Shown one piece after another: positions 1-40,595 of a stretch of DNA of 40,595 nucleotides; positions within the stretch are counted from its first letter, which is position 1, and every line of letters starts with the position of its first letter. The notes under the pieces are model-generated. The model was not told the origin of the DNA, made no database searches, and saw only the letters and a list, made by a program, of their open reading frames with translations. Origin of the DNA: a virus; the IMG/VR virus record IMGVR_UViG_3300025131_000111, positions 1 to 40,595 of that record. One strand, given 5' to 3'. The translations under genes were made by a program, and so were the position numbers.

Positions 1-127
1 CGTTTGTAAATGTGAGAGTATTACTATCCCCTGCCCACGCTTGCGACCTGAGAGCCATAACCGATTGAGTGCCGACAGTAACATCGCCACCAGAGGCATT
101 TGTCCAATTTACTGTTCCTTGCTCAAA
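1..127. repeat. Exact direct repeat, left copy (127 bp)
   Basis: Identical base for base to 32,807-32,933. The copies differ from base 128 onward, with 13 differences in positions 128-300 and more beyond. The repeat lies inside tail-fibre coding sequence in the same frame at both places. An exact length of 127 matches a common largest k-mer in short-read assemblers. Confidence 0.97.
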
Positions 128-2062
128 GTAAAACGTAGAAGATTCTGCATTGGCGGCGGCTAACGTCGCTCCGGGTCTAATTGATATAAGGTTATTTGCC
201 CCTGCATCTCTGAATAAACCAATGGACGGCGTACTGCCAATAGTGAAAGCTGTTGTCGTGCCAAGTGTAGTTCCTTTACCCATAGACAGAACACCACCAG
301 AATCGTCTAATCCAATATGGTAATCAACACCAGAGCTACCGTCCCAATAAAGTATCGAATCAGCAGCCCCTCCCGCTTGGTTCATCTGAAGATTTCTGTT
401 GAGATTTAAATCGCCATGCTGATTAAGGTACATACCAATAGTAGTGGTTGTTCCATTAACAGTAGTGTAAAAATCTAATCGCCCATCTTCTGTGCCATCA
501 GCAGGGTCAACAGCCCTCCCCCTAATCTTTCCATAAATAGTGTCTTCGTCAGCGTCATTTCTGCCGTACCAGATTAATGAGCCTAGTTGGTCATTTACAG
601 CAGGGGAAGCAGACTTGGTTCGTAATTCTATTGTCGGACCCTCATCAGCACTCTCCCCTGTATCTGTTAAATACAGATTAGCCCATCCAAAACTGCTAGA
701 ACCCAGCGAATGCCCTGCGTCAGAAGCGGGCTTAACATGAGCATCTATGTAAGTATTGTCTGCATCTATCGTGAAGATAGTTCCAGAGCCTACAGTCGAG
801 CCAGTTCCAATTCTTAACTGGTCCGCACTATCATCAAGACCGATATAGAAATCTATTGCGTTGCCATCAAAGACTAATGCCGTATCCTCTGCCCCTGCAT
901 CCCCAATGGTCAGAGTTGGAGTTGCTCCTTTAATGGCTACATCTCCATCGGTACTAATTGTCATTTTACTGGTCGGTTGTGCCTCACCAGCAGCAGCAGT
1001 CTGAAAGTCTAATGAGCCATCAGTCTCAAACTGAATTGCAGATATACCTACAGATGTATTATCAGCGGCAAACCCAGAGTCACGGTTAAAGTTATTGCCA
1101 ATATTCATCGTCCCATCATCAGCAGTCCCATATCTACCAATTCTTAGATATGTCGCATTGCCAGTTGTTCTGGTCGATTTAAATTTAACGACATCTCTAG
1201 TACCAGCCACGTTATAGCCGTTAAAAGTAACACCGCCATTGTCAACAATGGTCATGGCGTTATCGCCATCGGTATAATCGATGGTTGCTACTTCAAGAGA
1301 GCCAGTGATCTCTACACCAGATGCGTGAGTAGCTAACTTTTCTGCATTATCGTGATAAAGCACAACAGAACCATCGGCATTGGCATCTATTAAGGCTTCG
1401 CCAGTATACTTACTAAGTTTTACCGCACTATTGCCTCTTAAAAATAATATTCCTGTTCCTGCATCATCAATATAACTATCACTAGCGTCATGGTAGATTT
1501 GTAAGTCTGCCCCAGTACCAAATACAGCTTTTGTATTATCAGGAAAAAACAGATAATCCTCAGATTCATCCCATAGCATATATTTACCAGTCGCAGCACC
1601 AAAGAACTTAACATCATGTCCAGTATCATCAACCCCAACGGTTAACGCACCAGTAATATCAACTGCCGTTCCAAATGTTGCGAGATTTCCCTGTAGCTTT
1701 AGAGTTTCAACCGCATTATCTGCGGTGAAGAAACTCATCAATTGTGAGTTTGCGGTTGCATGATGGTTGTATTCGATTCTTCCTCTGGCGGTTCCCCCAG
1801 ACTCAAAAATAATCTCGCTGTCCTGACCCTCATCGGTATCAGAATTAAGAATTAAATATGCGTCATTTGCTGTGGATATAACTTCAATCTGAGAAGCCCC
1901 TGATTGGGAGATCGTCAGGTCAGCAGTTAGCGTTCCAAGGTCAGCACTATCTGTTCCTGTATGCGTATGCCCTGATGACGTATTGAGGACATCGGCTCGC
2001 AGATTGTTATACTGCGCCGCCGTTGCTAAATCGCCTGATGATACATCTGCACTATTTGCCAT
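1..2062 (-). CDS. Tail fibre, N-terminal part (phage A); runs off the left edge
   Basis: An open frame of 687 codons starts at ATG 2062..2060 and has no stop before base 1, so the C-terminus is missing here. It is low in Cys and rich in Gly, Asp, Thr and Ser. A module recurs with the pattern IGD-GAEDT-VFDG-D-IGLDD-IG-GT. Such repeats are typical of trimeric beta-rich fibres. It directly follows the tail-hub gene, the usual fibre position. Its last 127 bases are identical, in the same frame, to 32,807-32,933, so the frame can be continued into the S74-ending segment at 31,818-32,806, giving a 1,016-residue fibre. It is homologous in several blocks to the 1,220-residue fibre at 31,818-35,480. 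Receptor binding is inferred. Confidence 0.85.
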   Translation of the reverse strand, partial: MANSADVSSGDLATAAQYNNLRADVLNTSSGHTHTGTDSADLGTLTADLTISQSGASQIEVISTANDAYLILNSDTDEGQDSEIIFESGGTARGRIEYNHHATANSQLMSFFTADNAVETLKLQGNLATFGTAVDITGALTVGVDDTGHDVKFFGAATGKYMLWDESEDYLFFPDNTKAVFGTGADLQIYHDASDSYIDDAGTGILFLRGNSAVKLSKYTGEALIDANADGSVVLYHDNAEKLATHASGVEITGSLEVATIDYTDGDNAMTIVDNGGVTFNGYNVAGTRDVVKFKSTRTTGNATYLRIGRYGTADDGTMNIGNNFNRDSGFAADNTSVGISAIQFETDGSLDFQTAAAGEAQPTSKMTISTDGDVAIKGATPTLTIGDAGAEDTALVFDGNAIDFYIGLDDSADQLRIGTGSTVGSGTIFTIDADNTYIDAHVKPASDAGHSLGSSSFGWANLYLTDTGESADEGPTIELRTKSASPAVNDQLGSLIWYGRNDADEDTIYGKIRGRAVDPADGTEDGRLDFYTTVNGTTTTIGMYLNQHGDLNLNRNLQMNQAGGAADSILYWDGSSGVDYHIGLDDSGGVLSMGKGTTLGTTTAFTIGSTPSIGLFRDAGANNLISIRPGATLAAANAESSTFYFEQGTVNWTNASGGDVTVGTQSVMALRSQAWAGDSNTLTFTN

Positions 2063-2065
2063 TTA

Positions 2066-4237
2066 TTAACTCCATCCGAAACTGTCCCAGTAGACTTCGT
2101 TCCAGTTTCCTGTCGTTTGATTTATTCCTGCTCTTGTCAAATGGACAGTCTCCTCTACGACAGTATTCCCATTGTAGAACTTGTACTGATAACCATCAAT
2201 ATATGAGTAACCTGTGAATCCCATATCAGTCTCAATGACATGAACCAAATCGCTCAATCTTCTATGGGTCATATTCATCAATGTGCCTTTATCGTGATTG
2301 ATAAAATCACATCTCATTCTTAGGATCGGCTCGCTTAGTTTTGACAGCATATGGTCAGAACAGGTTTGAGCATCACCAGATGTTGTAAAGAAAGTCCCGT
2401 CTCTGGATTTTTTACGGTTGCCATAAAGAACTTTTGAGGTAGCGTTTTCCGCTTTTGCCATTCCCCTTGATGAATTATCAACCCTGACTTGCAGATTGGT
2501 TTTCATCACCGTGATATATCCACTTGAAGCCGAATCATTCGCAATAGTCCAAGAGGTGAAATGCCCACCATAATCTAAAGCGTTTCCCTCTACCGTTGTC
2601 AAATTCAACAGGCTTCCAGTACCGTCAGAAGCGGTGTTAATCTGAACCCTATCGCTAGAGGTTGGACTTGTAATACTGGCACTTCCTGACGCTATTGCAT
2701 GAAAGATTGTATCTTGCTCATCGCCTGTAATTTTTGACTTGGCTACAAATCGTTTTGTTTCCCCTGCCGTGATTGCGACAGGTTCATTTAATTCCCAAGC
2801 TGTTGTGCCTGACGTCAATGAGGAAGTTACATTGGTCTTTGTTTCTCGAGTGAGAAACCCGATCTCAACCTCGTTATAAACCCCATCGATCCCTTCTTCA
2901 TATGAGTATTGACGATATCCGGCATTTGTTCCGTCATAGGAATCTTTAAAAATACCGACTGGATTTACATGAACACCTTTATTCCTATGCGTTCTCTCTT
3001 CAAATCGCAGAAATCCTCTCCCATCAATAAATAAAAAACCGTCCTCTGTATCCTGTATTCGGTAAAGCGTTTCGAGAACAGATTCGCCGTCCAATGACTC
3101 TGTGTTCAAATACGGAGACATTCCTGATGGGTATGTCGTTAGATATGAGGCTCTAATATCAAAAATCATGTTAGCCGCGACGGTAAGTCCAAGTGGGTTA
3201 GTTGCTTGACTCACGAGGCTAGAAGTCGTGGTTCCCGCTGACGTATTCACATAGCCGTAGCCATGCGTCAATTTGAAATCTTCAAATAGATCGTATGCTT
3301 TTATATAGCAATACTGCATACCCTTTTGAGGTCGGGGAGTTATCTGTTTCACCTTTCCTGTAAATAGCGGTCTGAAGCCGCCAAACTCATGGAATTTAAC
3401 ATCCGTACCGTGTTGCTTGGCATAAATACCGTGCTTGGTCGCATCGTCAAGAGCAGATGTACCGTCTAATTTAAATCCCTGATATGAACCAGTATCAGTT
3501 CCCGAATCAGGATAAACTTTTTCATCGTCTATAAATACTCGAACTGTATCCCCATGAATCTCAGCACCCATCTTCTTTTTAACCCCTGCTCCCCATGTAT
3601 AGGAAACCTGAGAATCTCCTGTACCAGTTCCCGCAAGAGAGTCCGACCCACCGATAACCTTTCTGATCTCAATGTGATTGCTTGCTGTAACAATTCGCAC
3701 ATAAAGATAATTATTTATATCAACATATCTCAAGACTAATCCCGATTCATATGTGGAACTTGTCCCTGCTGATGAGGTAGTTATTTCTGCCGCAACTTCT
3801 AAATCTGTTTCCTCCATATCAATAACCGAAACTGAGTCTGCTCCCGCATTTAATTCAGCCCAACCACTCGCATTACATTTGAAAGCACCCTCTCCGTCAA
3901 CCCACGAAAAGCCCGTATCATAGGGAATTGAGTGGCTTGTGAGAACCGTTCCACTTGTATCTACAAAATCATCATAGGGATACCACATCTCAACTTTGAC
4001 AGCTTTGCCTATTTTCAGCTTTCCGTAGAGTGGAGAAGTTACCTTTGGAGGTGAATATTTATTGTCATTATTATTGAGTTGAAGATTCAGAACCGCACCG
4101 TTCATGTATTCGGTTGCTGTTTGCCTAGTATGAGCAAAAGACATAGTACGAACATCATCTGTGACATTGTCATAGGTGCCGATAAAAAACCCGTTGCCGT
4201 CCCAATCTATAAGAGCTCTTACAAATGGCTTAACCAT
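2066..4237 (-). CDS. Tail hub / minor tail protein with inserted jelly-roll domain
   Basis: 723 residues. The start overlaps the tape-measure stop (TAATG) and the stop lies 3 bases before the fibre start, so it sits between tape measure and fibre, where distal-tail and hub proteins are encoded. The first ~85 residues look like a tail-tip beta domain. Residues ~90-290 resemble a LamG/concanavalin-like sandwich, with a Gly/Ser-rich strand pattern and an Asn-Tyr-Leu-Tyr-Val-Arg strand. The rest has a baseplate-hub character (Tyr/Asp-rich, aligned strands). Likely role: closing the tail tip and holding the fibre, possibly with glycan binding through the insert. No catalytic motif was seen. Family assignment is by context. 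Confidence 0.72.
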   Translation of the reverse strand: MVKPFVRALIDWDGNGFFIGTYDNVTDDVRTMSFAHTRQTATEYMNGAVLNLQLNNNDNKYSPPKVTSPLYGKLKIGKAVKVEMWYPYDDFVDTSGTVLTSHSIPYDTGFSWVDGEGAFKCNASGWAELNAGADSVSVIDMEETDLEVAAEITTSSAGTSSTYESGLVLRYVDINNYLYVRIVTASNHIEIRKVIGGSDSLAGTGTGDSQVSYTWGAGVKKKMGAEIHGDTVRVFIDDEKVYPDSGTDTGSYQGFKLDGTSALDDATKHGIYAKQHGTDVKFHEFGGFRPLFTGKVKQITPRPQKGMQYCYIKAYDLFEDFKLTHGYGYVNTSAGTTTSSLVSQATNPLGLTVAANMIFDIRASYLTTYPSGMSPYLNTESLDGESVLETLYRIQDTEDGFLFIDGRGFLRFEERTHRNKGVHVNPVGIFKDSYDGTNAGYRQYSYEEGIDGVYNEVEIGFLTRETKTNVTSSLTSGTTAWELNEPVAITAGETKRFVAKSKITGDEQDTIFHAIASGSASITSPTSSDRVQINTASDGTGSLLNLTTVEGNALDYGGHFTSWTIANDSASSGYITVMKTNLQVRVDNSSRGMAKAENATSKVLYGNRKKSRDGTFFTTSGDAQTCSDHMLSKLSEPILRMRCDFINHDKGTLMNMTHRRLSDLVHVIETDMGFTGYSYIDGYQYKFYNGNTVVEETVHLTRAGINQTTGNWNEVYWDSFGWS

Positions 4238-6186
4238 TAAAATGTTCCTTGGGTTCTCAAAGCCTCACGAATCTGCATCGTGATGAAATCTCCAAACTTT
4301 TGAGCGGTTGATTCATCGTCTAGAATCACCGTACCGCCCTCTGGCATCATTACATTAACTGTTATGCCACCCATCGCTCCACCGCCCCGATTTAGAGGCA
4401 CGACAGCTTCGGGTCCGCCTTCCCCAATCATTGCTAATGTAGGCTGATTAACTATGCCGCCTTCTGCGAGTTGCGGAATTTCTGGAATATTAAACTTAAA
4501 TTCCTTGCCGCCTAACCAATCAGGTAAAGAAAAGCCGACTCTATTAATTGCTTTAATAGCGCCATTAATCATTGTAATAAACCCATTTGCAATAGCTTTT
4601 AATCCAGAAATAATTAAACTGGTATCACCTGTAAATATGCCAACTATTAAATCCCATGCCCCCTGTACAATAGAGACTAAACCATTGAAGTAACCGCTAA
4701 TAACATCAACCGCTCCCCCCACTATGACTTTCGCTACCTCCCAGATCGCACCAAATTTATCACTCATAAATTCATCAATAGCAGTCCATAATTTATCTAC
4801 GAAAATCTGCCACGCCGTCCCCATCCAAATACCAAAATTTCTAAAGTGTTCTTTAGCTCCATCAAAGTCACCTTTGAACAATGCAATAAATCCAGAAATC
4901 AGTTCACTCATTGCATTAATAACCGCACTAACGGTTTCTTTTAAAGCAACCCATGTTGCCCCGAATTTATCGGTTAAAAATGCGTCAAATTTTTCAAAGG
5001 CTTCTTGGACAACAGCGACGATCTTGTCCCAGTTTTTCCAGATAAGAATTGCTGCCGCTACGGCTAATACAATTCCCATAATAATTAATCCCATCGGGGA
5101 CAATACTAGGTTTAAAGCTGTCTGTGCCGCTGTCCATAACCATGTCAATGCAGTTTGAACAGCAGTAAGTCCTATTAATCCTGAGATGCCGGAAATCATT
5201 GCAGGCAACATGAAAACAATAGGACCGATTGCGGCGAATACACCCGCTAAAGGCTCAATCATCAATTTCAAATTATCTTTGAATATGGTAAACCTATCTG
5301 CTGAAGTCAAAGAATCTTCATTCATTGTCTCAACAGCACCTTCAGCATTAGCAAGGGTATCTGCCATAGCGGCGATATCAATTGTCCCGTCCCTAATGGC
5401 AACTGACATTCTCTGCGCCCCTTCAGCACCGAATATATCAGTAGCAATATTCAAGGCTTCTGTGTCAGAAGTTGCCCCCTTAATATCTCTCATGCTTGCC
5501 TGTAAGGCTTCTCCCATATCACTAACGCCAGAAGCTGCCAACCGCCTCATGGAAGCGTTCAATCCGGGCATTATTCTTGAAACGGATATGCCCGCTCCTT
5601 CTAAGTTACCCATTAATGCAACAGTTTCATTAAAGTCCAGACCAAGGTTTCTCAGAACGGGACCAAACTCCATAGTTGTAGAAGATAATCGGCTTATGGG
5701 AACACCAGTAATTTGAGCGGCTTTAGCGAAAGAATCCAAAGCCTTTCCGCTTTCAGCCGCATCCAGACCAAATAAATCCATAGCGTCAGAAACGCTTTTA
5801 ATCATTGGGGCTACTTCTGTTCCTGTTAGCCGACCCAAGTCGAGGAATCGCTTTGTTGCTGTTTCTAATTCAGACCCAGTTAATCCAAGTTCGGTATGAA
5901 CATTGGCAACTGCTTTGGAAACTGAATCAAAGTCTTGAGGAACACCTGACGCAACTGCCTTAAAAGAATCTTTTAGGCTTTCTAATTCCGCACCAGTTGC
6001 TCCAGTACCCGCCCGAATATTGTTGGTAGATTTTGTAAACTCGTCACCAATTCTGGTTAAAGCTAAACCCACCCCCGCTACTGCCGCAGAAACGAGCATC
6101 ACCGATTTGCGAACTTTCTCAAAACTACTTGTAGCCTTACTGCCGTCAGCATTGACTAAAATATTTACTACGTTACCGCTACTCAT
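4237..6186 (-). CDS. Tail tape measure protein (TP901-type)
   Basis: 649 residues. The N-terminal half is helical, rich in Ala, Gly and Ser, with the typical TP901 core around residues 50-300 (GLDFNETVALMGNLEGAGIS region). A hydrophobic stretch lies at roughly 315-390. The C-terminal half has Trp-rich repeats and ends with the common tape-measure motif AEGGIVNQPTLAMIGEGGPE. It sets tail length. At about 0.15 nm per residue the tail would be near 100 nm, a modest siphovirus tail. The start ATG overlaps the TGA of the frameshifted chaperone frame (ATGA). Confidence 0.93.
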   Translation of the reverse strand: MSSGNVVNILVNADGSKATSSFEKVRKSVMLVSAAVAGVGLALTRIGDEFTKSTNNIRAGTGATGAELESLKDSFKAVASGVPQDFDSVSKAVANVHTELGLTGSELETATKRFLDLGRLTGTEVAPMIKSVSDAMDLFGLDAAESGKALDSFAKAAQITGVPISRLSSTTMEFGPVLRNLGLDFNETVALMGNLEGAGISVSRIMPGLNASMRRLAASGVSDMGEALQASMRDIKGATSDTEALNIATDIFGAEGAQRMSVAIRDGTIDIAAMADTLANAEGAVETMNEDSLTSADRFTIFKDNLKLMIEPLAGVFAAIGPIVFMLPAMISGISGLIGLTAVQTALTWLWTAAQTALNLVLSPMGLIIMGIVLAVAAAILIWKNWDKIVAVVQEAFEKFDAFLTDKFGATWVALKETVSAVINAMSELISGFIALFKGDFDGAKEHFRNFGIWMGTAWQIFVDKLWTAIDEFMSDKFGAIWEVAKVIVGGAVDVISGYFNGLVSIVQGAWDLIVGIFTGDTSLIISGLKAIANGFITMINGAIKAINRVGFSLPDWLGGKEFKFNIPEIPQLAEGGIVNQPTLAMIGEGGPEAVVPLNRGGGAMGGITVNVMMPEGGTVILDDESTAQKFGDFITMQIREALRTQGTF

Positions 6187-6404
6187 TTATTTTCCTCTGT
6201 GGCAAGACTTACCGCATGAAGCATTTTCAACAGGCTGACATCTTCTTTAACTATCGCAGAAGGTAAACAACTGTACCTCTGACAAATCCCATCTATTAAT
6301 TCGGCTGTAGCTAAAAAATCGGGCTTAACAATCGGATTTCCATCACGATCCGTACCACCCTTGGTCGCTTTCCACCGCAGGATGTCAGCCTCTAAACTTC
6401 CCCC
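6183..6404 (-). CDS. Tail assembly chaperone, -1 frameshift extension (gpT-like)
   Basis: No start codon of its own. The -1 frame relative to the upstream chaperone is open from just before the upstream stop and ends in TGA overlapping the tape-measure ATG. The window in which a shift can happen lies between a -1 frame TGA upstream and the zero-frame TAG (6392-6394). It contains a five-G run at 6400-6404 (GTG GGG GAA in the zero frame), where a P-site GGG can slip back onto GGG. The added ~72 residues are a well-formed helical sequence (LEADILRWKATKGG, then LLKMLHAVSL). This is the lambda G/GT arrangement: G and the G-T fusion coat the tape measure during tail assembly. The exact slip site is inferred. 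Confidence 0.78.
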   Translation of the reverse strand, partial: GGSLEADILRWKATKGGTDRDGNPIVKPDFLATAELIDGICQRYSCLPSAIVKEDVSLLKMLHAVSLATEENK

Positions 6405-6754
6405 ACTTGCGACACGTTTTCAGCCCATGCCGTGACAATAGCGATGCAGATATTAGGTGGTAAGGTCATAAATCCGTCACCAGTTGCAGGAACCATTTCC
6501 ATGTCTTCATCGACCATATTCCAATCCTGCAAAACATCATCTCCAAATCTTTTGAACTGGTAGGTCATGTCTTCTGCTGTAGCATCCTGTATTCCAATCT
6601 TTTGAAACTCTAGAAACAGGGACAACGGGACATCTAACTTAACGCGTACATCAAGACCGTGGAATTCGCTTGTCTCAGGGAACTGCAAGTTCGCCTCCCG
6701 TCTTTGTAAGACGAAAGGCGAGTGCATCTTCACATTCATTTTCTTGGTCGTCAT
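6392..6754 (-). CDS. Tail assembly chaperone (gpG-like)
   Basis: 120 residues from ATG 6754..6752, which overlaps the tail-tube stop as ATGA. A TTG five codons upstream is possible but less likely. It lies between tail tube and tape measure, the fixed place of gpG-type chaperones, and its last codons contain a five-G run from which a -1 shift gives a longer product. The protein is small and acidic, with an N-terminal beta segment then helices. Function is assigned mainly by position and the frameshift architecture. Confidence 0.8.
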   Translation of the reverse strand: MTTKKMNVKMHSPFVLQRREANLQFPETSEFHGLDVRVKLDVPLSLFLEFQKIGIQDATAEDMTYQFKRFGDDVLQDWNMVDEDMEMVPATGDGFMTLPPNICIAIVTAWAENVSQVGEV

Positions 6755-7170
6755 GAAGCGGTACCCCAAGTAGGTACGGTTCCGCTCTGAAGGTTCAGAG
6801 TAGCTGACGAGGTCAATGACCCATCGTTACCTCTGGAAATATTATAGTCAGCAACAAGACATTCGGCTTCCAGTTCTGGATAGCCTGTCGTGTCGCCACC
6901 AATTGCAATCGTCACCGTTCTGGTTCCTGATTTCGTTTTAAAAACGTCATGGCTTTTATTACTAGCCTTATCAAAAATCATACTGAGAGAGATTGACAAA
7001 TCCCCTAGCCCGATGAGCCTTTCCATAGCACTCTTGGAAATAGTCGTAGCATCTAACAAGTTCTGAGAGTTTCCAATCTCATAATTCGTTATATTGTCAC
7101 TTATATCCCTTGCGGTTCCGCCGCTGTCATCCACCGCTATATAATCCCCTAATCCCGTTTGTTTTGCCAT
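6751..7170 (-). CDS. Tail tube protein paralogue 1 (short form)
   Basis: 139 residues. It starts MAKQTGLGDYIAVDD and contains a block shared with the next gene upstream: ATT-SKSAMERLIGLGDLS, then IFDKASNKSHDVFK, then ADYNISRGNDGS. This is the compact beta-sandwich seen in major tail proteins of HK97-like siphoviruses. It would form stacked rings of the tail tube around the tape measure. It lacks the C-terminal domain present in the paralogue at 7181-7909. Either gene could be the main tube subunit; this one sits next to the chaperones. Confidence 0.72.
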   Translation of the reverse strand: MAKQTGLGDYIAVDDSGGTARDISDNITNYEIGNSQNLLDATTISKSAMERLIGLGDLSISLSMIFDKASNKSHDVFKTKSGTRTVTIAIGGDTTGYPELEAECLVADYNISRGNDGSLTSSATLNLQSGTVPTWGTAS

Positions 7171-7180
7171 GCTTAACCTC

Positions 7181-7909
7181 CTATAGTCTGCACAAGGCGA
7201 CTGCTATTTTTGCGTTGCTAAATGTACCTGTCGTTATAACCTTTAAATATCTCGCCACACTACCGCTCATTACAAGCCTTTCCGCTGATGGTGCGCCCGC
7301 CGCCGCAACCGTTGAGAACGTGATTAAATCTGAATATGTCCCACCGCTTGATGTTGCTTCTTGGATTTTTACTATGACACTTCCAGACGCTAAAGACATA
7401 ATCTGACAATAACCAGATGCCCCATTTGAAGAAGAGGCTCCACTATCAACAACGCTTCCCGATCCTGCTGAAGAATGAGTGTCATCATGAGCGGTTAACA
7501 TCTGACCAAACTCACCACCCATTCCATTACCGGAAAAGGTTGAAGAAACCGTCATTGCCGAACCCTGAGATCGAGACACGTTATAATCTGCTTCCTTGGC
7601 TGATATGCCAACAGATGGATCACCCGCCGCTGAACTCAAAGCGACTAAAACAACTTGATCCGCAGTTGGTAATTTCCCTGAGTTAGAACTGAATGTGGCA
7701 TGAATTTTATTTGATGCGTTGTCAAAATATCCACTAACCCCAATAGAGCCATCGGCACGTCCCACCATTCGGGTCATAGCGGCATTTTCCAAGCAAGTCG
7801 TATCCATTAATTCTTGCGTATATCCCGCCCCATCTAAAGCATTTGCATCCCCTGAGAGATCATTGCCCATAACATAGAGCCTGACATTTAATCCTGATTC
7901 TTTAGCCAT
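7181..7909 (-). CDS. Tail tube protein paralogue 2 with C-terminal decoration domain
   Basis: 242 residues. Residues 1-~135 align with the next gene (shared MAKxxGL start, AMTRMVGRADGSIGVS, FDNASNKIHATF, EADYNVSRSQGS). After a Gly/Ser-rich linker (~140-165), residues ~165-242 form a separate beta-rich domain (IVKIQEATSSGGTYSDL, then ARYLKVITTGTFS) of the kind that decorates tail tubes. The start has GGAGAATCAA before ATG. Tandem duplication followed by gain or loss of the decoration domain is inferred. Confidence 0.72.
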   Translation of the reverse strand: MAKESGLNVRLYVMGNDLSGDANALDGAGYTQELMDTTCLENAAMTRMVGRADGSIGVSGYFDNASNKIHATFSSNSGKLPTADQVVLVALSSAAGDPSVGISAKEADYNVSRSQGSAMTVSSTFSGNGMGGEFGQMLTAHDDTHSSAGSGSVVDSGASSSNGASGYCQIMSLASGSVIVKIQEATSSGGTYSDLITFSTVAAAGAPSAERLVMSGSVARYLKVITTGTFSNAKIAVALCRL

Positions 7910-7918
7910 TTGATTCTC

Positions 7919-8353
7919 CTACGGCGTGATCGTTACGTCACCATAAATTTGTACTGTTAATGGAACATCTAAAGTCTTATATGCCACACCGCCCATATCG
8001 GTATATGCCGTTGTCATATCCCCGATCTCTATATCTTGCACATTTCCTGCCAGATCAGAATCACCTCTTAATGCACTATCGATATTAACTGCCGTATTCC
8101 AAATATCCAATTCCAATGTTTCTCTAACATCTGCTGATGCTTGCATCCGAAAATATGACCTGATCATAAATTCTGTTTCACTTGATTCATCTGCCAATGT
8201 TAAAAAAGAAACTGACCTTCTGACCATCCAGAACGCAACCATCGGAGTACCAGAAATTGATAGCGGCTCTCCTCTTAGGACTGCTGTAAATGAAGGGCTA
8301 CTGACAGTTCCCAATAATGCATCTATTCGATCTAATGCACCTGATCTACTCAA
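7919..8353 (-). CDS. Tail terminator / completion protein
   Basis: 144 residues. It starts at TTG 8353..8351, overlapping the previous stop as TTGA. Its position between the gp10-like neck protein and the tail-tube gene fits the tail terminator of siphoviruses, a small alpha/beta ring protein that ends tube growth and joins the head. The sequence alternates helix (residues 1-15), strands (SFTAVLRG, AFWMVRRSVSFLTLAD) and a middle helix (ADVRETLELDIWNTA). No firm motif was recognised, so the call rests on order and size. Confidence 0.6.
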   Translation of the reverse strand: MSRSGALDRIDALLGTVSSPSFTAVLRGEPLSISGTPMVAFWMVRRSVSFLTLADESSETEFMIRSYFRMQASADVRETLELDIWNTAVNIDSALRGDSDLAGNVQDIEIGDMTTAYTDMGGVAYKTLDVPLTVQIYGDVTITP

Positions 8354-8751
8354 TTCAAATACCTCTTGATATTAAACTTCATTATGTCTTCAGCCCACTT
8401 GGGTTGTTTTCGTAATTCAAGGAAAATTTTTCTAAACATAAAGTAACCCTTGAACCGACTTCGCTTGTTTCTAGATGAAACGCCTTCCACCCAACTGGCA
8501 TAAACTACATTTCTGCCATATCGATGCGCCCCTGCGTCTATCTGTGCGTATAAGTTTTTAATTAAACCCCCGCCGACAGCACTTTTTAAATATCCAGTTC
8601 TAAATCCATGCCCTCGCACTAATTGGTCACTAACTTTCCCTGATCCAATAGCGGCTATTTCTTCAAGAGAATCATTTAACGCTTTCGCAAATTTAATATT
8701 GCGATGATTAAAAAAGTTGCCTTGAAATTCCATTGTCACTTCGTTAGCCAT
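8350..8751 (-). CDS. HK97 gp10-like neck protein
   Basis: 133 residues. The pattern VSDQLVRGHGFRTGYLKSAV, followed by a Gly-rich strand and YASWVEGVSSRNKRSRFKG, is typical of the HK97 gp10 / minor head-tail joining family: a loop 'TG-L-S', then Y-x-x-W-x-E-G. It is basic in the second half. The start overlaps the upstream stop (TAATG). It lies in the expected place after the connector gene. It likely joins the connector to the tail terminator. Confidence 0.7.
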   Translation of the reverse strand: MANEVTMEFQGNFFNHRNIKFAKALNDSLEEIAAIGSGKVSDQLVRGHGFRTGYLKSAVGGGLIKNLYAQIDAGAHRYGRNVVYASWVEGVSSRNKRSRFKGYFMFRKIFLELRKQPKWAEDIMKFNIKRYLN

Positions 8752-9674
8752 TAAAAGAACACCATCGAATTAGCGGACTGACCTCTGTATTCATCGAGTG
8801 CTTTTAATGTATTTTTAGCATCTAAATCAGATCGGGTTATTCCCATTTCTCCAGTTCCAAGAGTCTGAATAACTCCCATATCGCGATCTCTAAAAAAGAT
8901 TTTCGCTAAATCTAAACAAACCTGAGAAACCAATGCGGGATAATCGTATACATAGACTGACGCACCCCCAGAATGGGTTGCCGCTGTTGTACCGTTGACG
9001 CCTCTCTCTACCGTAAGGGTATTACCACTTATTGAAGTGATATATAACTGCTCAGAATCAACCAGTATTGTTTGTGCCGCTCCCAGACTACTTGAACTTG
9101 TAACGCTTACAGATGTTGCGGTAGTGCTTGATATTGCATCAGCAGTTGTTTTCTGTGGGCTTGTATCATTTGCATAGCCCCAGACGCCCGCTATAGCGAG
9201 CGTTTGCTGTCCTGCATGGAAAGACTTAGCTGTGTCTTCATTAAGCTGTATTTCGACCTTAGGGCTATCATTATAAGGAAGTAACCAATAGTCATTATCA
9301 TAGCCCGCAGTTAAAGTCTCTGAAGCGGACCGATCTGTCGCTTTATAGCTTGTTACTGTGGTCGCTGATATAAGCCACTTATCGAGTGGCAGTATATTGG
9401 TATAGTGGCTCGATGTACCAATGACTGAGTTTTGAGTTCCGTTAACGATATTTTGACGGGTGTGCCGCAACGAGCCAGAACCAATATCAAAGTATCTAGT
9501 TTCTGTAACAGGACCAAAACTATACATACCAACGTAATTATCAATACGCCTAGATGATGCTTCCAGAATTCTGCTTATGATTGCAGAGTCACTCGTCCAG
9601 TTAGAAGAATATGACGTACCCGCAATATAATCCCGTAAATCATCAGCACTGCTATATGTATGGCGTGTTGCCAT
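8751..9674 (-). CDS. Head-tail connector (gp6-like) with inserted beta domain
   Basis: 307 residues, long for a gp6-type connector (usually ~100-200). Residues 1-60 and ~255-307 are the helical parts seen in such adaptors (SSADDLRDYI, ILEASSRRIDNYVG, then YPALVSQVCLDLAKIFFRDR). Between them are beta-rich stretches, with a second Thr/Ser-rich module around 175-240 (TSVSVTSSSSLG, then LTVERGVNGTTAATH) that looks like an inserted surface domain. The start overlaps the TAA of the 53-residue gene. It probably forms the ring below the portal. Confidence 0.65.
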   Translation of the reverse strand: MATRHTYSSADDLRDYIAGTSYSSNWTSDSAIISRILEASSRRIDNYVGMYSFGPVTETRYFDIGSGSLRHTRQNIVNGTQNSVIGTSSHYTNILPLDKWLISATTVTSYKATDRSASETLTAGYDNDYWLLPYNDSPKVEIQLNEDTAKSFHAGQQTLAIAGVWGYANDTSPQKTTADAISSTTATSVSVTSSSSLGAAQTILVDSEQLYITSISGNTLTVERGVNGTTAATHSGGASVYVYDYPALVSQVCLDLAKIFFRDRDMGVIQTLGTGEMGITRSDLDAKNTLKALDEYRGQSANSMVFF

Positions 9675-9835
9675 TATTTATTTTCCTCAGTTTCAACTTG
9701 CTTATTTTTAGGCGTTGATAACTTTTTGAAATATTCGGCATATTCTTTCGCTTGCTTGGCAGAAATATCGTATTTCTCCCCTTCACTATAGAGTTGCCCC
9801 GCTAGTGTAAATTCTTTAATACATTTAACTTTCAT
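9674..9835 (-). CDS. Small head-gene-cluster protein (53 aa)
   Basis: Begins ATGAAAGTTAAATG (MKVKCIKEFTLAGQLYSEGE), preceded by a GGAGATGAG ribosome site, and ends in TAA overlapping the next ATG (TAATG). Short basic/acidic proteins of the form 'MKVK...G..Y..G.....S...A.EY' often sit between capsid and connector genes in phages. Function is unknown. Its overlap with the connector start suggests translational coupling. Confidence 0.7.
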   Translation of the reverse strand: MKVKCIKEFTLAGQLYSEGEKYDISAKQAKEYAEYFKKLSTPKNKQVETEENK

Positions 9836-9853
9836 TTGCTCATCTCCAAGGGA

Positions 9854-9893
9854 CTAATCGGGGGGGAATATGAAGTCCAAAACCCCCGACTAG
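9854..9893 (-). terminator. GC hairpin after the capsid gene
   Basis: Arms CTAATCGGGGG (9854-9864) and CCCCCGACTAG (9883-9893) pair over 11 bp with one G-U, around an 18-base loop. No clear U-run follows, so it may slow or partly stop transcription, or protect the 3' end of the abundant capsid message, rather than being a full terminator. Confidence 0.5.
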
Positions 9894-9918
9894 CCCCACT
9901 TGTTTTCCTGCTCCGCTA

Positions 9919-11229
9919 TTAACTAGCGGCGGCTCTGCACATCTTGAAGGCGGCGGCAAGCGTCAATTGCCCGTCCCCTCTTCTGGAAGCATAGAAACCC
10001 ACCTGATCTGTATTCATAAATTCCGAATCATTTCGTCGGATTGTGAATCCGGCTCTATCGAATATCGCATATTGCTTCAGGTCACCAAAGAGAGCAATCC
10101 TCTCTGTAGCCGTGATGTTTCCACCAAGACCGTGAGCCGAGTCGACCATTACATTGGGTCGCCCAAGTATGAAATTGGCGGGAGCCGCTGTCAGATCGGG
10201 AATCGCGTGAACTCCAGCCGCTGTTGATGCGATACTCGTGATGAGTGACGCAATCGTGGATTTCATTATCCAAGAGGCATTGGCTCGGAACTGTTCCTCA
10301 AGGGTGAAGTAGATTCCAGTCAGGTCGGCGGCTACCACAGAAGTGGCATTTGCCATCGTGTAATCAGAAGGACTGGCGCCCATTATCCCAGCGTATTGAG
10401 TCGTGCCGTTTCCGCTGATTATTCCCACATCTTCAAATCTACCAGCGGCTTCTTGGAATATCTGCGAAAGCATAGCGGGCAAATTAATGGCACTATCGTC
10501 TAGCAGTTCCCTAGTGACCTTAACAAGACCACCAGACTTCTCAAGACTAAATGCCACTTGACCGACCGTTGGCGTCTGGTCAGAATATGCGGCTTCCTCT
10601 GCAATTGCCGCCCAAGTTGCTGATGCTATGGAAGGAATATATCCATCCTTACTCGCAACCCGAATGACATTACAATATGGGCGCAATCGACTGCCCGGAA
10701 CGCCCGGATCATGCACCACTTGATTTATAAACTCTTCTGGGACAAAGAACCCGCCCTCCGTGTCAGTATCCTCTTCCATGGCTTTCTGCTCATCAGGAGT
10801 TGCGCTCATCTGGAACGCCGCTTCGGACGGAGCTTTCATCCATTTGATAAATGTATCTTTCTGGAATCTAGCGTGAGCCTTTATGTTATCTCCACTTTGC
10901 TCCTGCACCCACAATGGCTGAGCCATCGCTGGCAAGCCTTTAATCCAAGTTGCTGGCTTATAGTCAGCCTTGGTTTTCTGGGTAGTATCATCGGCGTTGT
11001 ATTTCTCGACATCCTTTGACGCTACTGGAACCGTATTCAAAGGCTTATTAAAATCTCCTGTTAGAGCTTTTATTTTGCTTTGAGCGGCATCAATCTCTTC
11101 TGCTTGAGACATCTCTGCCTTAGCATCTTCAATAAGTTTTTGTGACTCTTCAATTTTTCCATCATTCAAAGCCTCTTGAGCTTTGACTGCGAGATATCCC
11201 GCATGTTCTCTCATCTGTTCTGTTGCCAT
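9919..11229 (-). CDS. Major capsid protein, HK97 fold, with N-terminal scaffold (delta) domain
   Basis: 436 residues. Residues 1-~60 are a charged coiled coil (AGYLAVKAQEALNDGKIEES and on) followed by a linker to ~110: the delta/scaffold segment normally cut off by the prohead protease encoded just upstream. The body has HK97-type features: a GGFFVPEEFINQV N-arm, SGNGTTQYAGIMG, and a C-terminal end with 'QVGFYASRRGDGQLT'. It starts after AGGAGTAGGCA. It is the main shell of phage A. A second, unrelated capsid gene lies at 37,374-38,240. Confidence 0.93.
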   Translation of the reverse strand: MATEQMREHAGYLAVKAQEALNDGKIEESQKLIEDAKAEMSQAEEIDAAQSKIKALTGDFNKPLNTVPVASKDVEKYNADDTTQKTKADYKPATWIKGLPAMAQPLWVQEQSGDNIKAHARFQKDTFIKWMKAPSEAAFQMSATPDEQKAMEEDTDTEGGFFVPEEFINQVVHDPGVPGSRLRPYCNVIRVASKDGYIPSIASATWAAIAEEAAYSDQTPTVGQVAFSLEKSGGLVKVTRELLDDSAINLPAMLSQIFQEAAGRFEDVGIISGNGTTQYAGIMGASPSDYTMANATSVVAADLTGIYFTLEEQFRANASWIMKSTIASLITSIASTAAGVHAIPDLTAAPANFILGRPNVMVDSAHGLGGNITATERIALFGDLKQYAIFDRAGFTIRRNDSEFMNTDQVGFYASRRGDGQLTLAAAFKMCRAAAS

Positions 11230-11238
11230 TGCCTACTC

Positions 11239-11889
11239 CTATTTCGGCTTACGTTTCTTATAATCGTTGAACTGGATTTCTAAATTAAGTAAATCGAGTT
11301 CAGCCTTAACCTTCTGAGCGTCTGAGGCAGTTTCTTCCACCGTGTCAGAGGCAACGGGTTCTGGCGTTTCACCTGTATAAACTTCTAATAATGTTTTTGG
11401 TTCTTCTTCACTTTTAGCAGAAATTGTTTGTGTCGCAGGACTTGCACCTCTAATAACTGTGCTAACCTCAACCCAATCCAGTTCCTTAATTCTTCTTACT
11501 TGTTCCTTTCCTTTTCCATTAAATTCCCATCCGTCATCTGGAACATTAAATCCAACACTCCATTCTCTGGTAAATCCACCTTTTACATTGCTGAAGGCTT
11601 CGGCTCCTGATTGAGTTTCAAGATTCATTTGCATCAATGTATATAGCCGATATTCATCTTCTTCTATATGAACAGGACGGGCAGATAAAACCTTTCCGAC
11701 AATCTGGCTCTGGTCGTGTCCTGCTAGAACAGGAATCGGAAGGTTCTTTGCTATAGATTCGTTAAAGGCAACGGGATCAATAATATCCCCATCCTTATCG
11801 ACAATACCCATTGAATTGGTAAATGCTTCCACCAATCCTTGCTTCTCATCAATAGTTTTGACTTCTGAGGTCATCACCTTATTAATCAT
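11239..11889 (-). CDS. Prohead maturation protease (HK97 family, U35)
   Basis: 216 residues from ATG 11889, which overlaps the portal stop as ATGA and has AAGGAG just upstream; this is preferred over a longer reading from 11,934. The catalytic pattern of the herpes/HK97 protease fold is visible: His58 in VLAGHDQ and Ser111 in EWSVGF. The C-terminal third is acidic and low complexity, as in proteases that remove themselves. It cleaves the scaffold domain of the capsid protein encoded next. The order portal-protease-capsid is standard. Confidence 0.92.
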   Translation of the reverse strand: MINKVMTSEVKTIDEKQGLVEAFTNSMGIVDKDGDIIDPVAFNESIAKNLPIPVLAGHDQSQIVGKVLSARPVHIEEDEYRLYTLMQMNLETQSGAEAFSNVKGGFTREWSVGFNVPDDGWEFNGKGKEQVRRIKELDWVEVSTVIRGASPATQTISAKSEEEPKTLLEVYTGETPEPVASDTVEETASDAQKVKAELDLLNLEIQFNDYKKRKPK

Positions 11890-13946
11890 GCTGTAACTCC
11901 TTCTGGCTGATAACTTCGTGGCATTGGAACCCATGAAAGTGTTCCATTTGGATGATCAACAATATCTCTGGCATCATCTGCTCGATAAACCTGTCCATCT
12001 CTTTCGATACAGGTGCGACCATACGGATCACCCGATGGAATATATGTGTCGTTCGGATCGCCATCAACATCGTAGGCTCTAACGTATTCAAAGCCCTGAT
12101 TTTTAAAAAGATTGACGCTGGTTAAATTCTGACTTCTCATAATCTCAGTTCTTGCAATTAACTTCGATCTGTTAGCCGTTTCATTTAATAGTGAACGTAT
12201 TCCAACAAAATCATCATTGGGAACGCCTCTGGCTAATTGGTCAATGCTGTAACCCCGCTCTAATGCTTGAGTTAAAACTTTTTGAACATTTTTCTTTGTC
12301 GTTCTGTGAATAATACTGGCTCTGGCGGGAGCTTGAGTCAAAAGACTAGAAACAACAGGAGAGGCTTCTGACCATGTAGCTTCACCCGCTACACCGCTGG
12401 CGTTGATAATTCCATAGGTTTCTCGTGACACTTCAACAAACATGCGGTAAAGAACTTCACTTAGGTTTCCAATTTCTGAATCGGGAACCAGATTGCTTGC
12501 AGAAAACGGGAAGCCGCCCTGTTTTGTAATGTCAGTCTCACGGTTTAAATGCCGCCCTATAATTCCATCTATGCGGGATTTCAATCTTTTAAAATAAGCA
12601 TTAATGGTCGGCTCCCATTTTTCTGCCAATTCATCACGATTTCTATTTAAATTAGAACCCATAAGTACACCTCTGGGCGTTACCGGAGCGGTTCTTTTTT
12701 CAGAAAGCATTGATTGAAAACCAGATGGCAAGGACTGCGATTCCGACGGTGATCCCGACTCTAAAATATTTGAAGGTAACCTTCGAACCTCACCATCTGG
12801 CAACGCGTCCTGACCCACCATTTCCCGTGCTTCATTCAGCGTTATTATTCCCGATTGAAATAAAGAAGAGGCTCTAGCATTGATTGATTCCTTATCGTCA
12901 AGGAAGCTACGCATTTCGGCGAGATCAACTGCAATGGTTTCGTCCATTTCGTAGCCAAGACAATAATTAAAAAATCTGACTAGCTTATTGATTAACGGCT
13001 CAAGCGTTTCACTATGAAAACTGAACCGTGCCTCTCTATAGTTGGCGAATGTGCTTCTTGCCAATCCGACATTTGCAGATATTAAAATTGGCGGTACGCC
13101 CAAGACCGCACAGATACGGCTTTCTGTGTGATTATGTAAATCGACCAGAGCCATCTCGGCAGGAGCGGAAGCCATTTGCTGATATTCTGCATCATCATCC
13201 AGAACCGCTACTCTATGGAAATTATTTGTGCCACCGAATGAACTACGCCATCGCCCTCTGATTCTTTCTGCCTCTTCCTGACTTGTTAATCTTCGCTTTA
13301 TTTTTAATAAACCAGACGGAATTCCTGCGTTCTGAAAATAAACTTTTGCGAAATCTGTCATGCTCATATCAAGATTTATAGTTTTAGCTAAAACATGGAG
13401 CGGGCTTAATCCATAGGAATCATTGGCGGGATTAGGAAACGATAAATGTCCGACATCTTCCGGTGCTAGGAAATATTCCTTTCCGTCAATAGTATAAGAA
13501 TAACCTTTCACTCCCTGACCGTCAGGTAAAACAGAAACCCGATCAGGACGCAATAAGTACATCGCAACAACCTGATTGGTTCTTGCTCTTTCTTTAAGAA
13601 CATAAGCGTTTCCCGCTACATATAAATAGGTGATCAGTCTTTCAAGCCATGTGTAAAAATCCTGATTGGCATTTGGGTATTTTAGTAATTTAGCAAGAGG
13701 GCTGTCTTCTACTTCGACCAGTCCGTCCTCACTATCTTTTTGGACGTAAAATCTTGCCGATGCTGTGCCAGTTGCAATTTCTCTAATACAGGCATTAACA
13801 ATAGTTGATCGTGAATAGCCTTCAGAGGCGAAATTAGCGTAATTATCTTCGGGGTAAAGTACAGAAGTTAGGTCATTAACTAACGGCACAGATGCCGCTA
13901 TATCAGACTCTAACTCCTTGCGAAATATACGATCCCAGATTGGCAT
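11886..13946 (-). CDS. Portal protein fused to a MuF domain
   Basis: 686 residues from ATG 13946, which is preceded by AGGGA. A longer frame begins at TTG 14009, but its first 21 residues (MLISRGHKVGKAS...) look like untranslated leader. Residues ~1-400 match the HK97-type portal (LLRPDRVSVLPDG, YGLSPLHVLAKT, GIPSGLLKI). Residues ~540-686 are MuF-like (AQ-L-RG, LIARTEIMRSQN, then CIERDGQVYRADDA and DHPNG). Portal and MuF are usually separate genes. The fusion would build the MuF module, often internal and ejected, into every portal ring. The end overlaps the protease start. Confidence 0.9.
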   Translation of the reverse strand: MPIWDRIFRKELESDIAASVPLVNDLTSVLYPEDNYANFASEGYSRSTIVNACIREIATGTASARFYVQKDSEDGLVEVEDSPLAKLLKYPNANQDFYTWLERLITYLYVAGNAYVLKERARTNQVVAMYLLRPDRVSVLPDGQGVKGYSYTIDGKEYFLAPEDVGHLSFPNPANDSYGLSPLHVLAKTINLDMSMTDFAKVYFQNAGIPSGLLKIKRRLTSQEEAERIRGRWRSSFGGTNNFHRVAVLDDDAEYQQMASAPAEMALVDLHNHTESRICAVLGVPPILISANVGLARSTFANYREARFSFHSETLEPLINKLVRFFNYCLGYEMDETIAVDLAEMRSFLDDKESINARASSLFQSGIITLNEAREMVGQDALPDGEVRRLPSNILESGSPSESQSLPSGFQSMLSEKRTAPVTPRGVLMGSNLNRNRDELAEKWEPTINAYFKRLKSRIDGIIGRHLNRETDITKQGGFPFSASNLVPDSEIGNLSEVLYRMFVEVSRETYGIINASGVAGEATWSEASPVVSSLLTQAPARASIIHRTTKKNVQKVLTQALERGYSIDQLARGVPNDDFVGIRSLLNETANRSKLIARTEIMRSQNLTSVNLFKNQGFEYVRAYDVDGDPNDTYIPSGDPYGRTCIERDGQVYRADDARDIVDHPNGTLSWVPMPRSYQPEGVTA

Positions 13947-13990
13947 ATATGTTCCCTGTAGCTTTTGGGAACTTGCCTTGCCCACTTTAT

Positions 13991-14059
13991 GACCACGGGA
14001 GATTAGCAACTATACATTGGTGTTAAACTAAACAATTCTTAAAGGAGAAAACCCGTGGT
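13991..14059 (-). repeat. Inverted repeat flanking the portal leader
   Basis: Perfect 9-base arms, gaccacggg at 13991-13999 and cccgtggtc at 14051-14059, with 51 bases between. In the leftward RNA they can close a long hairpin directly after the Com-like gene and before the portal ATG. A weak promoter-like TATAGT lies in the loop. Function is unknown; an RNA target of the adjacent Com-like protein is possible. Confidence 0.55.
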
Positions 14060-14068
14060 CTTTTACAG

Positions 14069-14203
14069 ATTACCACATTTTCAAACTTCGTTTCTTGTTT
14101 TACAACGCCCACAAACAATAACAGTTCCCTTGCTAGCTTTTTCTGCAAGCAGTTTGCCGCAATGTTCGCATCTCAGTTCCTTCGTTTCGTCTACTTGTGA
14201 CAT
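14069..14203 (-). CDS. Com-like zinc-finger protein (44 aa)
   Basis: Too short for ordinary gene calls. ATG 14203..14201, TAA 14071..14069. The sequence has CEHCGKLLAEKASKGT then VCGRCK: two Cys-x2-Cys pairs with the 'CGKLLA' and 'CGRCK' signatures of the Mu Com family. Mu Com binds a stem-loop in the mom mRNA and turns on its translation. No mom gene was recognised here, so the target is unknown. The inverted repeat right downstream, in the portal leader, is one candidate. The C-terminal tail is basic (NKKRSLKMW). Confidence 0.75.
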
Positions 14204-14209
14204 TCGCAA

Positions 14210-14551
14210 TTAGTACATTATCGCATCAATCGAGGTGAAGGGACCAACAACAATACTCCCTGTTTCCTTATCGACAAATTCAAATCCCTCTGAACAACTA
14301 CCATGATCACCGCCGCCATGTTCAAGATAATAAGGCGGAAACTTATTCTCATGTCCTCGTGTGGTGACAAATTCATACGAATCAAAAAGAAAGGAACTGA
14401 CTTTCACCCCTCTGTCGTTTCTCCATTTAACATCGTACCAATGACCCGCAACGCAGACTCTTTTTATCCTGTCAATATCAATTGCTAGTGACACAAATCC
14501 ACCTTTTATGGCATTTACAGTCGCATCCCATGCAATCTTCATGTAGCCCAT
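14210..14551 (-). CDS. Unknown protein (113 aa) between terminase and portal
   Basis: Not recognised. Beta-rich, with 'GHWYDVKWRNDRGVKVS' and 'PPYYLEHGGGDHGSCSEGF' segments and an acidic end. An internal ATG (MKIAWDATVN) three codons in is an alternative start. It sits in the head-gene operon 15 bases after TerL and before the Com-like gene, with gaps of only a few bases. It is conserved in direction with the late genes. No catalytic motif was seen. Confidence 0.6.
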   Translation of the reverse strand: MGYMKIAWDATVNAIKGGFVSLAIDIDRIKRVCVAGHWYDVKWRNDRGVKVSSFLFDSYEFVTTRGHENKFPPYYLEHGGGDHGSCSEGFEFVDKETGSIVVGPFTSIDAIMY

Positions 14552-14566
14552 ATAAACAAACTAGAT

Positions 14567-15757
14567 TTACCATATCCCCTGACCAGCTATGTTAGATTTT
14601 GCGTGAACTGCAAGAGCAAGAGCCATAACGCAGTCATCATGTAATCCCTGCGGTGCGGAATACCTAACTCCCGTTCTTGTGTACTCATAAGCAAAGGCAT
14701 CTAACTCTAAAACAATTGGACCCTCTGGGTAATAAACTGTCTGCGTCTGTATTGCTAACGATAATCCTTCCATTAATTTTTGCTTAGACGGTGATGAGAA
14801 ATGATAGCCAGAAACATTAGGCAATCCCCTCTGTAATCTTTCAACAATTGGATCACCAACTCCTGTTGAATCTACGAGTGCGGGAGTAAAGCCAATTAGA
14901 TTTGTTAAACGCTTTACGGTTTCTTCCCATGGTGCTTGAAAACGATCATAGGCACTCACTCTACCGTGCTGATCTAGCCCGATTGCGACCGTATAGTCAA
15001 CTGATTTAGCCAAGTCAATTCCGTATAACTCAGACGGAAGGGTCGAAATAGGAGCAATACATTTTAGAATAGCTTCCTGTCCAAATGGATTTCCCCCATC
15101 TGCCGCGGGTTCTGCAAGATACAACTCCTTAAATACGTTTTCTGGAAGTTGTGATTTCGCTTCATTGATCTCGTCAGAATCTACAATGCCAGCGTCAACA
15201 GCGTCATAAGCTGTTAATTTAGCGTAATGCCAATCCCGTTCACCCGCTTCTGCTTTTCGAGCAAGTACATACGCCCAATTTTTACGTCCCTTTACGTTAC
15301 CAATAATCCTTACTGGTCCCCTTGTCGCTGTCATCGTTGACCGAATAGCGTGCCAAGATTCTTCACGCAATCTGGTTGCCTCATCTATTACTACCGCAAA
15401 GACATCCTCTCCGTATAAGTTGTCTGGTTTTTCTCCAGATTTAAATGCGATAGTCGCCCCATTAATGAGTTTAATTGTTAACTCTGATTCATTCGCTGTA
15501 TGTAGTTCTTGAGATAAGCCCCTGCGTAATCTTCGGAAAGCTATTTTTGCTTGAGGATAAACGGGAGCGATCCACCAGAACACTTGCCCGCCTTTCCCTC
15601 TGAAGGCTTGTTCTACGATCCAACTTAGACACGCGACGGTTTTGCCGCTTTTTGTCGCCCCTTCTATAACTGCATAGCGTTTAGGAGAGAAGATCGCCTT
15701 GAGTTGCTTCCGATAAAGGTTCGGGCGTTGATATTTGATTACTGTCTGTGTCGTCAT
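14567..15757 (-). CDS. terL: Terminase large subunit
   Basis: 396 residues from ATG 15757; an in-frame TTG at 15772 would add five. It overlaps the end of TerS by 77 bases. ATPase: Walker A GATKSGKT at residues 33-40 and Walker B VVIDEA with Asp125-Glu126. Nuclease: GIDLA (Asp248), VDST (Asp296) and a C-terminal HDDCVMALA, the three acidic positions of the RNase-H-like fold. Length is typical for compact TerL. It packages DNA through the portal. The choice of cos or pac cannot be made from this. Confidence 0.95.
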   Translation of the reverse strand: MTTQTVIKYQRPNLYRKQLKAIFSPKRYAVIEGATKSGKTVACLSWIVEQAFRGKGGQVFWWIAPVYPQAKIAFRRLRRGLSQELHTANESELTIKLINGATIAFKSGEKPDNLYGEDVFAVVIDEATRLREESWHAIRSTMTATRGPVRIIGNVKGRKNWAYVLARKAEAGERDWHYAKLTAYDAVDAGIVDSDEINEAKSQLPENVFKELYLAEPAADGGNPFGQEAILKCIAPISTLPSELYGIDLAKSVDYTVAIGLDQHGRVSAYDRFQAPWEETVKRLTNLIGFTPALVDSTGVGDPIVERLQRGLPNVSGYHFSSPSKQKLMEGLSLAIQTQTVYYPEGPIVLELDAFAYEYTRTGVRYSAPQGLHDDCVMALALAVHAKSNIAGQGIW

Positions 15758-16163
15758 TGTTTGCGTTCTCAATAATGAAAGTTACTGGTGTGCTGTCACT
15801 AAATGCGTTTTGCTGAATAGCAATTAATGGCTTATCTGGAATAACGCCATTAATCTGACTGATTTTATCCATTATCTTTAAAACTATGTTGGTCGCTTCT
15901 GCGTCTTGTCTTAATGCGGGCTGATACCAGCGTAAGAGCAATTGGTTATATCGTTCCATCTGCATTGATCGCACTTGATCAGCATGCCCGATATGTTCTT
16001 TCGATAACTCTCCCAATGCTCTGTGAACGTCCTTCTGGATTTGCCCAGCAGATACCCCTTCCTGCTCTGCTATTTGACGCACACTTGCTCCTGCCACTTT
16101 TGACTGTAGCACCCTCATTCTGCGTTGTTGTCTTGCTATGCTTGCTCCGTTTTGTTTAGGCAT
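15681..16163 (-). CDS. terS: Terminase small subunit
   Basis: 160 residues. The N-terminus is basic, with a helix-turn-helix (GASVRQIAEQEGVSAGQIQK) for recognising the packaging site. The middle helices include ATNIVLKIMDKISQINGV, the common oligomerisation pattern before a Pro-rich segment. The C-terminal ~45 residues are acidic and disordered-looking and are encoded partly within the TerL overlap. The start overlaps the upstream stop as TAATG. Confidence 0.88.
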   Translation of the reverse strand: MPKQNGASIARQQRRMRVLQSKVAGASVRQIAEQEGVSAGQIQKDVHRALGELSKEHIGHADQVRSMQMERYNQLLLRWYQPALRQDAEATNIVLKIMDKISQINGVIPDKPLIAIQQNAFSDSTPVTFIIENANNDDTDSNQISTPEPLSEATQGDLLS

Positions 16164-16462
16164 TATCCATAACTCAGTGGCTTTATGTCTGCTATCGCAC
16201 TATTGACAACAGATGACCCCGCTACATGCTGACTGATTAAAGGAAGAAACTTCTCAATAAATATATTAAGATACTGGTCAACTGTCATTTGAATCGCTCC
16301 CGCTGTGCATACAGTACAGCCAACAGAATTAACGTACCCTTCAATTGCTCCCTCAATCGCTTCAGCGTGTGAGTCGTTTGTTATTGGAAGCTCTACTGTC
16401 ACCAAATACGATTCATGTTGCAAGCACCGTTCCGTTTTAACTGAAATCTTTTTATCTTGCAT
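16163..16462 (-). CDS. Unknown protein (99 aa) upstream of terminase
   Basis: Not recognised. Starts at ATG 16462 inside the end of the glycosyltransferase gene and ends overlapping TerS (TAATG). The sequence has a strand (SYLVTVELPI), a helix (AEAIEGAIEGYVNSV), two Cys (CTVC) and an amphipathic helix (VDQYLNIFIEKFLPLI). No membrane segment. Position suggests a packaging or DNA-modification accessory, but this is not shown by the sequence. Confidence 0.6.
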   Translation of the reverse strand: MQDKKISVKTERCLQHESYLVTVELPITNDSHAEAIEGAIEGYVNSVGCTVCTAGAIQMTVDQYLNIFIEKFLPLISQHVAGSSVVNSAIADIKPLSYG

Positions 16463-17342
16463 CAACTTTCCTTGTGACTTTTTTTAATCCGTACTCATTA
16501 TTGCCTTTAGGGATTACCAGATTTTTCTTTTTAATTAATTTAGTTTTTTTAAATGGTGAATAATCAACATAATGATGCCATCTTCCGTATTTCCATGTAA
16601 CTTTCGCAACGTCAGGATGCATTTCTGCAAGCATTTTAGATTTATTCAGCGTCCCTTCATATGCATAAAAGTCTTCGGTGTTACCGCCTTTCAGAGTTTG
16701 GGTCGTCATCTTTTCTTGAATAAACGCATTGAACTGAATCGTACACCAGCCTCCCTTCAATACCCTTAGGGATAAATCCGTATCCTCGTTGTATCTCCCT
16801 CTCCAACGGAAGGGAATATCATTACGAATTAATAAACAAGAATAAATCCGAGTATTCTTAACAAATGCGGGGCGTTTATCTTTAAATACCATAAACATAA
16901 AATACTGAAATCCAGCCAGACCGATATTCTCGTATCTGTCAACGAAATCTTCAGACATTCTAAAAATTGTTCCCGTATTCACCCGTGCATAACGATTACG
17001 ATTGACCCTTCCAAATCCCGTGATGTTATCGTCCATTACCCAATGAAATGACGCGCCGATACTAATCGAATGATCCCAACAGAAATTACGAGCCGCTCCG
17101 GGACCGTTAGATTTCCAGTCGTCATCTGTGCATGGGTCGTATTCGTCTTGATATTTCTTGTCGAGTATTAATAGCTTGGCGTGCTGTATCCCGTTAGTTT
17201 TTAATGCGTCCCTATATAGTCCATACTCTTGCTCTTCAACGACAAGATAATGAGGAACTCCCATCTTATCCAATACGTCACTCGTCTTGCGTACTTTGTA
17301 ACGATTCTTGGAAATAATATAGATGGGATATTTAGGATTCAT
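16452..17342 (-). CDS. GT-A glycosyltransferase, resembling TET-associated type
   Basis: 296 residues. N-terminal YPIYIISKNRY, then a nucleotide-sugar fold with HWVMDDNITGFG (Asp104-Asp105-Asn106 as the DxD-like metal site), PGAARNF and RWRGRYNEDTDLSLR (acid base region). This layout and wording resemble the phage 'TAGT' family, predicted to add sugars to hydroxymethylated DNA bases. Its neighbours are a ParB-like protein and a Cys4 Zn protein, as often seen in phage DNA-modification clusters. No TET oxygenase or base hydroxylase is present in this window, so the substrate is uncertain. It could act on another base or on virion proteins. Confidence 0.72.
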   Translation of the reverse strand: MNPKYPIYIISKNRYKVRKTSDVLDKMGVPHYLVVEEQEYGLYRDALKTNGIQHAKLLILDKKYQDEYDPCTDDDWKSNGPGAARNFCWDHSISIGASFHWVMDDNITGFGRVNRNRYARVNTGTIFRMSEDFVDRYENIGLAGFQYFMFMVFKDKRPAFVKNTRIYSCLLIRNDIPFRWRGRYNEDTDLSLRVLKGGWCTIQFNAFIQEKMTTQTLKGGNTEDFYAYEGTLNKSKMLAEMHPDVAKVTWKYGRWHHYVDYSPFKKTKLIKKKNLVIPKGNNEYGLKKVTRKVDAR

Positions 17343-17532
17343 GCCGATTTAAAACAGCTACCGTTGCCTGTCTTTTAGAAAAGCCAGCGTCAAGAAGTCT
17401 TTTATATGTAACAACGCTATTGTCGCATTGCTCACAACACTTTCCCTCTGCTACTGGTGCGGCGTTTGCACCGCCTTCCCAGCCATTAAAGTCTTTACCT
17501 ATTGGCTCTTTGCATATCACGCATATTTTCAT
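17332..17532 (-). CDS. Small Cys4 zinc-ribbon protein (66 aa)
   Basis: Begins MKICVICKEPIGKDFNGWEG; then APVAEGKCCEQCD gives a second Cys pair. Cys-x2-Cys plus Cys-x2-Cys with 'NA-PV-EG-CC-CD-VV' is a widespread phage zinc-ribbon pattern, probably nucleic-acid binding. The start overlaps the ParB-like stop (ATGA) and the end overlaps the glycosyltransferase start, so the three genes are translationally linked. Confidence 0.75.
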   Translation of the reverse strand: MKICVICKEPIGKDFNGWEGGANAAPVAEGKCCEQCDNSVVTYKRLLDAGFSKRQATVAVLNRHES

Positions 17533-18167
17533 ACTTCCTCCTCGTCAATATATTGATCATCTTGATAAGTATTCTTTTCTAAAATAGGATGCCAAATGCT
17601 CTTAGTTTTATCCGTTATAGTTTGCCCTACAAGTTCCGCAAATTTATAGGCGTCCTCCTCACTTCTAAAATGGACATTCAATGTCCGTACTGGACGCAAG
17701 TCTTCATTATCAAACTCTGGCATGCCGTCCCAATGTTCTTCCCAATTATCGGTATCTACCATTGGCTCAAAATCACCAGCAAGCGATGAGAGCAAACCGA
17801 GAACAGCCTCACTTTCGGTGTCGATAGTCTGTAACAAATCCTTCAGCTTTAATTCGTCCCTACCAGCCATACCAGCTAACGGATCAAGGGTAGCCAATAA
17901 CATATCTGCTTCACGTTCGTTAATATCTAAAACTAAAACGGGAACTTCAGCGTCTGGCGTAGTCTCTGCACGTAGATGCCCATCAACAAGGATTAAGCCG
18001 TCTGGAGTCTCTCTGGCTATTAAGGCGTCCGCATATCCGATTGTTTCTAGCACACCTTCAAGAGCCTCCCTTTGAGCGATTGGATGAGTCCTCCAATTCT
18101 TTTTATTAGGGATTAAATCCCCTGCCCTTACGTTTCTCAGTTCTTTAATGCGGTTTTTAATCAGCAT
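17529..18167 (-). CDS. ParB/Srx-fold protein
   Basis: 212 residues. Residues ~10-110 are a ParB/sulfiredoxin-type domain: AGDLIPNKKNWRTHP, then LILVDGHLRAE (DGHLRAE at 62-68, the nucleotide-binding/CTPase signature in place of GxRRxRA) and VPVLVLDI. A second C-terminal domain (RTLNVHFRSEEDAYKF, then TDKTKSIWHP) recurs in phage ParB-like proteins. It is not a partition ParB, because there is no HTH and no ParA partner. In phages these accompany DNA methylases and glycosyltransferases, perhaps as DNA-modification helpers. Confidence 0.8.
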   Translation of the reverse strand: MLIKNRIKELRNVRAGDLIPNKKNWRTHPIAQREALEGVLETIGYADALIARETPDGLILVDGHLRAETTPDAEVPVLVLDINEREADMLLATLDPLAGMAGRDELKLKDLLQTIDTESEAVLGLLSSLAGDFEPMVDTDNWEEHWDGMPEFDNEDLRPVRTLNVHFRSEEDAYKFAELVGQTITDKTKSIWHPILEKNTYQDDQYIDEEEV

Positions 18168-18363
18168 TGTTTAATTCCCTTTGTGTATACCTTGCCTGAT
18201 TCTTTGCATTGACAGACAAATCAGCTACCATTTTCCCGTTTCGTTTCTTTCTTATTTCCTCGAAAGCGTTTCGGAAATACTTAACTTCCTGACACTTTTT
18301 GCATACTGCCTTAGACTCTGGTCCATTGGGAGATTCAACGCTCCAGTAATGTATACAGATCAT
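18157..18363 (-). CDS. Small Cys/His zinc protein (68 aa)
   Basis: Sequence MICIHYWSVESPNGPESKAV then CKKCQEVKYFRNAFEEIRKK. The pattern C-x-H-Y-W ... C-x2-C ... F-x-N is a common small phage protein with one predicted zinc site, followed by a basic helix. Start overlaps the RusA stop (ATGA). Possibly a DNA-binding regulator; no experimental role is known to me. Confidence 0.65.
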   Translation of the reverse strand: MICIHYWSVESPNGPESKAVCKKCQEVKYFRNAFEEIRKKRNGKMVADLSVNAKNQARYTQRELNNAD

Positions 18364-18770
18364 GCCCGTCTAACCCTGATTTCCACACCCGTCTCCGCTC
18401 GTTTTCCGACTTTTTGATGCGTCATGGTATAAGAACGTATGTACCGTGGAGAATCATCAGGAATTACCTCTAAATCTGTAAAGGCATCTATGGCAGGAGC
18501 TACTAACGAGGCAAGCCCGTCATAGTCATGGGGGTTATTCGACCATTTCTCCAATACGTGGATACGGGCATTTTCAAATTTTGGCAACTCGTATCCTTGA
18601 TAATTTACCATGAGTAAAAAGCGGGCTTTATCCCGTAAATTGCGGGTGTCTTCCATCTGCTTTTTCCAATGGCTTCTGCGTCTGCCATTTTTGGATAATG
18701 AGGCTGGCAAATTAGACAATTCCAAGATAACTTCTTCAATTTTCATTTCAACTTCAACCTTATCTGCCAT
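18360..18770 (-). CDS. rusA: RusA-like Holliday junction resolvase
   Basis: 136 residues. The RusA catalytic layout is present: HDYDG (Asp82, Asp84), APAIDAFTD (Asp95) and VIPDDSPRYI (Asp105-Asp106). The usual Asn after the second Asp is Gly here. The N-terminus is basic (NGRRRSHWKKQ). It removes branched DNA before packaging. It is the first gene of the leftward operon, 18-50 bases after the control region. Confidence 0.85.
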   Translation of the reverse strand: MADKVEVEMKIEEVILELSNLPASLSKNGRRRSHWKKQMEDTRNLRDKARFLLMVNYQGYELPKFENARIHVLEKWSNNPHDYDGLASLVAPAIDAFTDLEVIPDDSPRYIRSYTMTHQKVGKRAETGVEIRVRRA

Positions 18771-18815
18771 TAGCTAATCGTATCATATAAAAAAATAACT
18801 CCCTTTTACGTTAAA

Positions 18816-18848
18816 AAGACTCCCCCCCTTTAAGGGGGGGGGAGTCTT
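18816..18848 (-). terminator. Leftward attenuator-like intrinsic terminator upstream of the late operon
   Basis: AAGACTCCCCCC pairs with GGGGGGAGTCTT (about 13 bp, short loop). In the leftward RNA the stem is followed by a TTTTT run, so it reads as an intrinsic terminator 46 bases before the RusA start. Standing between the presumed late promoter and the first late gene, it fits an antitermination-controlled leader. On the + strand the U-run is poor. Confidence 0.7.
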
Positions 18849-18851
18849 ATC

Positions 18852-18872
18852 GTTAACTGTTAACTCGTTAAC
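18852..18872. promoter_or_regulatory. Triple GTTAAC repeat, likely operator
   Basis: GTTAAC occurs at 18852-18857, 18859-18864 and 18867-18872, each a perfect palindrome, spaced 7 and 8 bases start to start. It lies in the divergent control region next to the attenuator hairpin. A protein binding site is inferred. Confidence 0.6.
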
Positions 18873-18957
18873 GAATAAAAAAACGGCTTCAAATCAGCAA
18901 ATACCATGATTCCTGAGCAAACTCCCGAAAATCACCATGAATTGCTACAAAAAAGGG

Positions 18958-18987
18958 TTTACATGGTACTTTTTCTCCATATATGAT
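18958..18987 (+). promoter_or_regulatory. Early promoter P1
   Basis: -35 TTTACA (18958-18963), 18-base spacer, -10 TATGAT (18982-18987). Preceded by AAAAAAGGG and followed by tcacatgttgaaagtat. The same layout recurs at 20,163. Drives the amidoligase gene, whose AAAGGAG site is at about 19,018. Confidence 0.75.
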
Positions 18988-19031
18988 TCACATGTTGAAA
19001 GTATAAAACACAATCTTAAAGGAGATTTCAA

Positions 19032-19961
19032 ATGACCAAATTCAACGAGAACAGAACATACGGGGTAGAGCTTGAAGTTCTTTTTAGCGGTACAAGACAA
19101 GACCTTGCCAATGCGATCAATCAAGAGTTCGCCAGCCAGAACATTTCCGCCTCTGCTTATGACGCAGGATACACCCACGCAGACAACAACCAGAACATCT
19201 GGAAAGTTGTTCATGATGGATCAGTTAGAAACGGATGGGAAGTAGTCAGCCCGATACTCAAAGGATTTGAGGGAAAGGCACAAATTGATGCAGTCTGCAA
19301 AGCTCTCCAAAATGTCGGATGCGACACTAACCGAACCACAGGGATGCACGTTCACCACCACGCCCTCGATCTCACTCCCAAGCAGATCGGACAAGCATTT
19401 GGAACATACGCCGCTTTCCAGACATTACTCGATTACAGCGTTTCCCCAAGCCGCAGGGGTTTCCAAACCTACACCACCCCAGTTCCCACAACTGTTACAA
19501 ATAACGGCGACGACAAATGGGACGATGTACAAACCCGACCACAAGCAATCCGCAAACTAGACACCACGAAAAGCAGTTCCCGATACTCCGCCATGAATCA
19601 CGATTCCCTGCGACAGGGGAGCCGACAGTACCACGGAACAATCGAGTTCCGACAACATCAGGGAACGACCAACGCTACAAAAATTTGGACTTGGATACTA
19701 GTTACCCAGTCAATCATTGAAAACGGGGTACAGAACAAAGCCCGATTCCCAAAGACACTTACCTCTGAAATGCAGAATGGCAAGATGCACGCCAAGGGAG
19801 ATTTCGTAAGATTCAAAAACTTCATCGGGATAACTGCCGAAACCAACGATGGAGACGCCGAAGCCAGCGAGCCTTACATGTGGGCATACAAGCAGATGAG
19901 AAAGACCATCAAAAAGTTTACCCAACGCGCCAATCTCGAGATAGACAATATCGGGAGATAA
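19032..19961 (+). CDS. Glutamine-synthetase-like amidoligase (Amidoligase_2 family)
   Basis: 309 residues, ATG after AAAGGAGATTTCAA. Family signatures in order: YGVELEVLF (residues 10-18, metal-binding Glu13 and Glu15), HDGS (61-64) and EVVSP (70-74), TGMHVHHH (103-110), and IEFRQHQGT (204-212). These are the COOH-NH2 ligase residues that bind ATP-Mg and the carboxylate. Such enzymes join a carboxylate to an amine. In phages comparative genomics links them to class-II glutaminases and predicts modification of peptides or other targets. A glutaminase is encoded at 21,603. It has its own promoter and its own terminator. The true substrate is unknown. Confidence 0.85.
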   Translation: MTKFNENRTYGVELEVLFSGTRQDLANAINQEFASQNISASAYDAGYTHADNNQNIWKVVHDGSVRNGWEVVSPILKGFEGKAQIDAVCKALQNVGCDTNRTTGMHVHHHALDLTPKQIGQAFGTYAAFQTLLDYSVSPSRRGFQTYTTPVPTTVTNNGDDKWDDVQTRPQAIRKLDTTKSSSRYSAMNHDSLRQGSRQYHGTIEFRQHQGTTNATKIWTWILVTQSIIENGVQNKARFPKTLTSEMQNGKMHAKGDFVRFKNFIGITAETNDGDAEASEPYMWAYKQMRKTIKKFTQRANLEIDNIGR

Positions 19962-19977
19962 TCGAAACGCTCCCACT

Positions 19978-20005
19978 AAAGCCCCCAGAAATGGGGGCTT
20001 TTTTT
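19978..20005 (+). terminator. Rho-independent terminator after the amidoligase gene
   Basis: AAAGCCCCC (19978-19986), loop AGAAAT, GGGGGCTTT, then a T-run to 20,005. Separates the amidoligase transcript from the ribozyme-bearing operon. The 15 bases before it (TAATCGAAACGCTCC) look like the opening of the type II hammerheads further downstream. Confidence 0.9.
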
Positions 20006-20016
20006 ATTGGCATTAT

Positions 20017-20060
20017 TTATTCATTCAGAACCCCATTTCTATATGTGAACGAATGAATAA
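20017..20060. repeat. Inverted repeat upstream of P2
   Basis: Perfect 10-base arms TTATTCATTC (20017-20026) and GAATGAATAA (20051-20060) with a 24-base loop. It lies in the AT-rich gap between the terminator and promoter P2; a binding site or RNA stem is possible. No gene is seen in 19,962-20,451. Confidence 0.5.
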
Positions 20061-20162
20061 TATTTACCACCGCACCCACCGCAGAACGTTCATCGGGATG
20101 TCTGTTCAACTTAAACGAAAAAAGCAATTTCCGAGGAGTTTCAAAAATAGCGTCAAAAAGGG

Positions 20163-20191
20163 TTTACATCTAAGATAATTCCCTTTATAGT
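20163..20191 (+). promoter_or_regulatory. Early promoter P2
   Basis: -35 TTTACA (20163-20168), 17-base spacer, -10 TATAGT (20186-20191). Preceded by AAAAAGGG and followed by ttacatattgaaactat, matching P1 in 13 of 17 bases after the -10. It would start the transcript carrying the hammerheads at about 20,198. Confidence 0.75.
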
Positions 20192-20197
20192 TTACAT

Positions 20198-20383
20198 ATT
20201 GAAACTATTAGATGCACTAAACAAAAGCATCACAAACCCAAGGGACGACCGACTTAAGAGAGGCGAGCCCGACTGAGAAGAAACAAGAACCTCTACACGG
20301 AGACAGAACGGACAAGTCTCTCAGACATGAGAGGGGAAAAGATCGAGAGATCGGGGTACTCAGCAAAACGAGCGGGATGACCG
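20198..20383 (+). other. Structured 5' leader of the P2 transcript
   Basis: No ORF of note. Several short hairpins are visible: GATGC/GCATC (about 20,211-20,231), AGAGG/CCTCT, CTCTCA-gaca-TGAGAG, GATC-gaga-GATC, and GAGCGG-gatga-CCGCTC (20,370-20,386). The last shares bases 20,384-20,386 with stem III of the first hammerhead and so competes with it. Confidence 0.5.
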
Positions 20384-20442
20384 CTCAAGTCTAGCACTAA
20401 ACAATCGTGCTACTGATGAGCCGCAGAACGGCGAAACTAGGG
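20384..20442 (+). ncRNA. Hammerhead ribozyme 1 (type III)
   Basis: Core: UC at 20390-20391 (cut after 20391), CUGAUGA at 20413-20419, GAAA at 20433-20436. Stem I TAGCAC/GTGCTA (6 bp, 9-base loop). Stem II GCCG/CGGC with loop CAGAA. Stem III, open-ended, pairs CTCAAG (20384-20389) with CTAGGG (20437-20442): five pairs (one G-U) and one A-A mismatch. All invariant core bases are present. The 3' side of stem III overlaps the AGGGAG ribosome site of the next gene. Confidence 0.8.
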
Positions 20443-20451
20443 AGAACGGAT

Positions 20452-20691
20452 ATGAGTTCAGCAATCGAATTAAACAGCGTTTTTGACCAAGCAGAAGAAT
20501 TGGTTGGGACATCACCAAGCGGAATCGATCTTAGGAGTGCCATTCATGCGGTTATTACCAAAGGCGTGGACATGGATGAGAGAGTGAGTTTTTTCTACCG
20601 AAAGATTGGGTCCCGAAAATTTATGGATAACACGGAGTACCTCGCAAGAAATTACGAGACGATGAGGACAACGACCCAGACCATCGGTTAG
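20452..20691 (+). CDS. Unknown early protein (79 aa)
   Basis: Starts at ATG 20452 (MSSAIELNSVFDQAEEL), with GGGAGAACGGAT before it; a longer frame from 20,407 would run through the hammerhead core and is rejected. Small, mostly helical, charged; residues ~25-45 alternate (SGIDLRSAIHAVITKGVDMD). Not recognised. First gene of the ribozyme operon. The same GGAGAACGGA-ATGAG context precedes the next two genes. Its TAG stop overlaps stem II of the next hammerhead. Confidence 0.7.
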   Translation: MSSAIELNSVFDQAEELVGTSPSGIDLRSAIHAVITKGVDMDERVSFFYRKIGSRKFMDNTEYLARNYETMRTTTQTIG

Positions 20692-20745
20692 CCGAAACGC
20701 TCTACGGAGCGTCTGCAGGGATTTATCACCCTGTACTGACGAGGC
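20691..20745 (+). ncRNA. Hammerhead ribozyme 2 (type II)
   Basis: GAAA at 20694-20697; stem III CGCTC-TACG-GAGCG (5 bp, UACG tetraloop); UC at 20712-20713 (cut after 20713); stem I TGCAGGG/CCCTGTA (7 bp with one G-U, 8-base loop); CUGACGA at 20736-20742; stem II, open-ended, GCC (20691-20693) with GGC (20743-20745), extendable with a mismatch. Stems I and III are hairpins, hence type II. Every conserved core position is present. Its first base is the last base of the preceding stop codon. Confidence 0.9.
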
Positions 20746-20771
20746 AGATTCCTCAATTAAGGAGAACGGAG

Positions 20772-21056
20772 ATGAGTTATATACCAGAATTTTTAATGAG
20801 ACACGACAGGGAGATAATCGATACAGCGGTTGAATTAATAGATGGATGCTTTGAAACAGATACCATCATCAACGCCCTTCATGAGGCGTTAGTAGCTTTT
20901 ATGGGTAAAGGGGCAGAGGTTAGCGTATTTGAAGATCATTATGATGAAAATTTCGCAATGGGATACGTTGACCCATATAAAGATTACCTTGTATTTGAAC
21001 ACCTAACTGGTGAACGAATACCAACCGAAAAAGTATCCCTTTTCCCACGAAGCTAA
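20772..21056 (+). CDS. Unknown early protein (94 aa)
   Basis: ATG after AAGGAGAACGGAG. Begins MSYIPEFLMRHDREIIDTA; acidic, helical first half (DTAVELIDGCFETDTIINAL), then an aromatic acidic segment (FEDHYDENFAMGYVDPYKDY). Not recognised; no Cys cluster or membrane segment. It lies between hammerheads 2 and 3, so its mRNA would be released as a single-gene fragment. Confidence 0.7.
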   Translation: MSYIPEFLMRHDREIIDTAVELIDGCFETDTIINALHEALVAFMGKGAEVSVFEDHYDENFAMGYVDPYKDYLVFEHLTGERIPTEKVSLFPRS

Positions 21057-21058
21057 TA

Positions 21059-21114
21059 GCCGAAACCCTCGCAAGAGGGTCAGCGAGATTTTATCTACTC
21101 GCTCTGATGATGGC
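21059..21114 (+). ncRNA. Hammerhead ribozyme 3 (type II)
   Basis: GAAA at 21062-21065; stem III CCCTC-GCAA-GAGGG (5 bp, GNRA loop); UC at 21080-21081 (cut after 21081); stem I AGCGAG/CTCGCT (6 bp, 10-base loop); CUGAUGA at 21104-21110; stem II GCC (21059-21061) with GGC (21112-21114). A single U (21111) is extra between the core and stem II, which normally follows at once, so activity is less certain than for its neighbours. It begins two bases after the TAA of the preceding gene. Confidence 0.78.
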
Positions 21115-21144
21115 AGATACCATACGGATTAAAGGAGAACGGAG

Positions 21145-21522
21145 ATGAGTCACATAGGAAACGATGCAATCATAGATGCCCAGAGGGACGTTTGTACGGT
21201 ATGCGAAGGATTAGATGTAGATGTCTGCATCGCATGTGGAATATACGAGCCACACATACCAGAGTTAATGATGATGCACGGTAAATGCAACAGATGCGAC
21301 AAAAAAATATTTATTCGTTCAACGAATGACGGGCAACGCAAAACCCGCAACTGGAACGATTATTGGCGCACTCAATTCTACGGATTATTTGTAGGCGATG
21401 ATTGGAAGTTTATTCTCTCCCGTTGCTGTAATCGCAAAGTCAGGAGAGCAAGAACTTTCGGCGGTCATTGGACTGCGGATACAACAATGTCCCTAAGTGC
21501 AGGGAACACATATACGCACTAA
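21145..21522 (+). CDS. Cysteine-rich zinc protein (125 aa)
   Basis: ATG after AAAGGAGAACGGAG. Cys pairs: CTVC, CIAC, then CNRC, and a later CC (residues ~20-50 and ~95), the pattern of one or two zinc sites. The C-terminal half is basic and aromatic (NWNDYWRTQFYGLFVGDDWK, then CCNRKVRRARTFGGHW). Possibly nucleic-acid binding. Not recognised as a named family. Its stop TAA overlaps the first base of hammerhead 4. Confidence 0.7.
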   Translation: MSHIGNDAIIDAQRDVCTVCEGLDVDVCIACGIYEPHIPELMMMHGKCNRCDKKIFIRSTNDGQRKTRNWNDYWRTQFYGLFVGDDWKFILSRCCNRKVRRARTFGGHWTADTTMSLSAGNTYTH

Positions 21523-21578
21523 TCGAAACTCTCCTACGGGAGAGTCTGCGGGGATTGCCCACCCCGTACTGATGAGAT
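21522..21578 (+). ncRNA. Hammerhead ribozyme 4 (type II)
   Basis: GAAA at 21525-21528; stem III CTCTCC-TACG-GGAGAG (6 bp, UACG loop); UC at 21545-21546 (cut after 21546); stem I TGCGGGG/CCCCGTA (7 bp with one G-U, 8-base loop ATTGCCCA); CUGAUGA at 21569-21575; stem II ATC (21522-21524) with GAT (21576-21578). Stem sequences differ from ribozyme 2 with compensating changes (CGCTC/GAGCG against CTCTCC/GGAGAG; GCC/GGC against ATC/GAT), which supports selection on the fold. Confidence 0.9.
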
Positions 21579-21602
21579 AGGGCGAACTTAAAGGAGGCAC
21601 AT

Positions 21603-22481
21603 ATGTGCGGATTAGCAGGATTAGTGATTGGAAAAAAGAATAGGACAAAGGAGGATTTCGACAAGATCAGATCAGACTTTTCTGATTTGATGGTAGCGAC
21701 CCAAATCAGGGGGAGACACGCGACTGGAGCGTTTGTATTAGATACCAAAAGCGGTATCACATACTTCAAAGCTCCAGTACCCGCTGAAAAAATAGTCAAG
21801 ACCCAAGGATGGGCAGACCTACTCGATCTAATCGGAGAGGACACGGTAGCGATTGTCGGACACGTTCGATACGCAACGCACGGCAGTCCAGAGGAAAACT
21901 CAAATAACCACCCTATCGTCATGAACAATGTTATTGGCGTCCATAACGGGGTGATTAGCAACAATTGCGAATTATGCGACAAGTACCCGTATGAACAAGA
22001 AGTAGACTCTGCCGCTATATTTTCAACAATTGAGGCATATGCGAAAAAGTCCAGAGTATCTACCGAGAGCATCGCAAAAGCACTTCCTGAACTGGAAGGA
22101 AATTTCGCAATTATGCTGGCAGATAAGCGACGACCTAATTCCATATTCGTCGCAAGGGACGGCAGTCGCCCGATTGTCTATCATAAAGACAAGTCGGAAA
22201 AACTGCTCTGGCTTTCATCTACAGGGGAAATAATGCGGACTGGTCTGAAAGTATCAGTATTCCCTACAATGCTCCCTCCGTACTCTGTAGCACGCTTATC
22301 CGTCGCTCATGCGGGCAAAACAAGAATTAAAACGACAAGCTGGTGGGAAGCCCCGAAAATCAAAAAGATTTCCTACAAAGAACTTGCCGCAGAAGTTAAA
22401 GACCCGCAAGCGTTGGAAATATTCGCCAAACTCGATGCTTTGATGGAAGACGAGTACGCAGAGGAATCTGAATATGACTAA
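21603..22481 (+). CDS. Class-II glutamine amidotransferase (stand-alone glutaminase domain)
   Basis: 292 residues, ATG after AAAGGAGGCACAT. The Ntn-hydrolase signatures are complete: Cys2 as nucleophile (MCGLAG), RGRHATG (36-42), GHVRYATHG (86-94), NNHPI (101-105), HNGVISN (114-120) and DSAAIF. No synthetase (asparagine synthase, PurF or GlmS) domain follows, so it only frees ammonia from glutamine or passes an amide on to a partner. The amidoligase at 19,032 is the likely partner. The last gene behind a hammerhead; the next gene overlaps its end by 8 bases. Confidence 0.92.
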   Translation: MCGLAGLVIGKKNRTKEDFDKIRSDFSDLMVATQIRGRHATGAFVLDTKSGITYFKAPVPAEKIVKTQGWADLLDLIGEDTVAIVGHVRYATHGSPEENSNNHPIVMNNVIGVHNGVISNNCELCDKYPYEQEVDSAAIFSTIEAYAKKSRVSTESIAKALPELEGNFAIMLADKRRPNSIFVARDGSRPIVYHKDKSEKLLWLSSTGEIMRTGLKVSVFPTMLPPYSVARLSVAHAGKTRIKTTSWWEAPKIKKISYKELAAEVKDPQALEIFAKLDALMEDEYAEESEYD

Positions 22482-22779
22482 GCGGAAATGGTACTGCATA
22501 TGGGAATCTAAAAACGGTAACCGTTGCCCCCGTCAAATGAGACGGGGGTTTTACTGTAACCAACACGCAAAACCGATAAGAAGGGTAGAACTAAAGACCA
22601 AGCCCACAAAACGCTTTATCAAGCAGATGGAGCGGTTCGCTAAGAACCGAACGCTGTTTGATCTAACGCTCAAGGGCGATACATACAACGTGATTAATAA
22701 TCACATGTTTCAGAATGATAAGATGGTCTGCCACTTTTTCGATTTCGTCAGACGAGTAGGAGGCAACCCTAAAAGATGA
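22474..22779 (+). CDS. Basic Cys/His protein (101 aa)
   Basis: Starts inside the end of the glutaminase gene. N-terminal MTKRKWYCIWESKNGNRCPR, then GFYCNQHAKP: Cys-x9-Cys and Cys-x2-His, a likely zinc knuckle. Very basic in the middle (KTKPTKRFIKQMERFAKNR). Probably binds nucleic acid. Family not recognised. Confidence 0.65.
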   Translation: MTKRKWYCIWESKNGNRCPRQMRRGFYCNQHAKPIRRVELKTKPTKRFIKQMERFAKNRTLFDLTLKGDTYNVINNHMFQNDKMVCHFFDFVRRVGGNPKR

Positions 22780-22797
22780 GAGTACCGCAATTTATAA

Positions 22798-22823
22798 GAG
22801 TCCGCTGGTCACACCGCGGACTC
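22798..22823 (+). terminator. Hairpin between genes, possible weak terminator
   Basis: GAGTCCGC (22798-22805) and GCGGACTC (22816-22823) pair perfectly over 8 bp around a 10-base loop. A TTTTTT run follows 10 bases later, too far for a standard terminator. It lacks a hammerhead core. Confidence 0.5.
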
Positions 22824-22866
22824 ACAATTTACTTTTTTACAACCTGTCTTAAAAAGGAGAAATGAG

Positions 22867-23193
22867 ATGGATATCGTTTATGAATGGGATATTGAGGAAG
22901 TAGATTCCGAAACATTTGAGACTTTAGAACACGATCATAATTGGAGTCTAAAAGGATTATCACATTATGCCCTTACCTTGGGAGAGAATCCCGATATTTT
23001 CCATCGGTTGGTACTTGTTAGGGATGAGTTCAGAGGACACAATCGGGTTAATCGCTCATGGTGCTATGTGACCGACAGAGGAACCTTGCCAAAAACTACT
23101 GACAACGGCTATGAGATTCCTAAAAAATACAAAGCCGAGTTCGATAAAAACAAATCATGGGCTAGCAAGCTACGCAATAGGATTAGGAGTTAA
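22867..23193 (+). CDS. Unknown early protein (108 aa)
   Basis: ATG after AAAAAGGAGAAATGAG. Acidic N-terminus (VYEWDIEEVDSETFETLEHD), then HRLVLVRDEF and SWCYVTDRGTLP strands, and a basic C-terminus. Its mixed alpha/beta make-up is not tied to a named family. The next gene starts two bases after its stop, so they are coupled. Confidence 0.65.
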   Translation: MDIVYEWDIEEVDSETFETLEHDHNWSLKGLSHYALTLGENPDIFHRLVLVRDEFRGHNRVNRSWCYVTDRGTLPKTTDNGYEIPKKYKAEFDKNKSWASKLRNRIRS

Positions 23194-23195
23194 TC

Positions 23196-23477
23196 ATGGC
23201 GTTTATAAGCATACAAACTAAATTTTTAGGTCCCACCAATCACAGAGGTGACAGAATTAAAGCGACCTCTATGCAGGCATTTAGCGATGGTAGAAAACCT
23301 TCTGTCACTATTCCTTACGATTACGGAAGTACGAATGAAGAGAACCATCGGGACGCCGCTGAAAAACTATTGCCAGAAGTGGTGAATGAATATTCCCTTC
23401 CCAGCGTTGGGCTGATCGCAGGAGGGTGCGATACGGGATACATATTCACGCCAATATTCAAGTGTTCCCACATGTAA
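23196..23477 (+). CDS. Conserved small phage protein (93 aa)
   Basis: Begins MAFISIQTKFLGPTNHRGDR and continues RIKATSMQAF, TIPYDYG, ENHRDAAEKLL. This 'FISI-TK-LGPTN-RG-RIKA' opening with a later 'ENHR-AAEKL' helix occurs in many phage and plasmid genomes; its role is unknown to me. ATG after AGGAGTTAATC. Confidence 0.75.
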   Translation: MAFISIQTKFLGPTNHRGDRIKATSMQAFSDGRKPSVTIPYDYGSTNEENHRDAAEKLLPEVVNEYSLPSVGLIAGGCDTGYIFTPIFKCSHM

Positions 23478-23495
23478 GGAGTTAGGCTCAGAGCG

Positions 23496-23568
23496 GTAGG
23501 GGATGATGCGTTCCGCATATAGCACACTAAGCTATATCCGAAGATGGAACATCAATCTCATCCCTTAC
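23496..23568 (+). ncRNA. Cloverleaf-like structured RNA in a 5' leader
   Basis: An 11-bp closing stem (23496-23506 with 23558-23568, one G-U) encloses three hairpins: TGCG-TTC-CGCA (23507-23517), TATAGC/GCTATA with a 7-base loop (23518-23536), and GATG-GAA-CATC (23543-23553). No tRNA T-loop, CCA or D-loop signature was found, so it is not an ordinary tRNA. It lies 60 bases before the HTH gene start. Class not recognised. Confidence 0.6.
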
Positions 23569-23580
23569 GTCTCAATAAAT

Positions 23581-23600
23581 GCGATTGTCTGAGCAATCGC
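23581..23600 (+). promoter_or_regulatory. Leader hairpin before the HTH gene
   Basis: GCGATTG-TCTGAG-CAATCGC, a perfect 7-bp stem, 27 bases before the ATG and 16 before the AAGGAGG site. No U-run follows. With the structured RNA just upstream it makes the whole 23,478-23,627 leader a candidate control element. Confidence 0.55.
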
Positions 23601-23627
23601 CATCGACCACATTACAAGGAGGTATAT

Positions 23628-24650
23628 ATGTGGCACTCTTTAGAATCGCAGAACAAATTTTATGCAGACAAGTTAAGGAGGAAACTTTTGTCTATGCGAA
23701 TACCTCGCATTATCGAAAAGGCATACAAGTTAACAGAAATTCAGCATCTTGAATCCAGCGGGAAAACTTGGAAAGAAGTTGAGAAAGAGATAGGCAACTT
23801 CAGAACCAGAATTATTGCATCTTCTCACAAAGCCATGATGAATATTTCAGAGAATGAAATTCAAAGGCAGAGATGCAATATTGAAGTCACCACACAGCAC
23901 GTTAATAATCACAGACTCAAGTGTGATACTTGTTTGAAACTTGGCACAAAAAATCCCGTTACAAATCAAGCGGCTTCAATTACTCATCAATCTGCCGTCA
24001 CGCAAGAGAACGACACAGCGGCAATAGTTGCAGAGCAAGAGAACTCCGCGTCCCCAGTCAAGGTAACCAGAGTTACCAGAAGTTATACCGACGAGGAACG
24101 CAATCGGATTATGGCTGTCTTTGGTTCCAATAACTGGAACGTCAAACAAACATCAGAACAGATGGGCGTACCAGAGGGGACACTCAGAGACTGGGCGAAA
24201 AAGGCGGGCATTGTCTATAAGCAGTCACATCCGAACGCTAAAGAATTAAAACCATCCACAGAACTAAAAAGGGACAACAACTTGAAAAGAGCCTCGTTGG
24301 AAGATTCAGCATATTATTCAAAAGAGTTTAAGCAAAGAGTTATTGCCGATGCCCCCAATCATGAAAGTTGGAGACAACTTGCAGAAGCCCATGGCGTAGA
24401 CAATACAACTGTCACCGAGTGGATGAGACTAGAGCAAGAGAAGCCGAAAACGATTATGTCCTTTACTGATCTGATTCAACAGTTGGAAAACGCAGAAACG
24501 CAAGCGTACAAACTGGCAGAACGCTTAACAGACGAAGTTAAAGCGGCTCGCACGATTCAATCCAGCGTGGATGAACTATCTCAGAATGAAGCCAAGTTAC
24601 AATTTCTACTGAGTGAGAAACAACGGTTATTAAAACAAGCAGGACTATAG
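23628..24650 (+). CDS. Double-HTH DNA-binding protein
   Basis: 340 residues from ATG 23628, which has AAGGAGG nine bases upstream; the longer frame from 23,544 runs through the structured RNA and is rejected. A basic helical N-terminus has one Cys pair (CDTC, ~103). Two HTH units of the homeodomain/transposase type follow: ~152-197 (YTDEERNRIMAVF, then TSEQMGVPEGTLRDW) and ~232-275 (FKQRVIADA, then LAEAHGVDNTTVTEW). The C-terminal ~60 residues are a coiled coil. It may be a replication initiator or master regulator; it has no catalytic residues of a transposase. Confidence 0.72.
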   Translation: MWHSLESQNKFYADKLRRKLLSMRIPRIIEKAYKLTEIQHLESSGKTWKEVEKEIGNFRTRIIASSHKAMMNISENEIQRQRCNIEVTTQHVNNHRLKCDTCLKLGTKNPVTNQAASITHQSAVTQENDTAAIVAEQENSASPVKVTRVTRSYTDEERNRIMAVFGSNNWNVKQTSEQMGVPEGTLRDWAKKAGIVYKQSHPNAKELKPSTELKRDNNLKRASLEDSAYYSKEFKQRVIADAPNHESWRQLAEAHGVDNTTVTEWMRLEQEKPKTIMSFTDLIQQLENAETQAYKLAERLTDEVKAARTIQSSVDELSQNEAKLQFLLSEKQRLLKQAGL

Positions 24651-24659
24651 GAGGTTTTT

Positions 24660-25634
24660 ATGAGTCCAGCACCACAATTGAATATAGGGGTCGATGTTTC
24701 AGCGGCAATTAATTCAACTGAAGCCATCAATATGGCAGGGTTGAATTGGGAAGTCGGAGCATATGACACTTATTACAGAGGGGGAAGTGAGGAAGACTTA
24801 ACACTTGTTAAATCTAAAAAGTACCGCTCCATCGTGCGTAAAGATACGGGTGAAGAATTCGGGCATCCAACTAAAAGATACACACCCGTCCAGAACGCTG
24901 ACGCTTTTAAATGGTTAGACGATCTAACCGATGAGGGAGTTACATTCTGGAGGGCGGGTTCTTTCAGGGGAGGCAGGAAAGTTTTCATGATTGTTTCCTT
25001 GCCATCGCCGATTCATGTAAATGGCGATTTCGTAGAGCGGTCAATGATCGTCTCAACATCGCACGATTCAACATCGGGAGTAAGAGCGAACTGGCTCCCG
25101 ATCCGTATTGCTTGCGCAAATGTAATTAGCCTTGCACTTGCAACTGCTCCTCTGGCGTTTCGACATACCCAAGCAGTAACAGAGGGGATTGCATCAGAGC
25201 GAACCCGTGAGATGTTTTTAAATGCTGATAAGTATTTTAATAAATACCAAGAAACACTCTCACAGCTATCAGATACGGCTTTTAGTGATAACGATATGCT
25301 TTCCCTAGTGGAAACCGTATTTGAGTCTCCTAGACGCCCAGAGGCGGGTGTACGGCGTTCCAATGATTATCTCTATGACACGTTATTACAGATGTTCAGA
25401 AATGGGCGTCAAACATACGGGTCAACGAAGTGGGACGCATTTAATGCAGTCTGCGAATATGTGGATTATGCCCGACCAATCGGGAACACACTAGAAACCG
25501 CAGGAAGCGATGACCCACTTATCGTAAATGAAAGGCATTTCAATTCGGTTCTATCAACAAATAGATTTGGAGGCATAAAACTCAGGAATAAAGCGTTTGA
25601 GGCATTAACAGAACAGGAGGCAGTTTATGCTTAG
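24660..25634 (+). CDS. DUF932 phage/plasmid-like protein
   Basis: 324 residues, ATG after GGAGG. Order of features as in DUF932: an N-terminal start with INMAGLNWEVGAY, then YTPVQNADAFKWLDDL, the core FRGGRKVFMIVSLP and PIRIACANVISLALA, and a C-terminal helical part (AVCEYVDYARPIG). Length is in the family range. The family is common on phages and plasmids next to recombination and replication genes; its biochemical role is not settled. Overlaps the next gene by 8 bases. Confidence 0.88.
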   Translation: MSPAPQLNIGVDVSAAINSTEAINMAGLNWEVGAYDTYYRGGSEEDLTLVKSKKYRSIVRKDTGEEFGHPTKRYTPVQNADAFKWLDDLTDEGVTFWRAGSFRGGRKVFMIVSLPSPIHVNGDFVERSMIVSTSHDSTSGVRANWLPIRIACANVISLALATAPLAFRHTQAVTEGIASERTREMFLNADKYFNKYQETLSQLSDTAFSDNDMLSLVETVFESPRRPEAGVRRSNDYLYDTLLQMFRNGRQTYGSTKWDAFNAVCEYVDYARPIGNTLETAGSDDPLIVNERHFNSVLSTNRFGGIKLRNKAFEALTEQEAVYA

Positions 25635-26091
25635 TGAAACTTGGCAAGAATCCATGAAGGACTCTATTGATGGGATGCTAGACGGCGAATTGGTCGACTT
25701 CTATCAAGGGGTACAAAAAGAAGCATTAATGGCACAAGCCAAAATGCAATATGCGGAATTCTGCTTAACGGCAAGAATGTCAGAAAGCGGAGCATCAGAG
25801 ATGATGGGAGACATTAAAGACGGCAAAGCGTTGAAGGCAGTCAAGACTGCCAGAGCCGTTGAATGGGATTACTCTATACTTAACCAGTTGAAAGAGTATT
25901 TCCCACCCGAACAACTCACAGGCATATATACCCCAGAACATGAAAAGGCTATAACAGTCAAAGAAAAATGGAACATGAGTAAGGGCAAACTGCTTGCGAA
26001 ATTCGGGAAAGATCAGGCTCAGATTATCAACGACGCAAGAATTGAGAATCGGCACAAAATTGAAATAAAGGAGGTCAATTTTGACGAGTAA
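25627..26091 (+). CDS. Unknown helical protein (154 aa)
   Basis: Starts inside the DUF932 gene end (ATG 25627) and ends in TAA overlapping the next start. Helical throughout, acidic then basic (WDYSILNQLKEYFPPEQLTG, then AKFGKDQAQIINDARIENRH). Neighbours DUF932 in what looks like a recombination/replication unit. No motif recognised. Confidence 0.65.
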   Translation: MLSETWQESMKDSIDGMLDGELVDFYQGVQKEALMAQAKMQYAEFCLTARMSESGASEMMGDIKDGKALKAVKTARAVEWDYSILNQLKEYFPPEQLTGIYTPEHEKAITVKEKWNMSKGKLLAKFGKDQAQIINDARIENRHKIEIKEVNFDE

Positions 26092-26314
26092 TTACATTTG
26101 GAAGACAGCAACAGAAACGGCTGAAATCCTTGGAGTCAGCAGACAACGAGTCTGCTGGCTCGCTCGTAATGGACGTTTTGGAGAAAACGCATTTAAAAAG
26201 CATGACAAATCCATGAACTATAACGGGGCATGGATGATTGCTTTTCCTAACGAATACACAAAAATGTCTACAGGGCGACCAAGCAAGGACAGCTTTCATA
26301 TAGTAGAGTTGTAA
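26081..26314 (+). CDS. Xis/MerR-like HTH protein (77 aa, TTG start)
   Basis: Starts at TTG 26081, after GGAGG at 26071-26075. The winged-HTH entry is clear: WKTATETAEILGVSRQRVCW followed by LARNGRFGENAFKK and AWMIAFP, the layout of phage excisionase and AlpA-type binders. No integrase is present in this window, so a regulatory rather than excisionase role is likely. Confidence 0.72.
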   Translation: MTSNYIWKTATETAEILGVSRQRVCWLARNGRFGENAFKKHDKSMNYNGAWMIAFPNEYTKMSTGRPSKDSFHIVEL

Positions 26315-26352
26315 ATCCACAAAAAAATAGTTCCAAGATAAGGAGGTTTGTT

Positions 26353-27249
26353 TTGGAAACAACAGTAACGACACCGATTACGGTGCAAAATGTTCAAGAT
26401 GGGGGCTGGAAGTACACGATCACCGCAGAATGCACATGGGTATCAAGAGATTATCCAGTCAATCAAATATCAATGAACAAAAAACTTGGAGATTATCCCG
26501 AAATTGGGAAAACATATCTTTGTACCCTTGAACGGGGTAATCTCCGAAAGTATCAAGACGGTAGGGAAAAAGACGATTCAAAAACGTGGAACTGGTTTTG
26601 GGATATTGCAGTATTTGATATACAGCAAGATACCGCTCCCACAAACTACGCCAGCAAAGATGAAGTTCCGTATCCCGCTACGACTCAATCGAAGCCGTTT
26701 AATACTCAGAGCGATGTAAACCCTACTACCCGTCTGAATATAACCGCCTCGCACGTTAGAACTGCATTAATGCAGTCTGTCGAGATGGGAAAAGCTGACG
26801 GAATTGTCACAGATGCGACAGATATCATCCTTGAAAGATCAGATGAACTATTAAAGTATTTAAATGATCGCACCTTTGGCAGTTCTCCGTTAGTTGCGAA
26901 AGCAATAATGGAAGGGGCAACTGTTTCAGAAATCAGACCCAATACAGACCCGATCCCACAGCAAGAGATGCACACCCCGCCTTCTGCGGAGATGTACGCT
27001 GAGTTAATGCAGAACTGGAAAATACCCAACACTATCGCAAGCGGTAAAGACTTCAAGGAAGTTTGTATCTCTTGCGGGTTTGAGATGGAATGGGTAATGG
27101 AAAAATTCAGAGTTATGGGAATATCCAAGTCTGCTGATTATGTCAGCAGTGAACGTGGCAGTTATCAAGATTTGGCTATTATTCTTTGCTCGAAAGCAGT
27201 AACTGAAGGCATGACTCATCCCGACTCTAGTACCGCAGACACTTGGTAG
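26353..27249 (+). CDS. Unknown early protein (298 aa), possible ssDNA-binding role
   Basis: TTG start at 26353, preceded by AAGGAGG. The first ~95 residues are beta-rich and aromatic (GGWKYTITAECTWVSRDY, then KTYLCTLERGNL and WNWFWDIAVFD), compatible with an OB fold as in single-strand binding proteins. A disordered linker follows, then a helical C-terminal half. Position just before the helicase supports replication. This is inference; no clear family signature was seen. Confidence 0.55.
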   Translation: METTVTTPITVQNVQDGGWKYTITAECTWVSRDYPVNQISMNKKLGDYPEIGKTYLCTLERGNLRKYQDGREKDDSKTWNWFWDIAVFDIQQDTAPTNYASKDEVPYPATTQSKPFNTQSDVNPTTRLNITASHVRTALMQSVEMGKADGIVTDATDIILERSDELLKYLNDRTFGSSPLVAKAIMEGATVSEIRPNTDPIPQQEMHTPPSAEMYAELMQNWKIPNTIASGKDFKEVCISCGFEMEWVMEKFRVMGISKSADYVSSERGSYQDLAIILCSKAVTEGMTHPDSSTADTW

Positions 27250-27545
27250 AGCCTTTATTCTGTAACTCTACTGGATGCAATTTGCATGATTACAATGTGT
27301 CTCCCGCTTTCTGTGAATACGCTTGGTCGCAAGATCAAGCACAGAAACAGCGGGACACACAATTTAACTCCCAAGTTGAAGTAATTGAGCGAGTAACTGA
27401 AAACGTGTCTAGGAGACTCATAGAGGTGCTTTACGGCTTCTTTGAGTCTCGTAACACCGAACTGCCATCAGTCCCTTCAGATAGAGACGCAGAGACAACC
27501 CAAACCGCAAACAAGAAACCCAGAAAGGGAGGCATCTCGATTTGA
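27243..27545 (+). CDS. Unknown protein upstream of the helicase (100 aa)
   Basis: TTG start at 27243 overlapping the previous stop. N-terminal Cys residues (FCNSTGCNLHDY, then FCEY) may bind metal; a helix with VIERVTENVSRRLIEV follows and a basic tail (NKKPRKGGIS). It ends overlapping the helicase TTG. Could be a small helicase-loading or coupling protein, without direct evidence. Confidence 0.5.
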   Translation: MVEPLFCNSTGCNLHDYNVSPAFCEYAWSQDQAQKQRDTQFNSQVEVIERVTENVSRRLIEVLYGFFESRNTELPSVPSDRDAETTQTANKKPRKGGISI

Positions 27546-28828
27546 CCAACAATAACTATGAAATAGACTCACAACCCAATCCCCCTGATATGTCGGTGTC
27601 GGGAAGTATTTATCATCTCAAGTGGCAAGACAGAGGAATCCAGATGCGTGTTGAGAGATTTTACACAGACAGACACCATAACGTTGAGGCAGAGATAACG
27701 GTTGAAGTCTTAGGTAGCCCAGAGGGTGAGGGCTTAATCACCCGTGGTAGGCAAAAGCTATTATCAACATTTCGGACATTGATTGAGGACGCTGTTGATT
27801 TCGGTGGCGAACTGAACGACAAAGACGATTGGAAGATTATGTTTAAACAGATGAGTTCCAGAGTTCTTGATCGATATCGAATGGGCGAACCCATAATTAA
27901 TCTAGCCAAGATGGAAAGACAAACACCCAAGCCGTACTTATTGTCTCCATTCATATACGAAGGGGCAATCTCTTTGGTGTACGGTAAGGGCGGGGTAGGT
28001 AAGTCCCTCTTCTGTTTATATCTCGCTGTACTACTTCAGATGGGAAAAGACGATGGGCGACTTACAGCAAAAAAAGCAAACGTGGTTTATTTAGACTATG
28101 AAGCCGACCCAGATGAATCAAAGTACAGGGCAGATTCGATAATTCACGGATTAGAAGAGAATCCAGACGATGTAAACATTCACTACAGATACTGCTCTGT
28201 CCCGCTTAAATCCGACTTGGACGCTGTCCTACGCTACTGTTTGCAAGTAGAAGCGGACATGGTTTTGATAGACTCTGCCATTCCTGCTTGTGGCGGTGAT
28301 GTTACAGATGCTGGAAATGTTGGTGATTTCTTTAACGCTGTCAGGTCGCTTGGCAGTTCAGAGAACAAGATTGCCACATTGATAATCGGACACACTACAA
28401 AAGCACAAAACAACAGCGATGGTCCATTTGGTTCTGTGAACTGGAGAAATCAGCCGAGAACCGTTTGGGAGTTTAAGTCTAATCAGGTAGTTAACCAAGA
28501 CGAAATAGATGTTTCCTTAGTACACAGAAAGATTAACTTGGGCAAGCTACTTGCACCGTTAGCGTTTCGCATAACGTTTGGGCAACAACAAGTCAATTTT
28601 GAAGAACTAGATGCCCGAAGACATTCTACCTTTAGGGCAGATATGCCTATAGGAGACCAAATAGAAGTATTGCTTGAAGATCATGGCACATTGGAGTCTG
28701 AGCAGATAGGTCAGCGAATACAAGAGTCCACAGGGGCTAATCATTCAGACGTTATTCCAGAAGTGTTAATCCGAGACGCTCGATTTGTAGAAGTATCAGA
28801 AAACAGATGGGAGTTAAATGCGATATGA
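27542..28828 (+). CDS. RecA-fold helicase-like ATPase (RepA/AAA_25 type)
   Basis: 428 residues from TTG 27542, with AAGGGAGG upstream. Walker A GKGGVGKS at residues 148-155, acidic VYLDYEA at 183-189, Walker B DMVLIDSA with Asp244, then IIGHTTK (His284 sensor-like). The N-terminal ~135 residues are a separate beta/helical domain, and the C-terminal ~70 look like a winged helix (EVLLEDHGTLESEQIGQRIQ). This is the hexameric replicative helicase type of small plasmids and phages. No primase or polymerase is encoded here, so host enzymes would complete replication. Confidence 0.82.
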   Translation: MTNNNYEIDSQPNPPDMSVSGSIYHLKWQDRGIQMRVERFYTDRHHNVEAEITVEVLGSPEGEGLITRGRQKLLSTFRTLIEDAVDFGGELNDKDDWKIMFKQMSSRVLDRYRMGEPIINLAKMERQTPKPYLLSPFIYEGAISLVYGKGGVGKSLFCLYLAVLLQMGKDDGRLTAKKANVVYLDYEADPDESKYRADSIIHGLEENPDDVNIHYRYCSVPLKSDLDAVLRYCLQVEADMVLIDSAIPACGGDVTDAGNVGDFFNAVRSLGSSENKIATLIIGHTTKAQNNSDGPFGSVNWRNQPRTVWEFKSNQVVNQDEIDVSLVHRKINLGKLLAPLAFRITFGQQQVNFEELDARRHSTFRADMPIGDQIEVLLEDHGTLESEQIGQRIQESTGANHSDVIPEVLIRDARFVEVSENRWELNAI

Positions 28829-29211
28829 ACATTACACTCAAAACAAACGACGGCAGACCCGTTGCCGTTTACGAAACATTTAACAAGATTATCCGTAAGG
28901 AGGTGAACCAAAGAACTCATCAACTGAAATATCCACCAGCGTGGACATATGACGAGTCAATCATCAATCAGGTTCGCCGACTGTTTGCCAGCACTCATGT
29001 AGACCTTAGTGAAATAAGTGAAATTAAATTCATCATTGAATGTGTAGATACGGGCAAACAGTATGAAATCAGTTGGGAAGCGTTTGAGAAACATGCTACA
29101 AAGATGCCTTGGAGACAAAACCCAAGATATTTTCAGTTCCGCATCCCGCTAGAGTTCTGGAAAGAAACCGACCTAAACCGTAGACAGTTAAATATGTTTG
29201 AAGATATCTAA
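28825..29211 (+). CDS. Unknown last early gene (128 aa)
   Basis: ATG 28825 overlaps the helicase stop as ATGA. The sequence starts MNITLKTNDGRPVAVYETFN and ends with an acidic tail (LNMFEDI). It is alpha/beta with a WEAFEKHATKMPWRQ segment. Not recognised. Tight coupling suggests work with the helicase. It ends 10 bases before the convergent hairpin. Confidence 0.6.
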   Translation: MNITLKTNDGRPVAVYETFNKIIRKEVNQRTHQLKYPPAWTYDESIINQVRRLFASTHVDLSEISEIKFIIECVDTGKQYEISWEAFEKHATKMPWRQNPRYFQFRIPLEFWKETDLNRRQLNMFEDI

Positions 29212-29220
29212 TAATCGGGG

Positions 29221-29251
29221 GCGGGGATGTAGGGAGGTCTACATTCCCCGC
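29221..29251. terminator. Bidirectional hairpin at convergent operon ends
   Basis: GCGGGGATGTAG (29221-29232), loop ggaggt, CTACATTCCCCGC (29239-29251), pairing with one bulged base. It sits exactly where the rightward early and leftward late units meet, and the right arm contains the stop codon of the leftward gene at 29,239. There is no strong U-run on either side. Confidence 0.75.
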
Positions 29252-29472
29252 CTAGAGAAAAGGGAAAACGTACTTCTGAGGATTTGCTTTCCAGTCGAAA
29301 TTCTACTCCTGTTGCTTATAAATGCAAAGACTTTCGACCCGCAAGACTTACAGCTTCCCTTTATTACTAATCTATACTGCAACGCCCCAAGCCTACCTTC
29401 AGACGTCACAAGTTCCTTGCGCCCATTCATCAAAGATTGTTTCTTTTTGCATGAATTGCAATACCCACGCAT
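29239..29472 (-). CDS. Cys4 zinc-ribbon protein, DUF5679-like (77 aa)
   Basis: MRGYCNSCKKKQSLMNGRKE then a strand region and IKGSCKSCGSKVFAF: two Cys-x2-Cys pairs about 45 residues apart with the 'G-C-x2-CG' ending of DUF5679-type zinc ribbons. The rightward ORF over the same bases (29,198-29,512) has no such logic. Last gene of the leftward unit. Confidence 0.75.
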   Translation of the reverse strand: MRGYCNSCKKKQSLMNGRKELVTSEGRLGALQYRLVIKGSCKSCGSKVFAFISNRSRISTGKQILRSTFSLFSRRGM

Positions 29473-29476
29473 AGCC

Positions 29477-29653
29477 TTAACTGCTATCGCTCGTTATTAC
29501 ATCCTTGGATAATGCGATTATCCCTGCTCCCGCCACCCCTGCAATCTCAGACATCCCTTCATACATAGCAATGATTGCTATAACCCCCAATATAAGAATT
29601 GCCGTTAACACTTGCGGTCTTAAATGTATTATTTCCCACCATTTTCTAGGCAT
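29477..29653 (-). CDS. Small membrane protein (58 aa)
   Basis: ATG 29653, TAA 29479..29477. MPRKWWEIIHLRPQVLTAIL then ILGVIAIIAMYEG (one clear membrane helix at ~14-30), followed by a second hydrophobic Gly/Ala stretch (IAGVAGAGIIALSKDVI). Near the holin and other membrane genes; possibly a holin partner. Its ATG overlaps the stop of an 11-codon upstream frame (TAATG). Confidence 0.65.
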   Translation of the reverse strand: MPRKWWEIIHLRPQVLTAILILGVIAIIAMYEGMSEIAGVAGAGIIALSKDVITSDSS

Positions 29654-29688
29654 TAATACCTCGGCTTTTTCTTAGGCTTTTTAGGCAT
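29653..29688 (-). CDS. Possible 11-residue basic peptide
   Basis: ATG 29688 after AAAGGAAATCAA; reads MPKKPKKKPRY then TAA, which overlaps the next ATG. It has an orderly ribosome site and coupling at both ends, but so short a frame may only serve to reinitiate translation. Confidence 0.35.
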   Translation of the reverse strand: MPKKPKKKPRY

Positions 29689-29836
29689 TTGATTTCCTTT
29701 TATTTCTTAGACCTTCGCTGAATTCATCAAATAACTTTTCGGCATTTTGTTTATTGTGATTCTTTAGCCATAGAATAGTCTCCACGGCGCATAGAGCCGT
29801 TAAACCCACACTTGCTATAGCTAACCATACTTTCAT
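29681..29836 (-). CDS. Single-membrane-helix protein (51 aa)
   Basis: ATG 29836, one base after the holin stop. The start MKVWLAIASVGLTALCAVET is a hydrophobic helix, followed by a charged cytoplasmic or periplasmic tail (KNHNKQNAEKLFDEF, then NKRKSNA). The layout is like i-spanins or holin partners in lysis cassettes; without a paired outer protein this is only a suggestion. Confidence 0.6.
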   Translation of the reverse strand: MKVWLAIASVGLTALCAVETILWLKNHNKQNAEKLFDEFSEGLRNKRKSNA

Positions 29837-29837
29837 G

Positions 29838-30113
29838 TTAATTCTGACTTTTTCCGAATACACTTCCTGTTAATAAAGCACCGAAAGCCAGATGAAATAA
29901 CCCCCCGCCTTTTAATGTAAAAGGTTCATGCTGAGATACCAGTTTTTTTAAATATTCCATCTGTACTAAAGGGTCTTCAATCGCTTGTAGATGACTCATG
30001 TAATCTGCTAAATCCAATCCCATTCTCGCAACTCCGTAATAGATCGGAACAACCATAAAATCATATACGCAAATCACCAAGTAAACCAGTAAAGCCGTCC
30101 ACCGCCATCTCAT
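29838..30113 (-). CDS. 3-TM holin-like protein
   Basis: 91 residues. RWRWTALLVYLVICVYDFMV (helix 1), VPIYYGVARMG, a linker, then TLKGGGLFHLAFGALLTGSV (last helix). The 'GGGLFHLAFGALLTG' ending is typical of phage 3-TM holins. Lies in a run of membrane genes at the end of the late unit, the usual lysis location. It would make the inner-membrane lesion; no endolysin was identified in the window. Confidence 0.75.
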   Translation of the reverse strand: MRWRWTALLVYLVICVYDFMVVPIYYGVARMGLDLADYMSHLQAIEDPLVQMEYLKKLVSQHEPFTLKGGGLFHLAFGALLTGSVFGKSQN

Positions 30114-30117
30114 ATTA

Positions 30118-30993
30118 CTATCTTATAAATATTGGTCTCTCAACAATCCCATCTGTTACGTTATTCACGTTGACAGAACTATTGATGACAAAATCAGCGG
30201 TATCTATATTTCCATCATCCCCTACACTACTGTCGGAAATGGTAAAAGTTCCGATCTCGACATTATCAATATTGATTCCACCTATCCACGCTTTGACATT
30301 ATCTAAAGTGACTGACCCAATGATAACGTCACCAGTTCCTGCCGCTTGCGTTATTAGAATCCTGTCAACAGTCATATCCTCTGCTGTGTAGTTGGTAGCC
30401 CCTCTGGCAGAACCTACCGTTACGTTATTTGTGGCGTTGCTGACAGTAGCATCGAAAGTGTGACCCGCGACAAACACGTTCGGCGTGGCTTTTATTGAAT
30501 AGATTTCTGAAGCCGCTATATCAATGGAAGGGAACTCAGAGTTCTTAATGATCAATTCACCGATGATTATCGAGTCAGAGGTGCTTAATCCTTGAATGGC
30601 AAAAGCATCGGTTAACCCTGCCTTGCCAAGAGAAATGTTTGTCAGGACAATCTTGTCAATTCGGGTATCAGCCGCCGCATATATCTGAAGCGTTTGAGAT
30701 GCTACTTGAGGTGATTCTGGATCAACAAATCTTGCCCCGATTAATGAACCGTTTGTATAAGATGCGCCCGTCTGGGGAAACGTGATCTGAGATTCACCTG
30801 TATTGATTAGCAAAAACATTCCGGCAATAAATCCAAGAGCCACCGCACTCAACCCTCCTAAAATCAGCTTACCCCCACCAAGGTATATTCCATTTGGCAG
30901 AGGCAACTTGAACTTCCAGAAGTTAGGAATTTTGAACTTAAAATTGACAAAGCCGAAACTGAGACTTGGGACAGAGAATTTCTTATCCTTCAT
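30118..30993 (-). CDS. Membrane-anchored beta-rich protein (291 aa)
   Basis: Residues 1-35 are Phe/Lys/Pro-rich (FSVPSLSFGFVNFKFKIPNF), then one long membrane helix at about 45-65 (LSAVALGFIAGMFLLI). From ~70 on are repeating short strands with Ile-Val spacing (IDKIVLTNISLG, IIIGELIIKN, DVIIGSVTLDN, NIDNVEIGTFTISD), as in a beta-solenoid exposed outside the membrane. No enzyme motif or signal cleavage. Likely a phage-encoded surface or lysis-associated protein; function unknown. Confidence 0.6.
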   Translation of the reverse strand: MKDKKFSVPSLSFGFVNFKFKIPNFWKFKLPLPNGIYLGGGKLILGGLSAVALGFIAGMFLLINTGESQITFPQTGASYTNGSLIGARFVDPESPQVASQTLQIYAAADTRIDKIVLTNISLGKAGLTDAFAIQGLSTSDSIIIGELIIKNSEFPSIDIAASEIYSIKATPNVFVAGHTFDATVSNATNNVTVGSARGATNYTAEDMTVDRILITQAAGTGDVIIGSVTLDNVKAWIGGINIDNVEIGTFTISDSSVGDDGNIDTADFVINSSVNVNNVTDGIVERPIFIR

Positions 30994-31318
30994 TCTTGTT
31001 GCCTCCTACCTTTGAGATACCGCTCTTAATTTCATCAGCCATTAATCCGACAATGATTCCTGCCGCTGATGTTACAGGAACGCTAAAGATGGATAAAGCG
31101 AGCAAGATGACATCCATATGCGGTGCTACTTCTGCCGGTTTACTCGTAGTCTTCCAAACTATTAAAACTCCTAAAACTACGAAACTGAGGAACAAGGGTC
31201 CAAGCATGACGATTGTGAGAAACTGCCCACCTGTTAAGCTAGTCTTTGACGAAACCTCAAGTTCCGCTATCCTAGCCTTGGCTTCAACTAATTCCTCTTC
31301 AACCGTCTGTTCACTCAA
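30983..31318 (-). CDS. Coiled coil plus two-TM protein (111 aa)
   Basis: TTG start 31318 overlapping the previous stop as TTGA. Residues 5-25 are a Glu/Ala coiled coil (VEEELVEAKARIAELEV), residues ~32-54 a membrane helix (FLTIVMLGPLFLSFVVLGVL), residues ~70-95 a second one (ILLALSIFSVPVTSAAGIIV), then a basic tail. Holin/antiholin-like layout. Confidence 0.6.
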   Translation of the reverse strand: MSEQTVEEELVEAKARIAELEVSSKTSLTGGQFLTIVMLGPLFLSFVVLGVLIVWKTTSKPAEVAPHMDVILLALSIFSVPVTSAAGIIVGLMADEIKSGISKVGGNKNEG

Positions 31319-31557
31319 CTCACAGATTCCACTATTGTCTCAGCATCTTTAACAACGGCATTGCCGTTCTTTAATTGCTCCAGTTCCTGACCTTGTTTTG
31401 TAATGATAATCTGAAATCGAATATTATCGAATTTGGTGGCAATTAATTGATCGCTTTGAAGCAAGGCATTAATACATTGATTCAAATCTTCCTGAGTCAA
31501 TTGCTCAAGGGATTCCTTAACAAAGTTTCTCTGCTCTGGTTGCTGTTCTTGTGTCAT
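31315..31557 (-). CDS. Small helical protein (80 aa)
   Basis: ATG 31557 overlaps the previous stop (TAATG). Gln/Glu-rich helices: MTQEQQPEQRNFVKESLEQL and FQIIITKQGQELEQLKNGN. No cysteines, no membrane segment. Coupled to the membrane gene that follows. Not recognised. Confidence 0.55.
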   Translation of the reverse strand: MTQEQQPEQRNFVKESLEQLTQEDLNQCINALLQSDQLIATKFDNIRFQIIITKQGQELEQLKNGNAVVKDAETIVESVS

Positions 31558-31814
31558 TATTCAGCCGCCGTAAAGGTTGGGGTTGACGGTTTAGCCGCTG
31601 ATGTTAGTTGCTTTTCTGCCGCATGGATAATTCCATTTGCCGCTGAGTTAGCAAGGTGTACCGAATAAGTTGCGTCAGTAAAAGCCACTTCTTCTACCGC
31701 CCCTTCCCTATTCATCCAAGCAAGAGCGTTGACCCTTGTTGCTGAAGGAATCGTTGCGGTCTTCGCATCACCTCCCTCTACTTGAACGACGATTGTAATA
31801 TCACCTGTAGCCAT
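31557..31814 (-). CDS. Small beta-rich protein (85 aa) after the fibre
   Basis: MATGDITIVVQVEGGDAKTA and a TDATYSVHLANSAANG middle; Ala/Thr-rich, no Cys. Starts three bases after the fibre stop. Could be a fibre cofactor or internal head/tail protein; not recognised. Confidence 0.55.
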   Translation of the reverse strand: MATGDITIVVQVEGGDAKTATIPSATRVNALAWMNREGAVEEVAFTDATYSVHLANSAANGIIHAAEKQLTSAAKPSTPTFTAAE

Positions 31815-31817
31815 ATT

Positions 31818-34800
31818 TCAGCCTCCTAATTTTTTTAATCTTTCATCTATTTCTTTAATCGCTTGAGTAAGCAATGGGGTCAGTCTTCCGTAATCAATTG
31901 ACTGCGGTTGAACGTCCCCATTTTCAGCAACGGCATCTTTTATTCCAATGACCGCTTCTGGCAAAACCTCTGCTAATTCGTGGGCGAAGAATCCGAACTT
32001 TTCCCTGTCAGGAATGTTTTTGAAATTGTATTTATACGGCTTCATCTGGTGAATACGATCTATTGCGTCGGTGATTTCAGCCTCGTTTTCCTTGAGCCTG
32101 TAATCTGATGTTGTGGAGTATGTTGTGGAACTGCCGTCGTGGGTTATCTTTCCTCGTTCAGCGGCATCCGCAAATCGAATTAAATTCCTTGTGCCGCTTG
32201 CACCTTTATTGAAAACTTCCATTGTGGGCGTTGCACTTGTTGAATGGTCTATGCCGACATAAATCGTGGACGCATTAACCAATATTCGTCTGGCTGATCC
32301 TGTAATAGTGCTCCCGACATGGATGCCATAAGTATCATCTGTGTCATCAATTCCTATGGTGTAATCAGCGGCACTCCCATCGAATACAATACTAGTATCC
32401 TCTGCTCCCCCGTCACCGATTGTTACAACCGGATTTGTACCCGATATCGTCATATGGGTCGCACCTGCAATGTCGAAATTAATCTGAGTGGTTGCATCTA
32501 TCGTTATCGGATAAGAACCGTGAATAAGAAGCCCAACCGATGCCCTCGTATCGTAATCCATCTGGATTTCCATATAGCGAGTATCTGCCGTGCTAAACGT
32601 CCAAGCAAGTCCTGTAGAGTCTGTGCCAACACCACCACCTTTTAAGTAAATCCACTTACCATCGCCGTCTAATGTAATGTCGTCCTTAACCCTTAACGTC
32701 CCATCCAGTTGAGTTGCTCCGTTATCTACCCAGAGGGCAAACTTGTTAGTGATAGTGACGTTGCCATCGGCATCACTCGGAGCATCCTCTATCCATAAGG
32801 TCGCGCCGTTTGTAAATGTGAGAGTATTACTATCCCCTGCCCACGCTTGCGACCTGAGAGCCATAACCGATTGAGTGCCGACAGTAACATCGCCACCAGA
32901 GGCATTTGTCCAATTTACTGTTCCTTGCTCAAAATAAAGCGTAGAAGATTCTGCATTGGCGGCGGCTAACGTCGCTCCGGGTCTGATTGATATCAGGTTA
33001 TTTGCCCCTGCGTCTCTGAATAAACCAATGGACGGCGTACTTCCAATAGTGAAAGCTGTTGTCGTGCCGAGTGTGGTTCCTTTACCTATAGTGAGAACAT
33101 CAGCAGCATCTTCTAATCCTATGTGATAATCAACTGTGTTGCCATCGAATACAATGGACGTATCTTCTGCACCATTATCGCCAATTATCATTCGGGGATT
33201 TGTCCCTGCTATTTGAAAATTATGATAGACATAGAACGTATCAACGCTAGAAGCGAACTGAGCCGCTACTCCTCCAGACCAGTTACCATGTAAAAATCTC
33301 AGGGAATCATTTGCGTCATTCCCATAAGAATCTAGTGACCAACCAATCGAGTTATCTGTTGCTTTTCCAAAGTTTAACTGACCACCTTCATAACCTGTAT
33401 CCGCTCTATAGATATAAGCATGACCTGTAACTGATATGCTCGATGCAAATGTAGCAGCTTGGGCAAAAGCAACCCCACCGCCATCAGCTATGGTCATCGC
33501 TAGGTCGCCATCGGTGAAGTCGATGGTTGCTACCTCAAGAGAACCAGTTATTTCTACACCAGATGTGTGAGTGGCTAACTTAACTGCGTTATCATAGTAA
33601 AGAGATACAGCACCGTCTTCAGCCATATACATTACTTGTTCGTCATCAGCGGCATTACGAAGACTGTATATATTAGCCCTTATTATTAATGCTCCTGTAC
33701 CGCCTTCATCAAGATAGGTATTACTACCATTGTGAAATATCTGGAAGTCATTACCGTCACCAAAGGACATATAGGCTTGGTCTTTAAACTCAAGTCTATT
33801 ATCTGATTGGTCCCATGTCAGGTCACGTCCAGACGTATCACCATAGAAAGTAACATCGACTCCAGTACCGTCTTTCCCAAAATGTACATCACCATAAGTA
33901 GTAACCGTCCCATCTAATCTTGTTTCACCAGAATCTACGAATAGAGCATAGTTATTGGTAGCTGCTGTTGATGCGTTCTGTATATAAACCGTTGCTGCTG
34001 TAGTTACTGAACCAGATGTTTCGGTTATATTCGGCTCAATAAACCATGCTGAATAAACATTATGAGCATTGCCGGAATTAATTACAGTTCCTGCTGGTTG
34101 CACCTGAAGTCCTGCTAATGTACCTGTTCCATCAGTAGCAGTTATAGTTCCTCTAACCCTTAAAGAAACAGCCTGTGATGTATCAGAGAAAGCACGGTCA
34201 ATAGTTAATGTATATGATGAGTCCAGTCCAGAACCATTACCAAATACGCTATAGCCTTCCATGTCGAGATTGCCATTCATAGTGACATTCTGAGAAAATG
34301 TTTTTGCACCAGTAAAAGTTTGTGTAGTACTTAGATGTGCTGTATCTGCGTCAAGGTATGCTGAAGCTACTGCAGTACCTTGCCACACACCAGTAGCTAT
34401 AGTCCCTACAGCAGTTACTTGTGTTTGTGAAGCGTCTACATTTAGTGTGTTAGTGGATAAGGTTAATCCTGTTCCATCAACCAAAGCTGTTTTAGAGATA
34501 TCGATAGCAGCACCAGACGCTACACTTGCATTAACTACAGCATCGGCTGCTAGTTCATCTGCTCCAACTGCATCATCTGCAAGGTGAGCATTGTCTATTG
34601 AGCCATCTGTGTAGTGTTCACTGTCTATAGCATCATCGGCAATCTTGGCTCCAGTAATAGCATCTGCTGCTATATAGGCAGAAGCTATTGCAGTACCCTG
34701 CCATACCCCAGTACCTATGGTTCCTGTAGTTACCAGCCCGGTCATAGTAGTAATACTATTTTGGGTTGATGTTGCTATTGTGCCAGCAATCGTACCGCCC

Positions 34801-35480
34801 GAAACATTTATACCAGCACTGAATACTGGTATCTGGTTCATCGTAACTACGCCGCCAGATGAGATTGCTATAGCATCTGTATCACTAGCCGAGCCAATGT
34901 TACCAGCATCAGGTATAACTATACTACCACCAGTGGTCATTAAGCCGCCACCAGTATAAGTACCTGACACGTCTAGGTTTGCATTTACATCGGCGAGTGT
35001 TGCGTTTAGTTCGATTTCGTCTGTAGCATTAATATCCAGTATTGCGTTAGTAGGCGCATTGATATACTGGCTCGCATCATTGAACTGAATCGCCATCGTA
35101 CTGTTGAGTAGTAATCCAGTATCTGCTACGTGTGTTAGCGTTACGTCTTGGTCATTACCAAGATTTATTACCGCACCGTCTGCCAGAAATAAATCTGAAA
35201 ACTCTAGTGCAGCAGTTCCTAATCCTGCGCCGTCAGCCGCATCTGGTACGAGGTCTGTAACGATAGCAGGACTAGCTACCCACTCTGGGGCAGTGCCTGC
35301 ACTGTTAACTGATAGTATTGTTTTTGCTGCGCCTATTCCGAGGCGTGATAGCTGTGACGTAGATGAGGCATAAGGAATATCGCCAGCGGCTTGGTTGTTG
35401 AATATATGAGTACCAACGGCTTCCCACTCCGCTTTCGATATAGCAATACCTACATCAACGTGACGTAGTTCGTTAGCCAT
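31818..35480 (-). CDS. Tail fibre with C-terminal S74 chaperone (1,220 aa; chimaeric junction inside)
   Basis: The ORF is intact. Its N-terminus (MANELRHVDVGIAISKAEWE) and most of its length come from the phage B side; bases 31,818-32,806 also complete the phage A fibre. Repeats of the IGD-GAEDTSIVFDG-DY-IG type occur. The last ~97 residues are an intramolecular chaperone (peptidase S74): SDYRLKENE with the catalytic Ser-Lys region, FGFFAHELAEVLPEAV, IDYGRLTPLLTQAIKEID. It trimerises the fibre, then cuts itself off. The 127-bp segment 32,807-32,933 is where the two fibre versions meet. Confidence 0.85.
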   Translation of the reverse strand: MANELRHVDVGIAISKAEWEAVGTHIFNNQAAGDIPYASSTSQLSRLGIGAAKTILSVNSAGTAPEWVASPAIVTDLVPDAADGAGLGTAALEFSDLFLADGAVINLGNDQDVTLTHVADTGLLLNSTMAIQFNDASQYINAPTNAILDINATDEIELNATLADVNANLDVSGTYTGGGLMTTGGSIVIPDAGNIGSASDTDAIAISSGGVVTMNQIPVFSAGINVSGGTIAGTIATSTQNSITTMTGLVTTGTIGTGVWQGTAIASAYIAADAITGAKIADDAIDSEHYTDGSIDNAHLADDAVGADELAADAVVNASVASGAAIDISKTALVDGTGLTLSTNTLNVDASQTQVTAVGTIATGVWQGTAVASAYLDADTAHLSTTQTFTGAKTFSQNVTMNGNLDMEGYSVFGNGSGLDSSYTLTIDRAFSDTSQAVSLRVRGTITATDGTGTLAGLQVQPAGTVINSGNAHNVYSAWFIEPNITETSGSVTTAATVYIQNASTAATNNYALFVDSGETRLDGTVTTYGDVHFGKDGTGVDVTFYGDTSGRDLTWDQSDNRLEFKDQAYMSFGDGNDFQIFHNGSNTYLDEGGTGALIIRANIYSLRNAADDEQVMYMAEDGAVSLYYDNAVKLATHTSGVEITGSLEVATIDFTDGDLAMTIADGGGVAFAQAATFASSISVTGHAYIYRADTGYEGGQLNFGKATDNSIGWSLDSYGNDANDSLRFLHGNWSGGVAAQFASSVDTFYVYHNFQIAGTNPRMIIGDNGAEDTSIVFDGNTVDYHIGLEDAADVLTIGKGTTLGTTTAFTIGSTPSIGLFRDAGANNLISIRPGATLAAANAESSTLYFEQGTVNWTNASGGDVTVGTQSVMALRSQAWAGDSNTLTFTNGATLWIEDAPSDADGNVTITNKFALWVDNGATQLDGTLRVKDDITLDGDGKWIYLKGGGVGTDSTGLAWTFSTADTRYMEIQMDYDTRASVGLLIHGSYPITIDATTQINFDIAGATHMTISGTNPVVTIGDGGAEDTSIVFDGSAADYTIGIDDTDDTYGIHVGSTITGSARRILVNASTIYVGIDHSTSATPTMEVFNKGASGTRNLIRFADAAERGKITHDGSSTTYSTTSDYRLKENEAEITDAIDRIHQMKPYKYNFKNIPDREKFGFFAHELAEVLPEAVIGIKDAVAENGDVQPQSIDYGRLTPLLTQAIKEIDERLKKLGG
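32807..32933. repeat. Exact direct repeat, right copy (127 bp)
   Basis: Same 127 bases as positions 1-127, in the same codon phase within the fibre gene. To the left the sequence continues as phage A; to the right it drifts away gradually from the phage A fibre. Confidence 0.97.
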
Positions 35481-35489
35481 TCGGCCTCC

Positions 35490-35888
35490 TTATGCTATTA
35501 AATCTACTGCTAAGGAAAATGTCATGTTTGTTCCCCCGACTGTAGCGTGCGCTCTAAACTGCATAGGTAATATACCATTGCATACCTTCCCAGCTTCTAC
35601 TGTGAGGCCGGGATATATGGTCATGATTGTGGGGCCAGTTGTTACTGCATCCGCTTGCGGAATCGCATAGGCTCCTGTCCCTGCCACATCGTCGGCTAGG
35701 TCTACCCAATCACCGCCTATAGGGTCTAGCACTTGTAGTTTTACATCAAGCGTTGACGTGCCTGTCTCGGCGGTAATATCCAGATAGAATATCCCACCTT
35801 TAGCGCAGTGGTTAGTTATTATAGTGCTAGTATGTGCGCCAGCCGCTCTCAGAGCCGAAGAAAACATTATTTCTCGCTGGTTAGCCAT
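35490..35888 (-). CDS. Small structural protein (132 aa), phage B
   Basis: ATG 35888 overlaps the stop of the jelly-roll gene (TAATG); a longer reading from 35,912 is less likely. Beta-rich with FYLDITAETGTSTLDVKLQV and GNGTNMTFSLAVDLIA-like strands. A small virion decoration or fibre-base protein is likely from its place between the jelly-roll protein and the fibre. Confidence 0.6.
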   Translation of the reverse strand: MANQREIMFSSALRAAGAHTSTIITNHCAKGGIFYLDITAETGTSTLDVKLQVLDPIGGDWVDLADDVAGTGAYAIPQADAVTTGPTIMTIYPGLTVEAGKVCNGILPMQFRAHATVGGTNMTFSLAVDLIA

Positions 35889-36643
35889 TAGCTTGCTGTT
35901 CTCCTTTGCCATGCCTTGATATAGTCAACTGTTAATGTCTTGGAGTCACCTGATTCTCTCGACTGTACAAACACCCAAGGTGTAAGGCTAACATCTTTAG
36001 TGCAAGCACCAGTCATTGGTGCTGACCTATAAGTTTGATAACCATTTGCATCTAGTCTATAGAAATGGGCAGTTGTATCTTCAAGTGCTACTATAAGTGT
36101 CTCGTAAGTAGCTGCTACTGGTGCGAGACCGTCTTCAATCTTTGTAGCTTCTGTATCGGTATCTACACCGAAGCACTGCCAGTATGCCGTGTCATCTGTG
36201 TCGAATATCCACCCTACTGCGTCTGTAGCAGTTGTTGAATAAGAGCCTAGCGTATCTACAGCACCCGCATCGTCGTGCGCATCTGTAAAGCCAATTTCTA
36301 TTTTCGCATCCGCAATATCATCTATTTTGATTCGGGCCGCCATGACACAGTTTAGCTGTCCTTGAAAGGTCAACTCTCTACTCATTGCTGAGTATCCATT
36401 GTCTGCTGTACCTGTTACCATTACTATCGTACCATTTGCTCCTGCGGATATTACAGCATCCGCTGAGCTACCACTACCTGTGTCGGCAGTTTGCCACGTT
36501 ACATCTAGTACGTCACCAAGAAAGTCGTCAAATACAACCACTTGGTCTAATGTATTAAATTCTAAAAATCCAAACTCCCTAGCCAACCCTATATTATTTC
36601 GTAGGTTTTGACGGCTTGGGACATGTTGTACCGGGTTAGCCAT
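35888..36643 (-). CDS. Concanavalin-like jelly-roll structural protein, phage B
   Basis: 251 residues. After an N-terminal segment (HVPSRQNLRNNIGLAREFGF), residues ~40-250 read as a lectin/glucanase-like sandwich: FDDFLGDVLDVTWQTADTGS, then FQGQLNCVMAARIKID, AKIEIGFTDA and KTLTVDYIKAWQRR. No catalytic Glu pair was clear. Likely a capsid decoration or glycan-binding fibre part. Confidence 0.65.
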   Translation of the reverse strand: MANPVQHVPSRQNLRNNIGLAREFGFLEFNTLDQVVVFDDFLGDVLDVTWQTADTGSGSSADAVISAGANGTIVMVTGTADNGYSAMSRELTFQGQLNCVMAARIKIDDIADAKIEIGFTDAHDDAGAVDTLGSYSTTATDAVGWIFDTDDTAYWQCFGVDTDTEATKIEDGLAPVAATYETLIVALEDTTAHFYRLDANGYQTYRSAPMTGACTKDVSLTPWVFVQSRESGDSKTLTVDYIKAWQRRTAS

Positions 36644-36998
36644 TATTTTCTCCTATTATAGCTGGGTTCAATTCTATCCTTGTAAACTCAGGCTTGTCTT
36701 TTTTAAATACCGCTCTAATACGCCATTCTTCCATATCCTCTAGTACTACGTCACTATCCATTTCTACTGCCGGGTAGGGGCCGTTCAGCCGTAGCTGTGA
36801 GGCCAGTGCGTACCCACGCTTAATCATTGTACTTAGAAATGTATCTGCTGTAGTTTTTAGATGCGACTTTTTCAAGCCACTACTAGCATCTATAGGCATA
36901 TGACAACTGCCTTCCAAAACTGTATAGGGATTATCCTTCTTGGCATCTAACCTTTTCTGGAGTTTCTCTACATCAATTAAGGGTATTTCATCACTCAA
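36636..36998 (-). CDS. Unknown protein (120 aa), phage B
   Basis: Charged alpha/beta protein (LIDVEKLQKRLDAKKDNPYT, then DMEEWRIRAVFKKDKPEFTR). Overlaps both neighbours by 8 bases, in a compact head-gene run behind the capsid gene. Not recognised. Confidence 0.55.
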   Translation of the reverse strand: MSDEIPLIDVEKLQKRLDAKKDNPYTVLEGSCHMPIDASSGLKKSHLKTTADTFLSTMIKRGYALASQLRLNGPYPAVEMDSDVVLEDMEEWRIRAVFKKDKPEFTRIELNPAIIGENNG

Positions 36999-37374
36999 CG
37001 AGTTCCATATCCGATATACGAACCCCCCAACTGCCTAATCCTTTAAAGTCAACCTTATACTTATGGTTGCCATCCTTTATATGGTAGAAGTCCGGGCCAA
37101 TAGTACCTATGATGCCTTGGGCCTTAACAGCCTCCTGCACGTCTGGTCTCAGCATATCCAGTCTTCCCATAATTATGGAGTGTCTCTCAGCAGTCTCTTT
37201 CAATCTTACTTTTGTACCTTCTGGTATTTGTTCGGTTTCTGGCAAAGGTTCAGTTACGAACAGCTTTTGGGGCTGGGAAGACTTATCTTCCATTTCGGAG
37301 ATGCGGTCTTCCATAGCCCCTAGCTTTTCTAATATTATCCCTAGTGTATCTGCACTACTCTTCTTCGTTGTCAT
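36991..37374 (-). CDS. Coiled-coil protein with beta C-terminus (127 aa), phage B
   Basis: Residues ~8-35 form a coiled coil (LGIILEKLGAMEDRISEMED); the second half has strands with a GPDFYHIKDGNHKYKVDFKG stretch resembling small SH3-like folds. One base of overlap with the capsid stop region. Possibly capsid-associated; not recognised. Confidence 0.55.
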   Translation of the reverse strand: MTTKKSSADTLGIILEKLGAMEDRISEMEDKSSQPQKLFVTEPLPETEQIPEGTKVRLKETAERHSIIMGRLDMLRPDVQEAVKAQGIIGTIGPDFYHIKDGNHKYKVDFKGLGSWGVRISDMELVE

Positions 37375-38240
37375 TATGCTCCTTTAATCCAAACTCCGTG
37401 GTCAGACCTCATAACCTGCTCACCATATAACTGCTCGATTGCAACCTTGTCGGCGAAGTAATCGATGTCAAACATTGTGTGCATGTCAGGGGTCATCTGC
37501 ATTATCAGTGCTTGGGCCTCTCTCTGGAAAAATGTATTGTCGTGTCCTGCGGAGTTGCTACCATCTACGTTAGTAGACTTGTAGACTGGTACTCCGAGGA
37601 AGGAAGATATATAAGCCTTTTCTAACGAAGTATCACGGCCTGTACCGTGGATGTTCGTGTAGTCATTGTTTATATATGTATCCATCTTTAACAGTCCGAC
37701 TTCTGCCGCTGGGGAGATTACAAAGTAGCGACTGTCTGGCGAGGCATTAGCATCGTCAAGATACTGTATGGCCCTTAGATAGTCGTGGTATGTATTCTCT
37801 GCGGCAAGCGTGCCAACTGTCTGTCCAGACCAGTCAGCTTCGACTCGTGAGGCTAACGCATCATCTACGTTTAAACCTAACGCATATCCTAGCTTACCTG
37901 CGTAAGCTGAAAGCTGGTCTCTATCGGACTGGACTTTGGTTATACTCTCAACCGCAATAGCAGCATAGTAATGCTGGTCTACGGTGATAGTAGTGTTTGT
38001 TTCTGTAACGGTCTCATACGTGATGGCCTGATTAGCAGACTTTGCTCGTGCCGCTAAATCACTAATGTTAGGCACATGTATCTTATCGCCTTTCACTAGC
38101 CCATCTTCAAATTTTCGGTCAACTAACTTAGCAAAGACTAATTGTGCTTCTCGTGCGACGATTGCCAAGGTAGACCAAATTTCTGGTATAAAGACGTCAG
38201 CAGTAGTATTGTCAATAAACTCCGTTGCGCCTGTAGCCAT
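37374..38240 (-). CDS. Second major capsid protein (phage B; HK97-fold, T7/P22-like group)
   Basis: 288 residues, no scaffold domain of its own. Typical capsid pattern: FIPEIWSTLAIVAREAQLVF, then DRKFEDGLVKGDKIHVPN, TITVDQHYYAAIAVESIT, the E-loop/A-domain region AGKLGYALGLNVDDALA and a C-terminal LYGEQVMRSDHGVWIKG. It differs in size and sequence from the capsid at 9,919-11,229 and is preceded by a separate scaffold-like gene, so it belongs to a different head system. Confidence 0.85.
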   Translation of the reverse strand: MATGATEFIDNTTADVFIPEIWSTLAIVAREAQLVFAKLVDRKFEDGLVKGDKIHVPNISDLAARAKSANQAITYETVTETNTTITVDQHYYAAIAVESITKVQSDRDQLSAYAGKLGYALGLNVDDALASRVEADWSGQTVGTLAAENTYHDYLRAIQYLDDANASPDSRYFVISPAAEVGLLKMDTYINNDYTNIHGTGRDTSLEKAYISSFLGVPVYKSTNVDGSNSAGHDNTFFQREAQALIMQMTPDMHTMFDIDYFADKVAIEQLYGEQVMRSDHGVWIKGA

Positions 38241-38888
38241 TTATTTTCTCCTAAAAAATTGGTCTAATATGTTATCGGCATGGGATTTCATTTCAGAATC
38301 GCTCATACCTGAAGACATACCTGCATCGCCAACCGTCATGCGCTTGTTGCCTGCGGCGACAGAAGAGCCAGAATCAACTGACCTCCCACCTTCTCGCAGT
38401 CGTTCTTGCACACGCTTCTCGACTTCCGCATCAATGTCTTCTATTGGATTGTCGAACGCAGTCTGCACGGATGATAACGCACCAGCGTAGTCACCCTGCT
38501 CCCACTTAGACCGTGCTTCGTTCATTTGTTCAGAATCCCAAGTACTATCATTGTCGTGTAATACATCAGCAATGTTAGTTCTGTGCATCAGCATCGAAGT
38601 GTCCGCTTGCCTTCGCTGAGATAAGCTATCCTTGACTCCTGTCAGTGGAGAATCCTCGTAACCGCTTTGCGCAAAGTGGTCAATAAGAGATTCAACTGCG
38701 CCCTCCACACGTGATAAGGCCGCCTTAGTTTCGCCTAACTCCAGATACCCTTTTAAGAGTTCCTTGTTTTGGTCTCTGGCCCGGTTCAGTTGTCGTTGCC
38801 AGCCTTTTTGCTCATCAGATACGCCATCGTAGATGTCCGCTTCTGCGTTAGTTCTACCGTCGTTCTGTTGCTCATCATACTCAGCCAC
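38241..38888 (-). CDS. Scaffold-like protein, phage B
   Basis: 215 residues, acidic and Gln/Glu-rich, largely helical (ELGETKAALSRVEGAVESL, then EDIDAEVEKRVQERLREG) with a Ser/Gly linker and a basic tail (ILDQFFRRK). Immediately upstream of the capsid gene, with the helical, polar make-up and basic C-terminus expected of a scaffolding protein that binds the coat protein. Confidence 0.65.
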   Translation of the reverse strand: MAEYDEQQNDGRTNAEADIYDGVSDEQKGWQRQLNRARDQNKELLKGYLELGETKAALSRVEGAVESLIDHFAQSGYEDSPLTGVKDSLSQRRQADTSMLMHRTNIADVLHDNDSTWDSEQMNEARSKWEQGDYAGALSSVQTAFDNPIEDIDAEVEKRVQERLREGGRSVDSGSSVAAGNKRMTVGDAGMSSGMSDSEMKSHADNILDQFFRRK

Positions 38889-38962
38889 GGTTAGTGCCTC
38901 CTTGGATGTCCCACGCTGGTACTCCTATTACATTATACCACATTTATTAAACTCCTGTCAAG

Positions 38963-40595
38963 TTAACTAGATAAACCTACCCGACCACTTGGTCGTACTA
39001 CCCAATCCTCAGCCCTTGGTACTCCACCGGGGATGCCGTTTATTGAATTGCTATCTTGGGTTAGTCGGAAGCTACGCTCAAACTCTTGGTTTATTTTGTG
39101 TAGCGGTGTATGTCCATACCATTGTGTCAGTAGTCTATCCATATTAATATTGTTCAGTCGCATCCTTTTTCTCGCCCTCGCAACTTTCTTTTCTATATAC
39201 CTATAACGCTTATTTGAGGCTTTTAAGTCTTCTCGCCTATCTTCATTAAACGAGTAATAGTATTCGGCTTCTGCGTTCATTTCAGAACCGGGTTCCCATA
39301 TAGTATCGTGAATATCCCAGTATGGTTTTAGTGCTTCTTTGGCGTACATAAGGTCTGCTATAGGCTGTAGTCCTGCCGCACTCATTTCGTTTAACCACAT
39401 GTTCTTGCGCTCCTGCATATAATCCCATAACGCTGGCGTTATATCATTATCCATGCGCCATTGCAGTTCGGCCTTGTCATAAGCTCCCATTATCCTATTA
39501 CCTTCAGCATCATCAAACGCATCGCTCGCTACTACCTCAGTTATCCACTTATCGTACAGTAAGTCTCCTTGAAAGACCAATCCCTTCTCCGACCTTGCTC
39601 GCCGCAGTTCCCCAAAGAACATAGCGAGGGGTTCATACCTACCCCCATTATCCATCATTGCAGTACTGGCTAGACGTTTAGATGTTCTGATTTCTTTAAA
39701 AGCATCTCTGAAGTTCTCAGCAGTTATCTCGCCACGCATATACTGTCTAGTAGCTCTTGTAAGCTCTTGTGTTGCTACTAACTCATGTTGAGCATTATCC
39801 TTAGTCCAGTCTGCCATATCCTTGGCAGTACCCCTCTGTAGTTCTCCATGACTCTGCTTATATGTATCGTACATCATAGCAACTTCTGGATGATGGTCAT
39901 ATATTCTATCTTTAATAGTCTGGGGTGCAGTTGTCCAATCAATTTTATGACCTAGCCTATCTTCCTCCATTCGCCATGTTCTGACTTTCTCGTCTTCCCA
40001 ACTCTCTAAAGCATTTTGCTGTGCGTAGGACAGTTGGTCATAGTCCTGTATTGCGTATGCCTGTAGCCCTAGTGCTTCTGACGGCATCGCAACTAACGCC
40101 CCACCAAAACCACCTGCAAACGCACCGTCCAGCCAGAATGGTACTGCGCTACGTCCTATATGCTGGCCTATACTTATAAAGTCTGGGTCACCATGCTCAT
40201 CTCTTAAAGGGTCACCAGCGAAAGTCTTTCCTGACGCTATGTCAACAGCTATAGACGACCCCGGTGCTAACTGAGAACGCCCTCTACGTTTTAGTATCTC
40301 CCATACCCAATGGTCTTTAAAGGTATCTTCTGTTACTTCTCTTTCTGGGTCATTTTCAAACTGTAGTCTAACATCTGCTAAAACCCTAAAGGCTGTCCAC
40401 CACGCTGTCCCAACACCCATCCTAACACCGTTAACCTCAAACTTACCAAACTTATATGGGTCATCTAAGTTAAAGAACTCCTCGTTACCTTGTGCCTTAG
40501 AAGCCATTGCGCCTAGCATACCGCCTGCCAGCATAACACCTGTTAACTGCTGTACCGCTTCTCTACCACGCATACCACCTCTAAAGACATCAAAT
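38963..40595 (-). CDS. Large protein, C-terminal part only (phage B); runs off the right edge
   Basis: An internal Met exists at 40,573, but the frame is open to the last base (upstream codons read F-D-V-F-R-G-G), so at least 544 residues of a longer protein are seen. It has a hydrophobic Gly/Ala stretch (LTGVMLAGGMLGAMASKAQG), then long charged helices and many Trp/Tyr. It resembles C-terminal segments of giant polyvalent phage proteins (LPD-type domains) delivered with DNA. A head-internal protein is plausible because the scaffold and capsid genes follow. No enzyme motif was identified. Confidence 0.6.
   Translation of the reverse strand, partial: FDVFRGGMRGREAVQQLTGVMLAGGMLGAMASKAQGNEEFFNLDDPYKFGKFEVNGVRMGVGTAWWTAFRVLADVRLQFENDPEREVTEDTFKDHWVWEILKRRGRSQLAPGSSIAVDIASGKTFAGDPLRDEHGDPDFISIGQHIGRSAVPFWLDGAFAGGFGGALVAMPSEALGLQAYAIQDYDQLSYAQQNALESWEDEKVRTWRMEEDRLGHKIDWTTAPQTIKDRIYDHHPEVAMMYDTYKQSHGELQRGTAKDMADWTKDNAQHELVATQELTRATRQYMRGEITAENFRDAFKEIRTSKRLASTAMMDNGGRYEPLAMFFGELRRARSEKGLVFQGDLLYDKWITEVVASDAFDDAEGNRIMGAYDKAELQWRMDNDITPALWDYMQERKNMWLNEMSAAGLQPIADLMYAKEALKPYWDIHDTIWEPGSEMNAEAEYYYSFNEDRREDLKASNKRYRYIEKKVARARKRMRLNNINMDRLLTQWYGHTPLHKINQEFERSFRLTQDSNSINGIPGGVPRAEDWVVRPSGRVGLSS

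Follow-up and report, generated by a model that had tools for sequence, protein, structure and literature searches.

Genes and transcription signals of the locus

The window analysed here, that is, the whole 40,595-nucleotide stretch of virus record IMGVR_UViG_3300025131_000111, carries on its + strand an amidoligase gene, three small orphan genes and a gene for a stand-alone glutaminase, and the ORFs of all five were confirmed at the coordinates given in an earlier note on this DNA. The first gene (19032..19961, 309 aa) was assigned to Amidoligase_2 (PF12224) by a profile search (97.6 bits against a cut-off of 22, E=1e-27); a single-sequence scan with the protein gave no matches. Its structure model resembles best, among PDB entries, YbdK, the Pup ligase PafA, Dop and glutamine synthetases, with a Foldseek probability near 1 and TM scores of about 0.35-0.45, the model being of moderate confidence only (mean pLDDT 70). 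The active-site motifs GxExE, GxHVH and ExR are all present in the alignment, as had been claimed for the metal and ATP residues; among 11 phage sequences, the invariant columns are GxExE, D, E, HxH and ExR, which we take, from knowledge of the family, to bind metal and ATP.

The amidoligase appears to have a transcript of its own, with its own promoter-like and terminator-like signals and no ribozyme: a putative promoter P1 (18958..19004, +; TTTACA-18-TATGAT plus the element TTCACATGTTGAAAGTAT) precedes it, and a hairpin resembling an intrinsic terminator (19978..20001, +) follows it. A second putative promoter, P2 (20155..20208, +; AAAAAGGGTTTACAT-N16-TATAGT, with the promoter-like site at 20163-20191), closely resembles P1 and shares its element, of which the window holds no other mismatch-free copy; P2 also contains the inverted repeat ATAGTTT/AAACTAT (20187-20193 / 20202-20208). 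With a start placed from the promoter-like site, the transcript would open with an untranslated leader RNA of about 194 nt (20198..20391, +), in which two blocks (about 20234-20274 and 20366-20387) are conserved in the relatives L099 and L018.

Downstream, the orphan genes of 79 aa (20452..20691), 94 aa (20772..21056) and 125 aa (21145..21522), all on the + strand, alternate with four predicted hammerhead ribozymes on the same strand. The leader ends in one of type III (20384..20442, predicted cut 20391/20392 from the consensus), whose core is complete and whose stem III has a mismatch; its covariance-model score of 38.4 bits (RF00008, E=1e-5) is below the gathering score of 48.5. The other three are of type II (RF02276) and score 44, 43.5 and 38.2 bits against an Rfam gathering score of 37: one begins within the stop codon of the 79-aa gene (20690..20753, predicted cut 20713/20714), one lies at 21058..21122 (predicted cut 21081/21082), and one, directly 5' of the glutaminase, at 21521..21586 (predicted cut 21546/21547), the last being kept in L018, L099 and L100. 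They have a conserved core and three covarying helices: in an alignment of 10 type II sequences, 10 of 15 pairs show two-sided changes and 98.7% of the cells are paired (shuffles: 0/500). The earlier note had placed all five genes in one ribozyme block; this holds for the small genes, each of which is bounded by hammerheads, and has to be revised for the amidoligase, which lies outside, with the terminator-like hairpin and the promoter-like site of P2 in between.

The last gene (21603..22481, +) encodes a 292-aa class II glutaminase that matches GATase_6 (E=4e-15), with GlmS glutaminase domains as its nearest PDB relatives. Its motifs are intact in the alignment (Cys2, RG, the GHxRYATHG region, NxHP, HNG and DS; residues Cys2, R36-G37, H87-x-R89, N101-x-H103-P104, H114-N115-G116 and D135). 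The second domain is absent: only GATase_6 is recognised on the chain, which bears no synthetase or acceptor domain such as that of GlmS or AsnB, and PF00733 has no match anywhere in the window. The description of the enzyme as having Cys2 and a full active site and lacking a synthetase domain was thus borne out. An Asn_synthase-like ATP-PPase, considered as the missing synthetase partner, occurs in the L099 contig and is absent from the seven other records searched, window included, so that it is not a general partner. A Listeria match to the glutaminase proved to be a bacterial GlmS on an apparently bacterial contig.

The amidoligase/glutaminase pair and its proposed chemistry

Amidoligase and glutaminase make up a conserved pair, as is supported by their co-occurrence in other viruses; the lack of co-occurrence that would have spoken against the earlier note was not what the comparison showed. 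On viral contigs, the amidoligase is present at 36 of the 39 loci retrieved by the glutaminase, and the glutaminase at 29 of the 80 retrieved by the amidoligase; when the two lie within 5 kb of each other (136 pairs), they share a strand in 135 cases and follow the order amidoligase then glutaminase in 127. They are adjoining or near each other in Arthrobacter, LUZ24-like, Vibrio and Stenotrophomonas phages. Because the genes are neighbours in these named phages and in many viral contigs, the pairing, which the earlier note had mentioned, counts as already known, and what is new here is the ribozymes at its junctions. Among genomes, the closest match comes from an assembly labelled Dehalococcoides, on one contig of it (glutaminase 42%, amidoligase nearby, no ribozyme found); it is too distant to support a host assignment.

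Co-occurrence does not extend to the three small genes, for which a role as substrate or carrier peptides of both enzymes had been suggested. They sit between the two enzyme genes, and the promoter of their block resembles that of the amidoligase; yet their products match nothing at E<=1 in 50,697 phage records and have no homologue in 21 related loci by phmmer (the 101-aa L018, 76-aa L142 and 84-aa L099 queries being excluded). Moreover, no such genes lie between the pair in L099, where a ribozyme alone separates the enzymes, or in Arthrobacter phages, where the amidoligase directly adjoins the glutaminase, and in L018 and L142 the gap is filled by different small genes. A substrate or carrier role is therefore highly improbable. 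The 125-aa protein, cysteine-rich and possibly zinc-binding (three CxxC plus one CC pair), looks from its sequence more like a zinc-binding regulator.

We lean slightly towards a glutamine-fed amidoligase/glutaminase pair, expressed as single-gene mRNAs by predicted self-cleavage. The amide-forming role is one that we presume from knowledge of the two families, and the chemistry we infer is the following: the glutaminase, via its N-terminal Cys2, would free ammonia from glutamine, and the amidoligase, presumably glutamine-synthetase-like, would activate a carboxylate with ATP and couple the ammonia to it. As the target, our best guess is a carboxylate carried by a protein of host or phage, by a peptide or by an envelope component.

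One has to keep in mind a second lineage, in which the amidoligase occurs with a cyclotransferase and no glutaminase was detected, so that ammonia from this glutaminase is not a universal feature. Amidoligase loci in other phages that carry a gamma-glutamyl cyclotransferase, with no glutaminase annotated nearby, favour another scheme: the amidoligase would link an acid, glutamate or some other, with an amine, in gamma-glutamyl-amide chemistry, and its partner (glutaminase or cyclotransferase) would recycle the product. Rather than supplying ammonia, the glutaminase would then be an amidohydrolase of the Ntn type, editing the amidoligase product or removing it. The presence of both partners in LUZ24-like and Vibrio phages and the similarity of the amidoligase model to gamma-glutamyl ligases such as YbdK point the same way. 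The full GlmS-type glutamine-binding pattern kept in the glutaminase, as well as the usual side-by-side position and fixed order of the enzyme genes, argue against this scheme, which we regard as rather unlikely.

A third role, in which both enzymes would modify phage DNA bases, is brought to mind by two genes just upstream on the opposite strand, which encode a ParB-like protein and a TET-associated glycosyltransferase (PF20691), both of families that turn up in DNA-modification neighbourhoods, and by an upstream ORF in L099 and L018 read by eye as a putative C5-methyltransferase. However, the ORFs searched included no recognisable hydroxymethylating enzyme. The upstream genes, besides lying on the other strand, vary from relative to relative, and genes of this kind are missing beside the pair in most phages that have it; we consider base modification very unlikely.

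Ribozymes at the gene junctions

In this phage and several of its relatives, almost all gene boundaries around the pair bear predicted self-cleaving RNAs, which belong to two unrelated classes. At matching junctions, hammerhead II was found in L018 (two), L099, L100, L020 and the L021 group, and twister P5 in L101 and L142; the L101 contig has twister P5 and hammerhead together. Twister P5 (RF02684) exceeds its gathering score once in L101 and six times in L142; for the additional copies, the support is a model built from three sequences. The class thus varies (hammerhead II, twister P5 or both in one contig) and the position of the junction is constant: most ribozymes begin no more than about 4 nt from a stop codon, with a start codon following, usually 7-28 nt downstream. 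Hammerheads also occur 3' of the amidoligase in the cyclotransferase lineage; a twister-like match at that place in L070 (E=0.04) was discarded, its core being poor by eye.

The pair can do without ribozymes, since none was detected in L140, a 41% relative with both enzymes, in the named phages with the pair or in more distant loci. Could they be inactive or selfish relics of a phage module, with no role in gene expression? The relatives that lack them, such as L140, would fit, as would the altered core (CCGATGA) of the L100 hammerhead, a change that may impair it. Selection on function is nevertheless argued for by the consensus CUGANGA core of 9 of the 10 aligned hammerhead II sequences, by strong two-sided covariation and by the placement of both classes at stop codons, and relics seem to us a very unlikely explanation.

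Under the self-cleavage that we favour, a single transcript from P2 would be split by the four hammerheads, which would release the leader RNA, a separate mRNA for each of the three small genes and the mRNA of the glutaminase. On one side of every cut, just past a stop codon, a hairpin with a cyclic phosphate would remain, and on the other side a hairpin with a 5'-hydroxyl, shortly before the next ribosome-binding site; these hairpins should stabilise both RNA ends and uncouple the genes; we infer that cleavage occurs in vivo and stabilises the mRNAs. As most ribozymes start at or near the upstream stop codon, a terminating ribosome would block their folding, and we tentatively raise the possibility that self-cleavage is gated by translation, a junction being cut only after the ribosome has left the stop codon. 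If so, the swap from hammerhead to twister would mean that selection acts on where the transcript is cut, not on which RNA makes the cut, and phage ribozymes of so far unexplained function would gain a concrete role.

The locus offers a gene pair with a measurable position, the stop codon, at which ribozymes of two unrelated classes take each other's place. Ribozyme function can thereby be tested directly, by asking whether the RNA is cut, whether it is stable and whether it is translated. The locus also delimits a small pair of enzymes, for which one can now look for a substrate.

Comparison with known systems

The nearest described arrangement is the amidoligase / glutamine amidotransferase / ATP-grasp / cyclotransferase cluster of the LUZ24-like Pseudomonas phages LUZ24, PaP3, tf and UFV-P2, where Amidoligase_2 is likewise followed by a GATase_6 protein on one strand (PMC3890496). 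Unlike that cluster, the window has a shorter glutaminase, no cyclotransferase (PF06094) and no ATP-grasp or COOH-NH2 ligase among the ORFs searched; PF14395 gave no match in the window, the control likewise matching nowhere. No Rfam hammerhead was found near the cluster in PaP3 or in the LUZ24 stretch read, and an intergenic hammerhead variant has been reported in PaP3 (PMC3088659). In the Arthrobacter phages Ottawa, Kharcho and Laroye-like, the amidoligase also precedes a glutaminase of stand-alone size, but no small genes lie between them and ribozymes were not detected. MurT/GatD, a glutamine-dependent amidating pair, likewise keeps ligase and glutaminase as separate subunits (PMC3267633), of other families, so the resemblance is one of logic only.

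As for the ribozymes, tandem hammerheads that flank genes are known from prophages, with cleavage demonstrated for other loci in that study (Perreault et al. 2011, PMC3088659); there too, several hammerheads stand between individual genes or short groups of genes, but the genes are others, whereas here the junction is constant between phages and the class switches to twister. Finally, surveys have found that hammerhead and twister ribozymes are over-represented around certain phage genes and in each other's vicinity, for reasons called unknown or speculative (PMC5408937, PMC4604425, PMC10085705), their clustering being left unexplained in published work (PMC10085705). The two classes occupy similar places in our case as well, with the difference that the gene pair and the stop-codon junction of the swap can be named.

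Amidoligase, glutaminase and the genes between them

The window consists of one virus record, 40,595 bases long, whose genes include those for a phage head, portal, terminase and tail, and we found the ORFs named by the earlier note where it had placed them. As it had proposed, the first (19032-19961, +) is an Amidoligase_2 and the last (21603-22481, +) a class II glutaminase with no additional domain, both with intact catalytic residues in our alignments. The suggested link between the two families held as well, the pair recurring both in named phages and in viral contigs. The two genes are adjacent or near each other in annotated phages of Arthrobacter, in Pseudomonas phages Bjorn, PaP3 and LUZ24, and in Vibrio and Stenotrophomonas phages; a LUZ24-like cluster with the pair has already been described (PMC3890496). 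Among the amidoligase loci of viral contigs, 29 of 80 are accompanied by a glutaminase; the glutaminase loci carry an amidoligase in 36 of 39 cases (68 of 78 in a second glutaminase search). Many of these loci are near-duplicates, and the rates from the glutaminase searches are biased upwards by the use of linked members as seeds.

The three small genes lying between the enzymes (20452-20691, 20772-21056 and 21145-21522; 79, 94 and 125 aa) had been put forward as substrate or carrier peptides. Their products have no Pfam hit at E<=1, none of their PHROG hits is better than E=0.06, tblastn in phages (E<=1) returned no match, and no homologues were found in 21 related loci. In relatives, the gap between the enzymes lacks these genes, which speaks against their being required as substrates or carriers.

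Two neighbouring regions deserve mention. The ORF directly 3' of the glutaminase (22474-22779) has a Cys-rich N-terminus, contains a terminator-like hairpin (22526-22549) and is weakly similar to an ORF of the related locus L100. On the minus strand, 16452-17342 encodes a TET-associated glycosyltransferase (PF20691) that shares about 50-56% identity with proteins from phages of Aeromonas, Vibrio, Tenacibaculum and Pectobacterium; the ORFs searched in this 40-kb phage included no recognisable hydroxymethylating enzyme.

Ribozymes at the gene junctions

Three type II hammerheads (RF02276) score above the Rfam gathering score, at 20690-20753, 21058-21122 and 21521-21586, and the scan at that score found no further ribozyme in the whole window; a more sensitive scan added a type III hammerhead (RF00008) at 20384-20442, below the gathering score and with a complete core. 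Over ten type II sequences from the window and its relatives, 98.7% of cells are paired and 10 of 15 pairs show two-sided changes. A pseudoknot between loop I and the 3' tail (UAUCU/AGAUA, GCCC/GGGC) can be read by eye in several copies, including those at 21058 and 21521.

Related viral-contig loci vary in ribozyme class and gene content. L099, whose glutaminase is 62% identical to the window's over the best segment, has amidoligase, type II hammerhead and glutaminase, the gap being devoid of genes; L018 (57%) has amidoligase, hammerhead, two small genes, a second hammerhead and glutaminase, both hammerheads being type II; in L100, a type II hammerhead with an altered core precedes the glutaminase. 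Part of the agreement between models R1 and R3 and the hammerheads of alignment A10 is built in. In L101 (40%), a twister P5 (RF02684) lies upstream of the amidoligase, further twisters lie ahead of a small gene and between the two enzymes, and a type II hammerhead lies 3' of a small gene that itself follows the glutaminase; the two extra twisters helped build their scoring model, and what supports them is their alignment with the copy recognised by Rfam. L142 and near-identical contigs (44%) have six twisters by Rfam and nine by a model built here, each of the nine matches (L142 6319-11514) falling at a cistron junction and together marking nearly every junction over 5 kb. It is the densest ribozyme array among the loci examined.

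Five loci from a set picked by amidoligase similarity rather than by ribozymes (L020, L021, L022, L029 and L030) have a type II hammerhead immediately 3' of the amidoligase, and a profile search found no glutaminase in them; L021 has a second hammerhead just upstream of a cyclotransferase gene. Rfam found no ribozymes in eight named-phage loci, in nine more distant glutaminase loci or in the related locus L140, nor did two models built here in twelve genome loci. As a side observation, L099 encodes at 3835-4779 (-) an Asn_synthase-like ATP-PPase, adjoining ParB-like and methyltransferase-like ORFs and absent from the other relatives searched.

At these loci the first base of most ribozymes lies within about 4 nt of the end of the upstream stop codon; downstream, usually at a distance of 7 to 28 nt, there is a start codon accompanied by a purine-rich site. 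The position table uses a wrong reading frame for L101 rows 3621, 5136 and 6316 and L142 rows 7603 and 7917; read directly, the stop at L101 6315-6317 ends a 33-aa ORF.

Transcription layout and leader RNA

A promoter-like site of its own precedes the amidoligase and a terminator-like hairpin follows it, and the ribozyme block begins from a second promoter-like site (20163-20191). Both upstream regions share AAAAAGGGTTTACAT and TTYACATRTTGAAANTAT; without mismatch, TTYACATRTTGAAANTAT occurs only at these two sites, and GGGTTTACAT has no further plus-strand copy and one minus-strand copy near 26722. Because the search patterns were taken from the same two sites, the common elements are at most suggestive of co-regulation of the amidoligase and the block.

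An untranslated leader RNA of about 194 nt follows (20198-20391), with counterparts in L099 (about 5826-6005) and L018 (about 7640-7870), the only other copies found by an exact scan of viral contigs. Two blocks are nearly invariant among the three, and the 3' hairpin carries compensatory changes; the window copy has no Rfam match. By eye, a hammerhead-like arrangement (GAAA, long stem III, CUGARGA; stem II weak or missing) lies upstream of the first gene in L018 (about 7868-7965) and L099 (about 6010-6165).

Proposed function and known systems

Our best reading of these sequences is a glutamine-fed amidation pair whose region would yield mRNAs separated by self-cleavage at the ribozymes. The chemistry would follow from the families, an amidoligase of probable glutamine-synthetase-like fold and a GlmS-type glutaminase. 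Exchange of ribozyme class at the stop-codon junctions of the pair was not found in the literature searched, mostly outside subscription journals. Hammerheads and twisters were already known to be associated with phage genes and with one another, and the pairing of amidoligase and glutaminase was known too.

Follow-up and report, generated by a model that had tools for sequence, protein, structure and literature searches.

Four hammerhead ribozymes and a candidate circularly permuted pistol-like ribozyme in the early operon of a virus

The early operon of the virus studied here carries four hammerhead ribozymes in its sense strand and a fifth element that looks like a circularly permuted pistol ribozyme, an arrangement best explained by an RNA of the whole operon that probably cuts itself into separate mRNAs with hairpin ends. 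We analysed positions 1 to 40,595 of IMG/VR record IMGVR_UViG_3300025131_000111 (40,595 nucleotides, hereafter the window). After the leader and its hammerhead, HHR1, the operon reads rightward as g1, HHR2, g2, HHR3, g3, HHR4, g4, g5, g6, g7, the pistol-like element and g8 (Table 1).

Table 1. Features of the early operon, with positions in the window and predicted cleavage sites.
Feature	Position	Strand	Predicted cut	Basis or remark
Possible early promoter, TTTACA-17-TATAGT	20163..20191	+		Consensus scan 10/12, weak
Leader RNA element U1	20234..20386	+		Aligned to L126 and L140 leaders; hairpin 20370-20386 at end
HHR1, hammerhead type III	20384..20442	+	20391/20392	RF00008, descriptor
g1, 79 aa, no assigned function	20452..20691	+		ORF; homologues in L233, L268
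HHR2, hammerhead type II	20690..20753	+	20713/20714	RF02276, model R1
g2, 94 aa, no assigned function	20772..21056	+		ORF
HHR3, hammerhead type II	21058..21122	+	21081/21082	RF02276, model R1
g3, 125 aa, no assigned function	21145..21522	+		ORF
HHR4, hammerhead type II	21521..21586	+	21546/21547	RF02276, relatives' copies
g4, glutamine amidotransferase-like, 292 aa	21603..22481	+		Pfam GATase_6, E 3.6e-15
g5, 101 aa, no assigned function	22474..22779	+		ORF
Gap g5-g6: hairpin, then T-rich stretch	22780..22866	+		Sequence
g6, 108 aa, no assigned function	22867..23193	+		ORF
g7, 93 aa, no assigned function	23196..23477	+		ORF
Permuted pistol-like ribozyme candidate	23475..23610	+	23569/23570	Descriptor, pair counts, fold z, model R2
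g8, HTH protein	23628..24650	+		HTH domains; start re-assigned to ATG 23628 behind AAGGAGG

A preliminary description of the window had placed four hammerheads in the sense strand, and Rfam and a descriptor scan agree with it on all four. The descriptor scan covered both strands of the window, required the core CUGANGA and GAAA, a UH and three stems, and yielded the same four hammerheads as Rfam and no others. Against Hammerhead_II (RF02276; gathering score 37), HHR2, HHR3 and HHR4 scored 44.0, 38.2 and 43.5 bits. The covariance scan proposed earlier therefore gave matches above threshold for the three type II copies, but not for the type III copy HHR1, which reached 38.4 bits (E 4.7e-6) against Hammerhead_3 (RF00008), below the gathering score of 48.5. 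When the whole window was dinucleotide-shuffled 100 times, no type II, no type III and one type I pattern appeared. The covariance model R1, built from 30 hammerheads exclusively from other contigs, gave the three type II copies 52.8-61.5 bits (HHR2 61.5, HHR3 52.8), with E values from 1e-13 to 2e-16.

The cleavage triplet is GUC in all four hammerheads, in keeping with the NUH rule, and each has the CUGANGA and GAAA core with three stems around it by the descriptor; the cut positions given in the preliminary description coincide to the base with those predicted here. HHR2, HHR3 and HHR4 share the type II layout, in which loops cap stems I and III while stem II is open. Loop I pairs with the 3' tail in a pseudoknot, of 5 bp in HHR3 (UAUCU/AGAUA) and 6 bp in HHR4 (UUGCCC/GGGCGA, a sequence unlike that of HHR3), with just 3 pairs in the usual register in HHR2. 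The earlier spans were correctly placed and ended a few bases short on the 3' side of the type II copies, as they left out the pseudoknot strand. Stem III of HHR1 is short and interrupted (3 bp, A.A, 3 bp), and HHR3 has an additional U at the base of stem II, separating A9 from that stem. The same extra U (CUGAUGA-U-GGC) is common to three type II hammerheads, at 21104-21114 in the window and at L222:1500-1604 and L222:1976-2063 (-). It thus recurs in both copies of the related virus L143 (L222), which marks it as a recurring variant and not a single error.

For 19 type II hammerheads, one of them from the window, 20 pairs were compared, counting the pseudoknot: 96.6% of cells were paired, 16 of the pairs showed two-sided changes, and none of 500 shuffles was equally good. 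This bears out the earlier observation that stem sequences differ while pairing is kept, though conservation of pairs is not in itself proof of catalysis. We considered whether the elements persist simply as hairpins that stabilise the mRNA or act as spacers, with catalysis incidental or lost. The local hairpins of stems I and III dominate the predicted folds, and HHR1 and HHR3 are flawed copies, as such an account would allow. Plain hairpins, however, need no core, and the core bases are fixed while the stems vary; the tertiary pseudoknot is also kept, and unrelated ribozyme classes replace one another in the same gap, as described below. Retention as simple hairpins is therefore unlikely.

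The fifth element, in the gap after g7, was missed by the preliminary description, which counted four ribozymes and was right as far as the hammerheads go. It comprises P2 (GAG/CUC), the core UUAGGCUCAGAGCGG, a long P3 hairpin and a GU at which cleavage is predicted by homology. Its P1 hairpin (GCGAUUG-UCUGAG-CAAUCGC), the loop of which pairs with CUCAGA of the core, lies 3' of the predicted cut and not 5' as in pistol, which amounts to a circular permutation. A search that asked for a pistol core and, upstream or downstream of it, a matching P1 hairpin gave eight distinct permuted sequences: one in the window, two in L091/L126 and one each in L132, L140, L233, L262 and L268, all from viruses that share genes with the window virus. 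With shuffled flanks, 0.17 permuted arrangements were expected against the eight observed, in 8/8 of which P1 is 3'; for canonical pistols, the same test gave 11 observed against 0.05 expected. The permuted copies have the core UUAgGC..AGAGCG, P2, P3 and the GU before the 3' strand of P2, with A replacing the G before the cut in two of the eight.

None of the 23 pairs is lost in any of the eight permuted sequences (window copy included), and 10 of them show two-sided changes. The pseudoknot is complete (6/6 pairs in 8/8 sequences), with two-sided changes at three positions. As full loop-core pairing was itself a search criterion, the evidential weight lies with the two-sided changes and the shuffled-flank control. 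The fold z of the window element is -4.6. The L268 copy scored 42.0 bits against RF02679 (cut-off 34.5), and Rfam at E 1 over 22400-31000 gave no match, the window copy included, so copies in which parts have moved or P3 is long escape the Rfam pistol model. A second model, R2, gave the window copy 81.6 bits, having been built from these same eight sequences, and on the loci searched it found no new copy, only weak matches to canonical pistols. Pistol matches in L126 and L132 were not accepted as canonical: upstream of the core there is no P1 with a suitable loop, and the fitting hairpin lies downstream. An A-rich segment follows P1 in most copies, those of L126 and L268 among them, and is absent from the window copy; in one L091/L126 copy it reads AUAAAUA, which is the canonical joining segment, still 3' of P1. 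A conserved branched insert, GAUGCGUUCCGCAUA...UAUCCGAAGAUGGAACAUCAA, stands in the P3 hairpin at 23505-23555, L233:2757-2807 and L262:3965-4015. Judged from its sequence, the element at 23475-23610 is a candidate permuted pistol-like ribozyme.

The preliminary description proposed to look for the array in related phage contigs, and ribozymes are indeed present in the early-region gaps of terminase relatives with the same early region. The gaps of L126 hold one type II hammerhead and two permuted pistols, those of L140 two type II hammerheads and one permuted pistol, and those of L143 two type II hammerheads. The gaps of the L132 operon (620-2000, -) contain, in turn, a type I hammerhead (32.5 bits, cut-off 34), a weak twister-P5 match and a permuted pistol. 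Hammerhead I, twister-P5 and pistol models all have matches in the gaps of relatives besides L233; those to twister-P5, in L132, L131 and L158, reach only 26-30 bits (cut-off 37.6) and are not relied on.

Two comparisons place these ribozymes at orthologous sites. L126 and L140 carry orthologues of HHR4 immediately ahead of the amidotransferase gene, with proteins 57-62% identical. The core of these ribozymes is unchanged, so that the loss of core bases without compensation that the preliminary description had in mind did not occur here, and their stems are altered with pairing kept, including a C-G to G-C change in L140 at the pair adjoining the cut. In L233, a type III hammerhead (2434-2497, 31.0 bits against RF00008) stands directly before a g1 homologue of about 50% identity, and a permuted pistol, the core of which contains that gene's stop codon, stands after it. 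The type III hammerhead thus precedes g1 in both viruses, whereas the gap after g1 holds type II HHR2 in the window and a permuted pistol in L233. The ribozyme class has changed at one orthologous gap, and from this swap it appears that self-cleavage itself is selected, not a particular fold.

These comparisons also bear on a reading in which recombination or duplication has carried the ribozymes from gap to gap as drifting, near-neutral or selfish insertions of little use to the virus. Ribozymes are very common in phage contigs, and neighbouring copies with near-identical stem I and loop, as if duplicated, occur in L095 (2860/3325) and L013 (6853/7137). Against this stand the conservation of HHR4 at one gap across such protein divergence, the type III copy kept before g1, and the late strand of the window, in which neither Rfam nor the descriptor scan found a ribozyme. 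We regard such insertions as quite improbable. The reading we lean towards, with slightly less assurance than for self-cleavage of the operon RNA, is that a natural permuted pistol occurs in one virus group beside hammerheads, that any of several folds can fill a gap, and that the cut is what is selected, often leaving a hairpin on both new mRNA ends.

Such arrays are not unique to the window. Among the matches listed for the type II hammerhead pattern in IMG/VR there are many arrays, with at least 11 copies in L030, at least eight in L015 and at least six in L016, and a type III with at least four type II copies in L007. The eleven type II matches in L030:2814-6749 (-) fall within less than 4 kb, mostly 250-400 bases apart. 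For 151 distinct IMG/VR type II hammerheads, at loci picked by sequence and so not a frequency survey, 88% have both a gene end just upstream and a Shine-Dalgarno sequence with a start just downstream, a context found at 15% of random places.

The elements are closely fitted to the genes of the operon. The g1 stop codon (TAG) lies at the 5' end of HHR2 and that of g3 (TAA) at the 5' end of HHR4, while the g2 stop ends one base ahead of the HHR3 match; with stop codons overlapping ribozymes, a terminating ribosome may delay their folding. A likely ribosome-binding site is present 3' of each ribozyme. The preliminary description had assigned one ribozyme to each gap. Six wide gaps precede g8, and five of them do carry one, counting the pistol-like candidate; in the sixth (22780-22866), Rfam scans at E<=1 gave no ribozyme match. 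No further known ribozyme was found at E<=1 in the other gaps of the window. Sub-threshold Rfam matches to Phe_leader and whalefall-1 near the region, which overlap a terminator and HHR4, were set aside as chance. Promoter-like sites in the region show no excess (9, against 8.2 in shuffles), and a protein-family search with g2 gave no match.

Upstream of the operon, a terminator-like hairpin (19978-20001) closes the amidoligase gene; this gene (19032-19961) and the glutamine amidotransferase gene (21603-22481) also lie close together in L126, L140 and L139. Elsewhere in the window, near-identical plus-strand ORF translations at 41-323 and 32847-33126 suggest that a stretch opposite tail-fibre-like genes is repeated. 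The terminase is 63% identical to one in an uncultured Chloroflexi metagenome-assembled genome, a mere hint of a Chloroflexi host.

The leader holds further conserved RNA. U1 recurs in L126:5282-5446 (-) and L140:6055-6260 (-), conserved as AACCCAAGGGACGACCGACUU.AGAGAGGCGAGCCCGA ... CGAGCGGGAUGACCGCUC; it matches no Rfam family and is possibly an antitermination or regulatory RNA. A second conserved element, found among the relatives in L126 and L140 only (L126:5115-5153 (-), L140:5955-6003 (-)), lies 3' of U1, where the window has HHR1. It reads GCAACGGAUAACCGCUAAGUUGGCAACUGACGGUCUGARGAUAAAGCCA in L126, its 5' stem covaries between the two contigs (GCAACGGAU, GUAACGGCU), and it could be a further ribozyme. 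Exact patterns for either element turned up no contig beyond L126 and L140, and nothing more than a 26-base match (E 0.2) came from a distant phage search.

Hammerhead and pistol ribozymes cleave to give a 2',3'-cyclic phosphate on one side of the cut and a 5'-OH on the other, and decay pathways that begin at a 5' monophosphate act poorly on a 5'-OH end. In the mechanism we propose, the early operon would be transcribed as one RNA and cut by its own four hammerheads and permuted pistol-like element. There would be as many as five cuts, one in the leader and one in each of the gaps that follow g1, g2, g3 and g7. The products would be mRNAs of one gene or a short block, each with its own ribosome-binding site. 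A type II cut would leave stem III as a hairpin at the 3' end of the upstream mRNA, terminated by a 2',3'-cyclic phosphate, and stem I as a hairpin at the 5'-OH end of the downstream mRNA. The permuted pistol cut would leave P3 at the end of the upstream RNA and P1 on the downstream RNA, while the type III cut would discard the leader in which it lies, and the g1 mRNA would retain stems I and II. With a hairpin on both ends and a 5'-OH, the pieces would be expected to be stabilised and uncoupled, the hairpin ends slowing 5'-end-dependent and 3' decay and separating the fates of neighbouring genes.

Cutting into single-gene mRNAs with 5'-OH ends, as the preliminary description suggested, is the most economical reading of the sequence; this processing would presumably be RNase-independent, alter mRNA stability and benefit the virus. 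Processing would not be complete, as no ribozyme was recognised in the gap between g5 and g6, and since the type I hammerhead in the L132 gap would leave no downstream hairpin, two hairpins per cut are at most a tendency.

Cleavage could also serve another end, in which the fragments with 5'-OH and 2',3'-cyclic phosphate are joined (e.g. by RtcB) into circular or spliced RNAs, and successive cuts would indeed free gene-length pieces with joinable ends. The separate ribosome-binding site on each piece instead fits linear mRNA, and Perreault et al., who sought spliced and circular products, found none (PMC3088659), so we think joining improbable here and retain processing into separate mRNAs as the preferred reading.

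The hammerhead array itself is already known in kind. The preliminary description took it to be undescribed, but Perreault et al. (2011) reported clustered prophage hammerheads flanking single genes or gene blocks, proposed the same role in mRNA processing, observed cleavage in vitro and in E. coli, and stated the purpose of a triple array as unknown (PMC3088659). The operon described here shares with those arrays several sense-strand ribozymes in one phage operon and the type II loop I-tail pseudoknot. It differs in having four hammerheads in a row with a permuted pistol, and in having relatives that carry other ribozyme classes in the gaps, once at an orthologous gap; the novelty lies in the permuted pistol and this class swap. 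Weinberg et al. (2015), as summarised in PMC10085705, found different classes close to the same phage genes as well as to one another, whereas the swap here is at one orthologous gap between related viruses. The purpose of phage and bacterial hammerheads has been a question since 2011, and this operon, taken with relatives that exchange classes at the same gap, isolates the property that appears to be selected, namely that the RNA cuts itself between genes. Its four hammerheads and permuted pistol candidate make it a compact test bed.

The pistol ribozyme (RF02679; PMC4604425) and the permuted copies have in common the UUAgGC..AGAGCG core, P2, P3, GU at the cut and pairing between the P1 loop and the core. 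In the window, by contrast, P1 is 3' of the core and would stay on the downstream RNA. An engineered circularly permuted pistol (Mustafina et al., 2021, ACS Synth Biol, cited in PMC10201423) is, going by its title, likewise permuted but built as a synthetic scaffold. A natural one was not found in the literature searched, mostly outside subscription journals, and the element is likely, though not proven, to be novel. Only hammerhead and twister have been named as naturally circularly permuted self-cleaving ribozymes (PMC10085705, 2023), and the pistol, if the permutation is true, would join them as a third class with natural circular permutations.
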